Shown: piece by piece, positions 1 through 64,000 of the stretch
Numbering within the stretch: the first letter of the stretch is position 1
Layout: every line of letters begins with the position of its first letter
Origin: Algibacter sp. L1A34
Lineage (GTDB): Bacteria; Bacteroidota; Bacteroidia; Flavobacteriales; Flavobacteriaceae
Length of the DNA: 64,000 nt
Reading direction: 5' to 3'
NCBI RefSeq assembly: GCF_009796805.1
Contig: NZ_CP047029.1
Location: 2,716,001-2,780,000, forward strand
Notes under the pieces: generated by a model
Told to the model about the DNA's origin: nothing
Databases searched by the model: none
The model's input: only the letters and a program-made list of their open reading frames with translations
Made by a program: the position numbers and the translations under genes

Positions 1-9
1 ATAAGGCAG

Positions 10-1086
10 ATGTTAGAGAAGTTACAAATAGTAAAACAACGTTTTGATGAGGTTAGTGATTTAATTATCCAACCGGATATTATTACAGATCAAAAACGTT
101 ATGTAGAACTTAATAAAGAATACAAAGACTTGCGAATCCTTATGGATAAACGTGAGGAATATTTAGAGTTTACAAATAATTTAGCTGAAGCTGAAGAGAT
201 AATTGCAGATGGTAGCGATGCAGAAATGGTAGATATGGCCAAGATGCAATATGATGAAGCTAAAGAAGGTATCCCGAAGTTAGAAGAAGAAATAAAGGTG
301 CTTTTAATACCGAAAGATCCTGAAGATTCTAAAAATGCAGTAATAGAATTGCGTGCAGGAACTGGTGGAGATGAAGCGAGTATTTTTGCAGGCGATTTAT
401 TTAGAATGTACAGCAAATACTGCGAAGGTAGAGGCTGGCGTGTAGATACGGTAGATTTTAGTGAAGGTACAAATGGTGGTTTTAAGGAAATCCAGTTTGA
501 AGTTACAGGTGAAGATGTTTACGGAACTTTAAAATTTGAAGCAGGAGTTCATCGTGTACAACGTGTGCCACAAACAGAAACTCAAGGTCGTGTACATACT
601 AGTGCAGCAACTGTAATGGTATTCCCAGAGGCTGAAGAATTTGATGTAGAGATTAACCCAAAAGAGGTTCGTGTAGATTTTTTCTGTTCTTCAGGACCTG
701 GTGGGCAATCGGTAAACACAACCTATTCTGCGGTGCGTTTAACTCACATCCCTACAGGTTTAGTGGCACAATGTCAAGATCAAAAATCGCAACATAAAAA
801 TAAAGAAAAAGCCTTTAAAGTATTACGTTCACGTTTATACGAAATGGAATTGGCTAAAAAGAACGAAGCCGATGCTGCTAAACGTGGTAGTATGGTGTCT
901 TCGGGAGATAGAAGTGCTAAAATTAGAACTTACAATTATTCGCAAGGCCGTGTAACCGATCATAGAATAGGGTTAACACTTTACGATTTATCAAACATTG
1001 TAAATGGTGATATTCAGAAAATTTTAGATGAATTAATGTTAGCTGAAAACACAGAGAAGTTAAAAGCTAATACTGATATAATTTAA
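10..1086 (+). CDS. prfA: Peptide chain release factor 1
   Basis: Class I release factor that recognises UAA and UAG in the ribosomal A site and triggers peptide release. The 358-residue length is normal for bacterial RF1. The catalytic GGQ tripeptide is at residues 231-233 in the context SGPGGQSVN. The RF1 codon-recognition tripeptide corresponding to PxT is PQT at 187-189, in the context [15 protein letters not shown], which separates it from RF2 (SPF). The ATG follows a purine-rich AAGGCAG, and the same short motif precedes pyrF downstream. A strong hairpin terminator follows the stop. The gene is a housekeeping gene that marks the chromosomal edge of the polysaccharide region. Identification is firm. 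Confidence 0.98.
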
Positions 1087-1090
1087 CATG

Positions 1091-1142
1091 AAAATCAGGA
1101 TATTCTAAGTTGTTTATTTCTTAGAGTATCCTGATTTTTTTT
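1091..1142 (+). terminator. Intrinsic terminator after prfA
   Basis: A stem of about 16 bp (ATCAGGATATTCTAAG paired with CTTAGAGTATCCTGAT, one G-T wobble) encloses a 10-base loop and ends in a run of T. It begins a few bases after the prfA stop codon, so prfA and pyrF are probably separate transcription units. Confidence 0.85.
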
Positions 1143-1222
1143 ATTTAATATTAAATCGTGATTTCTTTTTTAATTGGAAGTAATTACACAAAAGTTTCCT
1201 TCTACAGAAAAATTAAGGCAGA

Positions 1223-2035
1223 ATGACAACAAAGCAACTTATTGAGCAAATAAAAATTAAAAAATCCTTTTTATGTATAGGGTTGGATGTGGATTTAAAT
1301 AAAATACCACAACATCTGTTAAAAGAAGAAGATCCAATCTTTGTTTTCAATAAAGCTATTATCGATGCCACTCATCATTTATGTGTAGCCTACAAGCCTA
1401 ACACAGCTTTTTATGAAGCTTATGGTATTAAAGGCTGGAAATCATTAGAGAAAACTATAAAGTATTTAAATAAAAATTACCCAGAGATTTTTACAATTGC
1501 CGATGCTAAACGTGGTGATATAGGTAATACAAGTACCATGTATGCTAAAGCTTTTTTCGAAGATTTAGCATTCGATTCTGTTACCGTTGCTCCATATATG
1601 GGGAAAGATTCTATAGAACCTTTTTTAGCATTTAAAGATAAACATACTATTATGTTGGCGTTAACATCTAATCAAGGTGCTTTCGATTTTCAAACAAAAA
1701 CAGTTGATGGACAAGAGCTTTACAAACAAGTATTAGAGACTTCTAAAACTTGGAAAAACTCAGAGAATTTAATGTACGTTGTTGGTGCTACAAAGGCCGA
1801 GTATTTTGCCGATATTAGAAAAATTGTTCCAAATAGCTTTTTATTAGTTCCAGGTGTTGGAGCTCAAGGCGGAAATTTGCAAGACGTTTGTAAATTTGGC
1901 ATGACGGATAATGTTGGTTTGTTAATTAATTCTTCAAGAGGAATTATTTATGCTTCTTCCAACGATGATTTCGCAGCAGCGGCAGCAACAAAAGCAGCCG
2001 AACTTCAACAGGAAATGGAAATTATTTTAAGTTAA
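1223..2035 (+). CDS. pyrF: Orotidine 5'-phosphate decarboxylase
   Basis: Cytoplasmic enzyme converting OMP to UMP, the last step of de novo pyrimidine synthesis. The protein has 270 residues, the length of the PyrF subfamily 2 found in Bacteroidetes and actinobacteria. The decarboxylase signature DAKRGD is at residues 94-99, carrying the family's charged Asp-Lys-Asp network. The phosphate-binding end is visible near the C-terminus in the segment VPGVGAQGG and the later [10 protein letters not shown]. The ATG is preceded by TTAAGGCAG. It is a single gene with no functional link to the CAZyme genes that start 0.2 kb downstream. Confidence 0.96.
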
Positions 2036-2230
2036 ATTGTTTTTTTATTGTCCTTGAAATTACTTTCCATTCAAACTTATTTTAAATTATAAAATGTGTT
2101 AGCTACTTGTTTTATTGATGTTTTAGTTTAAAAAACACCTATTGTAACCATAGCTTATATTCAATTAACACTAGTTTATATCTTCTTTTATAAATAAACA
2201 CGAAATTGCATGTATAATTAAATATAGGTA

Positions 2231-5035
2231 ATGCGGTTTTTTCAAATTTTCTTGATTTTTGTAATAACAATATCTTTCACATTAAAAAGTTATGCTATTC
2301 ACGAAATTTACGTTTCTACAGAAGGTAGCGATCAAAATTCAGGAATTAAATCAGCTCCATTTGCAACTTTTGGACGTGCAGTAAAAGCATTAGAAAAATT
2401 TTCAGGAAAAGAAGCTGTTACTGTTTGGTTTAATGAGGGAACGTATTATCTTAACGAAACTATTCTGCTAAACTCTAAGTTATCAGGAACGGCTGAAAAT
2501 CCAATTGTATTTTCAAGTTTACCGGGAAATGAAGTATTTATCAAAGGTTCAAAATTACTGAAATCACTTCCGTGGAAAACATATAAAAGCGGTGTTTATG
2601 TCACTGAAATACCAGAACACCTCAATTTCGATCAATTATTCGTAAACGGAAACCGAAAAATTAGAGCCCGTTACCCCAATTATGATTACGAAAATCCTTT
2701 AAGAGGAGGAAATGGGTATTTGCAAGTTTCAGATGGAACCAATCGCCGTTATGATACTTGGTTTGGTTTAAAAGATAAAGATATACCTACTCGTGATTGG
2801 GAAAATCCATCAACAGGAATTGTGCACGCTTTCCAAAGTCATAATTGGGGAAACATGCAATACCGCATTAAAAGTATTGATAAAACAGAGAAGAAAGTGT
2901 TTTTAGGAGAAGGAGGTTGGCAATTGCAACGTGCGTATGGTATTGGTGGAAAAGAGAATAAAGGTTCTTGGTTTTTTATCGATAATATTTTTGAAGAACT
3001 TGATGTTGCGGGCGAATGGTTTTTAGATTCAGAAAAACATTTATTGTATTATTTTCCAGAAGAAGGTGTTGATCTTAATACTGTAACTTTTGAAGTTCCT
3101 ATTTTAAAAGATTTAATTCAACTAAAAGGCAGCGCTGATAAACCGGTAAAGCACATTTCAATTTCTGGTTTTAATTTCACACAATCTAAAACAACTTTTA
3201 TGGATACCTATGAGCCTGTAGCACGTGGCGATTGGGCTATTCATCGTGGAGGTGCTATTTTTATGGAAGGCGCCGAAAACTGTTCTATTACAGATAATAA
3301 CTTTGAATATTTAGGTGGAAATGGTGTTTTTATGAGTGCTTATAACCGGAATAATACGGTAAGCAGTTGTCGTTTTGTGCATGTTGGAGAGAGTGCTGTT
3401 GCATTTGTAGGTTCGCCAGATGCGGTACGTTTTTATCAAACTTGGGACGATCGAGAAATTGATGGCGGAAATTGGGATGATATGCGTAAAAATATGGATT
3501 TAGAGCCTGGACCAAAATCGCCTAATTACCCTAAAAATTGTACCATAGAGAATAGTGTTATGCATGATTTTGGAGACTATGGTAAGCAAGTTGCTGGTAT
3601 TTATATTTCAATGAGTCATAAAATAAAGGCATCGCATAATACCATTTACAATTGTCCTCGTGCAGGAATTTGTATAAACGATGGTACTTGGGGTGGCCAT
3701 ATTATAGAATTCAATGATATTTGGGAAACTGTTAGAGAAACAGGTGAGCATGGTCCTTTTAATTCGTGGGGACGTGAACGTCAATGGCGAGGATCTCGAG
3801 GTACAGACGAGCAGTTTTTAAAAGAACTGGCCAAGCTAGATGCTATTGATAATGTAATTATAAGAAATAATAGAATTGCTAATTACCGTAAATCTATAAG
3901 TGCCGGAAACTGGACTATCGATTTAGACGATGGCTCAAGTTATTTTGAAATTTACAACAACCTAAATTTAGGGTCAACCATAAAACTTCGAGACGGTATG
4001 GAGCGTAAGGTATTTAATAATATTACTGTAAGTGCGGTGCCTTTAGGTTGGCATGTATGGCCTAAAAATTCTGAAGATGAAATTTATAAAAACATCTTTG
4101 TGATTTCTGGAGCTTTACCTGGAAAGAACGAACCAACTAAAAAGTTTATTCGTGATGTAGGTTTGCCTACAGAGACAAAATGGAGTGAACACTACGATAA
4201 TAATATGTATTGGAATATTAATCATCCAAACGATTTCGATATTATTGACGGTGTGGGTTTAAAATCTTGGCAAGAAAAAGGTTATGATATTAATGCAGTT
4301 TCAGGAAATCCATTGTTTGTAAATCCTTCGGAAGGAAATTATCAGGTACAAGAAAATTCGGAGGCATTAAAATTAGGGTTTAAAAACTTTCCTATGGATC
4401 AATTTGGTCATCAAATGACGCGAATAATACCGTTTGGTGGTGAGTTTTCAGAAATACAAATTGTTCAATTGGTAGTTGATAATAGAGTCGAAAAAAATGC
4501 TAAAATATACTATACTTTGGATGGTACAGAGCCGACCATTAATTCTATAGAGTATTCTAAGCCTATTCAACTTAAAAAATCTAGAATTATAAAAGCGCAA
4601 ACTTTTGATTCTAATGGAGTTGCTGTTGGTTTTGTAAATGAAACTACTTTTGCTAAGGTTGAAAAAGTGATTTACCCAAGTTGGTTAAGTACATTACTTG
4701 CTGGTAAATATGAAGGTGAAGTTGAAAATTTGAAAAAAGCACTAATTTTAGAAGTTAAAGGAGCGGTTATGATAAATATTGCAGATGATCCTGATTTGAT
4801 TGATGCAACAGGTGGTTATAATTTTGGATGTTATATTCAATCACTTAATCTTGAAAAATCTCAAATGTGGACTAAAGCTAAATTAGATCGCGATTGGGTA
4901 ATACAGCAAGTTAATGGAAATAAAGTACAAAATATTAGCGACTTAAAGAATTACCTTAAAAAATTTAAAGGAAATAAAGTAACTGTTATTGCTGTTAGGG
5001 ATTATAAAGAAAAGAAGTTTAAAGTTGAATTTTAG
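2231..5035 (+). CDS. Exported GH141-like parallel beta-helix protein with C-terminal chitobiase-C and PDZ-like domains
   Basis: Probable periplasmic or surface glycosidase. A signal peptide is at residues 1-22. The segment EIYVSTEGSDQNSGIKSAPF starts a right-handed beta-helix of about 700 residues, with many N-rich rungs. The layout resembles GH141, a family described for alpha-L-fucosidase and xylanase activities. Residues around 740-815 look like a chitobiase/hexosaminidase C-terminal beta-sandwich (YYTLDGTEPT). Residues around 850-934 look like a PDZ domain (IQQVNGNKVQNISDLKNYL). A C-terminal PDZ on a beta-helix hydrolase is unusual and gives the protein its 934-residue length. It is the first gene of a closely spaced run; the next starts 60 bp later. 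The family call rests on recalled similarity, and a beta-helix lyase is the main alternative. Confidence 0.65.
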   Translation: MRFFQIFLIFVITISFTLKSYAIHEIYVSTEGSDQNSGIKSAPFATFGRAVKALEKFSGKEAVTVWFNEGTYYLNETILLNSKLSGTAENPIVFSSLPGNEVFIKGSKLLKSLPWKTYKSGVYVTEIPEHLNFDQLFVNGNRKIRARYPNYDYENPLRGGNGYLQVSDGTNRRYDTWFGLKDKDIPTRDWENPSTGIVHAFQSHNWGNMQYRIKSIDKTEKKVFLGEGGWQLQRAYGIGGKENKGSWFFIDNIFEELDVAGEWFLDSEKHLLYYFPEEGVDLNTVTFEVPILKDLIQLKGSADKPVKHISISGFNFTQSKTTFMDTYEPVARGDWAIHRGGAIFMEGAENCSITDNNFEYLGGNGVFMSAYNRNNTVSSCRFVHVGESAVAFVGSPDAVRFYQTWDDREIDGGNWDDMRKNMDLEPGPKSPNYPKNCTIENSVMHDFGDYGKQVAGIYISMSHKIKASHNTIYNCPRAGICINDGTWGGHIIEFNDIWETVRETGEHGPFNSWGRERQWRGSRGTDEQFLKELAKLDAIDNVIIRNNRIANYRKSISAGNWTIDLDDGSSYFEIYNNLNLGSTIKLRDGMERKVFNNITVSAVPLGWHVWPKNSEDEIYKNIFVISGALPGKNEPTKKFIRDVGLPTETKWSEHYDNNMYWNINHPNDFDIIDGVGLKSWQEKGYDINAVSGNPLFVNPSEGNYQVQENSEALKLGFKNFPMDQFGHQMTRIIPFGGEFSEIQIVQLVVDNRVEKNAKIYYTLDGTEPTINSIEYSKPIQLKKSRIIKAQTFDSNGVAVGFVNETTFAKVEKVIYPSWLSTLLAGKYEGEVENLKKALILEVKGAVMINIADDPDLIDATGGYNFGCYIQSLNLEKSQMWTKAKLDRDWVIQQVNGNKVQNISDLKNYLKKFKGNKVTVIAVRDYKEKKFKVEF

Positions 5036-5095
5036 TATGAATTCATTCAAAATAAATACCAAACTAGAAAAATAAAACTAAACTATTGTCTTATC

Positions 5096-7843
5096 ATGAT
5101 AAATAAATTATCCATATTTCTGGTGTTTGCTCTTTTTAATAGTATGCTAATAGCGCAAACTCTTGATAAAATTCCTATGCCAACAAATCTTGAGCAAGGT
5201 TATCCTCGTTTGTATATTACTCAAGAAGGTAAAAAGGATTTAGAAAAAACAATTAAGAAGGAATCTTGGGCAAAAGATGTTTTGCAAGGTATCCATAATC
5301 GTATTGATACTTACGTTGTGCGTCATGTTGAAGATCCTGAATGGATGGTGTCTCGTTTACAAATGCATTGGAAAACAAAAGCGACTAATATTTATGTTAA
5401 TGGCATAAACTATTCTCATGCAGATGGTGAAGCGCCTGTTCCAACGGTTCGTTTTGTTGGTTCTCGAGATTACACAACACCTTACGGAACTCCCAAATTG
5501 GAGGATATTGTGCCTTATATGGATGATCCTCGTGGTCTGTATTATCCCAATAGGAGTAAAGAAGGAAATCCTTTTGAATGGGTAGATCCATCTAAAACAG
5601 GGCGAGTAATTTACAATATTAATGAGAAAATAATTGAATTAGCACGAGATGCTTCATTTACATATTGGCTTGAAAATGATGAGCGTTTTGCTAAATTTTC
5701 TTATGATATATTTCATACTTATATGGAAGGCATGTCTTACCGTAGTGAACCTATAGATTTAATGAATGGGCATATTCAAACACTTGTTGGTTTTGCGAAT
5801 TTTCAAGTAATACATGAACATGTTCTTATTGATATTGCTGAGCTTTACGATTTTTTACATCCATATATTGAAGCAAACCATGCAGAAGATATTGCTATGT
5901 ATGATAAAACCATAAAAAGATGGACAGACCAAATTATAAAAAATGGCGTGCCACAAAATAACTGGAACCTCCACCAGGCTAAAATAATTTTAAAAGCAGC
6001 GATGGTGTTGCAGAATAATAAAAATTATGAAGATGGAAAAGGACGAGAATATTATATCGATTATATTTTAAACGAGACTTCTGCTCGCCAATGGTCATTA
6101 ACTAAATTTATGGACTTTGGATACGATGAAAATAATGGAGTTTGGGCAGAATGTCCCGGATATTCTCAAGGTGTAACTAAAGATTTAACAGCTTTTATTA
6201 AGGATTTTGATAATACGTTCGATCATAATATTTTACCCTATATGCCAGTTATGGAAAAGGCAGTGAAAATGTTACCGCAGTATTTATTTCCTAATGGGCA
6301 AACGGTGGCTTTTGGAGATTCTAATTATGCGGGGATTGGTACAGAGGCTATTACAAACATGGTACGTGTTGCTCAAAAAAATAAAGATGAAGCGCTTGAA
6401 AAAGAATTTACGGGTATGTATCGTTTATTTACAGAAGATACAAAGGATTCTGACGGCAAAAGAAGAAAACCAAAAGCTGATATTTCTTCTTTTTTTGCTA
6501 GTAAACCTTTGGAGTTTAACCCAAAATATGAAAAAGGAGATATAAACGATTATATCACTCAAACCTTTTACGCGCCTAATGTAAGCTGGCATGTACAACG
6601 TATGGGAGCTGGTAAAAATGGTATGATGGCATCATTAAATGCATCTTTAGGAAACCACATGCATGCCAACGGAATTAACATGGAATTGTACGGAAAAGGT
6701 TTTGTTCAAGGTGCAGATCCAGGGAAGGGCGCAGGATATCTTCAACCCATATATTTAGAGTTTTATTCTCAGTTTCCTGCACACAATACGGTTATGGTCG
6801 ATGGGGTTTCATCATATACCGAAATGTTTAGTAATCATGCATTTGACTTAATGGGTGAGTATCCTAAATCAGAAAAAAAATCTGGTTATTATTCTGATAT
6901 TACTTATTCCGATGTTTATTTTTTAGAACCTGAAACTAGAAGTGACCAAAATAGAATTGTTAGTACCGTAAAAACAGGAGAAGCTACAGGCTATTATATT
7001 GATATTTTCCGTTCGAAAAAGCAAAGAAAAGGGGATAAGTTTCATGATTATTTTTATCATAACTTAGGGCAAACCATGGAAGTATTGGATGCTTCTGGGC
7101 AACCATTAAACCTTGCACCAACCGAAGAGATGGCTTTTGCTGGTGGGTATTTATACGCTTTTGATTATCAATGGGATAAGAAGTCTATCAAAACTAATAA
7201 AGATTATCAAGCACAATGGAAAATTGATAGACCAGAAGGTGAAGAAGATGTGTTTATGAATCTTTGGATGATGGGATCGGAAAACAGAAAAATATTTTCT
7301 TTAAAGTCACCACCTAACAAAGCTTTTAAAGGAAACCACGGTATGCCTTATGAAGTTGATAAGAAGCCTTATTTAACTTTTGCAGCGCGTCAATATGGAG
7401 AAGCCTGGGAGCATCCATTTGTATCGGTTTACGAACCTTTTACTTCAACTGAAGGGAAAAGTATTTCATCTATAAAAGGTTTTAAAGATGAAAACGACGG
7501 CACAGAGTTTGTTGGTTTACATGTTACGAATAAGTCGGGACGAGAAGATTTTGTTTTTTCATCTAAAAACCAGAAAATGGCAACATACAAAGGGATCTCA
7601 ACTAATGCTGATTATGCTTTAGTGGGAAATGAAAAAAATGGAGATATCGTTTTGTTTATGGGTAACGGTAATCATTTAGAAACGAATGAATTTAAAATCA
7701 ATACAAGTGCATTAGGTAATGTGGTTTTAGAGAAAAAAGCAGGACAATTTATGTTGCATAATGAAGTGCCTGTAATCATTACTTACAATAAGAAAGCATA
7801 TAAATTTGAAGCAAGTGATTCTCGAATAGTAAATTTAAAATAG
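5096..7843 (+). CDS. Heparinase II/III-type polysaccharide lyase (exported)
   Basis: Probable lyase that cleaves uronic-acid-containing chains by beta-elimination. The 915-residue protein has a signal peptide at 1-20. An alpha-toroid region runs to about residue 480 and includes NNWNLHQAKI and ECPGYSQGV. A C-terminal beta-sandwich half follows, with a GNHMHANGINMELYGKG stretch that corresponds to the conserved His/Asn-rich heparinase II/III motif, and then AHNTVMVDG. This overall order is typical of heparinase II/III-like lyases (PL12, PL21 and relatives), but the PL family cannot be fixed by eye. The stop codon lies 1 bp from the start of the kelch gene, so co-transcription is very likely. 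A second, distantly similar lyase is encoded at 42.7-45.2 kb. Confidence 0.75.
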   Translation: MINKLSIFLVFALFNSMLIAQTLDKIPMPTNLEQGYPRLYITQEGKKDLEKTIKKESWAKDVLQGIHNRIDTYVVRHVEDPEWMVSRLQMHWKTKATNIYVNGINYSHADGEAPVPTVRFVGSRDYTTPYGTPKLEDIVPYMDDPRGLYYPNRSKEGNPFEWVDPSKTGRVIYNINEKIIELARDASFTYWLENDERFAKFSYDIFHTYMEGMSYRSEPIDLMNGHIQTLVGFANFQVIHEHVLIDIAELYDFLHPYIEANHAEDIAMYDKTIKRWTDQIIKNGVPQNNWNLHQAKIILKAAMVLQNNKNYEDGKGREYYIDYILNETSARQWSLTKFMDFGYDENNGVWAECPGYSQGVTKDLTAFIKDFDNTFDHNILPYMPVMEKAVKMLPQYLFPNGQTVAFGDSNYAGIGTEAITNMVRVAQKNKDEALEKEFTGMYRLFTEDTKDSDGKRRKPKADISSFFASKPLEFNPKYEKGDINDYITQTFYAPNVSWHVQRMGAGKNGMMASLNASLGNHMHANGINMELYGKGFVQGADPGKGAGYLQPIYLEFYSQFPAHNTVMVDGVSSYTEMFSNHAFDLMGEYPKSEKKSGYYSDITYSDVYFLEPETRSDQNRIVSTVKTGEATGYYIDIFRSKKQRKGDKFHDYFYHNLGQTMEVLDASGQPLNLAPTEEMAFAGGYLYAFDYQWDKKSIKTNKDYQAQWKIDRPEGEEDVFMNLWMMGSENRKIFSLKSPPNKAFKGNHGMPYEVDKKPYLTFAARQYGEAWEHPFVSVYEPFTSTEGKSISSIKGFKDENDGTEFVGLHVTNKSGREDFVFSSKNQKMATYKGISTNADYALVGNEKNGDIVLFMGNGNHLETNEFKINTSALGNVVLEKKAGQFMLHNEVPVIITYNKKAYKFEASDSRIVNLK

Positions 7844-7844
7844 T

Positions 7845-8858
7845 ATGAAAATAGCACGAACAAATATAAATTTAATGAAATACTTTGGTTTAATATGTTT
7901 TTTAGTAGTTTTTGCTTTTCCGCAGTCTACAACGGCTCAATCTTTCGAAGGCTACAGTTGGGAAACACTTGAAACTAATGGAAAACCCGTAGCCCGTCAC
8001 GAAGCTGCTTTTATTGAAGTTGACAATAAGTTCTATTTAATGGGAGGAAGGCGAATTCAAGAGGTTTCCATATTTAATCCTAAAACGAATACTTGGACAA
8101 GTGGAGCAAAACCACCGATTGAAATTCACCATTTTCAAGGAGTTTCATATAAAGGAAATATATACGCTATTGGGGCACATACAGGAAAATACCCGCATGA
8201 AACGCCTTTAAAGGAAGCCTATATCTATAACCCTAAAAAGGACAGTTGGGCAAAAGGTTTTAAGATGCCCGAAGAGCGAGTGAGAGCTTCAACTACCGCA
8301 AATATTTATAAAGATAAACTTTATATAGCTTGCGGAATCATTGATGGTCATTGGGATGGGCATGTGAAATGGTTTGATGTCTACGACTTTAAAACAGGTA
8401 AATGGGCAAAATTACCAGATGCTCCTCGAGCTAGAGATCATGCAACCTCTGTAATTTGTAATGATAAATTATATCTTTTGGGTGGTAGGATTTCTTCGGG
8501 GAATATTAAAAAAGTATTTGAACTGACGATACCAGAAGTAGATGTTTATGATTTTAAAACGGGTAAATGGAGTACTATGGATAAACCTGTGCCAACGCAA
8601 CGTGCTGGTTGTACCTCCATTTGTATTGGTAATAAGATTTTGTTTACAGGAGGAGAGAGTATTACCCAACCTTTGGCTCACAATGAGGTAGAATGTTTGG
8701 ATACTAAAACGGGCGATTGGAGTACGTTACCATCCTTAATAACTGGCAGACACGGAACTCAACTTATCTGGAATAAAAAACAATTATATATAGCTTCCGG
8801 TTGTGGCCGAAAAGGAGGGAATCCGGAGTTGACAACCATTGAAAAATTTAGTAAATAA
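7845..8858 (+). CDS. Exported kelch-repeat beta-propeller protein
   Basis: A signal peptide ends near residue 32 (STTAQS). It is followed by six or so kelch blades, with recurrent patterns such as FYLMGGR, IYAIGAHTG, LYLLGGR, ILFTGGES and W at the blade ends (NTWTSG, DSWAKG, GKWAKL, GKWSTM, GDWSTL). At 337 residues it is essentially only the propeller. Kelch proteins in polysaccharide loci may be sugar mutarotases/epimerases or binding proteins; no catalytic motif is recognisable here. It starts 1 bp after the lyase stop and ends 9 bp before the esterase gene, so all three are likely in one operon. The function is inferred from context only. Confidence 0.8.
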   Translation: MKIARTNINLMKYFGLICFLVVFAFPQSTTAQSFEGYSWETLETNGKPVARHEAAFIEVDNKFYLMGGRRIQEVSIFNPKTNTWTSGAKPPIEIHHFQGVSYKGNIYAIGAHTGKYPHETPLKEAYIYNPKKDSWAKGFKMPEERVRASTTANIYKDKLYIACGIIDGHWDGHVKWFDVYDFKTGKWAKLPDAPRARDHATSVICNDKLYLLGGRISSGNIKKVFELTIPEVDVYDFKTGKWSTMDKPVPTQRAGCTSICIGNKILFTGGESITQPLAHNEVECLDTKTGDWSTLPSLITGRHGTQLIWNKKQLYIASGCGRKGGNPELTTIEKFSK

Positions 8859-8867
8859 ATAATAAAT

Positions 8868-9818
8868 ATGAAAATAATTGATTTAATAAAAAGTTTGGCA
8901 TCTTCATCTGTTTTGGTGGTATTGTTTTTGGGCTGTCATTTAACTGTTTTTGGGCAAACTTCCGAAGAAAAAGAAATTCTTGAAACGTTTAAAAACAAAG
9001 AGACGGTAGTGTATAAAACAGTAGATGGAAAAGAATTGGAAATGATAATTTTCTTTCCGGATGCTGATAAAATTAATAAAAAAAATCCATGGATGCTACA
9101 TGTGCACGGTGGAGGCTGGGCTGGTGGAAGTGAATATAAAATACTTAGAAAAGCGTTTTTAGGCACCTTACGATCTTTGCTTGATAATGGTGTAGTATGT
9201 GCAACAATAGAATACCGATTGGCTCGAGGTAATTCTAATGCTTACGATTCTGCGGTAGATGCTAAAGATGCTGCTAGGTTTCTTTTAAAACATGCAAAAC
9301 AATATAAATTAGACAAAAAGAAATATGGTATTTGGGGAGGTTCAGCAGGTGGACACTTAAGTTTAGTGACGGCTTTGGGTAAAGATGTTGATTTTAAAGG
9401 AGATCCAAATTTATCGAAATATACTCCAAATTTTAAATGTATAGCTTCATATTTTCCTTTTACATCTTGCGTAAATCCTGATATTAGACCCAATTCTATT
9501 TTTGGTGATGGAAAACTTTTTGTTAGACTTTTAGGTGCTCCTTTAAGTGAAAAACCAGAATTAGCAAGATTGCTTAGTCCAACGGAACTTTTAGATAAAA
9601 ACAGTCCTCCAATCTTATTATTGCACGGAGATAAAGATACAACGTTACCCATCATTAACTCTATATATATGATGGAGGTGGCAAAAGAGAAAAATGCAGA
9701 CGTTGAGTTATTGACTATAAAAAATGCAGGGCATAGTTTTAGTGGTGAAAATATTTCGCCCTCAATGGAGGAACTTAATGATTATGCTACCAAGTTTATA
9801 TTGTCTCATTTAAAATAG
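8868..9818 (+). CDS. Exported alpha/beta-hydrolase, probable carbohydrate esterase
   Basis: Probable serine esterase that removes acyl groups from the polysaccharide or its fragments. The protein has 316 residues and a signal peptide (or possibly a lipoprotein signal; a Cys is at about residue 24 in FLGCHL). The oxyanion-hole motif HGGGW is at 80-84, the nucleophile Ser159 is in GGSAGG, and Asp257 (HGDKD) and His289 (AGHSF) complete the triad. This arrangement is typical of BD-FAE/hormone-sensitive-lipase-type esterases. It follows the kelch gene by 9 bp. The acyl group cleaved is not predictable; acetyl is the most likely given the sialate O-acetylesterase-like enzyme at 60.8 kb. Confidence 0.82.
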   Translation: MKIIDLIKSLASSSVLVVLFLGCHLTVFGQTSEEKEILETFKNKETVVYKTVDGKELEMIIFFPDADKINKKNPWMLHVHGGGWAGGSEYKILRKAFLGTLRSLLDNGVVCATIEYRLARGNSNAYDSAVDAKDAARFLLKHAKQYKLDKKKYGIWGGSAGGHLSLVTALGKDVDFKGDPNLSKYTPNFKCIASYFPFTSCVNPDIRPNSIFGDGKLFVRLLGAPLSEKPELARLLSPTELLDKNSPPILLLHGDKDTTLPIINSIYMMEVAKEKNADVELLTIKNAGHSFSGENISPSMEELNDYATKFILSHLK

Positions 9819-9858
9819 GAAAAGACAAGTTCGTTATTAGTAAAATATAAGGAGAATA

Positions 9859-11241
9859 ATGAAAAATATTACGTTAATTAATCAAAATCGAGAAGGTTTT
9901 TTGATATCAAGAATGTGTTTAAGTACGATAAAGATAATTTCAATATTAATTGGGTTTTCTTCTATTGTGCTGTCTGCTCAAACCACATTAGAAGTATCCT
10001 CTTTGGTCGAATTGTGCAAAGCAGTCCAAAATAGTGATCAAAATATTGTAATGAAACCAGGTAACTATAACCTTACCGATTTACCAAGTGGAAACAGAAG
10101 AATTCTTTGTTCTGGTTCTAAAAACAGTATTGATTTGTCTGGTGTTTTTGTAAACGCTACTGTTGGAGCTACTAGGGAAAGTTATATTACTATCTCAGGT
10201 AATCTAAATGTTTTTAAGGGCGGTACCTTTGAAGATACTTATGCAAATGGACTTGAAGAAGTAACAGATTTTAGTGCTTATAATCAAGAACGTGCTACTT
10301 TGGCTTATGGGTTAAAAGGAAAGGCTGTATTGGATGTTACTGGAAATGATAACACGGTTTTAAACACAAAATTAACGGTAAGAGGTTCTTTTCCTTATGG
10401 CTATGGAAGTATCTATGGCATTGGGCGCAATAATGTATTTGGGCTGAATAAACGCTGCGGTATACTCATTAATGGTAAACGTAATACAATAGATGGTTGC
10501 GAAGTACAACAAAGGGCTTTTGGTCATGGAATTTACATGCAAGAACCTGCTGATAAATCGGTTATAAAAAACACACTTGTGGAAGGTAGAATGCGCCCTA
10601 GTGCAGATTTATATAAGGAAATTGATCCAAAAGATTTACCTGTTAGATCTAATTATAAAACCAATGGGAAACCCATTCCTAAAGATGTTATGTATCCACT
10701 TTCTGAAGATGGTATTAGAGTGTATACTCATGGAGGTAGTGTTACAGTAGAAAATTGTACTGTAAAAAAAATGAGAGGAGGTATAAGGGTTTATTTAGCC
10801 AGTAGTGCTACCGTTATTAACTCTACGGCTATTGATTGTGGGTTTACCAATTTTAATTTGCCTAAAAACGGAAAAATTTCGAGGTCTTCTGGTAATTTTG
10901 CTTACGCTCCTTTAAGTGATTTTAGATTATCAAAATCAAATCAAGATATCGAATTAACGGTATTGCCATCACCCAATGCTGTAGGCCCTCATAATGTTGC
11001 TGATATTCTGGGAAGTAATCATAATATTATTTTTCATCGTACTGAAGGGCCAATAGATACAGATCTTCGTCCAATTGTAGTGAAAGATAATAATTCTATT
11101 ATTAGAAACGAAACGGAATATCCTCTTATTTTGGAGTCGTCATCAAGTGGGAATACCATTATTAGTTTTGGTAAAGTAACAGACCATGGTACAAATAATA
11201 AAGTAACGCAAATAGAAAAGGCTAAGGATATTAAAAAATAA
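9859..11241 (+). CDS. Exported parallel beta-helix protein, divergent member of the PYGYG family
   Basis: The 460-residue protein has a long N-region and a signal peptide ending near LSAQT (residue 42); an internal ATG at 9913 is an alternative start, but AAGGAG sits at a good distance before the first ATG. The body is a right-handed beta-helix. It carries the signature shared with four other proteins in this window: GSFPYGYG, then FGHGIYMQ, then EGRMRPSADL, then SEDGIRVY. It lacks the Lys-His pair found in the other four (NKRCGIL here) and its MRPSAD replaces the usual (T)TDD, so it is the outgroup of the family. No established function is known to me; a lyase or hydrolase is inferred from the fold and context. 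Confidence 0.7.
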   Translation: MKNITLINQNREGFLISRMCLSTIKIISILIGFSSIVLSAQTTLEVSSLVELCKAVQNSDQNIVMKPGNYNLTDLPSGNRRILCSGSKNSIDLSGVFVNATVGATRESYITISGNLNVFKGGTFEDTYANGLEEVTDFSAYNQERATLAYGLKGKAVLDVTGNDNTVLNTKLTVRGSFPYGYGSIYGIGRNNVFGLNKRCGILINGKRNTIDGCEVQQRAFGHGIYMQEPADKSVIKNTLVEGRMRPSADLYKEIDPKDLPVRSNYKTNGKPIPKDVMYPLSEDGIRVYTHGGSVTVENCTVKKMRGGIRVYLASSATVINSTAIDCGFTNFNLPKNGKISRSSGNFAYAPLSDFRLSKSNQDIELTVLPSPNAVGPHNVADILGSNHNIIFHRTEGPIDTDLRPIVVKDNNSIIRNETEYPLILESSSSGNTIISFGKVTDHGTNNKVTQIEKAKDIKK

Positions 11242-11343
11242 AGTTACTTTTTTTGATTTTATATTTCCGATTTGCCAGTTTAAATATTTTAATATTAATA
11301 ATCTGAATGACTTTTAACCTTTAGTTTAATTTAAGTTTTAAAA

Positions 11344-12570
11344 ATGAAAAAACAATTTAATTATCCAATTTTCAAAGTATTAATTTTCTTATCATTGATT
11401 GTCTCTTCTAGTTTAACAGCACAGGTATCCAAAAAAACGGAGCAGGAGACTTCTTATGCCATAAGTGATGGTAGTCAATTTGTTTCAAAATCTTATTTTC
11501 CAAAATTTAGTTGGGATGCAACGCCTATGTATTATCATTTTGGTGATATTGATAGAGTGTTAAAACCAGAAGAAGTTGAATTTATAGCAAGTAGAACAGA
11601 TTTTATTTGTATTGAAAAATCACATGCATACAATCTGCTTGGTGACCAAGTGCTAGGAACAAGGCATGAAGTGGAAGCATTTCATAAAATCAAACCAGAG
11701 TCTAAAGTTTTGTTCTATTACAATTCCTATTTGGCATGGCCTTATCCTCGGTTTAATCAAGATTTTACTCCAGAGGGCATTGCTGAAAACCCAGAATTAG
11801 CTAAATTCCTATTTATTAATCCAAAGACTGGGGAATTAAGGAAAAAAACCAAGCCAGCATTTTCATACTATTTTGATGCTCTAAATCCTGAATTTCGTAA
11901 ATGGTGGGTAAAGTCTGCTGTTGAAGGTGTTAAAATTTCGGGAGCCGATGGTATTTTTATTGATCGAATGAATGTGGCCGTAAATTCAGATTACCCTAAT
12001 GATCAGTTAGTTGAAATAGCACAAGCTAAAGGCGAAATGATGGCCGCTTTAAAAGCAGAAATGGGCCCGGATAAAATATTGATAGGAAACAACGCAGCTA
12101 GAACGAAAGAGGTTTTTCCTCACTGCGATGCTTTCTTTTTCGAACATTATAATAGTTCTGTTACTAATAAAGAAAATCTTCTTAAAGAATGGGATGATAT
12201 GGTTAGAATTGCTAAAGCTGGTAAAATATCAATTTACCGTTTTGGAGCTAAAGGTAAGGGGAAAACCGACATAACAATTGGTGCTACTGGTACTAGAAAC
12301 ATAGAACAAAAATCAAAAGATCAATTAGAATTTTACCAAGCTTGCTTCCTAATAGGCGCACAACCTTATTCTTATTTTCAATGGAATTGGGGTTGGAATT
12401 TGGAAGATGGTAATCTAGTAGATTATCCTGCATTACAAAAACCGTTAGGGAGTCCAAAAGCAGTTTATAAACGTTTGACTCCAGAAGGATGGGAATTTAC
12501 TCGTGAATTTGAGCACGCAAGTGTTTGGGTAGATACTGAAAACCGTAAAGCTAAAATAACTTGGCACTAA
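11344..12570 (+). CDS. Exported putative glycoside hydrolase, GHL15-like TIM barrel
   Basis: A 408-residue protein with a signal peptide ending near residue 26 (LTAQ). The mature part looks like a TIM-barrel hydrolase of the hypothetical GHL15 type (Pfam 'putative glycosyl hydrolase-like 15'). Visible landmarks are FICIEKSHAY, VLFYYNSYLAWPYP, YYFDALNPEFRKWWV, GADGIFIDRMNV and DAFFFEHYNS; the Asp of FIDR and the Glu of FFEHY are the natural candidates for catalysis. The final part (YSYFQWNWGW) closes the barrel. It lies 102 bp behind the beta-helix gene and before a 0.3-kb gap, so it probably ends the first operon. Substrate unknown. Confidence 0.65.
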   Translation: MKKQFNYPIFKVLIFLSLIVSSSLTAQVSKKTEQETSYAISDGSQFVSKSYFPKFSWDATPMYYHFGDIDRVLKPEEVEFIASRTDFICIEKSHAYNLLGDQVLGTRHEVEAFHKIKPESKVLFYYNSYLAWPYPRFNQDFTPEGIAENPELAKFLFINPKTGELRKKTKPAFSYYFDALNPEFRKWWVKSAVEGVKISGADGIFIDRMNVAVNSDYPNDQLVEIAQAKGEMMAALKAEMGPDKILIGNNAARTKEVFPHCDAFFFEHYNSSVTNKENLLKEWDDMVRIAKAGKISIYRFGAKGKGKTDITIGATGTRNIEQKSKDQLEFYQACFLIGAQPYSYFQWNWGWNLEDGNLVDYPALQKPLGSPKAVYKRLTPEGWEFTREFEHASVWVDTENRKAKITWH

Positions 12571-12906
12571 AGACATAGTTTAATCTCAGCCAAGCTTAGC
12601 AACCAATTTCAGAAGTATGTTATTAAAAACATAAGATTCATGCTGTAATAAAAATGCTAAAATACGAGGTTGAGGTTTAATAATAGTGCAACATCTGGTT
12701 TTGGCTAAAACAGGATAGGCAAAAGTTTTCTATATAACAATCAAAAGTGATGGTTTATAGTGAATGAACTATAATTTATACTCAAAAAGACTTTAAATAT
12801 TATTTTTGTTATAGATACTTAATCTTGGCTTTTTTCTTTTAATGATTTTTAGAAAAAAGAAAAGGTAGAGTGATTTTAATAATAAATTTAGGGAAATAGA
12901 GAATAC
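12571..12906. other. Intergenic gap before the GH95 gene
   Basis: No open frame worth calling. It holds a small perfect palindrome (12755-12774, listed separately) and, at about 12828-12863, a run of CTTTTTTCTTTT facing a complementary AAGAAAAAAG stretch that could form a weak hairpin. This is the likely promoter region of the GH95 unit. Confidence 0.4.
12755..12774. promoter_or_regulatory. Candidate operator palindrome upstream of GH95
   Basis: Perfect inverted repeat TTATAGT-(6 nt)-ACTATAA, about 130 bp before the GH95 start. The half-site spacing suits a dimeric transcription factor. There is no experimental or comparative support within the window, and AT-rich DNA yields such repeats by chance. 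Confidence 0.3.
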
Positions 12907-15465
12907 ATGGTTGTTAAATTAGAAAAACTGAAACAGTTGAAATTCGTATTAAGCATATTTGTTTTCGTCGTATTTGGATTAGTAAGTTGTAAAACAGAAG
13001 ACAAAGAAAATAGCAAAGCTCAAGAAGAAGAAAAAGACGATCTAGTACTTTGGTACGATGCTCCTGCTGTAGATTGGAATGAAGCGCTTCCTTTAGGGAA
13101 TGGTCGTTTAGGAGCCATGGTTTATGGTCTTCCAGAGCATGAAAATATTCAATTAAACGAAAGCACACTTTGGGCTGGTGGACCGCATAGAAATGATAAT
13201 CCGGATGCCAAAGGTGCACTTTCAGAAATTAGAACTCTTTTATTTGATGGTAAATATAAAGAGGCTCATAATCTTGCGAATAATAAAATTATTTCAAAAA
13301 CGTCTCACGGGATGCCTTATGAAACCGTTGGTAATTTAAGGTTAGATTTTTTAAACCACGGGGAATACGTCAATTACCATAGAGCATTAGATATCGCGAA
13401 TGCGGTAAACACAACCACTTATACTTCTAATGGCGTGGAGTATAAACGTGAAATGTTCACATCTTTTACGGATCAAGTTATTGTGATGCGCTTAACGGCG
13501 AATAAAAAGGGGCAATTAAGTTTTACAGCGGATATGGATCGTCCGGAGCCTGCTAAAGTTGTCGTGTCTACGGAAGGTAATGATGTTTTAAAAATGACTG
13601 GTTTTGGAAGCGATAACTTAAATAAAAGACTTAAAAATGCTGCTCTCATTAAAGGAGAAGTCGAGTTTGAATCCCGAGTTAAAATAGTAAATGAAGGTGG
13701 TAGCGTTTCAGCAACCAATAATAAGTTAGTGGTTACCAATGCCGATACGGTAACCTTATATATTTCTATAGCGACTAATTTTGTGAATTATCATGATGTT
13801 AGTGCAGATGCCCATAAAAGAGCAGCAGACTATATTTCTAAAGCAGAACAAAAAGATTACAACGAGCTATTGAATGATCATTCTAAATTTTATCAAAACT
13901 ACTTTAATAGAGTCTCTTTAAATTTAGGGTCATCAGAGTTTGAAAATAAACCAACCGATGTTAGAATTAAAGAATTCAGCACCGTTAATGACCCGAGTTT
14001 AGCGGCTTTATATTTTCAATTTGGTCGTTACCTTTTAATTTCTTCATCGCAACCAGGAGGACAGGCAGCAAACTTACAAGGTATTTGGTGTAAAGATTTA
14101 ACACCACCATGGAAAAGCGCTTATACGGTTAATATTAATACAGAAATGAATTATTGGCCAGCTGAGGTGACTAATTTATCTGAAATGCACGATCCACTAA
14201 TTCAATTGGTAAAAGACATTTCAGTTACGGGGCAAGAAACAGCAAGAGTGATGTACGGCGCCGATGGTTGGGTAACTCACCATAATACAGATCTTTGGAG
14301 AATAACTGGACCTGTTGATGGCGCAACATGGGGAATGTGGACAACAGGAGGAACCTGGTTAGCCCAACACCTTTGGGAGAAATATATGTTTAGTGGTGAT
14401 ATTGAGTATTTAAAATCTGTATATCCTGCAATGAAAGGTGCTTCAGAGTTTTGCTTAAGTTTTTTAACAGAAGATCCAAACGGATATTTGGTTATTTCAC
14501 CGACAATTTCACCAGAACATGCGCCTAAAGGTCGTCCGAAAAGTGTAAACATTGTAGAAAGTTCTGCAATGGACAGCCAATTGGTGTTCGATATATTAAC
14601 TAAAACCATTGCGGCTGCCAAAGTGTTGAATGTAGATGCTGAATTGATTAAAAAAATGGAGACAACTTTAACGAAGTTACCTCCAATGAAAATTGGGCAA
14701 TACAACCAGTTACAAGAGTGGATGGATGATTTAGATGATCCAGAAGATAAACACCGCCATGTATCGCATTTATATGGTTTGTATCCTTCAAATTTAATTT
14801 CACCTTACCGACATGCGGAGTTATTTCAGGCTTCAAAAAACACATTAATCCAAAGAGGCGATCCTTCAACAGGTTGGTCAATGAACTGGAAAATCAATTT
14901 ATGGGCGCGTTTACTTGATGGCAATCACGCTTATAAATTAATGGGCGAACAAATTAAATTAGTAGGTAGACCAGATTCTCCTAAAGGCGGTGGAACTTAT
15001 GCTAATATGTTAGATGCCCATCCACCATTTCAAATTGATGGAAACTTTGGTTTCACATCTGGTTTAACAGAAATGTTAGTGCAAAGTCATGATGAAGCTA
15101 TACATTTAATTCCTGCTTTACCCGATGTTTGGAAAGATGGAAAGGTGAAAGGATTAAGAGCAAGAGGTGGTTTTGAAGTAAAAGAGTTAGAGTGGGAAAA
15201 TGGCCAGGTTGTAAAAGCGGTTTTAAAATCTAAACTTGGAGGAATTCTTCGTGTTCGTGCATATAATGAATTGAAACTTGAGAATGGAAAACAATTAAAT
15301 ATAGCCTCTGGTGAAAATGTTAATTCGTTTTATCAACTGCCAGAAATTAAGACACCATTGGTTTCTAAATCGGCACAACTAAAAGAATTGTCTTTAAAAT
15401 TAAGTTTTTTATATGATATTGAAACAACAGCTGGTGAAGAGATTGTTTTAGTAGCAAAAAGCTAG
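12907..15465 (+). CDS. GH95 family glycoside hydrolase (lipoprotein)
   Basis: Probable alpha-L-fucosidase or alpha-L-galactosidase of GH95. The protein has 852 residues, the family's usual size. A lipoprotein signal ends in LVSC (Cys about residue 28), so it is anchored to a membrane. The N-terminal beta-domain begins [27 protein letters not shown], a hallmark opening. The catalytic (alpha/alpha)6 barrel carries [32 protein letters not shown] near residues 389-420 and [13 protein letters not shown] later, both typical of GH95. A C-terminal beta-domain follows ([25 protein letters not shown]). Presence suggests fucose or L-galactose in the substrate. It probably starts a new unit after the palindrome-bearing gap. 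Confidence 0.9.
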
Positions 15466-15616
15466 AAATTAGAGTTATAAGCAAAATCAGGAATAGTTAA
15501 TTGATGCTTTAGCTTGGTTATTGGTCGAATTAATAAAGTTTTTTATGAAAAATATATAAAATTTATTGGGTTAGATAAATAATTAAGTTAAACCAAATAT
15601 TAATAAATTATAAAAA

Positions 15617-17272
15617 ATGAAATCATCAAAAATTGTATTAAGTTTTACTTTTTTAGTGTTTACACTTTTAGTGTCGGCTCAAAAGCAAGAGAAAGTGTCT
15701 ATAGAATCCCTTCTAAATGAAATGGTAGATAGAGAAGCTGTAGCAAGTTTTCCAATAACTAATTTTAAGCTAAAACAATCAAGTAGCTATAACAGAGCTT
15801 CTAAAACCCCTACTGATACTGTAGGTTGGTTTAATAATCATGATTTTAATAAAGAAGAAAAAGAAGAAGACCATAATTATATTAGAACTGAGGAGACAAA
15901 CGGTAAAAAAGAATGGGTGTTAATGGACCATGTGGGGCCTGGCGCTATTGTACGTACTTGGATGCCTTTTTTAAGTGCAGGAGAGCCAAATACAGATATT
16001 ATAATTAAGATTTATTTAGATGGGAGCGACGAACCGGTTCTAGAAGGGAATATGCTTGGTTTGTTAGATGGAACAGGATTAATTCCGTATCCTTTAGCAC
16101 ATCAATCATTACGATCTTCAGTGTCTTTTTTCCCGATTCCTTATGCTAAAGGGTGTAAAATAACAACTAGTGAAAAACCATTCTTTTTCCAATTCACTTA
16201 TAGATCGTATGATGATTTTACTCCAATAAAAACCTTTACAAAAGCAGATTTTGATAAAGCTTTACCATTAACCAAAAAGGTTGGCAATTTGTTGTTAAAT
16301 CCTAAAAGTACAGATGTTGGTGAAACGGTTACTTTATCAGGTAAAATTGGTTCGAAAAAAGAAAAATCGGTAACCTTAACAGCAGGTAATGCTGCTATAA
16401 AAGAATTGACTTTAAAGTTAGACGATTATAAAAATCCAGAGGTAACGCGAACAGTTGTTTTAAAAATAGAGTTTGATGGTGAGCAAACTGTATGGTGTCC
16501 GATAGGAGACTTTTTTGGAGCAGGAATTGGTTTAAATCCTGTTGAAGGTTGGTACAGCTCAGTTGCTGAAGATGGTACTATGACCTCTAGATGGGTTATG
16601 CCGTATCAAAAATCAGGCAAAATCTCTGTAGTTAATCTCGGGAAAAAATCGATAGAGGTTGATTTAAAAGCAACGGTTGGTACTTGGAAATGGGATGCCG
16701 ATAGTATGTGTTTTAATGCGGCTTGGAACGGGCAATATCCTGTGCCTACACGTCCGTTTTCAGATTGGAATTATGTCACGCTGAAAGGCCGTGGTGTATA
16801 TGTTGGAGATGCGTTAACTGTTATGAATCCTGTAAAACGATGGTGGGGAGAAGGTGATGAAAAAATCTATGTAGATAATGAAGATTTTCCTTCAATATTT
16901 GGAACGGGAACCGAAGATTATTATGCCTATTCTTGGGGAGGAAAGAGTACCGATTTTTATGAACACCCTTTTCACGCACAACCACGAAGTAACATTTATA
17001 ATAAGTTAAATAGAAAACCGAAAAATATTAAAGGAAAAAATACGTCTGGATATAGCACAGAAACCAGAACACGTGCTTTAGATGTGATGCCTTTTAGTAG
17101 TTCTTTGAAATTAGATATGGAAGTTTGGAGTTGGACAGATTGCGAAATGGGATACGGTGTTGGTGTTTATTGGTATGGTGATAAGCAAACTATATCCAAT
17201 AGAGTTCCTAATGAAAAGGAGGTATTAAACGTGCCGCCTTTACCAAAGAATTTTCCTAATAATGAGAAGTAA
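15617..17272 (+). CDS. DUF2961 protein, GH172-like glycosidase
   Basis: A 551-residue exported protein (signal peptide ends at SAQ, residue 21) of the DUF2961 family, part of which is now GH172 with alpha-fructofuranosidase or alpha-arabinofuranosidase-type activities. Recognisable family segments are HVGPGAIVRTWMP, WCPIGDFFGAG and especially GTGTEDYYAYSWGG around residues 432-445, which carries acidic residues implicated in catalysis in characterised members. It lies 151 bp after GH95 and 26 bp before GH31. GH172 enzymes characterised so far act on furanosides; whether this one does is not predictable. Confidence 0.8.
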   Translation: MKSSKIVLSFTFLVFTLLVSAQKQEKVSIESLLNEMVDREAVASFPITNFKLKQSSSYNRASKTPTDTVGWFNNHDFNKEEKEEDHNYIRTEETNGKKEWVLMDHVGPGAIVRTWMPFLSAGEPNTDIIIKIYLDGSDEPVLEGNMLGLLDGTGLIPYPLAHQSLRSSVSFFPIPYAKGCKITTSEKPFFFQFTYRSYDDFTPIKTFTKADFDKALPLTKKVGNLLLNPKSTDVGETVTLSGKIGSKKEKSVTLTAGNAAIKELTLKLDDYKNPEVTRTVVLKIEFDGEQTVWCPIGDFFGAGIGLNPVEGWYSSVAEDGTMTSRWVMPYQKSGKISVVNLGKKSIEVDLKATVGTWKWDADSMCFNAAWNGQYPVPTRPFSDWNYVTLKGRGVYVGDALTVMNPVKRWWGEGDEKIYVDNEDFPSIFGTGTEDYYAYSWGGKSTDFYEHPFHAQPRSNIYNKLNRKPKNIKGKNTSGYSTETRTRALDVMPFSSSLKLDMEVWSWTDCEMGYGVGVYWYGDKQTISNRVPNEKEVLNVPPLPKNFPNNEK

Positions 17273-17298
17273 TAAAAAGATATTAAATATTTAATAAA

Positions 17299-19929
17299 AT
17301 GATCAAAAAAGGAATATGTGTTTTAGGAGTTGCTTTTATCTTTTTGATGAGTTGTACTTCTGAATTTAAGTATCAAGTAGAAAAAAATCAAAACGGTATT
17401 AGAGTTTATCGAGATAGCACAATTATCAATATTGATGTGGTGAATGAGTCTATAATTCATGTAAAAAAAATAAAAGTAGGTAGTGAACCCACCACTATTC
17501 CAGATTATGTAACGGTTTTAGAACCTCAAAATGTAGCTTGGGATGTAAAGGCTACAGAAGATGTGTTAACCATTAGTACCAATGCTTTAACGGTACTTGT
17601 AAATGCAGACGGGGTTATAGAATATCAAACAAAAGATGATGGTAAATTAGTATCCGAAACAAACGAGTTAACCTATTTAACTGAAAATGGAGACCATAAA
17701 GTGTCTCAAGCGTTCGTTGCTGGAGATGAAGGTTTGTATGGTTTAGGTCAGTATCAAAGTGGTATTATGAATTGGAAAAATGTGCCTATTCGTTTACAAC
17801 AATATAATCAAGAAATCGCTATTCCGTTTTTGGTGTCTACTAAAGGTTATGGTATTTACTGGCATAACTACAGTTTAACAGATTTTAATCAACCTCAAAA
17901 TGAAATAGTATTTGAATCTGCAAGTGAAATTGAAACAAAGAAAGAAGACCAAGTAATACCAGAAGGTGGTGAAAAAGAAAACGTAGCAGCCTATGCAGCT
18001 CAGGAAGCTAAGAAAAAAAATATTCGTGAAACAACTTTTACGCCAACCCAAACAGGTGAGTATACCTTTTTAGCACTAAGTGATCATAATGGCCGTATGC
18101 GCGGTGAAATTAAAGTAAGTATAGATGGCGATGATGTTATAAATTATTCTACTATATGGATGCCAAGGCGCTATTCCGGAAAGAAGCACTTAGAAGCAGG
18201 AAAAACATATAAAGTGGTTTTTCAAAACACTGGATCAAAAATACCAGGAAATTTATTTTACAATAAACCAGATTACAACAAAACGGTTTTTAGTAGTACT
18301 AAAGGTAATGCCATCGATTATTACTTAATAGCTGGTGAAAACCCAGAAGAAGTTATTTCTCAATATCAAAACTTAACAGGAAAAGCGCCAATGTTTGCTA
18401 AAAGTGCTTATGGTTTTTGGCAATGTAGAGAAAGATATCATAATCAAGAAGAATTATTAGAGAATGCTCGTGAAATGCGTGAGAAAAAAATTCCTTTTGA
18501 TAATATTGTACAAGATTGGTTTTATTGGCCAAAAGGGACTAAAGGACCGGAGTGGGATCCTGCTAAATATCCAGATCCAGATGCTATGGTTGATGAGTTA
18601 ACAAGCTTAAACCTAAATTTAATGGTATCTGTTTGGCCAGAAGTAAAGAACAAAGCTTTAGAGAAAAAGTATAATCTTAAAAAAATAGAAAGCAGTAATT
18701 ACGTAGATATTTATGACGAAGGGGTTAGTGAACGTTTTTATCGCATGTTAAGTGATTCTATGTTTCATAAAGGAGTGAAATCTATTTGGTTAGATGGAAC
18801 CGAGCCTGAAGGAGTAAATAATACGAAAGTAAATACAGCGGTTGGTCCATACGAGAGTGTTCAAAACCCATATTCACTTTTAGTAACAAAAGCGATGTAT
18901 GAGGGCAGAAGAGAAGAGTTTCCAATGGAACGTGTGTTTAATTTAACGCGTTCTGCTTATGCTGGACAACAACGTTATGGAGCAACATCTTGGTCGGGAG
19001 ATGTTGAAGCTTCATGGGAGCAATTATCAGAACAAATTGCTGCAGGTCTAAACTTTACAATGGCAGGAATACCATATTGGACTCATGATATTGGAGGTTT
19101 TTTTAGAGATTCAAAATCAATAAATCCAGAGTTTGATAATCAATACACTAATCCAGAATATATTGAGCTGCTAACTCGTTGGTTTCAGTTTGGTACGTTT
19201 AGCCCAATTTTTAGAATTCATGGTTATGTATCTGAAACAGAAATTTGGAGATATGGAAAAGAGTTTGAAGCTACGGCTAGAAATTTCATTGAACTTCGTT
19301 ACGAGTTACTGCCTTATATCTATTCGGAAGCACGAAAAGTAACAGCGGACAGTAAACTTCTTATGGCGCCTTTAGTGTATCAATATCCAAATGATAAAAA
19401 TACTTGGGGTATTAAAGATCAATTCTTTTTTGGTGAATCGTTAATGATTTGTAATGTTACCGAATATAAACAACGTACAAAAGAAGTCTATTTGCCAGAA
19501 GGTGTTTGGTTTGATTTTTGGACCGATGAAAAAGTAGAAGGTCATGGTAAATTAACTGTAAATACACCATTAGATAAAACTCCAATTTTTGTAAAAGGAG
19601 GTAGTATTATACCGCTTGGGCCAAAAGTGCAATATGCAACACAAAAAACAGATGACCCAATAGTTATAAAGATATATCCAGGGAAAGATGCTGAGTATGT
19701 ATTGTATTTTGATGATAATGAATCGTATAATTATGAAAAAGAAACCTATTCGGAAATTGTTTTCACCTACTCTGAAGAAAATAAAACTATTAAAGTAAAG
19801 AAAGGTATTGATAATTATATAAATTTTGAAGATTTGCCACAACATTTTATTTTGCAAATAGTAGGAAATTCTAATACAGAAGAAGTCGTTTTTGAAGGCG
19901 TTGAAACTGAAGTTGATTTTTTAAATTAA
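17299..19929 (+). CDS. GH31 alpha-glycosidase lipoprotein with PA14-like insertion
   Basis: A retaining alpha-glycosidase (alpha-xylosidase, alpha-glucosidase or alpha-galactosidase types occur in GH31). The 876-residue protein has a lipoprotein signal ending LMSC (Cys19). The catalytic TIM barrel shows the nucleophile Asp499 in IWLDGTEPEG and the acid/base Asp568 in WSGDVEASW, both at the expected spacing. Between the N-terminal beta-domain and the barrel, residues about 240-330 look like a PA14-type carbohydrate-binding insertion (TGEYTFLALSDHNGRMRGEIKVSIDGD). GH31 enzymes with this insertion are known as alpha-xylosidases of xyloglucan pathways, which makes alpha-xyloside a reasonable guess here. 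It follows DUF2961 by 26 bp and is followed by a hairpin. Confidence 0.9.
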   Translation: MIKKGICVLGVAFIFLMSCTSEFKYQVEKNQNGIRVYRDSTIINIDVVNESIIHVKKIKVGSEPTTIPDYVTVLEPQNVAWDVKATEDVLTISTNALTVLVNADGVIEYQTKDDGKLVSETNELTYLTENGDHKVSQAFVAGDEGLYGLGQYQSGIMNWKNVPIRLQQYNQEIAIPFLVSTKGYGIYWHNYSLTDFNQPQNEIVFESASEIETKKEDQVIPEGGEKENVAAYAAQEAKKKNIRETTFTPTQTGEYTFLALSDHNGRMRGEIKVSIDGDDVINYSTIWMPRRYSGKKHLEAGKTYKVVFQNTGSKIPGNLFYNKPDYNKTVFSSTKGNAIDYYLIAGENPEEVISQYQNLTGKAPMFAKSAYGFWQCRERYHNQEELLENAREMREKKIPFDNIVQDWFYWPKGTKGPEWDPAKYPDPDAMVDELTSLNLNLMVSVWPEVKNKALEKKYNLKKIESSNYVDIYDEGVSERFYRMLSDSMFHKGVKSIWLDGTEPEGVNNTKVNTAVGPYESVQNPYSLLVTKAMYEGRREEFPMERVFNLTRSAYAGQQRYGATSWSGDVEASWEQLSEQIAAGLNFTMAGIPYWTHDIGGFFRDSKSINPEFDNQYTNPEYIELLTRWFQFGTFSPIFRIHGYVSETEIWRYGKEFEATARNFIELRYELLPYIYSEARKVTADSKLLMAPLVYQYPNDKNTWGIKDQFFFGESLMICNVTEYKQRTKEVYLPEGVWFDFWTDEKVEGHGKLTVNTPLDKTPIFVKGGSIIPLGPKVQYATQKTDDPIVIKIYPGKDAEYVLYFDDNESYNYEKETYSEIVFTYSEENKTIKVKKGIDNYINFEDLPQHFILQIVGNSNTEEVVFEGVETEVDFLN

Positions 19930-19974
19930 ATAAAAAGAGTACTAATTAATAAATTTTTAGTTATTTCAAAAAAT

Positions 19975-20008
19975 GCGATAAGGCAGGGTTTTTACCTTGC
20001 CTTATCGC
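19975..20008 (+). terminator. Hairpin after the GH31 gene
   Basis: A 14-bp stem (GCGATAAGGCAGGG against CCTTGCCTTATCGC, one G-T wobble) with a 6-base T-rich loop. It lacks a long T-tract afterwards but is strong and sits between GH31 and the GH43 unit, so it probably ends the GH95-DUF2961-GH31 transcript. Confidence 0.65.
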
Positions 20009-20146
20009 GTTTATGGTTGTATTTTATAGTAAAAGAATCATGTGTTATAATCAATTGTTTCAGTATCAATTAACTTTATAGTTTTAAGTAAAAAAGATTA
20101 AGACTTTGGTGAAAAGCGAACTAATTAGAGAATAATTATTTAAAGC

Positions 20147-21505
20147 ATGAAATTTAGAAGAATTTTATTTTTGATAGCCGTAATTGCTTCAATGAGTATA
20201 AGTGCTCAAAATCCTGTTTTTACTCACGTTTTTACTGCAGACCCATCACCACATGTTTGGCCGAATGATGATCGTTTGTGGGTGTACACCAGTCATGATG
20301 AGCCTGGTTCTAATAACCATTATGGAATGACGGGCTACCATGCTTTTTCTACTAAAGATATGGTGAATTGGACAGATCATGGTCGTATTCTGCATTTAGA
20401 AAATGTGAAATGGGCCGAAAGCCATGCTTGGGCTATAGATGCTGCTTTTTATAGAGGTAAATATTACCTTATTTATTGTATGAAAGAAGCTGGAATTGGA
20501 CTCTTTAGAACGGGAATTGCACGTAGTGATACGCCGGAAGGACCATTTACAGATTTAGGATACGTTAAAGATGTGGAGTTTGGACAAGATCCTGCTTTGT
20601 TTATTGATGATGATGGTACTCCATATTTGTTTTGGGGACACGATCGCAAATGTTTTGCTGCGGAATTGAATGATGACTTAATGTCTATTAAAGAGGAAAC
20701 TTATGTAGATTTAACATCGCAATTAAAATATGTATTTGAAGGGCCTTGGGTACACAAGCGCAAAGGAAAATATTACTTGACTTACCCGGGTTTAACGCCA
20801 CGAAGATGGCCCGAAAAAATGTTTTATGGCGTTGCAGATAAACCTTTAGGGCCTTATGATTTTAAAGGTGTTTTTATCGATGATTTTGAAGGGCAAAGTG
20901 GAACCAATCACGGAGGTACTGTTACCTATAAAGGAAAAGATATCATGTTCTATCATAGTGCATGGTTGTCTGGTGGTTTAAGTGAAACACGTAATGTAAT
21001 GGCAGATTATCTTGAATATGATAAAGATGATAATATCATCCCTATTGTGCCTTCAAAAGAAGGTTTAGCAAATGCAAAACGTACCAGAACAACTTTGCTT
21101 TTAGAAGCGGAAAATGGATTTGCTGCAGGTGGTGAATTATACAATGTTATTGTGGATACTTGGATAAAAGATTATAGCGGCAAAGGATACGTCACTAATT
21201 TTGATAATCCTTACGATCACGTTTCTATTTTAGCTCAAGTAGCAAAACCAGCAAAATATCGTTTTAAAGTAAGGTATGCTTCACCCGATGGAGAATCAAA
21301 TCATGATATATTAATAAACAGTTTTAAATACAGTGAATTTGTTTTTCCTCAATCTAAAGAGTTTACTGAAATTGATTTTGGAATTGTTGAATTGAAAGCT
21401 GGAGATAATCTGGTACGAATATTTAAAAGAGACTGGAAACCATCAAAAGGACAATTAGCTATCGATTATATAAAGTTAGAACAAGTTTTTGAAGACGAAA
21501 ATTAA
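20147..21505 (+). CDS. GH43-like glycoside hydrolase with C-terminal CBM6-like domain
   Basis: Probable inverting beta-xylosidase or alpha-L-arabinofuranosidase. The 452-residue protein has a signal peptide cleaved near SISAQ (residue 21). The five-bladed propeller carries Asp32 (TADPSPHV), Asp148 (FGQDPALFIDDDG) and Glu198 (FEGPWV), which fit the base, pKa modulator and acid positions of GH43. Residues about 320-450 form a beta-sandwich that starts LLEAENGFAAGG and ends with IDYIKLEQV, a CBM6-like layout. It opens a run of seven genes with gaps of 2-70 bp that extends to 30.3 kb. Confidence 0.85.
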   Translation: MKFRRILFLIAVIASMSISAQNPVFTHVFTADPSPHVWPNDDRLWVYTSHDEPGSNNHYGMTGYHAFSTKDMVNWTDHGRILHLENVKWAESHAWAIDAAFYRGKYYLIYCMKEAGIGLFRTGIARSDTPEGPFTDLGYVKDVEFGQDPALFIDDDGTPYLFWGHDRKCFAAELNDDLMSIKEETYVDLTSQLKYVFEGPWVHKRKGKYYLTYPGLTPRRWPEKMFYGVADKPLGPYDFKGVFIDDFEGQSGTNHGGTVTYKGKDIMFYHSAWLSGGLSETRNVMADYLEYDKDDNIIPIVPSKEGLANAKRTRTTLLLEAENGFAAGGELYNVIVDTWIKDYSGKGYVTNFDNPYDHVSILAQVAKPAKYRFKVRYASPDGESNHDILINSFKYSEFVFPQSKEFTEIDFGIVELKAGDNLVRIFKRDWKPSKGQLAIDYIKLEQVFEDEN

Positions 21506-21534
21506 AAAATTATATATTAAAAAGTAATATTGAT

Positions 21535-23172
21535 ATGAAAAATATAATAATAACAGGTTTTTTGGCCTTAATGGTACATATTGGTTTTTCCCAAGAGCAA
21601 GTCCATATTAAAGCAACAACTCATGGCGAAAAGTTTGAACATTTTTGGAGTAAAAGTGTCGGTGCTGGTCGTGCCAATGAAGGCTTACGTGCTGGTTGGC
21701 TGGAGCAGTTAGAAATGGTGCAGAAAGATTGTGGATTTGAATATGTTCGTTTTCATGGTATATTTCATGATGATATGTTCCCGGTATTTGAAAAAGATGG
21801 AAAAATCACATATAACTGGCAATATATAGATGATTTATTTGATAGAATACTAGATCTTAATGTAAAACCTTTTGTAGAATTAGCATTTTTCCCTTCAGCT
21901 TTAGCGGCAGAAAATAGTAAAACGCAATTTTGGTGGAAGGCTAATATTACACCCGATGAATCTAAATTTGGAGAATGGCATAAACTTGTTAAAGCCTTTA
22001 CTCAGCATTGTGTAGATCGCTATGGAATTGACGAAATTCTTACATGGTATTTTGAAGTTTGGAATGAACCTAACTTACATTATGGTTTTTTCGATGGTAC
22101 TAAATCGCAATATTTCGAGTTATATAAACAATCCGTAACAGCTGTAAGATCGGTCGATAAACGTTTTAAAGTAGGAGGACCGTCAAGTAGTAATTTTGTA
22201 GCCGATGGGCGTTACGATGGTGAAGTGGAAAGTAGAAATGGGGATCTTATTACATTTACTGCAGATAATATTAATGATTTAGAATGGAAAGGTGCTTGGA
22301 TAGAAGATTTCTTAACTTACTGTGAAAAGGAAAATCTTCCTGTAGATTTTGTGTCTACACATCCATATCCTACAGATTATCCTTTTAACCCAACTACTGG
22401 TAAAGGAAAAGATTTCTCACGAAATGTAAATTCAACCAAAACTGATGTTGAATGGTTAAATAGAGTGATAAAGAAAAGTGCTTATCCAAATGCGGAAATT
22501 CATTTAACAGAATGGAATACAAGTCCGAATAGTAGAGATGCTATGCACGATTTTTTACCACCAGCAGCTTATATTGCTAAAGTGAATTTAGATTGTATTG
22601 GATTAACAAATTCTTTAGCCTTTTGGACGTTTACGGATATTTTTGAAGAAAAAGGAGGCGCAGAAAGTATCTTTCATGGTGGTTTTGGTTTGATAAATTA
22701 TCAAGGTTTGGTAAAACCATCGTTTCACGCATATCGTATGTTGCATCAATTAGGAGATGAAGAAATTTATAAAAATGACTATTTGTTTGTTAGTAAAAAA
22801 TCAGGTAGCGGAAAAGTTGTGGCTTTAGCATATAATTATCCCGAAGATCATTATAGTGCAGTGCCTGCAAGTATAAAAAAGATAGATAAATATGAAAGTG
22901 GAGCTACTCGCCAGTTAAAACTAGAGCTTACCGATTTGAAACCTGGAACTCAGTTTAAAATAGAAACTTTAGATAAAGATCATGGTAATATTTACAATTA
23001 TTGGGAGAAAATGGGGAAACCAGAACCACCAACACGTGAACAAATTAAAGTGATGAAGCAATATGCCGAAAATTTAAAAACAGAAATTATTACTGCTGAT
23101 AAAAATGGTGAATTAAAATTAGATAGAGTGCTTTCTCCGTGGAGTTTGGTTTTAATAGAGCAGGTAAATTAA
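21535..23172 (+). CDS. GH39 family beta-xylosidase-like enzyme
   Basis: Retaining glycosidase of clan GH-A. The 545-residue protein has a signal peptide ending at GFSQ. The acid/base Glu178 is in EVWNEPNL and the nucleophile Glu326 is in HLTEWNTSP. The N-terminal segment FEYVRFHGIFHDDM is typical of GH39 beta-xylosidases. Family members include beta-xylosidases and alpha-L-iduronidases; the GH43 and GH120 neighbours favour a xyloside. It starts 29 bp after GH43 and ends about 15 bp before the next gene, consistent with co-transcription. Confidence 0.88.
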   Translation: MKNIIITGFLALMVHIGFSQEQVHIKATTHGEKFEHFWSKSVGAGRANEGLRAGWLEQLEMVQKDCGFEYVRFHGIFHDDMFPVFEKDGKITYNWQYIDDLFDRILDLNVKPFVELAFFPSALAAENSKTQFWWKANITPDESKFGEWHKLVKAFTQHCVDRYGIDEILTWYFEVWNEPNLHYGFFDGTKSQYFELYKQSVTAVRSVDKRFKVGGPSSSNFVADGRYDGEVESRNGDLITFTADNINDLEWKGAWIEDFLTYCEKENLPVDFVSTHPYPTDYPFNPTTGKGKDFSRNVNSTKTDVEWLNRVIKKSAYPNAEIHLTEWNTSPNSRDAMHDFLPPAAYIAKVNLDCIGLTNSLAFWTFTDIFEEKGGAESIFHGGFGLINYQGLVKPSFHAYRMLHQLGDEEIYKNDYLFVSKKSGSGKVVALAYNYPEDHYSAVPASIKKIDKYESGATRQLKLELTDLKPGTQFKIETLDKDHGNIYNYWEKMGKPEPPTREQIKVMKQYAENLKTEIITADKNGELKLDRVLSPWSLVLIEQVN

Positions 23173-23187
23173 ACTTAAAAATTGACA

Positions 23188-24633
23188 ATGCAAAGCAATC
23201 AAAATCGTTTTAAAATTACAGTGTTTAAAAAAAGTATCTTCTTTTTGATGTTGTTGATTTTTCCAAGTTTAAAATCACAAGCGCAAACCGAGGTAAATTC
23301 TCTAAAAGCTTTATTACCTTATTTAGATGATGATCATGTAAATGTTAAGCTGAAGTCGGGTGTTTATACCATCACGGCAAAAGACATTCAAAATGGAGAT
23401 TTTTCAAGTGCAACGGTGGTAAAAAATCGCGCCAACGTACTTTTCTTATTTTCGGGAAATAACAGTGTTTACGATTTTACCGATGTAACCATCAATGTGA
23501 GCACAGAAGTATTAAGTGCTTTTCCAAGTAAGAATGAAGAGCTATACGAGATGCAAATTATAGGGAATAAAAACATCTTGAAGAATCTTACCATAGCAGA
23601 TGTTGGATCTGTTAATAATGCACCAACTCGGCGTGCAACTAATATAGTCATGGATGGGACAAATAATAGAATAGAAGGATTTCATATTACTACAAAAGGG
23701 TCTTATCCTTATGGTTATGGAGAAGCTTTTGGTAAGGGAGGGAAAAGTGTTATCAATCATAGAAAACACTCGTCTTTTTTAGTAAGAGGTTATAAAAACC
23801 ATGCAAAAAACTGCACTATTATTCACCGTGCATATGGTCATGCTATGTTTATGCAAGCTGCAGATTGGCCAATTATAGAAGGTTGCTATATAGAAGGAAC
23901 CATGAGATCTACAGATGATATGTGGACAGAAAAAGGAACAGGTTCAGATGCTGATAAAGTTAATTTTAAAACAGTTTTTGGATATAATTTACCTAAAGGA
24001 TATATGTTATGTTTAGGAGAAGAAGGCATTAGAGCATATAACGGAGGTGAAACCATTATTGATGGTAAGCAATATAGAAGAGGAACATCGAATCCAACAA
24101 TTATTAACTGTACCATTAAAAACATGAGAGCGGGAGTTACTTTAACTCATGCGACTGGAAAAAAATATGTTGAAGGTACTACAGCTATTGGTTGTCAAAG
24201 AGGATTTTGTATTGGAACAGGAGATATTGTCGATTGTTATGCAGATACGCAATACGGACCAGCGTTGGGTGTAGATTATCCTAATGATGAAGGTATGAAA
24301 GCAGAAATCACCTTGTTACCTTATGATGGGGAATCTTATAACGGAAGTGGGCACGCTGCTATTATTATAGGAAAAAATCATAAAATTATTTTAAGAAATG
24401 CGGTTCAAAATGCAGATCAAAATTTAAAAATTAATATTGGAGGAGATAATAAAACTATTGGTAACCTTAAAAAAGATGAGAACTATTCAGCTTCAAATAT
24501 TGTATTGCATAACTTCACTAATTACCCTGTAGTTTTAGATGCTAATAGTAAAAATAATACAGGTGTATCCGTTGGAATAGTTACTGATGAAGGTTTTAAT
24601 AATCATATTTTTAAAATCACTAAGCCTGATTAA
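23188..24633 (+). CDS. Exported parallel beta-helix protein, PYGYG family
   Basis: The start is set at the ATG at 23188 (481 residues); a TTG two codons earlier is possible. A signal peptide ends near KSQAQ. The conserved N-terminal module reads VNSLKALLPYLDDDHVNVKLKSGVY and the beta-helix core has GSYPYGYGEAFGKGG, RKHSSFLVRG, AYGHAMFMQA, EGTMRSTDDM and EEGIRAYNGGE in order. These same signatures recur in the genes at 27951, 53938 and 57966. The closest relative here is the 27951 gene, with near-colinear alignment over the whole length. There is no T9SS domain. The fold and setting suggest a polysaccharide-active enzyme, perhaps a lyase; I do not recognise an assigned family. Confidence 0.75.
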   Translation: MQSNQNRFKITVFKKSIFFLMLLIFPSLKSQAQTEVNSLKALLPYLDDDHVNVKLKSGVYTITAKDIQNGDFSSATVVKNRANVLFLFSGNNSVYDFTDVTINVSTEVLSAFPSKNEELYEMQIIGNKNILKNLTIADVGSVNNAPTRRATNIVMDGTNNRIEGFHITTKGSYPYGYGEAFGKGGKSVINHRKHSSFLVRGYKNHAKNCTIIHRAYGHAMFMQAADWPIIEGCYIEGTMRSTDDMWTEKGTGSDADKVNFKTVFGYNLPKGYMLCLGEEGIRAYNGGETIIDGKQYRRGTSNPTIINCTIKNMRAGVTLTHATGKKYVEGTTAIGCQRGFCIGTGDIVDCYADTQYGPALGVDYPNDEGMKAEITLLPYDGESYNGSGHAAIIIGKNHKIILRNAVQNADQNLKINIGGDNKTIGNLKKDENYSASNIVLHNFTNYPVVLDANSKNNTGVSVGIVTDEGFNNHIFKITKPD

Positions 24634-24694
24634 TATTAATTGAATTAACCTCAATTTTTAATTAAAAAAGGTATCACATAATAAATTATTTAAA

Positions 24695-26068
24695 ATGAAG
24701 TATAACTTAAATACGGCGTTATTAGTTTTTGTAATATGCTATACAGGTGCTGTTTTTTCACAAATTAAACTCAAGTCTTTAAACGATTTTGAACAACCTG
24801 CGGGAGATTGGCTTCAAGCAAGTCAAGTTAAAGTTGATTCTATCAATAATAAACTTTTTAATTATGAACCAGGGATAGATTGTTTTGTAAACGGAGCGAA
24901 AGGAAGAACCAAATATTTAGTAACAAAAGAGGCTTATAGAGATATTGAGTTACATGTTGAATTTATACTTCCAAAAGGATCAAATTCTGGTATTTATTTT
25001 CAAAATAGATATGAAATTCAACTCTTTGATAGTTGGGAAGCAATTAATCTTACTTTTTACGATTGTGGAGGAATACAACAACGCTGGGATAACAGTAAAA
25101 ATGAAGGAGAAAAAGGTTTTGATGGATATGCGCCGAGATTAAATGCGTGTAAAGCACCGGGTGAGTGGCAGGAATTGGACGTGATTTTTAGAGCTGCTAA
25201 ATTTAATTCAGAAGGAGAAAAAATCAAGAATGCTAAATTTGATAAAATCATTTTAAACGGTATAGTAATACATGAAAATGTAGAATTATCAGGGCCAACA
25301 AAAGGCGCTTTATCAGAAACAGAAGTAGCAAGTGCCCCGTTCCGTTTACAGGGAGGTCATGGTCCAGTGGCTTTCAGAAATATTAAAGTAAGAGATTTAA
25401 ATCACATAAGAGTATCTAAATTAAATACATGGGTAGACCTTTTTGAAAATAATCCAGAAACAGGACCAAACTATGATTTTATTGTAAATGGAGAAGCTAC
25501 GGAAGAAGAAGCAAATGCCATGTTTGAGTATAATGGAAAAGAATTAAAGGCCATGTATAAATGGCAAAAAACAGCAGCGCCTTACGGTATTGCTGTAACT
25601 AAAAAGATTTATAAATCGTACGATTTAAAATTTCAATTTAAATGGGGAAAACGTCGATTTGCACCGCGTCTTGATAAAATACGTGATGCAGGCTTATTAT
25701 ATCATTGCCCAGTTGGTAGTTATGCTTGGCCGCCCAGTTTAGAATATCAAATTCAGGAAGGTGATTGTGGCGACCTATGGAATATTTTGGGGGCGCATAG
25801 CGATGTGCTTAGAGAGGGAGAAATTATAAAAATTAAAAAGCGAAATTATAGTAGTTCTTCTAAGTGGTTAAATACAGAGAAAAAAGGCTGGAATGATGTG
25901 TTGCTTAAAGTCCGAGGTAATTCTGCACAATATTATTTAAATGGTGTTTTGGTCAATGAAATTACAAATGCTACCTATGGAGGGTTAACCAATACATCTG
26001 GTTTTATTGCTTTGCAAGCAGAATATGCAGAATTAGTTTATAGAAAAATAAAAATTAAAGAACTTTAA
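24695..26068 (+). CDS. Exported protein with two DUF1080 (concanavalin-like) domains
   Basis: A 457-residue protein with a signal peptide ending near VFSQ. It contains two DUF1080 jelly-roll domains (PF06439, now called 3-keto-disaccharide hydrolase): the first at about 25-232 (SNSGIYFQNRYEIQLFDSW, FRLQGGHGPVAFRNIKVR) and the second at about 235-457 (AGLLYHCPVGSYAWPPSLEYQIQEGDCGDLW). Proteins of this family act on or bind glycosides. The second domain keeps the ExQIxEGDxGD segment typical of catalytic copies. Gaps to neighbours are 61 and 9 bp. Confidence 0.85.
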   Translation: MKYNLNTALLVFVICYTGAVFSQIKLKSLNDFEQPAGDWLQASQVKVDSINNKLFNYEPGIDCFVNGAKGRTKYLVTKEAYRDIELHVEFILPKGSNSGIYFQNRYEIQLFDSWEAINLTFYDCGGIQQRWDNSKNEGEKGFDGYAPRLNACKAPGEWQELDVIFRAAKFNSEGEKIKNAKFDKIILNGIVIHENVELSGPTKGALSETEVASAPFRLQGGHGPVAFRNIKVRDLNHIRVSKLNTWVDLFENNPETGPNYDFIVNGEATEEEANAMFEYNGKELKAMYKWQKTAAPYGIAVTKKIYKSYDLKFQFKWGKRRFAPRLDKIRDAGLLYHCPVGSYAWPPSLEYQIQEGDCGDLWNILGAHSDVLREGEIIKIKKRNYSSSSKWLNTEKKGWNDVLLKVRGNSAQYYLNGVLVNEITNATYGGLTNTSGFIALQAEYAELVYRKIKIKEL

Positions 26069-26077
26069 TATTATAAT

Positions 26078-27880
26078 ATGAAAGCAATAAAACTAGGGAT
26101 ATTATCTGTTTTAATTTCAGGATATCTTTTTTCACAAGATAGACCCAATGTTATTTTTGTAATGCCAGATGATATCAGTCATAATTCATTTTCATATTAC
26201 AAAGCCAATGGGCCACAAACACCCAATATCGATAAACTTGCAAAAGAGAGTGTTCGATTAACAGATTTTAATGTTTCGCCTAGTTGTTCTCCAACACGGG
26301 CTGCACTTTTAACGGGGAGGCCAAGTGATGTAGTGGGAGTTTGGCACACTATTAATGGTAGAAATATGATGCGAGCTGATGAAATTACCATGGCTGATAT
26401 TTTTAAACAAAATGGATATGCAACGGGATTATTTTTTAAATGGCATTTGGGAGATAATTACCCATTTCGTCCTAAAGATCGAGGATTCGAATATGTTTCT
26501 TGGGTAAAAGGTGGCGGTACTGGCCAACAACCAGATTATTGGGGAAACACCAATAACCATGCAAATATATGGGTTAATGATACCTTGGTAGAAATGACAG
26601 ATGAAGATGATGGGATTAAAGGCGCATTCACTACCAATTTCTTTTTCAACCGTTCTATGGAATTCATGGAGGAAAATATCAAAAAGAAAAAACCGTTTTT
26701 CGCATACATTCCACTAGGCACGGCACACGCACCTCATGTAATGCCTCCAGACGCTCGTAACGGAGCAGGAGCTAAAACAGCAACCATAGAAAATATTGAT
26801 AAAAATATGGGAAGGTTGATAAAATTTCTTGATGATAAAGGTATTGCCGATAATACTATTCTAATCTTTACTACAGATAACGGTGGAGGTACATATCTTC
26901 GTGGAGGAAAAGGTTCTAATTATGATGGTGGAACAAAAGTACCATGCTTTGTTCGGTGGGCAGATGGAGGTCTTGGAGGAGATGGTAAAGGACGAGAAAT
27001 ACAACCACTTACAGCTCATATAGATTGGTTACCAACCTTTATGGATATTTTAGACTTTAATGATGTATCCGATAGACCTGAAAAATTAAAAATTCGTGGT
27101 AAAAGCTTTAAGCCATTTTTAGATTTAGATCCATCAAATGATCCTATTGAATATAAAAATAGAGCGGTTACTATTAATGATATGTGGACGGAATTTCCAG
27201 AAAAATATAAAAAACTTTCAGTAAAAAAAGATATTTGGAAAGGCAACATGATAACGCATAAATGGCGTTTAATTAGAAATAGTAGTGAGTCTGATTGGGA
27301 GCTTTATGATGTGCTTGTTGATGAAAAACAAGAGGTTGATTTAATTAACAATTCAGAAAATAATGGTATAATTATTGAATTAAAGGAAGAATATGAGAAA
27401 TGGTGGCAACTTGTAGAAGAACGTTCTAGCGAATATACCCGTATTGTTATTGGTAATGCTGCAGAGCCTGAAACAGATTTACATGCTATGGATTTTCATG
27501 GTACCGTAATTTGGGAACAAGATGCAGTTAAAAAGGGAGCAAAAGGAAGCGGTTTTATTGCTATTGAATTTGAAAAAACAGGGGCCTATAATTTTGATTT
27601 ACGTCGTTGGCCTAAAGAAATTGAAAAAGAAACGACATTAACTTCGGCCGGATCGGGTAAAGCTTTAGCAATAGCAAGTGCACGAATAAAAATATGGGAT
27701 GGAGATACTATTTATGTAGATGAAACCAAAAAAGCCAATCTTAATGCCGACGGTGTAAAATTTACTTTAAAGAACCTGCCTAAAGGTCCTGCGTTTGTTC
27801 AAACTTGGTTTTATGATGCATCTGGCGAAATGGTAGGAGCTGTGTATTATAATTATGTGCATTCCGAGGAATTAAATTAA
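26078..27880 (+). CDS. Family S1 sulfatase with unusual C-terminal domain
   Basis: Formylglycine-dependent sulfatase of 600 residues with a short signal peptide (ends YLFSQ). The modification site C-S-P-T-R is at residues 70-74, followed by AALLTGRP. The metal-binding N-terminal motif is FVMPDDISHN and a second metal site is FTTDNGGG. The last ~130 residues (starting near AAEPETDLHAMDFHG, then YNFDLRRWPKE) form an extra domain that recurs on the sulfatase at 34975 but not on the two other sulfatases here. The protein needs an FGly-generating maturase that is not encoded in the window. The target sugar and sulfate position are unknown. Confidence 0.92.
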   Translation: MKAIKLGILSVLISGYLFSQDRPNVIFVMPDDISHNSFSYYKANGPQTPNIDKLAKESVRLTDFNVSPSCSPTRAALLTGRPSDVVGVWHTINGRNMMRADEITMADIFKQNGYATGLFFKWHLGDNYPFRPKDRGFEYVSWVKGGGTGQQPDYWGNTNNHANIWVNDTLVEMTDEDDGIKGAFTTNFFFNRSMEFMEENIKKKKPFFAYIPLGTAHAPHVMPPDARNGAGAKTATIENIDKNMGRLIKFLDDKGIADNTILIFTTDNGGGTYLRGGKGSNYDGGTKVPCFVRWADGGLGGDGKGREIQPLTAHIDWLPTFMDILDFNDVSDRPEKLKIRGKSFKPFLDLDPSNDPIEYKNRAVTINDMWTEFPEKYKKLSVKKDIWKGNMITHKWRLIRNSSESDWELYDVLVDEKQEVDLINNSENNGIIIELKEEYEKWWQLVEERSSEYTRIVIGNAAEPETDLHAMDFHGTVIWEQDAVKKGAKGSGFIAIEFEKTGAYNFDLRRWPKEIEKETTLTSAGSGKALAIASARIKIWDGDTIYVDETKKANLNADGVKFTLKNLPKGPAFVQTWFYDASGEMVGAVYYNYVHSEELN

Positions 27881-27950
27881 GAATTAGTGATTAAATAAAG
27901 ACAAGATAGTTTTTAAAAGTTAAGGCTATTTAAAATAAAGAAAATCTATA

Positions 27951-29411
27951 ATGATGAAAGTTGAAATACTAAATAGTACGCATAATACCATGAGTTTTAA
28001 AACATATAGAAAATCGGTAACAGTATTTTTTGCTGTGTTTTTTTTAATAGGATTACATATAAGTTCTGCTCAGGCCGTTGTGAATTCATTAGATGAATTG
28101 ATGCCTTATTTAGAAAAAGATAATGTTGAGGTTAAGTTAGCACCAGGTGTTTATTCTATTACAGCAGCCGATGTTAAAAAAGGACAGTATCAGCAAGAGC
28201 TTAAAATAAAAAACATCACAAAAGTTTTATTGCTTTTTAAAGGGAATAATAGCACCTACGATTTTACAGATGTTACAATCAAGGTAGAGACTAAAGTATT
28301 ACAAGCTTATGGTAAAGTTCAAGTACATGAGTTGCAAATTATTGGTAATAATAATGTACTTAAAAATTTAACGCTTGTAGATGATGGATCTGTGTACGAT
28401 GCTCCAACGCGAAGAGCAACCAATATAGTTATAGATGGAAAAGAGAATAGAGTAGAAGGTTTTCATGTTACAACCAAAGGGTCTTTTCCTTATGGATATG
28501 GTGATGCTTTTGGTAAAGGAGGTAAAGTGGTTATTAAACATCAAAAACATAGCGCCTGTTTAATTAGAGGGGAGTCTAATCATCTTAAAAATTCAACATT
28601 TATTCATAGAAGTTATGGGCATTGTTTATTTATGCAAGCAGCTAGTAACCCAACAATAGAAGGTTGTACAGTGGAAGGAGAAGTAAGAAAAACAGATGAT
28701 ATGCTTGCAGAAACTTCCGGTCCTGCTTTCGATGTTGGTTTTATGACAGCATGGGGTTATAAACTTCCAACAGGATATATGTTAAGTACAGGTGAGGCTG
28801 GTATACGCGCTTATAATGCTGGAGAAACTATTATTGATGGCAAAGTTTATAAACGTGGTACTTCAAACCCAACAATACTAAATTGTACAATTAAGTACAT
28901 GAGGACAGGAGTAACTTTAGCGCATGCTACAGGGAATAAAAAGGTAAAGAATTGTGTGATTATTGGTTGTGAAAATGGATTTTCTTTAGGATCGGGAACC
29001 GTGGTAAACTGTAAAGCAGATTGTGCTTATGGACCTGTTTATTCAACAACCTATGAAAATGATAAAAATTACAATGCAGAGATAACCATTATTCCGGCCA
29101 TCGATCCTTATTATAACGGGTCAGGAACGGTTGCTTATATTGGCGGAAGTGGACATCATATTACATTACGTGGTACAGATGAAGTTGTAAAAGAAGGATT
29201 GCGTATTAAAGTTGGTGGCGAAAAGAATAATATAAGGTTGCAACATGGAAATTTTCCGCATCAAAACGATTTTAAAGGTGGAAGCTTTCAGATAAAGAAT
29301 CTAACTAATTACCCTATATTTTTATCAGCTAAAAGTAGTCATGTAACTGGTGAATCTATTGGTGAAATTTCGGATTTAGGAACTAACAATAACATTAAGC
29401 ATATTAAATAG
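27951..29411 (+). CDS. Exported parallel beta-helix protein, PYGYG family
   Basis: A 486-residue protein; an ATG at 27990 (MSFKTY) is an alternative start that gives a more usual signal peptide ending SSAQA. The order of motifs matches the 23188 gene: VNSLDELMPYLEKDNVEVKLAPGVYSITAADV, GSFPYGYGDAFGKGG, QKHSACLIRG, SYGHCLFMQAA, EGEVRKTDDMLAE and EAGIRAYNAGE, then a RGTSNPTILNCTIKYMRTGV rung. It is only about 70 bp from the sulfatase and 2 bp from the next gene. Likely a recent paralogue of 23188. Catalytic activity is inferred, not shown. Confidence 0.75.
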   Translation: MMKVEILNSTHNTMSFKTYRKSVTVFFAVFFLIGLHISSAQAVVNSLDELMPYLEKDNVEVKLAPGVYSITAADVKKGQYQQELKIKNITKVLLLFKGNNSTYDFTDVTIKVETKVLQAYGKVQVHELQIIGNNNVLKNLTLVDDGSVYDAPTRRATNIVIDGKENRVEGFHVTTKGSFPYGYGDAFGKGGKVVIKHQKHSACLIRGESNHLKNSTFIHRSYGHCLFMQAASNPTIEGCTVEGEVRKTDDMLAETSGPAFDVGFMTAWGYKLPTGYMLSTGEAGIRAYNAGETIIDGKVYKRGTSNPTILNCTIKYMRTGVTLAHATGNKKVKNCVIIGCENGFSLGSGTVVNCKADCAYGPVYSTTYENDKNYNAEITIIPAIDPYYNGSGTVAYIGGSGHHITLRGTDEVVKEGLRIKVGGEKNNIRLQHGNFPHQNDFKGGSFQIKNLTNYPIFLSAKSSHVTGESIGEISDLGTNNNIKHIK

Positions 29412-29413
29412 AT

Positions 29414-30328
29414 ATGAAAAATGCAAAGTTTATTATTACTTGTGGATTAATTATTGCCATGTTGAATATGGGAAATCTTTTTGCCCAAACACCAGTTTGG
29501 CAGGGTAAGGGACGAATAGCAATAAGTTCTGACGGGAATGAACACGACCATGACGATTGGGCCGCAACACCCTTAAGTTTGGCTTTTCTTGCAGCAAAGG
29601 GACTTCAAGATAACTTGGTGCTTTATACGTATAGCGATCATGTTTGGGGAAGTAATCAAGATCATCCCACTTCAAAGTCTGGATTGAACTCATACCAGCA
29701 CATGCGCGAAAGTGCTTTGAAAGGTGGAGAATGGTTTGGTTTTAATAAAACAAACTTTATTTGTGCTGTCGATAATGCAGAGGTTGCTTATACAGCTATG
29801 CGTGATGAGATCAATAAATCTTCAGAAGAAAATCCTTTAATTATTATTGCTGCTGGCCCCATGCAGGTTGTTGGTGAAGCTATTAAACGTGCCGATGTTT
29901 CTAAACGTCAATATGTAACTCTTATTTCACATTCTGGCTGGAATGATAACCATAGTGATAAACCACATAAAAACTTTTGGGATAAGCATTCGGGATGGAC
30001 GTTTAAAGAAATAAAAGCTGCTTTTTCAGGAGAAGAAGGAGGTAGTTTGAAATGTATTCATATAACAGGTCAAAATGGAGGAGATGATTATGATGGCTTA
30101 AAGGCTCCAAAAGAAAAATTCGATTGGATAAAAACTTCGAAGGCAAAAAACAATAAAGCCTACAAAAAAGGTGCATGGAAATGGCTTTATTCAAGACTAG
30201 AAACTTGCGTTAAAAGAGGTGATTTCGATGCTTCGGATGCTGGAATGGTTTTGTATATAATCACTGGTGTAGAGAAAACAAGTCCAGAGTTAGCTAAAGA
30301 GATTATGGAAAATCCTGTTTTAAAATAA
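29414..30328 (+). CDS. Exported nucleoside-hydrolase-like protein
   Basis: A 304-residue protein with a signal peptide ending NLFAQ (residue 25). The segment SSDGNEHDHDDWAATPLSLAFLA has the Asp-rich calcium-site pattern of the inosine/uridine nucleoside hydrolase fold (DxDxxxDDxxA-like), and PLIIIAAGPMQVVGEAI matches the conserved central strand with a GP turn. Related domains (Sde182/DUF1593 type) occur in secreted proteins of polysaccharide degraders, where N-ribohydrolase activity is doubtful. It starts 2 bp after the beta-helix gene and is the last clear gene of the operon. The reaction is unknown. Confidence 0.65.
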   Translation: MKNAKFIITCGLIIAMLNMGNLFAQTPVWQGKGRIAISSDGNEHDHDDWAATPLSLAFLAAKGLQDNLVLYTYSDHVWGSNQDHPTSKSGLNSYQHMRESALKGGEWFGFNKTNFICAVDNAEVAYTAMRDEINKSSEENPLIIIAAGPMQVVGEAIKRADVSKRQYVTLISHSGWNDNHSDKPHKNFWDKHSGWTFKEIKAAFSGEEGGSLKCIHITGQNGGDDYDGLKAPKEKFDWIKTSKAKNNKAYKKGAWKWLYSRLETCVKRGDFDASDAGMVLYIITGVEKTSPELAKEIMENPVLK

Positions 30329-30346
30329 TTATAAAGTAAAAAAAGG

Positions 30347-30466
30347 ATGTTAGTTAAGTTTTCATGGGGCAAAAATCTGTTGGTTATACTAACAATGTTT
30401 GTCGCAAGTGTTTCATTCGTAATTTTTTTAATAAATGTTTGCGACAAATATTTTTTAGTAATGTAA
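30347..30466 (+). CDS. Possible 39-residue single-span membrane protein
   Basis: A short frame just after the nucleoside-hydrolase-like gene encodes a peptide with SWGKNLLVILTMFVASVSF and a further hydrophobic stretch, so one membrane span. AAAAGG directly abuts the ATG, which is too close for a normal ribosome site. The frame overlaps a 10-bp inverted repeat (TTTGTCGCAA at 30398 with TTGCGACAAA ending 30448). It may be a chance frame over a hairpin. Low confidence. Confidence 0.25.
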   Translation: MLVKFSWGKNLLVILTMFVASVSFVIFLINVCDKYFLVM

Positions 30467-30673
30467 AAGATTTATAATTGTTGTTACTAGGATGCCTGAC
30501 GAAACATTGCTAAAGCGTAACAGAGCTAAAAATAAACTAGCTAAAAACATCTTAGTTTTATCTAATTGTTAAGTGATTGCTAATTCTTTAGTTTTAAGAT
30601 TTTTTTGAATTTTTCTGACATCCAAACATGGATTGTGCATCGTATATTTAATAATAACAAAACGATATGCGCT

Positions 30674-30814
30674 ATGAAACCATTACAAGAATTAAAAAAT
30701 CGACTACAGAACTTTAAATTTTATCGACTACAAAAGGCACAAGATATTCAAGACACTAAACCTAAAACATTGATTTCTAAATGGTTTTCTGATGATGAAG
30801 ATCTTTGGTTCTAA
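30674..30814 (+). CDS. Small protein of 46 residues, first of a tandem pair
   Basis: Start chosen at the ATG at 30674 because it aligns exactly with the ATG of the second copy. The peptide has a basic amphipathic N-half (MKPLQELKNRLQNFKFYRLQ) and an acidic, aromatic C-terminus (WFSDDEDLWF). No signal peptide or membrane span. I do not recognise the family. Retention of reading frame, of start context GATATGCGCT and of the acidic tail in both copies, despite many substitutions, suggests it is translated. Confidence 0.5.
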   Translation: MKPLQELKNRLQNFKFYRLQKAQDIQDTKPKTLISKWFSDDEDLWF

Positions 30815-30890
30815 TATATTTTTAAATATTGTAACATCCAAATATGGGTTTTACATCGTACATTTAATAACAAACAAAAGGATATGCGCT

Positions 30891-31037
30891 ATGAAAATAT
30901 TACAAGAATTAAAAAATCGGCTACATAAATTTAAATTTGGACGACTACAAAATAACGAAAAGGCTCAACACATTAAACCTATAACTTTTATTACAAAATC
31001 ATTTTCAGATGACGAAGATTTGTTTATGTTTATATAA
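30891..31037 (+). CDS. Small protein of 48 residues, second of a tandem pair
   Basis: Paralogue of the preceding micro-ORF: MKILQELKNRLHKFKFGRLQ followed by a variable linker and the tail SFSDDEDLFMFI. The same ten bases precede the ATG. The linker differs by substitutions and a small length change that preserves frame. Function unknown; context (between the end of a CAZyme operon and a convergent gene) gives no clue. Confidence 0.5.
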   Translation: MKILQELKNRLHKFKFGRLQNNEKAQHIKPITFITKSFSDDEDLFMFI

Positions 31038-31605
31038 GCGAGAACTTTAAAAATCTTTATTTAGTAGCTGTAATTTTTAGGTAAGCCAATTTCTGTTCTC
31101 TTTTTTTTATTGAGGTGGCCTTTATTAGGGCTAAGCTCAAAAGAAATATTTTACTTTGAATTTTAAATAGAAAAATGTTAACGCTTTTTCTGTATAATAT
31201 TTTAGCGCTTAATTTTTTTTGTTGTGCGCATATTTTGCAATCTACTCTTTTTTCAAAAGCATCCATAAATCTTAAAAACCACAATAGAACCTGTTTTCTT
31301 TAATAGAAAATGAGGTTGATCTTTCTATGCTTTAAAATTAAATACTATTTTATATTTTAAGGATCAAAAGTAAGGGCTTTATTTAATCTAAATTACTTTG
31401 GGGTTTCAATAGAATCGTTATCAATAGGTTGAAATGCTTTGCTTGATAAAATAAGTGTGTATCCAAATCCTAACTAAGAACTCGAGTTCGATTAATTCTT
31501 CCTTATACTTCGTTCGGAATCACAAATTATACCATTAAAAAGCATAATTAATGGAGCTATTTTTTTTGCGCTTATAAAATTTGGTGTTAAATACTAAAAA
31601 GAGCT
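31038..31605. other. Gene-poor convergent interval
   Basis: Lies between the micro-ORFs (plus) and the 3' end of the minus-strand beta-helix gene. A 69-residue frame on the minus strand (ATG at 31266) exists but has no recognisable features and is not called. No clear terminator or repeat was found. Confidence 0.4.
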
Positions 31606-33717
31606 TTAATCGAATTTCTGAATGCCTATTTTTTCAATATCAATAGGAACAATTCCCATTTTAAAAGCTGGAGACTCTTTTTTTAACCTAAAATCGTTTG
31701 TTTCAACATTATAAAATTCAGGATTGGCATACACATTATGCTTTGCAAACTTACCGTTAAACTCTTTTTGCCAATCACTAGCACTTAATATTGATTTTTC
31801 ACTTCTATAATTATAAATCCCCATTTCACTAAATATTAAATTATAATCACATTCGGCTAATTTGGTATTATTCCAAGTTCCAAAACTATAGATGTCCGCT
31901 TCACCTTTCATATAAATAATATTTCTTTTATAAACATGAGATTTAACTTCCTCGTTATATTGAGTCACATTTCTTATGGCGGCTCTATTTGATTTTTCAC
32001 AAATAATATAATTGTTTATTATAGTATTGTGAATGCCTTTGGCAAGTATCGGATAAATCCAAGATCCTGAATTTATATTGTAAATAATATTATTTTCAAC
32101 ACGCACAAAATCGGTAGCATCATCTAAATAAATGGCCATAGTTCCGCCTTCAACAGCTCTGTTTGTAATATCATGCAGCTTATTATTATAGACAACGTTA
32201 TCTTTTCCGCAGCCCCAAAAAGAAATAATGCCATTATCTTCAGAGTCTTTACTTACTTGGTAAATATCATTATATGCAATAAAATTTTCTCGTGAGTGAA
32301 TAAAATCCCATTTATTATCTTTTGTAACAATCTCGCCTGTATTAATTTTTATAGGAGACTCATCACCAAATTTGTCTCCCCAACGGTGCCCTTTTACACA
32401 AATACCATAACGTGGCATATCATGTATGTCATTATTGGTTATTTTATTTTGTCCACTAGCCCAAACAAATATGCCCGCACCATGACCTACAAGTTCACCA
32501 CAATGGTGCAAATGGTTATTGGTTATTATATTTTTTTTATTAAAATCGGCTTTCGAACCAAATTCGGCTCTATAACCAGATAATAAAACGGCATGGAAAC
32601 CACAATTTTTAATTTCAGAATTTTTAATGATGTTGTTTTGAGCATTCCAAACCATACTTACACCATTATAACCTGCATTACTTACAACACAATTATCCAA
32701 ACTACAGTTATTCACATTTTCAAAATAAATTAAGCCTTCTTTATTTGCGGGTTCGTTCCATCCATTCGTTCCGTGAGTTCCCTTTTTTGTTTCAGTAAAG
32801 AAAGCACCAAAACGTGATATGGTAAATTCTATACCGCTAAACTCTATATTTTTAACAGGTGCATTTTTACCTACAAGCCTAATTACTGATTGAACAAGCG
32901 GAATAATAATTTCGCTATCATTAATGTTTTCTGAAATGGGACGATAAAATAACTCCTTTTTTTCATTGTCATAATAAAATTCACCTGGCGCATCTAAAGC
33001 TTCTTTAATTCCGGTAAGATAATAACGTCTCGGACTTCTCTTGTTTATATCGGTAACATGTAAAGTATCACTAACACTAATGATACCTTTATTTTTATCA
33101 ACTGCTGCTATTGGAACAAATGCAGAAAACCAATCGTTACCTGGCCATAAATAAATTCTACTTCGGTTATTAAAAGTGAAATTAGGGTTTATATCTTCTG
33201 GATTAACTGACAAATCGAGAGCATTATTTTTTACTTCTTTCTTAGTTCCTAAAAGATATCCTTTATTGGGATATCTCGCCTCAAAAGCTCTTTTTCCATT
33301 TTCATAAATATGAAAAAATGCATCATCATCAATATCAACTGTCGTTTTAAAAAGTCCGTCGCTTACTTTTCCCCAATTGCTTAACGGTTTACCTCCTATA
33401 ATTACTGGTTTTTCGCCACGATAGGCTTTATATGTTATTTTAAACCCATCTTTAGCAGAATCTAATTCATCAAAAACAATAGGTTTATCCATATAATAGC
33501 GTCCGCCACGTATGTAAATAACTATATCTTTATCTTTTTTACTAAGCCCACGAACAGCCATTTTTGCTCTGTTAATGGTTGCAAATGGCATTTTTTTTGT
33601 ACCAGGATTTGTATCACTTCCGTTGGTAGCTACAAAAAAATGCGTCGTTGAAAAAGCATAAGCTTCACTTGCAGTAAAGCACAAAAAAAACAAAATAAAT
33701 AAAACAGCTTTTCTCAT
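31606..33717 (-). CDS. Exported GH141-like parallel beta-helix protein
   Basis: A 703-residue protein with a signal peptide (ends near ASEAYAFS). The mature start HFFVATNGSDTNPGTKKMPF and following IYIRGGRYYMDKPIVF and EARYPNKGYL match the opening of the 2231 protein, and both share an internal GEFYYDNEKKELFYRP/GEWFLDSEKHLLYYFP element. The rest is a long beta-helix with N-rich rungs. Compared with the 2231 protein it lacks the chitobiase-C and PDZ-like domains. It is the only convincing minus-strand gene of the window and stands alone, flanked by decayed DNA. GH141-type fucosidase/xylanase is the best guess. Confidence 0.65.
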   Translation of the reverse strand: MRKAVLFILFFLCFTASEAYAFSTTHFFVATNGSDTNPGTKKMPFATINRAKMAVRGLSKKDKDIVIYIRGGRYYMDKPIVFDELDSAKDGFKITYKAYRGEKPVIIGGKPLSNWGKVSDGLFKTTVDIDDDAFFHIYENGKRAFEARYPNKGYLLGTKKEVKNNALDLSVNPEDINPNFTFNNRSRIYLWPGNDWFSAFVPIAAVDKNKGIISVSDTLHVTDINKRSPRRYYLTGIKEALDAPGEFYYDNEKKELFYRPISENINDSEIIIPLVQSVIRLVGKNAPVKNIEFSGIEFTISRFGAFFTETKKGTHGTNGWNEPANKEGLIYFENVNNCSLDNCVVSNAGYNGVSMVWNAQNNIIKNSEIKNCGFHAVLLSGYRAEFGSKADFNKKNIITNNHLHHCGELVGHGAGIFVWASGQNKITNNDIHDMPRYGICVKGHRWGDKFGDESPIKINTGEIVTKDNKWDFIHSRENFIAYNDIYQVSKDSEDNGIISFWGCGKDNVVYNNKLHDITNRAVEGGTMAIYLDDATDFVRVENNIIYNINSGSWIYPILAKGIHNTIINNYIICEKSNRAAIRNVTQYNEEVKSHVYKRNIIYMKGEADIYSFGTWNNTKLAECDYNLIFSEMGIYNYRSEKSILSASDWQKEFNGKFAKHNVYANPEFYNVETNDFRLKKESPAFKMGIVPIDIEKIGIQKFD

Positions 33718-34329
33718 TTCTATGGTAAAGTTTTAATTTGATTATTACTCCTAATTTCTAAAATAAATTGTTTAGTAGAATTATTTTTTAGATGAGTAGC
33801 AGCTGTTTTAATATGAATAACCTTTTTAAAAAGTAAACAAGAATAGGAATAAGTTGGTAGTTGCTGTATGTCGCAATTAAAAAACGCTTCAATTGGGTCT
33901 GAATCCTTTTTGTTTGTGTTTTTGTTAATGGTTTAATGCTGTTTTATGAACGGCATTAGTTTAATGTTAACGCTAACTTAGGTTTGTATAGGGTTTAAGT
34001 TATTTGCTACGATATCTTGATTTTAAATATTCACTAAATCCGTGAGTATAAACTATAATTTGATCATTGAAATAACTATACTTGTTTGAAGATATCTTTT
34101 TAAGACTATATTGATTACTATCTAAATATTGGAATATCGTTGAGATAAATTTAGTATCCATTCTTTTTTTTATATAGTCTAGGTCAAGAATTTCTAATTT
34201 GATTTTTCTTTTTTTCGCAACCAATTCTTTAAAAAAGACTTGATTCTGAATTTTGATTAATTACGGAATTATCTTTGGAGTGATATGCATATTTTGATAT
34301 TCTATCATTAATATTTCCGATTGTTTTTT
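33718..34329. other. Degenerate interval upstream of the minus-strand gene
   Basis: Contains the promoter side of the minus-strand GH141-like gene, a 62-codon open stretch on the minus strand (about 33720-33910) with no start codon, and the doubtful 74-codon frame listed next. The pattern fits remnants of lost genes. Confidence 0.35.
34000..34224 (-). CDS. Hypothetical short frame, possibly a gene remnant
   Basis: A 74-codon frame beginning with TTG (first in-frame ATG at 34161 gives 53 residues). The product is basic and rich in Ser, Tyr and Lys (SNQYSLKKISSNKYSYFN). No signal peptide, no known motif. It lies immediately downstream of the IS982-like remnant on the same strand but does not resemble the C-terminus of such transposases. 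May be a remnant or a chance frame. Confidence 0.2.
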   Translation of the reverse strand: MVAKKRKIKLEILDLDYIKKRMDTKFISTIFQYLDSNQYSLKKISSNKYSYFNDQIIVYTHGFSEYLKSRYRSK

Positions 34330-34479
34330 TCAATGTTGCTTAAAAATTACTTCAATTGGACTCATAACTGAAAGACGTTTTGCAAGATTGCCCAACATTT
34401 GGTTTTCAATCAATTGGATGTATCCTTTACAAAACTCATCAACAATACAAAATATTTTAATAATTTTAGAATAGATCAT
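34330..34479 (-). pseudogene. Remnant of an IS982-type transposase N-terminus
   Basis: The minus strand encodes 49 residues from an ATG at 34479 to a TGA: KIFCIVDEFCKGY, then ENQMLGNLAKRLSVMSPIEVI. IS982-family transposases begin with a very similar IFxxxDDFC segment followed some 20-25 residues later by MSxSEVxTI. Here the frame breaks straight after the MSPIEVI position, and the DDE catalytic part is absent. I infer a truncated, dead insertion sequence. No terminal inverted repeats could be delimited. Confidence 0.5.
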
Positions 34480-34615
34480 TACAGATAGGTTTTTGTATTA
34501 GTAAACTGTAATTCAGTACTTTAATTTGTTAGGAATCTATCTTTCTTACTGCTTAAATATTATCTAGTATTAAACGAACTCAGGTTAATTGTACCATTAG
34601 TAAATGCTAGGTTAG

Positions 34616-34783
34616 GTTGTAATTCAAAATATTAGTTTATATAATATTGGAGGACAGAAAGTCTTAGAAATAAGTTCTAAAAATAACAGAAGTACAACGC
34701 TATATTTATCTAAGATTCAATGCAGAATTTGTATTTTAAAAGTGAGTGATAGTTCTAAAGTGATTAGCAATAAAGCAAGTTAA
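34616..34783 (+). pseudogene. Remnant of a T9SS C-terminal sorting domain
   Basis: A plus-strand frame without a start, opened by an upstream stop, encodes ISLYNIGGQKVLEIS, then SKIQCRICILKVSDSSKVIS and a stop. This is the pattern of type IX secretion sorting domains (xxLYNxxGQKVLE ... GIYILKVSxxxKxISxK), with the conserved Gly-Ile-Tyr turn mutated to RIC. The rest of the protein is gone. It indicates that a T9SS-exported protein once lay upstream of the sulfatase at 34975. Confidence 0.55.
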
Positions 34784-34974
34784 GATTTAAAAAACTTTAA
34801 GTATCAATAAAATTGATTCTATGGTTTTGTAGGATTTTGAATAGCTAGTTTTTCATAAAAACCAATAATTTATACTGAATGAGCAATGAGTTATACTTCC
34901 GAACTCATAAATATTTTACTTTCGTTTATAATTAGAATTTATCTTTTTTCAGATTAATAAATATATTAGCTTAA

Positions 34975-36852
34975 ATGACATTTAGTAAAAAATATCAAAC
35001 AAATTCAGTATCGAAAAAAAGTTTATTATCATGTTTTTTATTGATGTGTATCTTGCTAATATTTGTATCCTGCAAGTCCGAAGTAAAACAAACAGAACCT
35101 AAAGAAAAAGAAAAACCAAACGTAATCTTACTTGTTGTGGACGATCAAGGTTATGGTGACATCGCGGCATTAGGTAACAAAGAAATTAAAACGCCTAATA
35201 TTGATGGTTTATATGATATTAGTGCACGTTTTACGCAATATCACGTGTCTCCAACTTGTGCACCAACAAGAGCTGCTTTAATGACGGGGCATCACTCCAA
35301 TAGAGCTGGTGTTTGGCATACTGTAAATGGGCGTTCGTTAATTTTAGATAGAGAAACCACTATTGCTCAGGTTTTTAAAGATAACGGCTATGCTACTGGA
35401 ATTTTCGGGAAATGGCATTTAGGAGATAATTACCCGTTTCGTCCGCAAGACAAAGGTTTTGAAGAAGTACTAGTTCACGGTGGTGGTGGTATCGAGCAAA
35501 CCATGGATTATTGGGATAACGATTATTTCAATGATACTTACACGCACAATGGTAAATTAGAGAAGTTTGAAGGGTTTTGTACTGATATTTGGTTCGAAAA
35601 TGCCAAAAAATACATGTCTGAAAATCAAAAGAATAATAAACCATTCTTCTGTTATTTATCTACCAACGCTGCGCATACGCCGTATTTTGTAGAAAATAAA
35701 TATTCAGACCCTTATGAAAATAATGAGAATATACCAAACGCTGCCTTTTACGGGTTGATTTCTAACGTTGATGAAAATATCGGGAAGCTAGTAGAATACT
35801 TAAAAGCTATCGATTTAATGGATAATACCATTTTGATTTTCTCTACTGATAATGGAACTTCCGCAGGCGCGAAAATTGAAAAAGGAGGTGATCGTTTAGA
35901 TGGTTTTATTGCTAAAGGTTACAACGCAGGTATGCGTGGTATTAAAGCGAGTATGTATGAAGGAGGACACCGTGTTCCTTTATTTATTCACTGGAAAGAT
36001 GGTGGTATTACTACCGGAAAAGACATTAACGAACTTACAGCACATTATGATATAGCACCAACTTTGGTAGACTTATGTGGTTTAGAAGTTAAAGAAGATT
36101 TAAAATTCGACGGAAAAAGTTTAAAACCATTAATTGATGGTCATAATGAAGAGTTTATAGATCGTGCGGTTATAACCAATTCGCAACGTATTGAAATGCC
36201 AGAACCTTGGAGAAGAACAGCTTTTATGAAAGGTGATTGGAGACTTGTTAATGGTACTGAACTTTACGATTTAAGTAAAGATCCTGAGCAGCGTACTAAT
36301 ATTGCCGATCAATTTCCAGAAAAAGTAGCCGCTTTTAAAGATGAATATGATGCTTGGTGGAAAGAAATCTCGCCAAGTTATAGCGATCAACCTTATATTA
36401 TTGTTGGTACACCAATGGATAATCCAACAATTTTACATGGTCACGATTGGCATACTAAAGCTGTGGCAAGTCCGTGGCACCAACGTCATATCAGACAAGG
36501 TTATATTGATAATGGTTATTGGTTAGTAAAGGTTGCTGAGAGTGGTAAATATAATTTAAAATTACGCCGCTGGCCAGTAGAAACCGGTTTGGCATTAAAT
36601 GGAATAGCTCCAGTACGTCCAGCTTTAGAGGGCACAACAGTTAGAGAAAGTGTAAAAAGTAAAGCGTTAACTATTAAAAATGCTAGAATTAAAATTCAAG
36701 ATGAAGAGCAGTCTGTTGCTGTAGACCCCAATGCGGAATTTGTTGAATTCACAGTAGATCTTAAAGCAGGAGAAACACAACTTCAAACTTGGTTTACTTT
36801 AGATAACAAAAAAGAACTGGGATCCTATTATGTTGTTGTAGAAAAAATATAA
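34975..36852 (+). CDS. Family S1 sulfatase lipoprotein with extra C-terminal domain
   Basis: A 625-residue sulfatase with a lipoprotein signal ending FVSC. The FGly site C-A-P-T-R is at 95-99, followed by AALMTGHH. The metal-binding segments LLVVDDQGYGD and FSTDNGTS are intact. The C-terminal ~130 residues (from about GTPMDNPTILHGHDWH through GKYNLKLRRWPVE) share the layout of the extra domain of the 26078 sulfatase (FHGTV..., YNFDLRRWPKE), so the two are the closest pair here. It is the first gene of the 35-46.7 kb unit, followed by a hairpin at 36910. Confidence 0.93.
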   Translation: MTFSKKYQTNSVSKKSLLSCFLLMCILLIFVSCKSEVKQTEPKEKEKPNVILLVVDDQGYGDIAALGNKEIKTPNIDGLYDISARFTQYHVSPTCAPTRAALMTGHHSNRAGVWHTVNGRSLILDRETTIAQVFKDNGYATGIFGKWHLGDNYPFRPQDKGFEEVLVHGGGGIEQTMDYWDNDYFNDTYTHNGKLEKFEGFCTDIWFENAKKYMSENQKNNKPFFCYLSTNAAHTPYFVENKYSDPYENNENIPNAAFYGLISNVDENIGKLVEYLKAIDLMDNTILIFSTDNGTSAGAKIEKGGDRLDGFIAKGYNAGMRGIKASMYEGGHRVPLFIHWKDGGITTGKDINELTAHYDIAPTLVDLCGLEVKEDLKFDGKSLKPLIDGHNEEFIDRAVITNSQRIEMPEPWRRTAFMKGDWRLVNGTELYDLSKDPEQRTNIADQFPEKVAAFKDEYDAWWKEISPSYSDQPYIIVGTPMDNPTILHGHDWHTKAVASPWHQRHIRQGYIDNGYWLVKVAESGKYNLKLRRWPVETGLALNGIAPVRPALEGTTVRESVKSKALTIKNARIKIQDEEQSVAVDPNAEFVEFTVDLKAGETQLQTWFTLDNKKELGSYYVVVEKI

Positions 36853-36909
36853 ATTTTACCTTAGACGTTTTATTATATCATTTATAAATTGACTTTAAAA
36901 AAGTATCAG

Positions 36910-36937
36910 GAAAGGTTGGCTTTAAAGTCAGCCTTTC
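36910..36937 (+). terminator. Hairpin after the first sulfatase
   Basis: An 11-bp stem with wobble pairs (GAAAGGTTGGC against GTCAGCCTTTC) and a 6-base loop, 57 bp after the stop codon. No strong T-tract follows. It may terminate, attenuate or protect the transcript before the next sulfatase gene. Confidence 0.55.
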
Positions 36938-37041
36938 AGTAATAAAATACAATATAATAAGGTAGTTAATTAAGTTGCATGCATCTTATCTATTATTTGT
37001 ATACAGAAATAATCTAAGTAATTAATAGTATTAATTGAAGT

Positions 37042-38604
37042 ATGAAAAATATATCAAAAGTTACATTAAGTCTTGTTTTTTTAATGTTTTGTGGCCTTTA
37101 TAGTTATGCGCAAAAAAACAAACCAAACATTGTTATTATTTACACCGACGATCAGGGGTATGGCGATGTCAGTGCTTTAAATCCAGAAGCAAAATTTGAA
37201 ACGCCAAATATGGATAGATTGGTAAATGAAGGAGTAACATTTACAGACGGACACAGTAGTGATGCCGTTTGTACACCTTCAAGATACAGTTTGTTAACAG
37301 GGCGTTATAGTTGGAGAACAAGACTTAAAGAGAATGTGGTGCATGCAGACGGACCATGTTTAATAGAGAAAGATAGAATGACTATAGCTTCATTGCTTAG
37401 AGAGCAAGGTTATAGTACGGCAATGATTGGTAAGTGGCATCTTCAAATGGAGTTTGTAGGCGATTCAAAGAAAGGTGGTCGGGATTGGTCTAAACCGTTT
37501 ACAGATGGCCCAATAGAAAAAGGTTTCGATTATTTCTTCGGGATTGCAGCATCTATGAATTATGGCATATTAACCTTTTTAGAAAACGACCACGTTGTAG
37601 AGGCTCCTACGCTTTATACAAAAAAGAAAATGGACGTTACGCCACGTACGTATAGAATGACGCCGCCATATCAAGAAGAAAGAGAAAGAGGTTATGTAGA
37701 GGTAGCTCCTTCATTTAACGATGAGTTGGTGTTAGAAACCTTAGCTAATAAAGCAGTAGAGTATATAGGTACGGCAGCAAAAGAAACTAAAGAAGGGAAA
37801 CCTTTCTTTTTGTACTTACCATTAACAAGTCCGCATTTACCGCATGCTACCCATCCCGATTTTCAAGGAAAAAGCAATTGTGGGAACTATGGCGATTTTA
37901 TGCAAGAAACAGATTATCGTGTTGGGCAAGTATTGGATGCATTAAAAGCAAATGGATTAGAAGAAAATACTTTGGTTATTTTTTCATCAGATAATGGCGC
38001 AGAATCTAATTACGCATATCAAAGAGATACCTACGAGCATTATAGCTGTATGAATTTTAAAGGTGGAAAACGTGATATTTATGAAGGCGGACACCGTGTA
38101 CCTTTTTTAATGCGTTGGCCTAATGTTATCGAAGCAGGAGGTACGGTTGATGGGCCAGTTGGTCAAACCGATTATTTCGCGACTATTGCAGATATTGTAG
38201 GGGCTGAAATTCCCGATAATGCAGGGGAAGATAGTTATAGTTTATACCCACAGATGAAAAATATTCAGGCTAAACAAGTTGAGCGAAATCTTATTAATCA
38301 TTCTTTTTTCGGGAATTTTGCTATTCGCGAAGGGAAATGGAAATTAAACATGCTTAGAGGTTCTGGTGGTTCTTTAAAACCTGTTAATATAGAGCCTAAA
38401 CCAGGCGAAGCGTTGTACGAACTTTATGATCTTGACAAGGATCCAGGTGAAACAACTAATCTATATTTTGAACATCCAGAGGTTGTAAACAAATTAAAAG
38501 AGAAAATCACAAATATTATTCAAAACGGAAGATCTACAGATGGTAAACCGCAATCTTTTGTTAAAGAAAATTGGAAGCAATTAACGTGGATGACTTTAAA
38601 CTAA
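37042..38604 (+). CDS. Family S1 sulfatase (exported)
   Basis: A 520-residue sulfatase with a signal peptide (ends YSYAQ). The FGly site C-T-P-S-R is at 77-81, followed by YSLLTGRYSWRTRL. Metal-binding IIYTDDQGYGDVS and FSSDNGAES are present, as is GKWHLQ. It lacks the extra C-terminal domain of the preceding sulfatase and ends near the canonical ELYDLDKDPGETTNLY subdomain. Length and motifs resemble arylsulfatase A-type enzymes. It belongs to the same cluster as GH120, which follows 129 bp later. Confidence 0.94.
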   Translation: MKNISKVTLSLVFLMFCGLYSYAQKNKPNIVIIYTDDQGYGDVSALNPEAKFETPNMDRLVNEGVTFTDGHSSDAVCTPSRYSLLTGRYSWRTRLKENVVHADGPCLIEKDRMTIASLLREQGYSTAMIGKWHLQMEFVGDSKKGGRDWSKPFTDGPIEKGFDYFFGIAASMNYGILTFLENDHVVEAPTLYTKKKMDVTPRTYRMTPPYQEERERGYVEVAPSFNDELVLETLANKAVEYIGTAAKETKEGKPFFLYLPLTSPHLPHATHPDFQGKSNCGNYGDFMQETDYRVGQVLDALKANGLEENTLVIFSSDNGAESNYAYQRDTYEHYSCMNFKGGKRDIYEGGHRVPFLMRWPNVIEAGGTVDGPVGQTDYFATIADIVGAEIPDNAGEDSYSLYPQMKNIQAKQVERNLINHSFFGNFAIREGKWKLNMLRGSGGSLKPVNIEPKPGEALYELYDLDKDPGETTNLYFEHPEVVNKLKEKITNIIQNGRSTDGKPQSFVKENWKQLTWMTLN

Positions 38605-38733
38605 GTACTCTTTTTAGAATTCGAAACACTCAGTTTGCTAATTTACAGCAATAGGTTTTATTATTTTATTTGCGCCAAATTATGTTTTTTTCGAAAGTCA
38701 ATTTGTAACAATAGAATTTTTTATTAAACCAGA

Positions 38734-40695
38734 ATGAGAATGAAAACTAGAGTTTTAACAATTTTTATTTTTGTTTGTTCTTTAATAGCGCAAGCAAAAG
38801 AGTATCACGTAGCAAAAACGGGAAATGATTTTAACGTAGGAAGTAAATCTGCTCCTTTTAAAACCATTTCTAAAGCGGCCAAAATAGCACTGCCTGGAGA
38901 TGTTATTACCGTACACGAAGGGATTTATCGAGAGCGGGTAAGTCCGTTTAATAGTGGTGTTAATAATATAAATCGAATTGTTTACCAAGCAGCAGAAAAT
39001 GAAGAGGTTTGGATTAAAGGTTCCGAAGAAATAAAAACATGGAAAAAGGATAAAGGGACTGTATGGAAAGTCGTTTTAAACAATGCGATGTTTGGAGAAT
39101 TTAATCCCTATCAAGAAATTTTAAAAGGCGATTGGCTAACAAAAACCTACGGACGCAATCATCATTTAGGTGAAGTTTATATAAACGGTAAAGCACTTTA
39201 TGAAATTGATAGTTTATCAAAAGTATTTCAAGACAAATCATTAGAGCGTGCAGCAGATATTGAAGGTTCTAAAAACAAATGGTATTGCGAAAGTAATGAA
39301 GAAAGAACAACGATATATGCGAACTTTAATGGGTTAAACCCGAATAAAGAATTAGCCGAAATTAATGTGCGCCCAACCGTGTTTTTTCCAAAGAGAACAG
39401 GCATAAACTACATTACCGTTCGAGGTTTTAAAATGAGCCAAGCTGCTACACAATGGGCACCACCAACAGCAGAGCAAGGTGGTTTAATTGGACCTAATTG
39501 GAGTAAAGGTTGGATTATAGAAGATAATATCATTTCCGATTCAAAATGTGCAGGTATTGTAATTGGAAAAGAAAGAGCTTCTGGTCAAAATCAATGGATG
39601 GCGAGTAAGAGAAAGCACGGTACACAACGCGAGCGCGAAGTGGTGTTTAAAGCTTTGCAATTAGGCTGGTCTAAGGACATGATTGGTTCGCACATTATTA
39701 GAAATAACGTTATTAAGGATTGCGAACAAGGCGGAATCATTGGCCATATGGGCTGTGTGTTTAGCGAAATTAGCAACAATGAAATTTATAATATTAATGT
39801 AAAAAAGCAATTTGACGGCTGGGAAATAGGAGGTATTAAACTTCACGCTGCCATTGATGTGGTTATTAAGAATAACTTTATTCATGATAATTACAGAGGG
39901 ATTTGGCTAGATTGGCAAGCGCAAGGTGCTCAAGTTACAGGAAATATTTTTTGGAATAATAATGCCAGCGAAGATTTATTTGTAGAAGTAAATCATGGAC
40001 CAATGATTATAGATAATAATGTGTTGTTGTCAGGATTATCATTATTAAACGCTTCTCAAGGCACTGCATTTGTAAATAATTTAATGGCTGGAAAAGTACA
40101 GACTCGTTCGGCAAGCAACCGGTTTACGCATTATCATTTCCCACATTCTACACAAGTTATGGGGATGATGACGTTAATACTTGGGGACGATCGTTTTTAT
40201 AATAACATTTTTGCTTGTAACACAGAGACTTTAGATAAAGGACAGTTTACGGGTTTAGATGCCTATTCTAATTTTCCAACTCATGAGAATCAAGAAAAAT
40301 ACTCGGGGAATTTGAATAAGATTAACAGTCAGAAATTTCCAATGTCCATCGATGCTAATTTGTATTTAAACAAAGCGTTACCATCAAATATTGAAACTAA
40401 TGCGATTGAAAATAGAACTTTAAATCCAGAAATTAGTCTTTCGGAAGAAACGGATGGTTACTATCTAAATATTACCGTAGATGAAAGTTTTCAGAATGTA
40501 AAAACTAAAATGGTCAATACCGAATTATTGGGAATGGCATTTCAATCCGAAGCACCCTTTGAAAATAAAGATGGTTCTCCAATAACTTTAAATGAAGATT
40601 TTTTCGGAAACCAAAGAGATACGGAGTCGCTTATGGTGGGCCCTTTTCAAAACTTTAAAATGGGTGTCAATAAAATTAAAGTGTGGTCTAAATAG
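38734..40695 (+). CDS. GH120 beta-xylosidase
   Basis: A 653-residue beta-helix enzyme with a signal peptide (ends IAQAK). It resembles the characterised GH120 beta-xylosidase XylC of Thermoanaerobacterium along nearly its whole length as I recall that sequence: EYHVAKTGNDFNVGSKSAPF, VHEGIYRERV, GEFNPYQEI, ITVRGFKMSQAATQWAPPTA, GLIGPNWSKGWIIEDNII, IGGIKLHAAIDV, WLDWQAQG and FVEVNHGP. By that alignment Asp393 (WLDW) and Glu418 (VEV) match the reported catalytic pair D382/E405. The spacing between them is two residues longer here. It should release xylose from beta-xylosides. It starts with two possible ATGs six bases apart. Confidence 0.9.
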   Translation: MRMKTRVLTIFIFVCSLIAQAKEYHVAKTGNDFNVGSKSAPFKTISKAAKIALPGDVITVHEGIYRERVSPFNSGVNNINRIVYQAAENEEVWIKGSEEIKTWKKDKGTVWKVVLNNAMFGEFNPYQEILKGDWLTKTYGRNHHLGEVYINGKALYEIDSLSKVFQDKSLERAADIEGSKNKWYCESNEERTTIYANFNGLNPNKELAEINVRPTVFFPKRTGINYITVRGFKMSQAATQWAPPTAEQGGLIGPNWSKGWIIEDNIISDSKCAGIVIGKERASGQNQWMASKRKHGTQREREVVFKALQLGWSKDMIGSHIIRNNVIKDCEQGGIIGHMGCVFSEISNNEIYNINVKKQFDGWEIGGIKLHAAIDVVIKNNFIHDNYRGIWLDWQAQGAQVTGNIFWNNNASEDLFVEVNHGPMIIDNNVLLSGLSLLNASQGTAFVNNLMAGKVQTRSASNRFTHYHFPHSTQVMGMMTLILGDDRFYNNIFACNTETLDKGQFTGLDAYSNFPTHENQEKYSGNLNKINSQKFPMSIDANLYLNKALPSNIETNAIENRTLNPEISLSEETDGYYLNITVDESFQNVKTKMVNTELLGMAFQSEAPFENKDGSPITLNEDFFGNQRDTESLMVGPFQNFKMGVNKIKVWSK

Positions 40696-40705
40696 TGGGT
40701 TAATT

Positions 40706-41506
40706 ATGGAAAGGAAAGTATTTGTTAAGCTTTTAGGAGCCGGTGTTTTAGGAATGGGATTAGTGCCTAGTGCATTTGCTGTTGATGTTTTTAAAAGAAC
40801 GAATCATAAAATTTGTGAAATCACTTGGAAAAAATTGTGCGGTAAAATGGCTAGTGTTTATGAAACGGATGCTTTTGAATATGTGAAACCCACAAAAAGG
40901 AAACCAAATGTATTAATCTATGGCGATTCTATTTCCATTGGGTATTCATCTATGGTAAGAAAAACTTTAGACGGTAAAGCGACCGTAATTCGGTTATTTA
41001 AAAACGGAGGATCTAGTCGCGATTTTATACCTAATATGGATAAATTGCAGGATACAATGTTTCAGCCTCATTTAGAAAATGGTTGGGATTTTAAATGGGA
41101 TGTTATTCATTTTAATGTTGGGCTACACGATTTAAAATATCTTAAAGGCAAGAATTTAAATAAAAAGGGAAAGCAAGTTTCTTCTATTATTGAATACAAA
41201 ACCAATTTAGATAAAATTTGTAAATATTTAAAAACGGAATTCCCAAAAGCTAAGTTAATTTTTGCCACAACAACACCTGTTCCAGAAAATGCAAAAGGAC
41301 GTTTTGTAGGCGATAGTATCAAATTCAACCAAGCAGCCATAGCCGTTTTGGAGAATCACTCAGATATTGTTATTAATGATATTTACGCATTTACCAAACC
41401 TAATTTAAAAACTTGGGGTAAAGAACCAGGAAATGTACATTATAGTGCATTAGGAAGTGATAAACAAGGAGCGGAAGTGTCAGGAATTATAGCCAAATAT
41501 TTGTAG
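40706..41506 (+). CDS. SGNH-type hydrolase (probable esterase)
   Basis: Start set at the ATG at 40706, 10 bp after the GH120 stop, giving 266 residues with a signal peptide (MERKVFVKLLGAGVLGMGLV); an upstream in-frame start inside GH120 is unlikely. Block I is YGDSIS with Ser75 as nucleophile. Block III reads FNVGLHDL, where the usual GxND Asn is His. Block V has His245 in GNVHYSALG, without the usual Asp three residues before. These deviations make the catalytic set atypical, though still SGNH-like. Likely removes acyl groups from oligosaccharides. Confidence 0.75.
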   Translation: MERKVFVKLLGAGVLGMGLVPSAFAVDVFKRTNHKICEITWKKLCGKMASVYETDAFEYVKPTKRKPNVLIYGDSISIGYSSMVRKTLDGKATVIRLFKNGGSSRDFIPNMDKLQDTMFQPHLENGWDFKWDVIHFNVGLHDLKYLKGKNLNKKGKQVSSIIEYKTNLDKICKYLKTEFPKAKLIFATTTPVPENAKGRFVGDSIKFNQAAIAVLENHSDIVINDIYAFTKPNLKTWGKEPGNVHYSALGSDKQGAEVSGIIAKYL

Positions 41507-41536
41507 TAAATACAGCTAAATAAAAATAATATTTAA

Positions 41537-42676
41537 ATGAATAAAAGCTTAACGTTTTTAATAGTCTTGTGTTTTTCGGTATATTCCATTTCAGCACAGA
41601 AGAAATCGTTTTCATATACCCAAGTCAATATTGAGCAGGAAGTGAATACTATCATGCAAGATAAATGGGGAGATGAATTTAAACATGTAGAATATCCAAA
41701 GCAATGGTTGGATAATGTAGTTAAAGTAAAACCTGGAGCATCTATCCAGGCTGCTATAGATAAAATAAGCGCTGCCGGAGGAGGTATTGTGTTTTTGAAA
41801 AAAGGAACTCATATTTTATCAGAAACACTAACGTTAAAAGGGAAGGTAACTTTAGTTGGTGCAGGACGAAAAAAGACGATTATTCTACAAGGTTCAAATA
41901 TTGTAAATGCGGCTTTTAATATTGAAGCCGAACCACAAGTAACCGATTTAGTTATAAAAGATTTAACCTTAAAAGGAACGGGTGAAGGAAAAATTAACGG
42001 GATATTAATTAGGGGTAGAAATGAAAGTAGACACAACCGTGTTATGCTTCAAAATATAGATGTTATTCATTGGTCTGCTCAGGGTGTACACATGAAACGG
42101 ACCAACAATATCATTATGGATAATTGTAATTTTCAATTCAATGGTTCTGCTGGAGGTTTGTATCACAATGTCTATTTTTTGTATAATAAATATATTTTGC
42201 AATCGGATTGCGATATGTCTTTCCCTGTAAAAGGTAAAGGAAATAAATATACATCTTGCGAGTATGTTTTGGCTCAAAGATGCACAATAAAAGACACGAA
42301 AACCAATGGTATTCAAGCCGATCACGATGAGGCAGGCTATATATTTTTTCATAAATATCATGTTTCGGATTGTGCTCGAGTAGCTTTATGGTTTCCTTGC
42401 GAAAATTATTATGATAAATACCATTACACCGAAAACTCCAAATATGCACCACAAAAAGTAATTCTAAATCGTTGCGAAATTGTAAATAATACTTGGGGCG
42501 CTATGTGGCGCGCGGTGAACGATTCCTATGTTATAAATAGTGTTTTTGATAATAAAAAAGTTGATATGGGCTTACTGAAATGCGATGTCATTATGGAAAA
42601 TAGCAGCTTTAAAAAGGGCAATGAAATTTATACAGATGTGAAGCAATGGCCTAAAGATGTTCGGATTTTATGGTAA
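41537..42676 (+). CDS. Exported parallel beta-helix protein, pectate-lyase-like
   Basis: A 379-residue protein with a signal peptide (ends SISAQ). After a short N-terminal segment, VKPGASIQAAIDKISAAGGGIVFLKKGTH is the classic opening of pectin-lyase-fold proteins, followed by N-rich rungs (NNIIMDNCNFQFNG). The first 100 residues of the fold resemble those of the 49197 protein (IQTAINNVASSGGGIVTIATGIH). It overlaps the coding start assigned to the next gene's longest frame. Substrate is unknown; lyase or hydrolase is inferred from the fold. Confidence 0.65.
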   Translation: MNKSLTFLIVLCFSVYSISAQKKSFSYTQVNIEQEVNTIMQDKWGDEFKHVEYPKQWLDNVVKVKPGASIQAAIDKISAAGGGIVFLKKGTHILSETLTLKGKVTLVGAGRKKTIILQGSNIVNAAFNIEAEPQVTDLVIKDLTLKGTGEGKINGILIRGRNESRHNRVMLQNIDVIHWSAQGVHMKRTNNIIMDNCNFQFNGSAGGLYHNVYFLYNKYILQSDCDMSFPVKGKGNKYTSCEYVLAQRCTIKDTKTNGIQADHDEAGYIFFHKYHVSDCARVALWFPCENYYDKYHYTENSKYAPQKVILNRCEIVNNTWGAMWRAVNDSYVINSVFDNKKVDMGLLKCDVIMENSSFKKGNEIYTDVKQWPKDVRILW

Positions 42677-42717
42677 ATAGGATGATAACAAATTTTAAAA
42701 GTAAACTTGGAATAGAT

Positions 42718-45219
42718 ATGATTAAAATGAAAAATTTCGTTTTAGTACTTTTTGTATTGTTGGTAAATTTGAAAGGGTTTTCAAATAATGCTGAAGGTAA
42801 AATAACGAAAGACATTCAAACAGAAGCTGCAAAAGCAAACGAAACCATTCAGTATCATTTTCAATTTAAAAACACGTTGAAAAATACTGAGACCTTTTAT
42901 TTAAGTGTCGATAGACCACGAGAATTAGTTTGTGAAAACAGTTTGAATACTTCTGAAATAACGTTGAAATCGGGAGAACTATTTAACGGGACACTTTCTG
43001 TACTTGTTAGCAATAGAATGCCTGAAGGTGGTCACGAATCTAGTTTTATTGTTATAAAAGATAAAGAAGGGCATATTCTTCAGAAGAAAGAATTTATTAC
43101 CGTGCGCACGCTGCCACATCCTTTTTTATTAGTCACTAACTCTGTTTTTGATGAAGCCAAACAAAAAATAAAAGATTACGATTGGGCAAAACAAAATTTA
43201 GATAAAATGCTATTGGAACTGGATGATTTTGAGTTTCCAGCTCGTAAAACAATTACCAAACCACGTCCAACAAAAGTATGGTCGAGTTTAGCTTATAGAT
43301 CGTCCGATGGTGAAGAAGCTTTTAAATTAGGTTTAGCGTGGCGTTTAACTCAAGATAAACCATATAAACAAAAACTAATAGAATTTATAAAGGAAGTTTG
43401 CGATAACGAAAAAGGTTATTTATCTGTTGGGGCCGCTACAACGGGTGTTCAAGTACACGAAGGGAATTTCTTTTTATTCTTAGCGGCTGCTTGCGATATT
43501 GTTTTTAATGAACCCGAACTAACAGCTAAAGATCGTGAAAATATAGAAAATACCTTTCGTTTTTATTTAAAACAAAATAGCTCACACATGGAATCCCTTG
43601 GTATCATGAATCACCAAGCCAGTGCTAATGCAGGAGCCATTGTGGTGGCGTTGTTTTTGCAAGATATACCAGAACTAGACTATTTAACAAATGCGGAAGG
43701 TGGTATGGCAGACCAGATAGGTAAAGGTGTTATGGCAGATGGTTGGTGGTTTGAAGGTACTGCAAATTATTGCTATTTAGTAACCCAGCGTTACAGTTTA
43801 GTGGCTCAGGCTTTTGAGAATTATGGATTAGATTTATATCACAGACGTTTTCCAGTAAAGTTTAAAAGTGCAGATTTCGAAAATTTAAAAGCAGGTTTTA
43901 CAGGAATGAAATTTGATAATTGGGGCCCTCCTGGAAAAAATACCCGAGGTTTAGAGGATATGGTTACCCCATATATCCCAATGATGGACGAAAACGCCTA
44001 TGTAGTTTCTAGTAACGATTCTAATTTAAAAGAACCGAATGAGTTTTATGAATTTGCATATCGCGCTTATAAAAAACCGGAATTAGCATGGGTTATTAAT
44101 AAAACAAAAAGGGAGTCTTGGGTATCATTAATGTATGGATTGCCTAATTTACCAGAGGTTAAAGACCCAAGAACGGAATCTGATTTTATGCCAAATGTAG
44201 GCTTGGTGGCTTTACGTTCTCAACCGGAAAATAAATCCCCGGAAAATCAAATTCAAGCGTATTTAAAATACGGGACTCATGGCGGTTGGCATGGTCATTT
44301 TGATAGAGCTAGTTTGGTTGCTTTGGATAGAAACGGGCATAAGTATTTTGGAACCGAAATGGCTTGGTACGGCTACGGGAAAGCAGGCTATAAAGAAAGT
44401 GTTCAAACATCAGCAACTCACAATATGGTTATTGTAGATGAACTGCAACAAGAAGCCGTTCCGTCCAAACAACTTCTGTTTTTTAAAGGTGAAATAATGC
44501 AGGCTTCTGCCGTGGAAACTCATGCTCGTTGGAGAGAAATTCCAAGGTTTAATCTTGAGAAATTTCCACCATGGAATGATAAGGATTTCGATGCGGATTT
44601 TAATCCCATTCAGCAACGACGATTATCCATAGTAACTAATGATTATGTGGTGATTGCAGATTATATGAAATCGGATAAAAAGCATAATTACGATTGGTTA
44701 ATTCATCCTGTTGGTTTAACACATTTGGAAGGGGTGAAAAAAAGTGGGCCAGCTTTAGAGCAATTATCTCAAAATGAAGATTCACCTTATAAATATTTTA
44801 AAGACGCACAGTGGTATAAAGCCAATAACGGTGTGAAAATGAAATTTGATGAAGACGGAAATAAGTTAGATATTTACAGCTTATGGCCTAAAAAAGGAAA
44901 GGTTTTGGTTAGTAGCTATCCTAATGGTGGGAAACAGCGTGATGTTAGAAACAATCCAAACCGTAAAACTTATGGGTTAAGAATTAATGATAAAGAAGTT
45001 GTGTTTCTAAATGTATTAGTACCTTATCAGGGTGAAAATCAAATTAAAAAAATAGAAAGTAAATCGGATACAGAACTTACTGTTTTTATGAAAGATGGTA
45101 AAAAACAGCATATCAGAATAGAGAACTTTAAAGCATCAGGTTTCAAAATAACCATGGAAGCATATCAAGATAATTCAATAATAAAAACAGAAACAGCTCA
45201 TTCAAAATCATTTAATTAA
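42718..45219 (+). CDS. Heparinase II/III-type polysaccharide lyase (exported)
   Basis: Start placed at 42718 (833 residues), where MIKMKNFVLVLFVLL gives a normal signal peptide; the frame opens earlier at 42670, overlapping the previous gene by 7 bp, and 42727 is a further option. An N-terminal beta-sandwich (residues about 20-110) precedes an alpha-toroid (LGLAWRLTQD, LGIMNHQASANAGAIVVAL, WWFEGTANYCYLVTQRY) and a C-terminal beta-domain with THGGWHGHFDRASLVAL, the His-rich motif of heparinase II/III lyases, and SATHNMVIVDE. It is more typical than the 5096 lyase in this motif. It sits next to a sulfatase 4 bp downstream. The PL family was not assigned. Confidence 0.78.
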   Translation: MIKMKNFVLVLFVLLVNLKGFSNNAEGKITKDIQTEAAKANETIQYHFQFKNTLKNTETFYLSVDRPRELVCENSLNTSEITLKSGELFNGTLSVLVSNRMPEGGHESSFIVIKDKEGHILQKKEFITVRTLPHPFLLVTNSVFDEAKQKIKDYDWAKQNLDKMLLELDDFEFPARKTITKPRPTKVWSSLAYRSSDGEEAFKLGLAWRLTQDKPYKQKLIEFIKEVCDNEKGYLSVGAATTGVQVHEGNFFLFLAAACDIVFNEPELTAKDRENIENTFRFYLKQNSSHMESLGIMNHQASANAGAIVVALFLQDIPELDYLTNAEGGMADQIGKGVMADGWWFEGTANYCYLVTQRYSLVAQAFENYGLDLYHRRFPVKFKSADFENLKAGFTGMKFDNWGPPGKNTRGLEDMVTPYIPMMDENAYVVSSNDSNLKEPNEFYEFAYRAYKKPELAWVINKTKRESWVSLMYGLPNLPEVKDPRTESDFMPNVGLVALRSQPENKSPENQIQAYLKYGTHGGWHGHFDRASLVALDRNGHKYFGTEMAWYGYGKAGYKESVQTSATHNMVIVDELQQEAVPSKQLLFFKGEIMQASAVETHARWREIPRFNLEKFPPWNDKDFDADFNPIQQRRLSIVTNDYVVIADYMKSDKKHNYDWLIHPVGLTHLEGVKKSGPALEQLSQNEDSPYKYFKDAQWYKANNGVKMKFDEDGNKLDIYSLWPKKGKVLVSSYPNGGKQRDVRNNPNRKTYGLRINDKEVVFLNVLVPYQGENQIKKIESKSDTELTVFMKDGKKQHIRIENFKASGFKITMEAYQDNSIIKTETAHSKSFN

Positions 45220-45222
45220 ATT

Positions 45223-46713
45223 ATGAAAAAAATAATAAGTTTATTTTCAATAGTATGTCTTGCCACTATTGTATTAGTAAGTTGTAAAGATAAAACTGCA
45301 AAAAACACCGCAGAAGTAAAAGAAAAAAGACGTCCAAATTTTCTGTTCGTTTTAGTTGATGATCAATCACCGTTCGATTTACAAACCTACGATCCGAATT
45401 CAATTTTACAAACACCAACCATTAGTAAATTAGCAAGTGAAGGTGTTGTTGTAGACCAAGCTAGAAATATGGGATCTATGAATGGTGCTGTATGTACACC
45501 ATCTAGACACATGATTATGTCTGGACGTACCGTTTGGCATTTACCGCCAAGTGCAGAGTTTCAAAAACAAACAGATCCTGTTGCTATTGATGAGCAAACT
45601 ATTGGTGCTGTTTTTAATCGTGCAGGTTATAAAACCATGCGTACTTGTAAAAAAGGAAATTCTTATCCTGGTGCAAATAGACAATTTACAGAAGTTCACG
45701 ATGCTACTAAGCGTGGCGGAACAGAAGAAAGTGGTAGTGCATGGCATGCAAAACAAGTTTTAACTTATTTAGGTGACCGAGAAGTTAATAAAGATGAAGA
45801 TCCATTTTTTATCTATTTCGGATTTTCTCATCCTCATGATACTAGAAATGGAACTCCAGAATTGTTAGCAAAATATGGCGCAACAAATCATAAAGACCCA
45901 AATTCACTTCCGGCTGCAAATGATAAGCAACCAGAACTTCAAGATAATTATTTATTGGCACATCCATTTTTTCATGGACATCCAGGACTTAGGGATGAAG
46001 AACGTGTAAGCGGTGTTTGGAAAAATAGAGATGAGCAAACAATACGTAATGAACTAGGTAGAGAATATGCGTGTTCTGAAAATATAGATAATCAGTTAGA
46101 AAAAGTATTAAGCAAGCTTGAAGCTATGGGAGAGCTTGATAATACATATATTATTTATACTGCCGATCACGGGATGGCTATTGGTCGTCACGGTTTACAA
46201 GGGAAACAAAACCTTTACGAGCATACTTGGAAAGTACCATTTATAGTTAAAGGGCCTGGGATTCCTGCAGGGAAACGCGTTAAAGGGAATATGTATCTGT
46301 TAGATGTGTTACCAACATTATGTGATTTAGCAGATATTGAGGTGCCAGAAACTGTTGAAGGGAAAAGTGTTGTACCTGTATTAAAAGGAGAAAAAGAGGT
46401 GATTAGAGATGTGATGTATGGGGTTTATGCAGGAGGAACAAAACCTGGTATGCGCTCTGTGAAAAAAGGAGATTGGAAACTTATAAAGTATGATGTTATG
46501 GATGGCGCAGTGAGAGAAACTCAGCTTTTCAATTTAGCAGAAAACCCTAATGAGTATTTACCAGAACATCATAAAACGGGTGAAATGGAAACTGATTTAG
46601 CGGAGAACCCAAAATATGCTGAAAAATTAGCAGAAATGGAAGCTTTACTTCTAGAACAAATGATTGAAAACGATGATCCTTATCGTTTATGGAATCAGCC
46701 ACAGATTAATTAA
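45223..46713 (+). CDS. Family S1 sulfatase lipoprotein
   Basis: A 496-residue sulfatase with a lipoprotein signal ending LVSC (Cys21). The FGly site C-T-P-S-R is at 91-95, in MNGAVCTPSRHMIMSGRTVW. Metal motifs FVLVDDQSPFD and YTADHGMAIGRHG are intact. The wording around the active site differs from the two ATP-rich-region sulfatases upstream, so it belongs to another S1 subfamily. It starts 4 bp after the lyase. Its last 35 codons exist a second time, in decayed form, at 48878. Confidence 0.93.
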   Translation: MKKIISLFSIVCLATIVLVSCKDKTAKNTAEVKEKRRPNFLFVLVDDQSPFDLQTYDPNSILQTPTISKLASEGVVVDQARNMGSMNGAVCTPSRHMIMSGRTVWHLPPSAEFQKQTDPVAIDEQTIGAVFNRAGYKTMRTCKKGNSYPGANRQFTEVHDATKRGGTEESGSAWHAKQVLTYLGDREVNKDEDPFFIYFGFSHPHDTRNGTPELLAKYGATNHKDPNSLPAANDKQPELQDNYLLAHPFFHGHPGLRDEERVSGVWKNRDEQTIRNELGREYACSENIDNQLEKVLSKLEAMGELDNTYIIYTADHGMAIGRHGLQGKQNLYEHTWKVPFIVKGPGIPAGKRVKGNMYLLDVLPTLCDLADIEVPETVEGKSVVPVLKGEKEVIRDVMYGVYAGGTKPGMRSVKKGDWKLIKYDVMDGAVRETQLFNLAENPNEYLPEHHKTGEMETDLAENPKYAEKLAEMEALLLEQMIENDDPYRLWNQPQIN

Positions 46714-46737
46714 ATACTATAAAATAGTATCATTTTT

Positions 46738-46778
46738 AAAAGCCTTGTACTCCATTTAGAGTATGAGGCTTTTTTTTG
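46738..46778 (+). terminator. Intrinsic terminator after the sulfatase
   Basis: Stem AGCCTTGTACTC against GAGTATGAGGCT (two wobble pairs), 6-base loop, then eight T. The same hairpin is conserved at 49004. Confidence 0.85.
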
Positions 46779-46857
46779 AGGTTTTAAAAAATTAATAATT
46801 TTATTGTTAATTTTTTTGAAATAAAGTGATTTTTATTCAAAACGGATGATAATTTAC

Positions 46858-46891
46858 AGGTTAATGGTCATGGTTTACAGATTTAGTTTTT
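46858..46891 (+). promoter_or_regulatory. Shared upstream element, copy 1
   Basis: AGGTTAATGGTCATGGTTTACAG followed by ATTTAGTTTTTATGAAA, about 50 bp before the truncated beta-helix start. It is part of the duplicated segment and also resembles the elements at 56411 and 57884. Confidence 0.35.
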
Positions 46892-46931
46892 ATGAAAGTG
46901 TAATTTTACTACAAACTAATAAAACTAAATA

Positions 46932-47048
46932 ATGAGAAAAACACACACTTTAAAGAAAACATTTATAATGGCATTTATGTGTTTGTTTACTTCAGCTATT
47001 TGGGCAACCGATGAAACCGTGCCACTTAGTGGTAACATAAATAACTAG
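46932..47048 (+). pseudogene. Truncated 5' copy of the 49197 beta-helix gene
   Basis: Encodes only the signal peptide region and first residues: MRKTHTLKKTFIMAFMCLF, then WATDETVPLSGNIN and a stop at 47046. The intact gene at 49197 has MRKNYTLKKTFIMVFLCLF and ATDETVPLGGNIQ. The frame ends exactly where homology to the other copy stops. It might still be translated into a 38-residue leader-like peptide, but is best read as a duplication relic. Confidence 0.8.
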
Positions 47049-47053
47049 ATGCT

Positions 47054-48787
47054 ATGAAAATTGCTTTATTATCTTTTATTACTATTTTAATTACAGTTTG
47101 TGGTTTTGCGCAAAGAATTACTGTCGAAGATGCTGAATTTGATGACTTTTATTATAAGGCAGAAAACAAACCTGTTATAAAAGGGGAAGTTTTAAATCTT
47201 ACAGAAGAAGAAATTAAAAACACTAAACTAGAATACTCCTTAGTTACTCCATTTGCTCAAAATGAATCTCAAATTAAGAAACATGGTACTCTTAATGCTG
47301 ACGGTAGCTTTGAATTAGAAATTGATAATTCGTTTCCTTATCAGCAAATTTGGTTGCATGTTGGAAAACTGTTTTATGCAGGTGTTTATGCAAATTCCGA
47401 TTTGCTCATAACCCTCGATGCCGACAGTTTAAGAACAAAGCGCGCTTACATGAATGGTCCTGGTGTTACATATTCAGGAACGGATGGAGCAGTGAATACG
47501 GTACTAAATAATCATGTGCTTTTTAAACATAAAAAAAAGTTGTCCATAGGGACAGCGATTTCAACTGTTAGAAGAAATAGAAATCTTGATTACGATACTT
47601 ATCTATCAAAAACAGACAGTCTTTATGCTATACTTCACAAGATTGACGATCAATTTATAGAGAAGAATCCATCATCTTACGATTGGATGATCAAGAATGA
47701 AAGAATGTCTGATTATTATGGAATAATATGTCTTAAGCACAGGAGTTCTTCAACACCAAAAATGGACGAAAAGCTGTTCGATAAAATTAAAAATCATAAA
47801 CCGTATTTGGTATCCAATGACGCATCAAGCTATTATAATTACTTTTTTGACTATATAGAAAGACGAGCAGGAAAATATGATAGACTTGATCTATATGATT
47901 TTAAAAATAACTCAAAACTTACCGAATCGGCAAGAATGGATGTGTTGGAGTATTATCAATTAAAAAATGAAGAAAAGGCAAAGGCAAAAGCATTTCAGCC
48001 TTTTGATCGGACAAGAACCCGAGAGCTTACCAAAAGTTTGGAGGCAGCATTGAATGATACTATAGTGGCTTTTAGAACTCAAAAAACCATAAAATTTATT
48101 GATAGCCTATTCAACGACAGTAAAGCCGACTTGTTAAAACTCAAACTATCTAGTAAAGATATAAATGAGCAGCGAATAATTTTTGAAACTACATTAAAAA
48201 CAGTGAATACTGAATGGTGTAGAGAAAAATTAGAGGCAGGTTATGTTGAAAGCTTGGCTAAGTTGAAGACGATAGAGAATATTTTAAAAGAAGAAAAACC
48301 TTTTGAATCTGATAATAATATTGGAAAACCTATAGCGGAAATGCCATTTGGGGCAAAACTATATAAAGTAGATTCTGGTAATGGCCAAGCGCTTTTATCA
48401 AATATAAAATCGGCGTTTAAAGGGAAGGCGCTTATTTTAGATTTTTGGGCAACTTGGTGTGCACCTTGCTTATCAGATATGCCATATAGTAAAAAATTGC
48501 ATGATGAATTTAAAGATGATTCTGTTGAGTTTGTTTATTTATGCACGTCAAGTGGTTCTAGTATGAAGAAATGGCAAGCTAAAATTGCTGAATTTGAAAT
48601 TGGAGGCACACATATATTTGTGGAATCTAGTATTGAAAGTGATTTAATGGGGTTGTTTTCTTTTAGTGGTTTTCCAAGCTATGCCTTTATTGATGCTCAT
48701 GGAGATTATAAACCTGGAGCAATAAAAAGAATGTCGCATCTAGATAAAGAGGTCGTTAAAAAAATGATAAGTAAGAAAAAGAAGTAA
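47054..48787 (+). CDS. TlpA-like thioredoxin-domain protein (exported)
   Basis: A 577-residue protein with a signal peptide ending CGFAQ. The C-terminal ~150 residues are a TlpA/ResA-type thioredoxin fold with the redox site C469-A-P-C472 in FWATWCAPCLSDMPYSKKL. The long N-terminal part (DUF4369-like beta region, then a charged helical region) is typical of Bacteroidetes TlpA relatives, which act in envelope thiol-disulfide exchange. It begins 6 bp after the truncated beta-helix copy and is bounded by the two copies of a segmental duplication, so it appears to have been inserted into the carbohydrate locus. There is no direct link to polysaccharide breakdown. Confidence 0.88.
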   Translation: MKIALLSFITILITVCGFAQRITVEDAEFDDFYYKAENKPVIKGEVLNLTEEEIKNTKLEYSLVTPFAQNESQIKKHGTLNADGSFELEIDNSFPYQQIWLHVGKLFYAGVYANSDLLITLDADSLRTKRAYMNGPGVTYSGTDGAVNTVLNNHVLFKHKKKLSIGTAISTVRRNRNLDYDTYLSKTDSLYAILHKIDDQFIEKNPSSYDWMIKNERMSDYYGIICLKHRSSSTPKMDEKLFDKIKNHKPYLVSNDASSYYNYFFDYIERRAGKYDRLDLYDFKNNSKLTESARMDVLEYYQLKNEEKAKAKAFQPFDRTRTRELTKSLEAALNDTIVAFRTQKTIKFIDSLFNDSKADLLKLKLSSKDINEQRIIFETTLKTVNTEWCREKLEAGYVESLAKLKTIENILKEEKPFESDNNIGKPIAEMPFGAKLYKVDSGNGQALLSNIKSAFKGKALILDFWATWCAPCLSDMPYSKKLHDEFKDDSVEFVYLCTSSGSSMKKWQAKIAEFEIGGTHIFVESSIESDLMGLFSFSGFPSYAFIDAHGDYKPGAIKRMSHLDKEVVKKMISKKKK

Positions 48788-48877
48788 ACCCCCATGTTTT
48801 ACAATGTATTAAGAACTATTTAAGTGTTTTAAATCAAAGAATGTAATTCTTTTTTACTTAAAAAGATAAATAACTAT

Positions 48878-48982
48878 CCAAAATATGCTACAAAAATCGC
48901 AGAGATGGAAGCTTTATAATTAGAGTAAATGATCGCCAATGATGATCCGTATCGTTTATGGAATCAACTACAGATTAATTAA
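48878..48982 (+). pseudogene. Decayed 3' end of a sulfatase gene
   Basis: Codes for PKYATKIAEMEAL, a stop, LE, a stop, MIANDDPYRLWNQLQIN and the natural stop. The intact sulfatase ends PKYAEKLAEMEALLLEQ then MIENDDPYRLWNQPQIN. Two internal stop codons and no start show it is not functional. Confidence 0.9.
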
Positions 48983-49003
48983 TATAAAATATTATCTTTT
49001 TTT

Positions 49004-49044
49004 AAAGTCTTGTACTCCATTAAGAGTACGAGGCTTTTTTTTTG
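49004..49044 (+). terminator. Duplicated terminator before the beta-helix gene
   Basis: Stem AGTCTTGTACTC with GAGTACGAGGCT and a run of nine T; homologous to the hairpin at 46738. It now lies downstream of the thioredoxin gene and may terminate its transcript. Confidence 0.75.
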
Positions 49045-49122
49045 AGGTTTTAAAAAATTAATAGTTTTATTGTTAATTTTTTGAAAAAATGTGATTTTTA
49101 TTCAAAATGAATGATAATTTAA

Positions 49123-49157
49123 AGGGTAATCATCATAGTTTACAGATTTAGTTTTTA
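49123..49157 (+). promoter_or_regulatory. Shared upstream element, copy 2
   Basis: AGGGTAATCATCATAGTTTA then CAGATTTAGTTTTTATG, about 55 bp upstream of the 49197 start. Same arrangement as copies at 46858, 56411 and 57884. Confidence 0.4.
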
Positions 49158-49196
49158 TGAAATTGTAATATTACAATAACTAAAGAAACTAAAACA

Positions 49197-50960
49197 ATGA
49201 GAAAAAACTACACTTTAAAAAAAACATTCATAATGGTGTTTTTATGCCTTTTTACTTCTGCTATTTGGGCAACCGATGAAACCGTACCACTTGGTGGTAA
49301 CATTCAAACAGCTATAAATAATGTGGCTTCTAGTGGAGGAGGTATAGTAACTATAGCCACAGGGATTCACATTATAACCACCCCCATAAGAATGAAAAGT
49401 AATGTTACTCTGCAGGGCGAAGGGAATTGGGCTACGACTATTAAAACAAATACCGATATACAAGTTATTACAGCCGATGCTGAAGGGTTAGTTAATCTTG
49501 TTATTCAAAATATTAAAATTGAAGGCATTAATAGTGTGAGTGGTGGTGGTATACAAATAACATCACAAGGGGTCGATCACGATAATATTAAAATTTTGAA
49601 TGTGCATTGTACTAAAACAGGTTGGGGCGTACATATTAAAGGCTGTAAAAATTTACTAATAAAAGATTGTTTGTTTGATGAAAATGGAGCAGTTAGTAAA
49701 GAAGGGTTTGCTCATAATTTATATTTAAGACGTGTTTATGATGCTGAAGTAAGAGATAGTAAATTTTTAAATTCTATTTCTGCAAATGGTATTAATATCT
49801 CGTATAGTGAAAGAGTGAAAGTCTATAATTGCGAAATGTCTGGTAATTATTTTAGAGGGATTCGAGCAGCTGTTACCGATGGGTATTTAGTGCACGATTG
49901 TATTGTTAAAAATAATGGAGATCGAGGCATTTATGCCAATTCAGAGTCGGGTCAAACAGCAACGATTAATATTGATATTAGACGAAATTGTGTTTCAGGA
50001 AATACCCTAGAAGGTATCAAAGCCATTAGTGGTGTAACGGGAGTAACTCAGGATAATAATTCTTATGGAAATGGTACAGATTATAGCTTCCCAAGTTCGG
50101 TAACTCAATTTGGGAATGTGTCTGACGCTAGTAGTAATTGCACATACAGTACATCTCCAACGGTTGGTCTTTCTGCAATAACAGTAGATGGTACGGTTGC
50201 TTTAAATTGGGGTGTAAATAATATTGATGCCGTTCGCCAAGATGTGTTTAGGGATACCGACTCCGATCCTAGTGGTCGACAATTAATAGCCGGTAATGTT
50301 AACGGTGCGGACTATGTTGATAGCTCTATTGTTACAGGAACCGCCTATTACTATTGGGTAAAGGTATCTGATGGTAGTGTGAGTTATAATTCAAATGTAG
50401 CAAGTCCAGAACCAGAAGCTTTAGCTCCAGCCGTAATTCTCACAGCCGAACCAGGAAATGGATTTGTTACCTTAAACTGGGAGTTGCAAGGTATTGATTT
50501 AGGTGATAGTGGTATACAAGGTGTGTTTAGAAAAGTAACGTTGGACGACGGTGGGCGTAGTTTATTAAAAAACAGAATAAGTGGTTCAACCTATACCGAT
50601 AATTCAGCAGAAAATGGTGTAAGCTATTTGTATTACCTTAAAGTTACAGATAAGGATGGCGTAGATCATAATTCTGAGGCTATCGAAGCAACACCTAGCT
50701 TAAGTTTATCTGTAGATGGTTTTTCAGAAAAGCAAAGTAAAATAAAGATTTACCCTAACCCAACTTCAAACTATTTTACAATTTCGAATGCTTTAGATGC
50801 TAAAGTTGAGGTTTATAATTTAATAGGAAAAAAAGTGCTTTCAGAAATTGTTTTTTCAGATAAACAAACCATAGATATTTCTTCTTTACCTACTCAAGTT
50901 TATATCGTTAAAATTAATAATGAAAGTCAATCTTCAAGTTTAAAATTAGTGAAAAAGTAA
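49197..50960 (+). CDS. T9SS-exported beta-helix protein with fibronectin-like repeats
   Basis: A 587-residue protein with a signal peptide ending AIWA. Residues 28-310 form a pectin-lyase-type beta-helix (VPLGGNIQTAINNVASSGGG, later HNLYLRRVYDAEVRDSKF). Two FN3-like domains follow at about 320-405 and 410-500 (VALNWGVNNIDAVRQDVFRD and VTLNWELQGIDLGDSGIQG are parallel). Residues about 510-587 are a type A T9SS sorting domain (IKIYPNPTSNYFTIS, VEVYNLIGKKVLSE, YIVKI). It is thus exported across the outer membrane and probably surface-anchored. It is the first gene of a three-gene run, and a truncated copy of its 5' end lies at 46932. Confidence 0.8.
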   Translation: MRKNYTLKKTFIMVFLCLFTSAIWATDETVPLGGNIQTAINNVASSGGGIVTIATGIHIITTPIRMKSNVTLQGEGNWATTIKTNTDIQVITADAEGLVNLVIQNIKIEGINSVSGGGIQITSQGVDHDNIKILNVHCTKTGWGVHIKGCKNLLIKDCLFDENGAVSKEGFAHNLYLRRVYDAEVRDSKFLNSISANGINISYSERVKVYNCEMSGNYFRGIRAAVTDGYLVHDCIVKNNGDRGIYANSESGQTATINIDIRRNCVSGNTLEGIKAISGVTGVTQDNNSYGNGTDYSFPSSVTQFGNVSDASSNCTYSTSPTVGLSAITVDGTVALNWGVNNIDAVRQDVFRDTDSDPSGRQLIAGNVNGADYVDSSIVTGTAYYYWVKVSDGSVSYNSNVASPEPEALAPAVILTAEPGNGFVTLNWELQGIDLGDSGIQGVFRKVTLDDGGRSLLKNRISGSTYTDNSAENGVSYLYYLKVTDKDGVDHNSEAIEATPSLSLSVDGFSEKQSKIKIYPNPTSNYFTISNALDAKVEVYNLIGKKVLSEIVFSDKQTIDISSLPTQVYIVKINNESQSSSLKLVKK

Positions 50961-51000
50961 TCGCTAATTAAAAAACCAAATAACTAAAATAACTAAACTA

Positions 51001-53916
51001 ATGAAAAAAAAATACACTTTAAAAAAGCCAATATTAATAACGCTTTTACTATGTTTTTTTGGATTTGCTATGCAAGCACAATTTGTACATCCTGGAATTA
51101 CACACAAAAAATCTGATTTAGACCGTATGAAGTATATGGTTGAAGCTCAAATAGATCCTTGGTATGCATCGTATCAAGATATGGTAGCTGATTCTAAATC
51201 TAGTTACGATTATGTTGCGCAAGGTGATGAAAGCTTTACTGAACTTGGCAGAGATTCAGGTGTTAATGAAGGTGCTTGGAATAGTGATATTAGAGCAGCT
51301 TATTACAATGCTGTTAGATGGTACATTACTGGAGATTCTAGGCATGCCGAAAAAGCGATTGAAATATTTAAGGCTTGGTCTAATTTAACATCGGTTACTA
51401 GTGGAGGTACAGATGCTTTAAGTGGTGGTATTGGTTATATAATGATTGAAGCTGCAGAAATTATTAAAAGCACCTATCCTGGTTGGGCAGCTGCCGATTT
51501 ACAAGCTTTTCAAGATATGTTGGTATATCCAGGGTATTCTTCTACGGTAGAACCAACAGGAAATGTTACTTTTTATTGGATGGCTTTTCAAGGTGATCCT
51601 GTACGTCATGGAAATCAAGGCTTATCGGGTTGGCGTACGGTTATGGCTATGGGTATCTTTTTAGATAATGAAAAAATGTACGACCGTGCCTATCGATATA
51701 TAACGGGAGAGTTGGATCTTCATTTAAGTGATATAGCCTATCCAGCAGGTCCTAACACCAGTACATCTATAAAAACCTCAAATGATTATTATGAGGATTG
51801 GAACATAAGTAGAGGGTATACAATTCCTAATTATGGTTATAATGAGGTTATGACTAATTATATTTGGGAAAATGGACAATGTCAAGAAAGCTCAAGAGAC
51901 CAACAACATACAGCTTTCGGAATAGGTTTATTGACTTCTATGGCAGAAATGGCATGGAATCAAGGTGATGATTTATATAGCCATGAAAACGATAGGTTGC
52001 TCCTGGGGCTAGAATATAATATGCGATATAATGTTTCTGCAATTCAAGATTATCCAGACCAACTAACACCATGGGAGCCCACAGTAGCCTCAGATGAGTT
52101 TATTCAACAATTTGAAAGAACAGGACGGTGGTATTCAAAAACCATAAGTCCAGTTGGTATTGGTGAATTTGCAGGAGTTAGAGAAGTGTTCGAAATGCCC
52201 GTAGCACATTATATAGGTAGAGGTTTTAAAACAGAAGCAGAAGCAAAATGGACATTGCGTGCACGCGATAAAGCTATTGATTTAAATGGTTACGAAAAGG
52301 CAGGATGGACTAACGATGCAATTGGTTGGGGAGGACTTACAGCACGCAGGCCAGTGTATTGTTATGGCGATCCTATTTCTGGTTTCGATGGAAATGGGTT
52401 ACCTGTTTACGATATGAATTTTGCTGAAACAACCATAGAAGCTGAACATTTTGATTATGATCCTTTACAGAATGGAGAAGGTCGTGTGTATCATGATGTA
52501 AGTGTATTAAATACGGGTAATGCTTATAGAACTTTTGATGGTGTAGATATTGATACGAATACAAGTGGTGGATACTATATTTCTTCAATAGAATCTGGCG
52601 AATGGCTTACATATACTATTTCGGTTCCAGAAAAAGCTATTTATAAAATAGATGTTAATTATGCAGCCTCTCAAGCCGGAGCAACCATGAAATTTAGTTT
52701 TGGAGGCGAAGAGAAAACAGGTGATTTAGTTGTGCCTTTTGGATCACCAAACTCAACGAGTGCTACCGATTGGAAAACGGTAACCATTGCCGAAGATATT
52801 ATTTTGGAGCAAGGTGTTCAAAGTTTTAAAATACAATTTAACGGAACCTCGAATGCTTTTAATTTAGATAATTTTTCAATAGCTAAAACGGGTATTGCAC
52901 CAAGCGATCAAAACATTCAGTTTTTTACAATTTCAGATAAAGTTGTAGGAGCAGCAGATTTCGATCCAGAAGCTATTGCAAGCTCAGGCTTAGCTGTAAC
53001 TTATAGCAGTTCAAACACGGCAGTGGCTACCATTGTAGATGGTAAAGTACATATTGTTGGTGTTGGTACAGCAACTATAACCGCTAACCAAGCAGGCGAT
53101 GCTACAAATAATGCAGCGCCTAGTGTATCTCAAGATGTGCGTGTGGTTGCTGCTGTTGAAGGGACTATGACTTTAAACGTATTAGCAGATACATACGTAA
53201 GAGATGGCGGTTATGCTAATAATAATTATGGTTCCGATGATAATTTAATAACCGTTGCAACTGGGCGTTATGGCTATTTAAAGTTCGATTTAAGCTCGGT
53301 TCCTGGTACAATAATATCTGCCAAACTAAGAATATATCAAAGAACAACTCATAAGTTTTTACGCTGTATTTATGATGTTGCCGATGATAGTTGGGAGGAA
53401 GGTGTAATTACTTGGAATAACAAGCCATCGTTTGAAAATGAACGCGCACGTATTACAACTAGTTCAGCTTGGAATGAATGGGATATTTCTTCATATACAG
53501 CTCAAGAATACAATAATGATAAATTAATTACAGTAGTTGTTAAAGACCCAATAGATCCTGCGGCTAGTGCTAAAGGTATTGATTTCCGCTCTAAAGATTT
53601 TGACTCAGGTAGTGTTGCGCCAGAATTGGTTATTGAATATGCTAGTACTACCCTTGGTGTTGATGATGAAGATATAGTTATAGGGATGTATCCAAACCCT
53701 GTATCAAATACACTTAATCTTTCATTAGGCTCAGCGAACTTAAATTTAAATGAAACTAGTATTAAGGTTTTTGCTTTAAGTGGTCAGAAAGTTATGGAAA
53801 CCAAAGTAGATTCAAAAAATATTAAACTAGATGTATCTAAATTAAATAGCGGTATTTACATGCTTATGATTTCCGACACATCGAAAAATATTACAAGGAA
53901 AATAGTGAAGTTATAA
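51001..53916 (+). CDS. T9SS-exported alginate-lyase-fold protein with CBM6, Big-like and DNRLRE (CBM96-like) domains
   Basis: A 971-residue multidomain enzyme. Signal peptide 1-24. Residues about 27-460 have the alpha-toroid layout of alginate lyase-type proteins (FVHPGITHKKSDLDRMKYMV, NEGAWNSDIRAAYYNAVRWYITGD). CBM6 at about 473-630 (TTIEAEHFDYDPL ... FNLDNFSIAKT). A bacterial Ig-like part at 635-715. A DNRLRE domain at about 722-881 (VLADTYVRDGGYANNNYGSD, SWEEGVITWNNKP), the fold of CBM96. The T9SS sorting domain is at about 893-971 (MYPNPVSNTLNLS ... GIYMLMISDTSKN). Likely a surface polysaccharide lyase with two binding modules. A decayed copy of its last codons is at 57686. Confidence 0.82.
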   Translation: MKKKYTLKKPILITLLLCFFGFAMQAQFVHPGITHKKSDLDRMKYMVEAQIDPWYASYQDMVADSKSSYDYVAQGDESFTELGRDSGVNEGAWNSDIRAAYYNAVRWYITGDSRHAEKAIEIFKAWSNLTSVTSGGTDALSGGIGYIMIEAAEIIKSTYPGWAAADLQAFQDMLVYPGYSSTVEPTGNVTFYWMAFQGDPVRHGNQGLSGWRTVMAMGIFLDNEKMYDRAYRYITGELDLHLSDIAYPAGPNTSTSIKTSNDYYEDWNISRGYTIPNYGYNEVMTNYIWENGQCQESSRDQQHTAFGIGLLTSMAEMAWNQGDDLYSHENDRLLLGLEYNMRYNVSAIQDYPDQLTPWEPTVASDEFIQQFERTGRWYSKTISPVGIGEFAGVREVFEMPVAHYIGRGFKTEAEAKWTLRARDKAIDLNGYEKAGWTNDAIGWGGLTARRPVYCYGDPISGFDGNGLPVYDMNFAETTIEAEHFDYDPLQNGEGRVYHDVSVLNTGNAYRTFDGVDIDTNTSGGYYISSIESGEWLTYTISVPEKAIYKIDVNYAASQAGATMKFSFGGEEKTGDLVVPFGSPNSTSATDWKTVTIAEDIILEQGVQSFKIQFNGTSNAFNLDNFSIAKTGIAPSDQNIQFFTISDKVVGAADFDPEAIASSGLAVTYSSSNTAVATIVDGKVHIVGVGTATITANQAGDATNNAAPSVSQDVRVVAAVEGTMTLNVLADTYVRDGGYANNNYGSDDNLITVATGRYGYLKFDLSSVPGTIISAKLRIYQRTTHKFLRCIYDVADDSWEEGVITWNNKPSFENERARITTSSAWNEWDISSYTAQEYNNDKLITVVVKDPIDPAASAKGIDFRSKDFDSGSVAPELVIEYASTTLGVDDEDIVIGMYPNPVSNTLNLSLGSANLNLNETSIKVFALSGQKVMETKVDSKNIKLDVSKLNSGIYMLMISDTSKNITRKIVKL

Positions 53917-53937
53917 ATTCAACTAAAAAACTAAATA

Positions 53938-56337
53938 TTGAAAAAAAAACTACAAGTAACTAAAATAGTAGCTATATGCATGGCTTTTATAAGTGTGCAT
54001 ATAGCAACGTATGGACAAACTGTAAATTCAATGGCAGAACTAATGCCTTATCTGGATGATGATGGTGTTACTGTTGTAATGACACCAGGAACCTATTCCA
54101 TTACAGCAGAAGATATTGATAATGGTTTATACGGAACCGTAAACCCTTTATTTGCAGATACGACTATATTACTGGATTTTATAGGTTCAAATAGTACATA
54201 CGATTTTACAGGAGTAAAATTAAATATTGATACGGTAGTTTTTACAAAATTTGGAAGCAACCACGTAAATGAAATACAGGTAAGAGGATCTAATGTACTT
54301 ATTAAAAATCTTACTATGGAAGATATTGGGTGGACTAAACCTAATAAAACAGCTTTAGGAATAGGGGTAGACGGTATTGGAAATACCTTAGAAGGTATTC
54401 ATCTTACAGTAAGAGGGTCTTTCCCGTACGGTTATGGCGATATGTTTGGAAAAGGATCTGGGTCGGTAATTGGACATAATAAACATGCTGCCATTTTAGT
54501 CCGTGGAGAGAATAACACAGTTAAAGATTGTACCATTATGCATTATGCGTATGGTCACGGTATTTTTGTGCAAGGCGGTATTAATACCACAGTTGAAGGT
54601 TGTTACTTGGAAGGAGAACTACGAACTACCGATGATGTTTTGGCAGAAGCAGGAACAGGGTCTCCAGCCGATTTAGTGGATTTTGTTACCGTTTATAACG
54701 CCGATAGTGCTAATGGTATTCCTGGTTATAAAGTGCCAGCAGGTTGGATGTTTAGTAAACAAGAGGATGGTATTAGAGCATACAATACGGGACCCCATTG
54801 GTTAACTGGAGAAACAACTAATACCTCTAATATGAGTGTTATTGATTGTACCGTTAAAAGATTTAGATCTGGTGTTGTAATAGGTTTTGCAAACAATACT
54901 AAATATGTGGAAAACTGTACAACCATTGAGTGCGAAACACAATACAGCATGGGTAGAGATGCCACAGTAATAAATTCAAGAGGTGATACTAAATACGGTC
55001 CTTTATATGTAGATGAGTATGACAATAGTAATTCTCAAAATAATACAATGAATTTTACGGTTCTTAATAATAATGGTGCTTATGGCAATGATATGTTAGC
55101 ATTTATTGGAGGTAATGATCATGATATTACTTTTAGAAATACTGTGCCTTTTGATGATACCCAAATGGATATTGTGCTATCGGGCGTTCGTAGAGGACTA
55201 AGATTTAGTTCGGGCAGTGAAGCAAGTTTTTCTTCATCTGGTGTGGAAATTCATAACAATACAAACAACCCAATAATTAGCGGAAATCAAAGTTCTAATA
55301 ATATTATTGAATCTTGCGGGATTGTAAAAGATACGGGAACAAATAACACCATTAATCCAATAACTTGTGATGCAGGCCAAACAACAACTAATGTGTCCGT
55401 AACTTGGGTGTCAATTGCTCCATATAGTTTAGAACTTAATGTTGAAGAAACACAACAATTAACAACCGTTGTATATCCTATAAATGCAACCAATACGAAT
55501 GTCTCTTATGTTATTGACGATCCTTCTATAGCATCAATAGATGCTAACGGAACAGTTACAGCTCTTAAATTAGGATCTACATTTGTTAATGTTATTTCAG
55601 AAGATGGAAATCTAATTGATACCAGTTATATAAACGTTAGTTATTCTACTGCAAACAATTTAGCGTTAGCTACAAATGGAGGTGTCGCAACACAATCAAC
55701 TACTGCTTATGATGGGGTGGCAAGCAGAGCTAATGACGGAGATATAAATGGTAATTATGGTGATGAATCTGTATCACATACTGCCCATGGGCTCGATGGA
55801 TCTAACACACTTAAATGGTGGCAGGTAGATTTAGGTGTCAACAAAACAATATGGGATATTATAATATATAATAGAACAGGTGGTACTTATGGAGACGCCC
55901 TAAATAATTTTACTGTTGAAGTAATAAATGATAATAACGTTGTGGTATTTACGAAAATTTTCATATCACCTCCAAGTCCAACACTTATTATAAACGCAGG
56001 AAATGTTGTGGGGAAATTTGTTAAAATTTCAAAAACCTCTGATGATGGACTTCAGCTTGCTGAAGTTGAAGTGTTCGGAACAAGCACATTAAGTGTTGAA
56101 GATAATATAGTAAGTACTATTAAAATATATCCAAATCCAGTAAAAGATTCATTCAGTATTGCTGACAGTGCAGATGCTGTTATGGAAATTTACAGCATGC
56201 TTGGTAAGTTATTAATGTCTCAAACCATTAAGAGTAATCAACACGTAGTAGATGTAAGTGCTTTAACAAGTGGGTTTTATATTGTTAAAATAAAAAAAGA
56301 TAACATGGTTTTTACTAAAAAAGTTATAAAAGAATAG
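53938..56337 (+). CDS. T9SS-exported PYGYG-family beta-helix with Ig-like and fucolectin-like domains
   Basis: The only plausible start is a TTG at 53938 (KKKLQVTK and a signal peptide follow); no in-frame ATG lies upstream of the signal peptide core. Residues 25-470 are the PYGYG beta-helix: VNSMAELMPYLDDDGVTVVM, GSFPYGYGDMFGKGSG, NKHAAILVRGE, AYGHGIFVQGG, ELRTTDDVLAEAG, EDGIRAYNTG. A bacterial Ig-like domain is at about 487-570, and an F5/8-type or fucolectin-like lectin domain at about 573-717 (NLALATNGGVATQSTTAYDG, WWQVDLGVNKTIWDI). A T9SS sorting domain is at about 725-799. 799 residues. The lectin domain suggests binding of fucose or a similar sugar. It follows the lyase gene by 21 bp. 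Confidence 0.8.
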   Translation: MKKKLQVTKIVAICMAFISVHIATYGQTVNSMAELMPYLDDDGVTVVMTPGTYSITAEDIDNGLYGTVNPLFADTTILLDFIGSNSTYDFTGVKLNIDTVVFTKFGSNHVNEIQVRGSNVLIKNLTMEDIGWTKPNKTALGIGVDGIGNTLEGIHLTVRGSFPYGYGDMFGKGSGSVIGHNKHAAILVRGENNTVKDCTIMHYAYGHGIFVQGGINTTVEGCYLEGELRTTDDVLAEAGTGSPADLVDFVTVYNADSANGIPGYKVPAGWMFSKQEDGIRAYNTGPHWLTGETTNTSNMSVIDCTVKRFRSGVVIGFANNTKYVENCTTIECETQYSMGRDATVINSRGDTKYGPLYVDEYDNSNSQNNTMNFTVLNNNGAYGNDMLAFIGGNDHDITFRNTVPFDDTQMDIVLSGVRRGLRFSSGSEASFSSSGVEIHNNTNNPIISGNQSSNNIIESCGIVKDTGTNNTINPITCDAGQTTTNVSVTWVSIAPYSLELNVEETQQLTTVVYPINATNTNVSYVIDDPSIASIDANGTVTALKLGSTFVNVISEDGNLIDTSYINVSYSTANNLALATNGGVATQSTTAYDGVASRANDGDINGNYGDESVSHTAHGLDGSNTLKWWQVDLGVNKTIWDIIIYNRTGGTYGDALNNFTVEVINDNNVVVFTKIFISPPSPTLIINAGNVVGKFVKISKTSDDGLQLAEVEVFGTSTLSVEDNIVSTIKIYPNPVKDSFSIADSADAVMEIYSMLGKLLMSQTIKSNQHVVDVSALTSGFYIVKIKKDNMVFTKKVIKE

Positions 56338-56410
56338 TGTTTTAAAAGTAAGAAAAGAACTTCTTTTAACAATAAATACGCTTGTTTTGATTATAAAGGA
56401 GCGTTATTTT

Positions 56411-56446
56411 ATAGGGTTAAGGTTATAGTTTATAGATTTTTTATGT
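56411..56446 (+). promoter_or_regulatory. Shared upstream element, copy 3
   Basis: TAGGGTTAAGGTTATAGTTT then ATAGATTTTTTATG, about 65 bp upstream of the LRR gene. It is not in the duplicated segment of the 46-49 kb copies, so the similarity is independent evidence for a shared site. Confidence 0.4.
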
Positions 56447-56500
56447 TTTTTTTAACATATTGGCAGTACTAAATTTAACTAATCTAAAATTTTATTTATT

Positions 56501-57556
56501 ATGAAAAAAACATTACTATTATTTACAGTTTTTTTAACAATCACATTGGTAAATGCTCAAGGCTCAGCATCAGGAGCTGACGGTGAAAGTTTTACAGTAG
56601 GAAACTATACATTTACAATTACGAGTGCAGCTAATGATGAAGCAGAAGTTTCAGGGAGTACAGATACTGCATTAAATGTACCTGGCATTGCTGTAGATGC
56701 ATTTGATGCTGTTACTTACACTATAACCGCTGTTGGAAGTGGAGCATTTAAACAGAATACGGCTATTACTTCGGTGATACTACCTGCTTCAGTAAAAGAG
56801 CTGAAACTAGATGCGTTTATAAGTGCAACTAGTCTTACCTCAATAAACTTAGAAAATGTGCAGATATTTAATAAAAATTGTTTAAGACTTACGGGGTTAA
56901 TTACTTTGGGAGACTTGAGTAGTGCCGTTGTTCTTGGAGATAATGGTCTTGGTCGTGCGAATATAATGGATATAGAGTTAGCCTTGCCTGCCTTAGAGAC
57001 TCTTGATCGTTATGCATTTGTTAAAGCTAATGGTGCTCAGAATAATCTTCAAGTAATTAGATTTGGCGCTTCATTGCAAACTATAGGTGACAATCCTATT
57101 TTTTATGGTCTTGGAGCTTTAGTTTCACTTGAATTTGCGTCAGCAACACCAGTAACAATTACCGATTCAGCAAATTTTGTAGCTGGTGGAATGTCAATTG
57201 CGAATGTAACTTTATATGTACCATCTGGTGCTACTCAAGATTATATTGATGCAGGCTGGGTAGGGTTTAAAAATATTGTAGAGGGCAGTGCTCCAACATT
57301 AAGCACAAACAACCTAGAACAAGAATTAGGTTTAAGTTTATACCCAAACCCAACAAATGGTGTTGTTAATGTTAAAAATAGCAGCAATACAAATGTAGCT
57401 ATTACGGTTTATGATTTAAACGGTAGAGCATTGTTAAATAAGAAAGTAACAAATACAACGTCAGAAATAAATATAACTAATTTAGCATCTGGTGTCTATT
57501 TATTTAAAGTAAAATCTGAAAATGGAGAGTTTGTAAAGCGTATCTTAAAGCAATAA
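56501..57556 (+). CDS. T9SS-exported BspA-type leucine-rich repeat protein
   Basis: A 351-residue protein. Signal peptide ends VNAQ. Residues 20-265 carry BspA-like (LRR_5) repeats such as AFKQNTAITSVILPASVKELKLDAF and ALETLDRYAFVKA. The T9SS sorting domain occupies about 275-351 (LSLYPNPTNGVVNVK, VYDLNGRALL, VKRILKQ). LRR_5 proteins mediate adhesion or protein-protein contacts and are not catalytic. It has its own upstream element and its own terminator, so it is a separate unit. The C-terminal half of the 57966 protein is its paralogue. Confidence 0.85.
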   Translation: MKKTLLLFTVFLTITLVNAQGSASGADGESFTVGNYTFTITSAANDEAEVSGSTDTALNVPGIAVDAFDAVTYTITAVGSGAFKQNTAITSVILPASVKELKLDAFISATSLTSINLENVQIFNKNCLRLTGLITLGDLSSAVVLGDNGLGRANIMDIELALPALETLDRYAFVKANGAQNNLQVIRFGASLQTIGDNPIFYGLGALVSLEFASATPVTITDSANFVAGGMSIANVTLYVPSGATQDYIDAGWVGFKNIVEGSAPTLSTNNLEQELGLSLYPNPTNGVVNVKNSSNTNVAITVYDLNGRALLNKKVTNTTSEINITNLASGVYLFKVKSENGEFVKRILKQ

Positions 57557-57575
57557 GTTTATAATTATTTAAAAT

Positions 57576-57615
57576 AAAAAAGCTGTTTCAATTTAGTAGT
57601 TGAAATAGCTTTTTG
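57576..57615 (+). terminator. Intrinsic terminator after the LRR gene
   Basis: Stem AAAAGCTGTTTCAA with TTGAAATAGCTTTT (one wobble), a short AT loop, and T-rich flanks, about 20 bp after the stop. Confidence 0.8.
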
Positions 57616-57685
57616 TTTTAACTTATTTTTCAGAATCAAGAAGCGTTTTTAACAAATAATGTTATAAGTATGTATTGAAATCGAG

Positions 57686-57751
57686 TATCACAATGTGTTT
57701 ATTCTTTCCGATACATCGAAAAATATTATTAAAAAAATAGTGAAGTTGTAA
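57686..57751 (+). pseudogene. Decayed T9SS domain tail, copy of the 51001 gene end
   Basis: A frame without start codes YHNVFILSDTSKNIIKKIVKL and a stop. The 51001 protein ends YMLMISDTSKNITRKIVKL. The following 0.2 kb leads into a PYGYG beta-helix gene, just as the original tail leads into 53938. It marks an ancestral duplication of tail plus next gene. Confidence 0.8.
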
Positions 57752-57883
57752 TTCGTATTAACTAACCAATTTATTCACTATTTAAAGTGAGAAGTTCTAT
57801 CAAATTTATTTGGTGGAATTTTTTTTTATGTAAGATTTTTTTACTGTTTTAAGAGGTTTAAACTTCTATAAAGCAATAATTTA

Positions 57884-57920
57884 AAGTGATGCAGTGATAA
57901 TTTATAGATTTTGTTCTTAC
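57884..57920 (+). promoter_or_regulatory. Shared upstream element, copy 4
   Basis: AAGTGATGCAGTGATAATTT then ATAGATTTTGTTCTTAC, about 55-60 bp before the 57966 start. Followed by TAAATAGTAATATTACTA, close to the GTAATATTAC found after copy 2. Confidence 0.38.
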
Positions 57921-57965
57921 TAAATAGTAATATTACTACTAACTAAATAACCATAAACTAAACAT

Positions 57966-60431
57966 ATGAAAACAACATTACCATTATTTAAAACGAATAA
58001 AATAGGCTTCGTTTTTTTATTATCCATTTTTACTGTTTTTGGAGTAAGCGGACAAACAGAAATTACCAGCGTTGCAGAGTTGGCTGCAGTTGCAGCAAAT
58101 TCTAATCAGAATATTGTTATGAAATCTGGCATTTATCAAATGGAAGATTACTTAACGCCAACTGTAATAAGTAATCATCAGCCAGATTCAGGAAATCGAT
58201 CGGCCATGATCACCTTCAGCGGAAGCGATAATGTTTTTGATTTTACAGGAGTCACCATTGAAGTAAATACGGCTTTATTGAATGATTATGGTACAAAAGT
58301 AATTGAACTTTATGTTACTGGTGATAATAATATAATTAAAGGGTTAACACTTACGGATATTGGAACATCGGCAACAGCAAAGGGCGGGCAATCCTTTACT
58401 ATTTCGGGAGATAATGTTACTGTGCAAGATGTTACTATAAATGTGAGTGGTTCATCGCCTTATGGTTATGGTGATTTATTAGGGAAAGGAAGTCCTAATT
58501 TAGTAACTATGAGAAAACATAGTGGTATGCTAATTGAAGGAGCAAACGATAAAATACTAGGGTGTAAAATTTATTCGAAAGCATTTGGGCATTTATTTTT
58601 CATTCAAGGCGGTAGAGATGTTTTGTTTCAAGATTGTTATGCAGAAGCGGTTACTAGAACAACTGATGATATGTTAGCGGAAACATCTGGGCTTGCTTTC
58701 GATCGTGATTTTGAGGCTGTTTATGCTAATTATAGTGGGGATAAAGTGATTACTCCTGGTTATACAAAATCTTTGAGTGAAGTAGGGTACCGTTCATATG
58801 GTACAGGTGGATTAGAAGGGCATACCACAGGAGCTATAACTTTGATAAACTGTGTAGCTAAAGATACGCGTTCTGGTTTTGCTTTTACGCGTTATGGAGG
58901 CGATGTGCTTATGCAAAACTGCCAAGCTACAGGTTGCGAAGCGGGATATCAAGTAGAAGAAGTTACAATTGAAAACAGTAGAGGAGATGCTGTTAATGGG
59001 CCGTTATTGTACCTTAATGGCGGGGCGTCTACCGTAGAGTTAGAGTTAATACCTAATGTGTCAACAACAACTTTACATGCTATTGCAACCATTGCAGGAG
59101 ATAATCATAAGGTAACACTTACAAATTATAATGATGAAGTAAGACCTCAAGAACACTCTATTTTAGTGGGAACGTCTAGACCTTCTGGAGCCAACCCGTT
59201 TTCACCATTAGGAACAACTTCTACATCGGGAATTATACTAAATAATTGTACCGATATGCCTATTGAAATTAATTCATATACAAGTTCAAGTACTATTAAT
59301 ACGACCGGAACGGTTACAGATAATGGTTCAGGGAATACAATTAATACGGTTACCGATTGCGATAATATTGTAGTTGTAGTGCCAGAGAAAAATGCTGTTG
59401 GAGATACCTTTACATTTCAAGATATAGATTATAAAGTAACTAGTATTGATCCTTATCAAGCAGAAGTTACAGGAAGCTCTTTAATTAATGTGGTAGTACC
59501 AAGTTTTGCAACTAACGAAGATACTGAAACTGCATTTGCGGTTATCAGAATTGGAGATAATGCTTTTAATGGTAGTAGTACAACAACTATTGAATTACCA
59601 AGCTCAGTAACATCAATAGGTTATCAGACGTTTAGAGGCGGAAGTTTAACAACGGTAACGTTTACCACAACTAATGGTATTACTACTATTGATGGTAGAG
59701 GCTTTTTTGTTTGTACCACACTTCTTGATCTAAACAATATTATGAGTAGCGCAGAATCATTAGGGGATGGGGCGTTTAATGGCACAACAAGTGTAACATC
59801 TTTAATCACGCCGAGTACATTGTCAACTTTGGGAACAAGTGTTTTTAGAGGTATGGCGAATTTAAAAACGGTAGATTTATCTGCTTCAACGTTGTTAACC
59901 GAAATACCATCGCAAACCTTTAGGGATGCTAGCGGGATAACTTCTGTAATTATTCCTATTAATGTGACTACAATTGGAGCTAGTGCATTTTTAAACCTTA
60001 GTAATTTAAAAACGGTACAGGTTTTAAATCCAGTGCCTGCAACTATTACAACTTCTGAGTTTTCTGGCGTAAATCTAGCTTTTGCAACTTTAATAGTGCC
60101 AACTGAAGCTGCAAAGTTAGCCTACCAAGCTGCAGATGTATGGAAGAATTTCGGTACGATTATAGCAGGAACATTAAGCACAAACAGCTTAGAACAAAAA
60201 TTAGATTTCAATATTTTTCCAAATCCTACAAACGGATTGATATCAATAAAAAGTAAACCACTTAACAATGTTCGTGTTAGTATTTACGATTTTAACGGAA
60301 GAGTTTTATTAACAAATAATATTAGTGGAACAGCATCAGAAATTAATATTTCTGAGTTTTCTTCTGGAATTTATTTACTTAAAGTCAGCCTTGAAAACAG
60401 CGAATTTGTTAAGCGAATAGTAAAGCAATAG
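57966..60431 (+). CDS. T9SS-exported chimera of a PYGYG beta-helix and a BspA-type LRR domain
   Basis: An 821-residue protein. Signal peptide ends VSGQ. Residues 25-470 are a PYGYG-family beta-helix (VTSVAELAAVAANSNQ-like opening, GSSPYGYGDLLGKGS, RKHSGMLIEG, AFGHLFFIQGG, AVTRTTDDMLAETSG, EVGYRSYGTGG). Residues about 476-715 are LRR_5 repeats opening NAVGDTFTFQDIDYKVTSID, parallel to GADGESFTVGNYTFTITSA of the 56501 protein. The last 80 residues (FNIFPNPTNGLISIK, IYDFNGRVLL, FVKRIVKQ) match the 56501 sorting domain better than that of 53938. I read it as a fusion of the two neighbouring types. In the signature the EDGIRAY Ile is Tyr. Confidence 0.82.
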   Translation: MKTTLPLFKTNKIGFVFLLSIFTVFGVSGQTEITSVAELAAVAANSNQNIVMKSGIYQMEDYLTPTVISNHQPDSGNRSAMITFSGSDNVFDFTGVTIEVNTALLNDYGTKVIELYVTGDNNIIKGLTLTDIGTSATAKGGQSFTISGDNVTVQDVTINVSGSSPYGYGDLLGKGSPNLVTMRKHSGMLIEGANDKILGCKIYSKAFGHLFFIQGGRDVLFQDCYAEAVTRTTDDMLAETSGLAFDRDFEAVYANYSGDKVITPGYTKSLSEVGYRSYGTGGLEGHTTGAITLINCVAKDTRSGFAFTRYGGDVLMQNCQATGCEAGYQVEEVTIENSRGDAVNGPLLYLNGGASTVELELIPNVSTTTLHAIATIAGDNHKVTLTNYNDEVRPQEHSILVGTSRPSGANPFSPLGTTSTSGIILNNCTDMPIEINSYTSSSTINTTGTVTDNGSGNTINTVTDCDNIVVVVPEKNAVGDTFTFQDIDYKVTSIDPYQAEVTGSSLINVVVPSFATNEDTETAFAVIRIGDNAFNGSSTTTIELPSSVTSIGYQTFRGGSLTTVTFTTTNGITTIDGRGFFVCTTLLDLNNIMSSAESLGDGAFNGTTSVTSLITPSTLSTLGTSVFRGMANLKTVDLSASTLLTEIPSQTFRDASGITSVIIPINVTTIGASAFLNLSNLKTVQVLNPVPATITTSEFSGVNLAFATLIVPTEAAKLAYQAADVWKNFGTIIAGTLSTNSLEQKLDFNIFPNPTNGLISIKSKPLNNVRVSIYDFNGRVLLTNNISGTASEINISEFSSGIYLLKVSLENSEFVKRIVKQ

Positions 60432-60471
60432 TCAGTTTTTTTAGAAAATATATTACCCTTTTTATAGCATT

Positions 60472-60510
60472 AAAAAACAGCATTAAGATGATTCTTAGTG
60501 CTGTTTTTTT
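60472..60510 (+). terminator. Intrinsic terminator after the chimeric gene
   Basis: Stem AAAAAACAGCATTAAGA with TCTTAGTGCTGTTTTTT (one wobble), 4-base loop, and a T-run. Strong. Confidence 0.88.
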
Positions 60511-60808
60511 GTGATTATACTATCAGTAAATAGTGAAATAAGCGGTATGTATTTGTGTCCTTATAAACTTAAAAAGAACTTTTTTATCTGTTTTTATTTT
60601 GAAAATAGAGCTAATATTTATGTTGTAATTTGAATACGTTTCTTTCTTGAAACATGCCGAAAACCTTAGCTTATAAAGTGTAAATGCGGAATATGAATCA
60701 TTGTTTATAGTCTAAGGGTATGGAGTTATAGTCAAATTCTATTTTTTTTGCCAAATTGCAGTATCTAGCGTAATAATAGTGTTACGCTTATTTTGAATAA
60801 AAAGGACC
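60511..60808. other. Promoter region of the esterase-GH30 unit
   Basis: No coding frame. Contains AGGGTATGGAGTTATAGTC at about 60715-60733, which weakly resembles the start of the shared upstream element (AGGGTTAAGGTTATAGTTT). AAAAGGA precedes the ATG at 60809. Confidence 0.35.
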
Positions 60809-62401
60809 ATGAAAATAAGTATGAAACTCTTAGCAATTTTAATTATTTGTTTACCGATATCTGCATTTGCAGATGTAAGCTTAAATAGTTTATTTTCCGA
60901 TCACATGGTAATACAAAGGGATACAGAAGTACCTATTTGGGGTTGGGCAGATCCTAATGAAATTATTACGGTTGAAACAAGTTGGGGAGCATCGGTACAA
61001 GTTATTACTAGTTTAGAAGGCACGTGGCGTGCAGATATAAAAACACCCGAAGCTGGAGGGCCACACACAATAACTGTTTTTTCAAAAAATAAAATTGTTA
61101 TAAATGATGTGTTATCTGGAGATGTTTGGATTTGCACGGGGCAGTCTAATATGGATTTTTCCATGTCGAAATTTTTGCGTGATTCAAGAGACCCAAAACA
61201 CCAACCGCTAGTAGAATATATTCGTAATGAAGTTGCTACTGTTAATGATGATTGGATTCGCCATATTGAGGTGCCTCAAGCGACATCATTATATGAAAAG
61301 AAATTAAATTTTGAAGACCATTGGAGAAGTGCTAATCCAGAACAAATCGGAAAAATCTCTGCAACAGGTTACTTTTTTGCAAAAGAATTACGCAAGCATG
61401 TAAATATACCTATCGGATTGTTAGAATGTTCATGGGGTGGAACAAAAATTCAACCATGGATTTCAGAAGAAGCCTATATGGCCGATCCTAATATGAAAGC
61501 TTATTTTGAAGCTAGCCGAAAAGAATCGATGGAAACGATTAAAATTATGGATACCGAAGGTTATGTAGATACAGTTTACGAAACGCAAGTAGCCGAATGG
61601 ACTGCTAAAGGTGAAAAAGGTAAAAAACCAAAGCCAACAGTAGATCCTCGAAATGACAGACAATTGCCAGCATCGGATTATAATGCCATGCTTTCAGCAA
61701 TAATTCCATACGCTATAAAAGGTGGTATTTGGTATCAAGGAGAAAGTAATGCGGAATTTATGCCAGATGAATATGAAGAATATTTTACTGCCATGATAAA
61801 TAGTTGGAGAGCAGAATGGGAGCAAGGCGATTTTCCGTTTTACTGGGTGCAGTTAGCAGCTTGCAAACGCGGTAATGATAAAGCCGATAAAGGCTGGGCA
61901 ACGGTAAATGATGAGTTACGTCGCACGCTAAAATTACCAAACACAGGTATGGCCGTTTTATATGATATTGGAGAACCTAAAGATGTTCACCCTCATAATA
62001 AAATGGATACAGGGAAGCGCTTGGCTTTGTGGGCATTAAAAAACGATTACAATATAGATATTCCTGTGGTAAGCGGTCCTTTATACAAATCTATGAGCGT
62101 GGAATCTAATAAAATTAAAATAGAATTTACTGAAACTGGTTCGGGTTTAATGGTTGGCAATAAAACACTTCTAGAAGATGCAGTTTCGGTTAAGGAGCCT
62201 TTAAAATGGTTTGAAATTAAAGGTATAGAGGGTGTTTGGAAACCTGCTGATGCAAAAATCACTTCAAGCAATACTATTGAAGTTTGGAGTAATGCTGTGT
62301 TAAAACCTAAGCAAGTACGATACGCATGGTCTGCAAATCCAAAAGGAGCCAATTTGTATAACAAAGAAGGACTTCCTGCTGCTGTATTTTTAACTGAATA
62401 A
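60809..62401 (+). CDS. Sialate O-acetylesterase-like carbohydrate esterase
   Basis: A 530-residue exported esterase (signal peptide ends ISAFA) of the SASA/DUF303 type. The nucleophile Ser113 is in ICTGQSNMDFS; the second GxSN-type motif is WYQGESNAEF, and a DVHPHNK segment near the C-terminal third supplies the catalytic His. N-terminal SLNSLFSDHMVIQRDTEVPIWGWADP is typical of these proteins. It would remove O-acetyl groups from sugars; sialic acid is not implied in this setting. The next gene, GH30, starts 29 bp later. Confidence 0.9.
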   Translation: MKISMKLLAILIICLPISAFADVSLNSLFSDHMVIQRDTEVPIWGWADPNEIITVETSWGASVQVITSLEGTWRADIKTPEAGGPHTITVFSKNKIVINDVLSGDVWICTGQSNMDFSMSKFLRDSRDPKHQPLVEYIRNEVATVNDDWIRHIEVPQATSLYEKKLNFEDHWRSANPEQIGKISATGYFFAKELRKHVNIPIGLLECSWGGTKIQPWISEEAYMADPNMKAYFEASRKESMETIKIMDTEGYVDTVYETQVAEWTAKGEKGKKPKPTVDPRNDRQLPASDYNAMLSAIIPYAIKGGIWYQGESNAEFMPDEYEEYFTAMINSWRAEWEQGDFPFYWVQLAACKRGNDKADKGWATVNDELRRTLKLPNTGMAVLYDIGEPKDVHPHNKMDTGKRLALWALKNDYNIDIPVVSGPLYKSMSVESNKIKIEFTETGSGLMVGNKTLLEDAVSVKEPLKWFEIKGIEGVWKPADAKITSSNTIEVWSNAVLKPKQVRYAWSANPKGANLYNKEGLPAAVFLTE

Positions 62402-62430
62402 AATTAGAAATAAAAATTAAATTATACCCT

Positions 62431-63873
62431 ATGAAATCTTTAAATGTATCTGGTAAACTCGTCTTGTTAGTTGTGTTTTTTTTAGGATGCCAAGTTAATT
62501 TTGCTCAAAAAGTAGAATTGATTTATACCACAGCATCCAAACGTTGGGTAAAGCCAAAAAAGTTTTTACAAAAAGCAGATGCAACGTCAGTAAATGATAT
62601 TATCATATATACCGATAGTTTACTGCAAGTTGTGGATGGTATTGGAGGTGCTTTCAATGAGCTTGGTTGGGAAGCTATCAAATCTCTTGATGAAAGTGGA
62701 GAACAAGAGGTTGCCAACGCTTTATTTTCAAAAGATGGTTGTAATTTTTCAATGTGTCGTATTCCAATTGGAGCCTCAGATTATGCTTTAAGTTATTACT
62801 CGCACAATGATGTACCAGGAGATTTTGTAATGAGAGATTTTAATATAGATAGAGATCGATATATTCTAATCCCATATTTAAAAGAAGCTTTAAAAGTACG
62901 TCCAAATTTACAAATATGGGCATCACCTTGGACACCTCCAGCCTGGATGAAGGTTAACGAACATTATTCTTTACGCGCAGGTGATTGGAATGATCGTGCA
63001 AATGGAAATAGAATGGATCCGGGTGCTCAAATCCTGAGTAATGCTACAGCATTTAAAATGCAAGATCAATACTTAAAAGCTTATGCGTTATATTTTTCAA
63101 AATTTATTCAAGCTTATAAAAAAGAAGGTATAGAGTTGTTTTCAATTCAACCACAAAATGAAATTGCTTATGCACCAAACTGGCCAAGTTGTACTTGGAG
63201 AGCAGAAGATTTTTCAATATTTATTGGAGATTATTTAGGTCCGAAATTAAAAGAAGATGGCTTAGATACCGAAATTTGGTTAGGTACAATTAATTGGAGT
63301 AAGCCTAGTTATGTTCGTACTATTTTAGATAATAAAAAAGCAGCTGAATATATTAAAGGTGTTGGTTTTCAATGGGGAGGATCTAAAGCTATTCCCGCTA
63401 TAAATAAAGAATATCCGGATTTAAAATACATGCAAACGGAGAACAAGTGTGGAGAAGGAGAGAATGATTGGACCTCATTTGATCGCTCTTGGGAAACCTT
63501 AGTACATTTTTTTAATAACGGAGCAGGTTCTCATATGTATTGGAATATGGTTTTAGATGAAACAGGAAAAAGTGCTTGGGGATGGCCACAAAATTCAATG
63601 GTGGTTATCGATAAGCAAACAAAAAAAATAACTTATACCGATGAGTTTTATCTGTTCAAACATTTATCACATTTCGTTCAACCCGGAGATCACTTTTTAA
63701 AATCTTCCGAAGGAAAAAATCATTTAGCTTTTCAGTTAAAAGATGGTCGTATTATGGTTTTAGTGAATAATCCTGATGAAACTATTAAAAATATAAAGTT
63801 TAAAGTTGGAAACCAAACGTTTGTTGTCGAAGTACAAGCAACATCTGTGAATACATTAATTATCAACAAGTAA
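62431..63873 (+). CDS. GH30 family glycoside hydrolase
   Basis: A 480-residue retaining glycosidase with a signal peptide (ends NFAQ). The barrel opening VDGIGGAFNELGWEAIKSL is diagnostic. The acid/base Glu244 is in QPQNEIAYAP and the nucleophile Glu337 is in MQTENKCGEG. The C-terminal beta-domain ends in TLIINK. GH30 includes beta-glucosidases, beta-xylosidases, beta-fucosidases and glucuronoxylanases; the form WASPWTPPAWMK is common to the glucosylceramidase-like subfamilies. Substrate class cannot be fixed, but a beta-xyloside or beta-glucoside is likely. Confidence 0.92.
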   Translation: MKSLNVSGKLVLLVVFFLGCQVNFAQKVELIYTTASKRWVKPKKFLQKADATSVNDIIIYTDSLLQVVDGIGGAFNELGWEAIKSLDESGEQEVANALFSKDGCNFSMCRIPIGASDYALSYYSHNDVPGDFVMRDFNIDRDRYILIPYLKEALKVRPNLQIWASPWTPPAWMKVNEHYSLRAGDWNDRANGNRMDPGAQILSNATAFKMQDQYLKAYALYFSKFIQAYKKEGIELFSIQPQNEIAYAPNWPSCTWRAEDFSIFIGDYLGPKLKEDGLDTEIWLGTINWSKPSYVRTILDNKKAAEYIKGVGFQWGGSKAIPAINKEYPDLKYMQTENKCGEGENDWTSFDRSWETLVHFFNNGAGSHMYWNMVLDETGKSAWGWPQNSMVVIDKQTKKITYTDEFYLFKHLSHFVQPGDHFLKSSEGKNHLAFQLKDGRIMVLVNNPDETIKNIKFKVGNQTFVVEVQATSVNTLIINK

Positions 63874-63885
63874 GGTTTAAATTTT

Positions 63886-64000
63886 ATGAAGTATTATTTC
63901 AAATTACAAAATGTGTTTTTATTTGTTATGCTATTGGGAGTTTTCCAATTGCAAGCACAAGTTGTTAATGAAATAGATTGGTCAAAATTTTTAGGGCAGC
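63886..64000 (+). CDS. Start of an exported protein, cut by the window end
   Basis: Begins 12 bp after GH30 with MKYYFKLQNVFLFVMLLGVF, a signal peptide ending QLQAQ, then VVNEIDWSKFLGQ. Openings of this kind occur in large exported (alpha/alpha)6-type glycosidase-like proteins of Bacteroidetes, but 38 residues are too few to name a family. Probably co-transcribed with the esterase and GH30. Confidence 0.7.
   Translation, partial: MKYYFKLQNVFLFVMLLGVFQLQAQVVNEIDWSKFLGQ

Follow-up and report, generated by a model that had tools for sequence, protein, structure and literature searches.

Within the window (the whole 64-kb stretch of DNA analysed here; all window features below lie on its forward strand), an intact gene for a TlpA-like thiol-disulfide oxidoreductase (47054..48787; 577 aa, WCAPC motif) is carried by a 1.84-kb piece that lies precisely between two direct copies of the host's junction DNA. 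The first-pass annotation had proposed that the 0.43 kb at 46609-47038 recurs at 48878-49303, and this direct repeat is genuine: the copies agree at 364 of 425 aligned positions overall, and BLAST aligns them at 84.65% over 443 columns (E 1.9e-119). Both copies are uninterrupted, copy A (46609..47038) ending in GGTAACAT and copy B (48878..49303) starting at CCAAAATATG. Since the insert lies exactly at the joint, one event is favoured over a duplication followed by a later, unrelated insertion, and we hold with roughly even confidence that the arrival of TlpA and the duplication of its flanks happened together.

Copy A comprises the tail of an intact sulfatase gene (PF00884; 45223..46713, the last 105 bases of which fall within the copy), a terminator, an operator/promoter region and the start of a beta-helix gene (35 codons). 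As had been noticed before, this left copy ends in a truncated beta-helix gene: the leader frame opening at 46932 (46932..47048) stops after 38 codons at a TAG (47046-47048) that ends 5 nt ahead of the TlpA start. Copy B begins with the counterpart, a sulfatase-tail relic (48878..48982) which does hold the two stops described earlier, both in frame, and runs into the intact beta-helix gene with its T9SS tail (49197..50960). Our recount of the sulfatase tail agrees with the 18 differences in 105 bases first given (87/105 identical); the intergenic part shows 185/213 identical bases (87%) with 6 gap columns, and the beta-helix start 92/107.

The two copies have diverged unevenly. Polarised protein-changing or stop changes number five in copy B and two in copy A over the sulfatase tail (30 codons), and six in copy A against one in copy B, with one unplaced, over the beta-helix leader (35 codons). 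Because most of these substitutions are in whichever end of a copy is truncated, the copies probably decayed in place, and a foreign homologous fragment, considered as the source of the divergence, may be unneeded. Synonymous differences are in excess (8.5 of 18 and 8 of 15; under wholly neutral change, P = 0.0025 and 0.0065), as one would in part predict, one copy of each segment being a working gene. The excess still leaves room for the now-dead ends to have been coding for some time, as they would have been under a larger tandem duplication. The copies had also been called old, and we agree: their intergenic identity (87%) comes close to the 84% seen when junction DNA of this genome is compared with its orthologue in a sister species, and divergence of nearly that size supports their age. 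A precise reversal is now probably unlikely, since the copies are about 86% alike and share no exact stretch longer than 28 bp.

The insert itself holds no second reading frame of at least 60 aa besides TlpA, and no integrase or transposase; no terminal inverted repeats were seen by eye at its ends, and its intergenic parts match no other gene of the window. The encoded protein matches Redoxin, AhpC-TSA and thioredoxin models (PF08534, 2e-11), and scores below the curated cut-off for each of the 11 NCBIfam families listed; WCAPC is present in all five sequences aligned. It resembles TlpA/ResA-like oxidoreductases in its thioredoxin-like C-terminal domain with WCAPC and its large N-terminal part, yet it differs in belonging to a sparse long subfamily, the full-length relatives found being 30-40% identical over the alignment. 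No close relative was present among the genomes sampled from the larger family (397) and class (395) sets or in plasmids, where the 8 listed of 23 records cover 19-25% of TlpA; phages gave no match. A scan of genome contigs likewise returned no close relative among its 80 best loci, own or very near records being possibly left out there. Neither a donor nor a circle or other intermediate for the piece was found in the genomes and plasmids searched, and a copy from the genome's own repertoire was rejected, the best other match listed being 26% identical (residues 365-552). A nine-row tree favours neither one family genome (G208) nor Sphingobacteriaceae as the source. Under simulated random change (200 trials), TlpA stayed free of stops in 1% of trials at 5% change and in none at 10% or 17%.

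We sought the same junction elsewhere. Sulfatase homologues (E<=1e-140) occur in 23 other genomes among the 397 of the family, and we examined about 1.5 kb on each side of these loci, two of which ended early at contig ends. The comparison proposed in the first-pass annotation agrees with its reading: TlpA lies next to the sulfatase in none of the 23 (0/23), and three genomes (G324, G350 and G176) have a single, TlpA-free sulfatase-terminator-lyase junction of similar layout. The gene that follows in these three is a lyase and not a beta-helix gene, and in genus members two other genes lie between at this junction. Among the loci compared we saw neither a precisely empty site, with sulfatase, this same junction and beta-helix gene but no TlpA, nor an allele with the tandem copy but without the insert.

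The duplicated segment carries regulatory features in both copies. Terminator hairpins are predicted at 46738..46773 in copy A (fold of 46714-46790: -22.9 kcal/mol, z -5.4) and at 49004..49037 in copy B (fold of 48983-49060: -22.2 kcal/mol, z -5.8); Rfam at gathering scores gave no structured-RNA match in the window. An operator-like direct repeat, i.e. 11 bp, a 10-bp spacer and 11 bp with a 21-bp period, lies at 46849..46880 in copy A, now 5' of TlpA, with one mismatch to the pattern, and at 49114..49145 in copy B, 5' of the intact beta-helix gene, with none. Further such repeats precede genes 57966 (57876..57907), 56501 (56404..56435) and 12907 (12750..12781). The pattern, which was derived in part from window sites, is found 42 times when 3 mismatches are allowed, compared with 12 times when it is reversed; of its 11 sites with at most 2 mismatches, 5 are in the window. 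Among ten other genomes scanned, six have a match in their loci and four have none; the match that precedes the beta-helix gene of G326 is itself on the opposite strand. Like the operators of hybrid two-component (HTCS-type) regulators in Bacteroides polysaccharide loci, this is a direct repeat of about 21-bp period 5' of polysaccharide-degradation genes (PMC3878776); HTCS motifs in that source include direct repeats of 16+5, 12+9 and 14+6 bp (PMC3878776), whereas here the layout is 11+10+11 bp, in another genome and with a putative regulator. Of the 10 Y_Y_Y (HTCS-type) matches that exceed the cut-off genome-wide, none is in the window. As the repeat includes the operator, TlpA stands behind its own operator copy, and the left copy may be read as a ready transcription unit for TlpA with a putative operator.

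We propose that the 1.84-kb piece with its rare TlpA-like gene entered the sulfatase/beta-helix junction of a polysaccharide-degradation cluster, and that the same event would have doubled 0.43 kb of junction DNA, so placing a copy exactly on each flank of the insert. This could have come about by single-crossover integration of a circle bearing the TlpA piece and a fragment of the junction, or by the filling-in of long staggered ends at a break that had captured the piece. Either way both neighbours would be kept whole while the newcomer received its own copy of their control region. The duplicated terminator, operator, promoter and leader would make TlpA a separate unit under the same, presumably polysaccharide-responsive, regulator, and translation of TlpA may be coupled to that of the short leader frame. 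Selection would then have kept TlpA open while the sulfatase relic gathered stops.

Such an outcome has known parallels. In Campbell-type insertion-duplication a single crossover leaves a foreign piece between direct repeats of host DNA, and some genomic islands supply the gene that they enter with a new 3' end, the displaced tail lying at the other side. The TlpA site resembles the former in that a piece lies between repeats of host DNA with both neighbours whole, but its insert lacks plasmid or phage functions and its copies have diverged to about 86%; it resembles the latter in having an intact target gene on one side and a displaced gene tail on the other, but there is no integrase and the repeat spans the terminator, the operator and the start of the next gene. 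It is not a new kind of element, but a tidy, not unprecedented mode of cluster growth. Its interest is for gene-cluster evolution, here in a bacterium able to degrade complex sugars. Taken alone, the site is a gene gain with promoter duplication that is well preserved and can roughly be dated. If junction-copying insertions recur, polysaccharide-degradation clusters could gain single genes, correctly regulated, without mobile-element genes, and a gene-tail relic 5' of a duplicated operator would be a searchable signature in other genomes.

Among the alternatives, the best is a larger tandem duplication of sulfatase and beta-helix genes, the middle of which was later lost with the TlpA piece in its place. 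The exact repeat edges would follow by construction, the synonymous excess between copies fits, and tandem or repeated lyase paralogues exist in such clusters (G004, G324, G326 and G350). We nevertheless consider it rather unlikely: the insert has neither another frame of at least 60 aa nor intergenic matches to other window genes, no sulfatase-plus-beta-helix tandem pair was found in the relatives' loci listed, and the protein-changing substitutions are concentrated on the truncated ends.

Of the two routes first suggested for the site, a tandem duplication later invaded by TlpA or the integration of a circle, both are possible, and the exact position of the insert disfavours the former. This two-event history, a local 0.43-kb tandem duplication with a later invasion at its joint, would draw on the 11-bp direct repeat ATAAATAACTA reported at both inner boundaries, which we located, exact, at 47037..47047 and 48866..48876 and at no other place in the 64-kb window. 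To estimate chance we drew random 25-mer pairs from 40 stretches of the same genome (200,000 pairs): an exact 11-mer was common to 53 pairs at any GC, 121 at GC up to 30% and 205 at GC up to 24%, which puts the chance of an 11-mer at both edges at about 0.0003 to 0.001. In this history the 11-mer would be a short target-site duplication; it overlaps the long repeat, however, by two bases at the start of its left occurrence, so that AAATAACTA alone is wholly outside. An unrelated insertion would have had to strike the joint exactly, and the joint would have had to hold AAATAACTA, part of neither repeat end, which makes two events quite improbable. We also considered, and rejected, the view that the 11-mer is a 5'-leader motif widespread in this genome, its AAATAACTA core showing no genome-wide enrichment (184 against 337 for the reversed control). 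Separately, AATAACTA also precedes genes 49197 and 51001.

A mobile element (integrase-type island or transposon) that replaced the sulfatase 3' end and displaced the old one would explain the intact gene on one side, the displaced tail on the other and the direct repeats, yet it is very improbable given the solitary TlpA frame, the lack of integrase, transposase and visible inverted repeats, the partial plasmid matches and absent phage ones, and a repeat that extends 325 bases past the sulfatase end into the next gene.

Two neighbouring junctions appear, from their sequence, to have an architecture similar to that of the TlpA site. Downstream of the alginate-lyase-family gene (51001..53916), a second insert of two genes (53938..57556), coding for a 799-aa protein with Big_2, F5/8-type and T9SS domains and a 351-aa protein, is absent from this junction in two sister species (G001 and G002). 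It is followed by a relic of the lyase tail (57653..57751), which derives from the 51001 gene and runs directly into the DNA that, in sister species, forms the junction of the lyase with the gene after it. In a further sister species (G004), 0.48-kb tail-terminator-operator repeats, 80% alike over 487 columns and 2.4 kb apart, stand on both sides of a lyase body, whereas G001 and G002 have one copy; these repeats could also reflect gene conversion between tandem lyases, because the bodies are 61% alike. One may speculate that junction modules (gene tail, terminator, operator and next-gene leader) act as portable homology cassettes, with genes slotted in and out by recombination between module copies, and that the TlpA site, the second insert and the sister-species lyase junction are three snapshots of this process, an idea that we regard as tentative and on balance unlikely. 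Were it true, a newcomer would need no transposase, break no neighbour and gain its own regulated promoter.

Our survey took in the window and 0.8 Mb of the genome in 40 pieces of 20 kb, several of them placed near regulator genes, operator-like sites or the window and not at regular intervals, and found no second clear full case of insertion with flank duplication. Three partial cases were observed: a fragment between genes with 74% similarity to the 5' portion of a nearby gene (L196), two neighbours with a common signal peptide and upstream region (76%; L199), and upstream regions, 66% alike, that flank one gene (L224).

A thioredoxin-like gene between two diverged copies of one segment, as the first-pass annotation had described it, is real. 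Copies A (46609-47038) and B (48878-49303), direct copies carrying a sulfatase tail, a terminator, an operator/promoter region and the first codons of a beta-helix gene, are identical at 364 of 425 aligned positions, and the 11-bp repeat is present at both edges of the insert, where a chance origin at both is unlikely. Identity is 87/105 in the sulfatase tail (the 18 differences counted before), 185/213 in the intergenic part, with 6 gap columns, and 92/107 in the beta-helix start, and the terminator hairpin is strong in both copies (z -5.4 in A, -5.8 in B). The cluster around them, within 2716001-2780000 of a genome that is a single 4.64-Mb contig, contains sulfatase, lyase and beta-helix genes (domain scan of seven proteins) and other genes that we take to encode glycosidases and an esterase; T9SS sorting domains, a mark of Bacteroidota, were detected among the window proteins. 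The reading we prefer is one event at a cluster junction that combined insertion with duplication, for which several molecular routes are possible. Such an event would have left both neighbours intact and given the newcomer a regulated promoter.

The polarity of the differences between the copies was assessed with 20 sulfatase tails (30 codons, covering 17 of the 18 differences) and four beta-helix starts. Protein-altering or stop changes in the sulfatase tail number five in B and two in A, and in the leader, the segment from the beta-helix start, six in A and one in B, with one unplaced. Of these raw counts, three reflect path effects at leucine codons (one in the A tail; one in A and one in B at leader codon 18), and their removal leaves 5 to 1 and 5 to 0. 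All polarised changes together are distributed as 11 in B and 6 in A for the tail, and 10 in A and 3 in B for the leader, with 2 unplaced. This is the pattern that in-place decay of the truncated copy would predict, in small numbers. Over the copy pair as a whole, synonymous change exceeds the expectation for wholly neutral sequence, and this excess is explained in part by each segment retaining one working copy. The duplication had been called old, and indeed the intergenic parts of A and B are 87% alike, compared with 84% between the window and G001, a genome of the same genus, at an orthologous junction (57693-57970), which would put the event at about the time of the divergence from the sister species or slightly after it.

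Among 397 sampled family genomes, own included, 24 (again including our own) carry a sulfatase homologue at E<=1e-140, three of which, 51-64% identical, may be paralogues. The first-pass annotation had proposed a comparison with syntenic loci in relatives for alleles lacking the insert. A TlpA gene (E<=1e-8) adjoins the sulfatase in only one of the 24 loci, our own, with flanks of about 1.5 kb covered (contig ends shortened two of the loci). The window's intergenic DNA aligns poorly with all the relatives' loci compared, and the exact pre-insertion allele was not found among them. Longer stretches were read for 18 of the 23 other sulfatase genomes and for the congeneric G001 (also among the 23), G002 and G004; the sole tlpA match was a thioredoxin-domain match (31%) at a different locus in G003, the fifth genome of the genus, which has no sulfatase match at E<=1e-140. 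The gene order is sulfatase, esterase, 326-aa gene and a beta-helix-lyase fusion protein in G001, G002 and G004; sulfatase, 326-aa gene, beta-helix gene and lyase, all separate, in G326; and sulfatase, terminator (by eye) and lyase in G324, G350 and G176. Beta-helix and lyase (window 49197-53916) are thus separate genes in the window and G326 and one fused frame in the three congeners, and the start of the lyase gene (50979-51048) is similar to that of the beta-helix gene.

The only reading frame of at least 60 aa in the 1.84-kb insert encodes the TlpA-like protein (577 aa), whose Redoxin/thioredoxin domain spans residues 453-550; a PDB sequence search matched that region only. Apart from the gene itself, a near full-length relative occurs in 1 of the 397 family genomes (G208, 30%), and at E<=1e-60 the TlpA profile matches 3 of 394 other genomes of the class, none of them from the family. 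Among named hits, two Mucilaginibacter proteins and one from Pedobacter rank highest (34-36%). This patchy distribution fits acquisition from outside, the tree leaving the origin undecided. The gene has probably been under selection, since simulated random change of 5-17% nearly always introduces stops.

The repeat carries an operator-like element (ATAATTTANAG, 10 bases, ATRGTTTACAG, about 29 bases, a TAATATTAC-like box, then the start), found in the window at 12750, 46849, 49114, 56404 and 57876. Genome-wide, the pattern, derived partly from these sites (12750 was not used), occurs at 42 places with up to three mismatches, against 12 for its reverse, and at 11 with up to two, five of them in the window. 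Loci of 6 of the 10 other genomes scanned hold a match (G001, G002, G004, G326, G350 and G176), and the gene it precedes is the beta-helix gene, the lyase or the gene-57966 homologue; those of G324, G385, G125 and G018 hold none. G002 has an additional match before a 275-aa gene, and the match ahead of the G326 beta-helix gene lies on the opposite strand. The junction after the sulfatase matches in G350 and G176, and loosely, by eye, in G324. An operator-like direct repeat of 21-bp period is common to a number of the cluster's transcription units and to related junctions in other genomes. The period agrees with what PMC3878776 gives for motifs of hybrid two-component regulators (HTCS) of Bacteroides; the window yielded no HTCS gene of the Y_Y_Y type. 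With its own putative operator copy upstream, and a leader stop ending 5 nt before its start, TlpA would be regulated through that copy and coupled to the leader.

A second insertion lies at window 53938-57751, with two genes (53938-57556) between the lyase tail and a relic of that tail at 57653-57751 (72% over 105 columns). The relic runs on into junction DNA and the start of the next gene, which have orthologous counterparts in G001, G002 and G004 (84, 82 and 81%); that next gene comes immediately after the lyase in G001 and G002. The duplication here is confined to the tail of the upstream gene plus a few bases. At the same junction, G004 (stretches L062 and L189) has a second lyase between 0.48-kb repeats (487 columns, 80% identical) that reach from the lyase tail across intergenic DNA and operator to a few codons into the next gene; the last 80 residues of this second lyase are 85% alike to the tail of the window lyase, and its body is 47% alike. 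G001 and G002 have one copy each of this segment, with different operator versions. At sites differing between the G004 copies, G001 mostly follows the downstream copy through the operator, and G002 agrees with the upstream copy within the operator and with the downstream one nearby on both sides; as they follow different copies, different crossovers in gain or loss at such a junction are suggested. Another process that would fit the G004 structure is gene conversion between tandem lyases. The architecture of the TlpA locus and these echoes at the next junction are of interest to the specialist, not astonishing.

In 40 sampled stretches of the own genome plus the window (864 kb) there was no further clear full case, and three partial ones. 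In L199 (6748-8386), two neighbouring genes have the signal peptide and the region upstream in common (76%), with the repeat stopping short of the rest, and in L224 (10287-13101) a 717-aa gene lies between upstream regions that are 66% alike over 178 columns. Elsewhere in the window (30674-31040), a 1.3-kb intergenic stretch holds tandem small reading frames of 46 and 48 codons, with a 147-nt repeat at 80%. Two other stretches of this genome, L213 (2456001-2476000) and L229 (4312001-4332000), contain dense arrays of intergenic repeats of about 130 bp, many 72-96% alike, interspersed with short and transposase-like genes (by eye).
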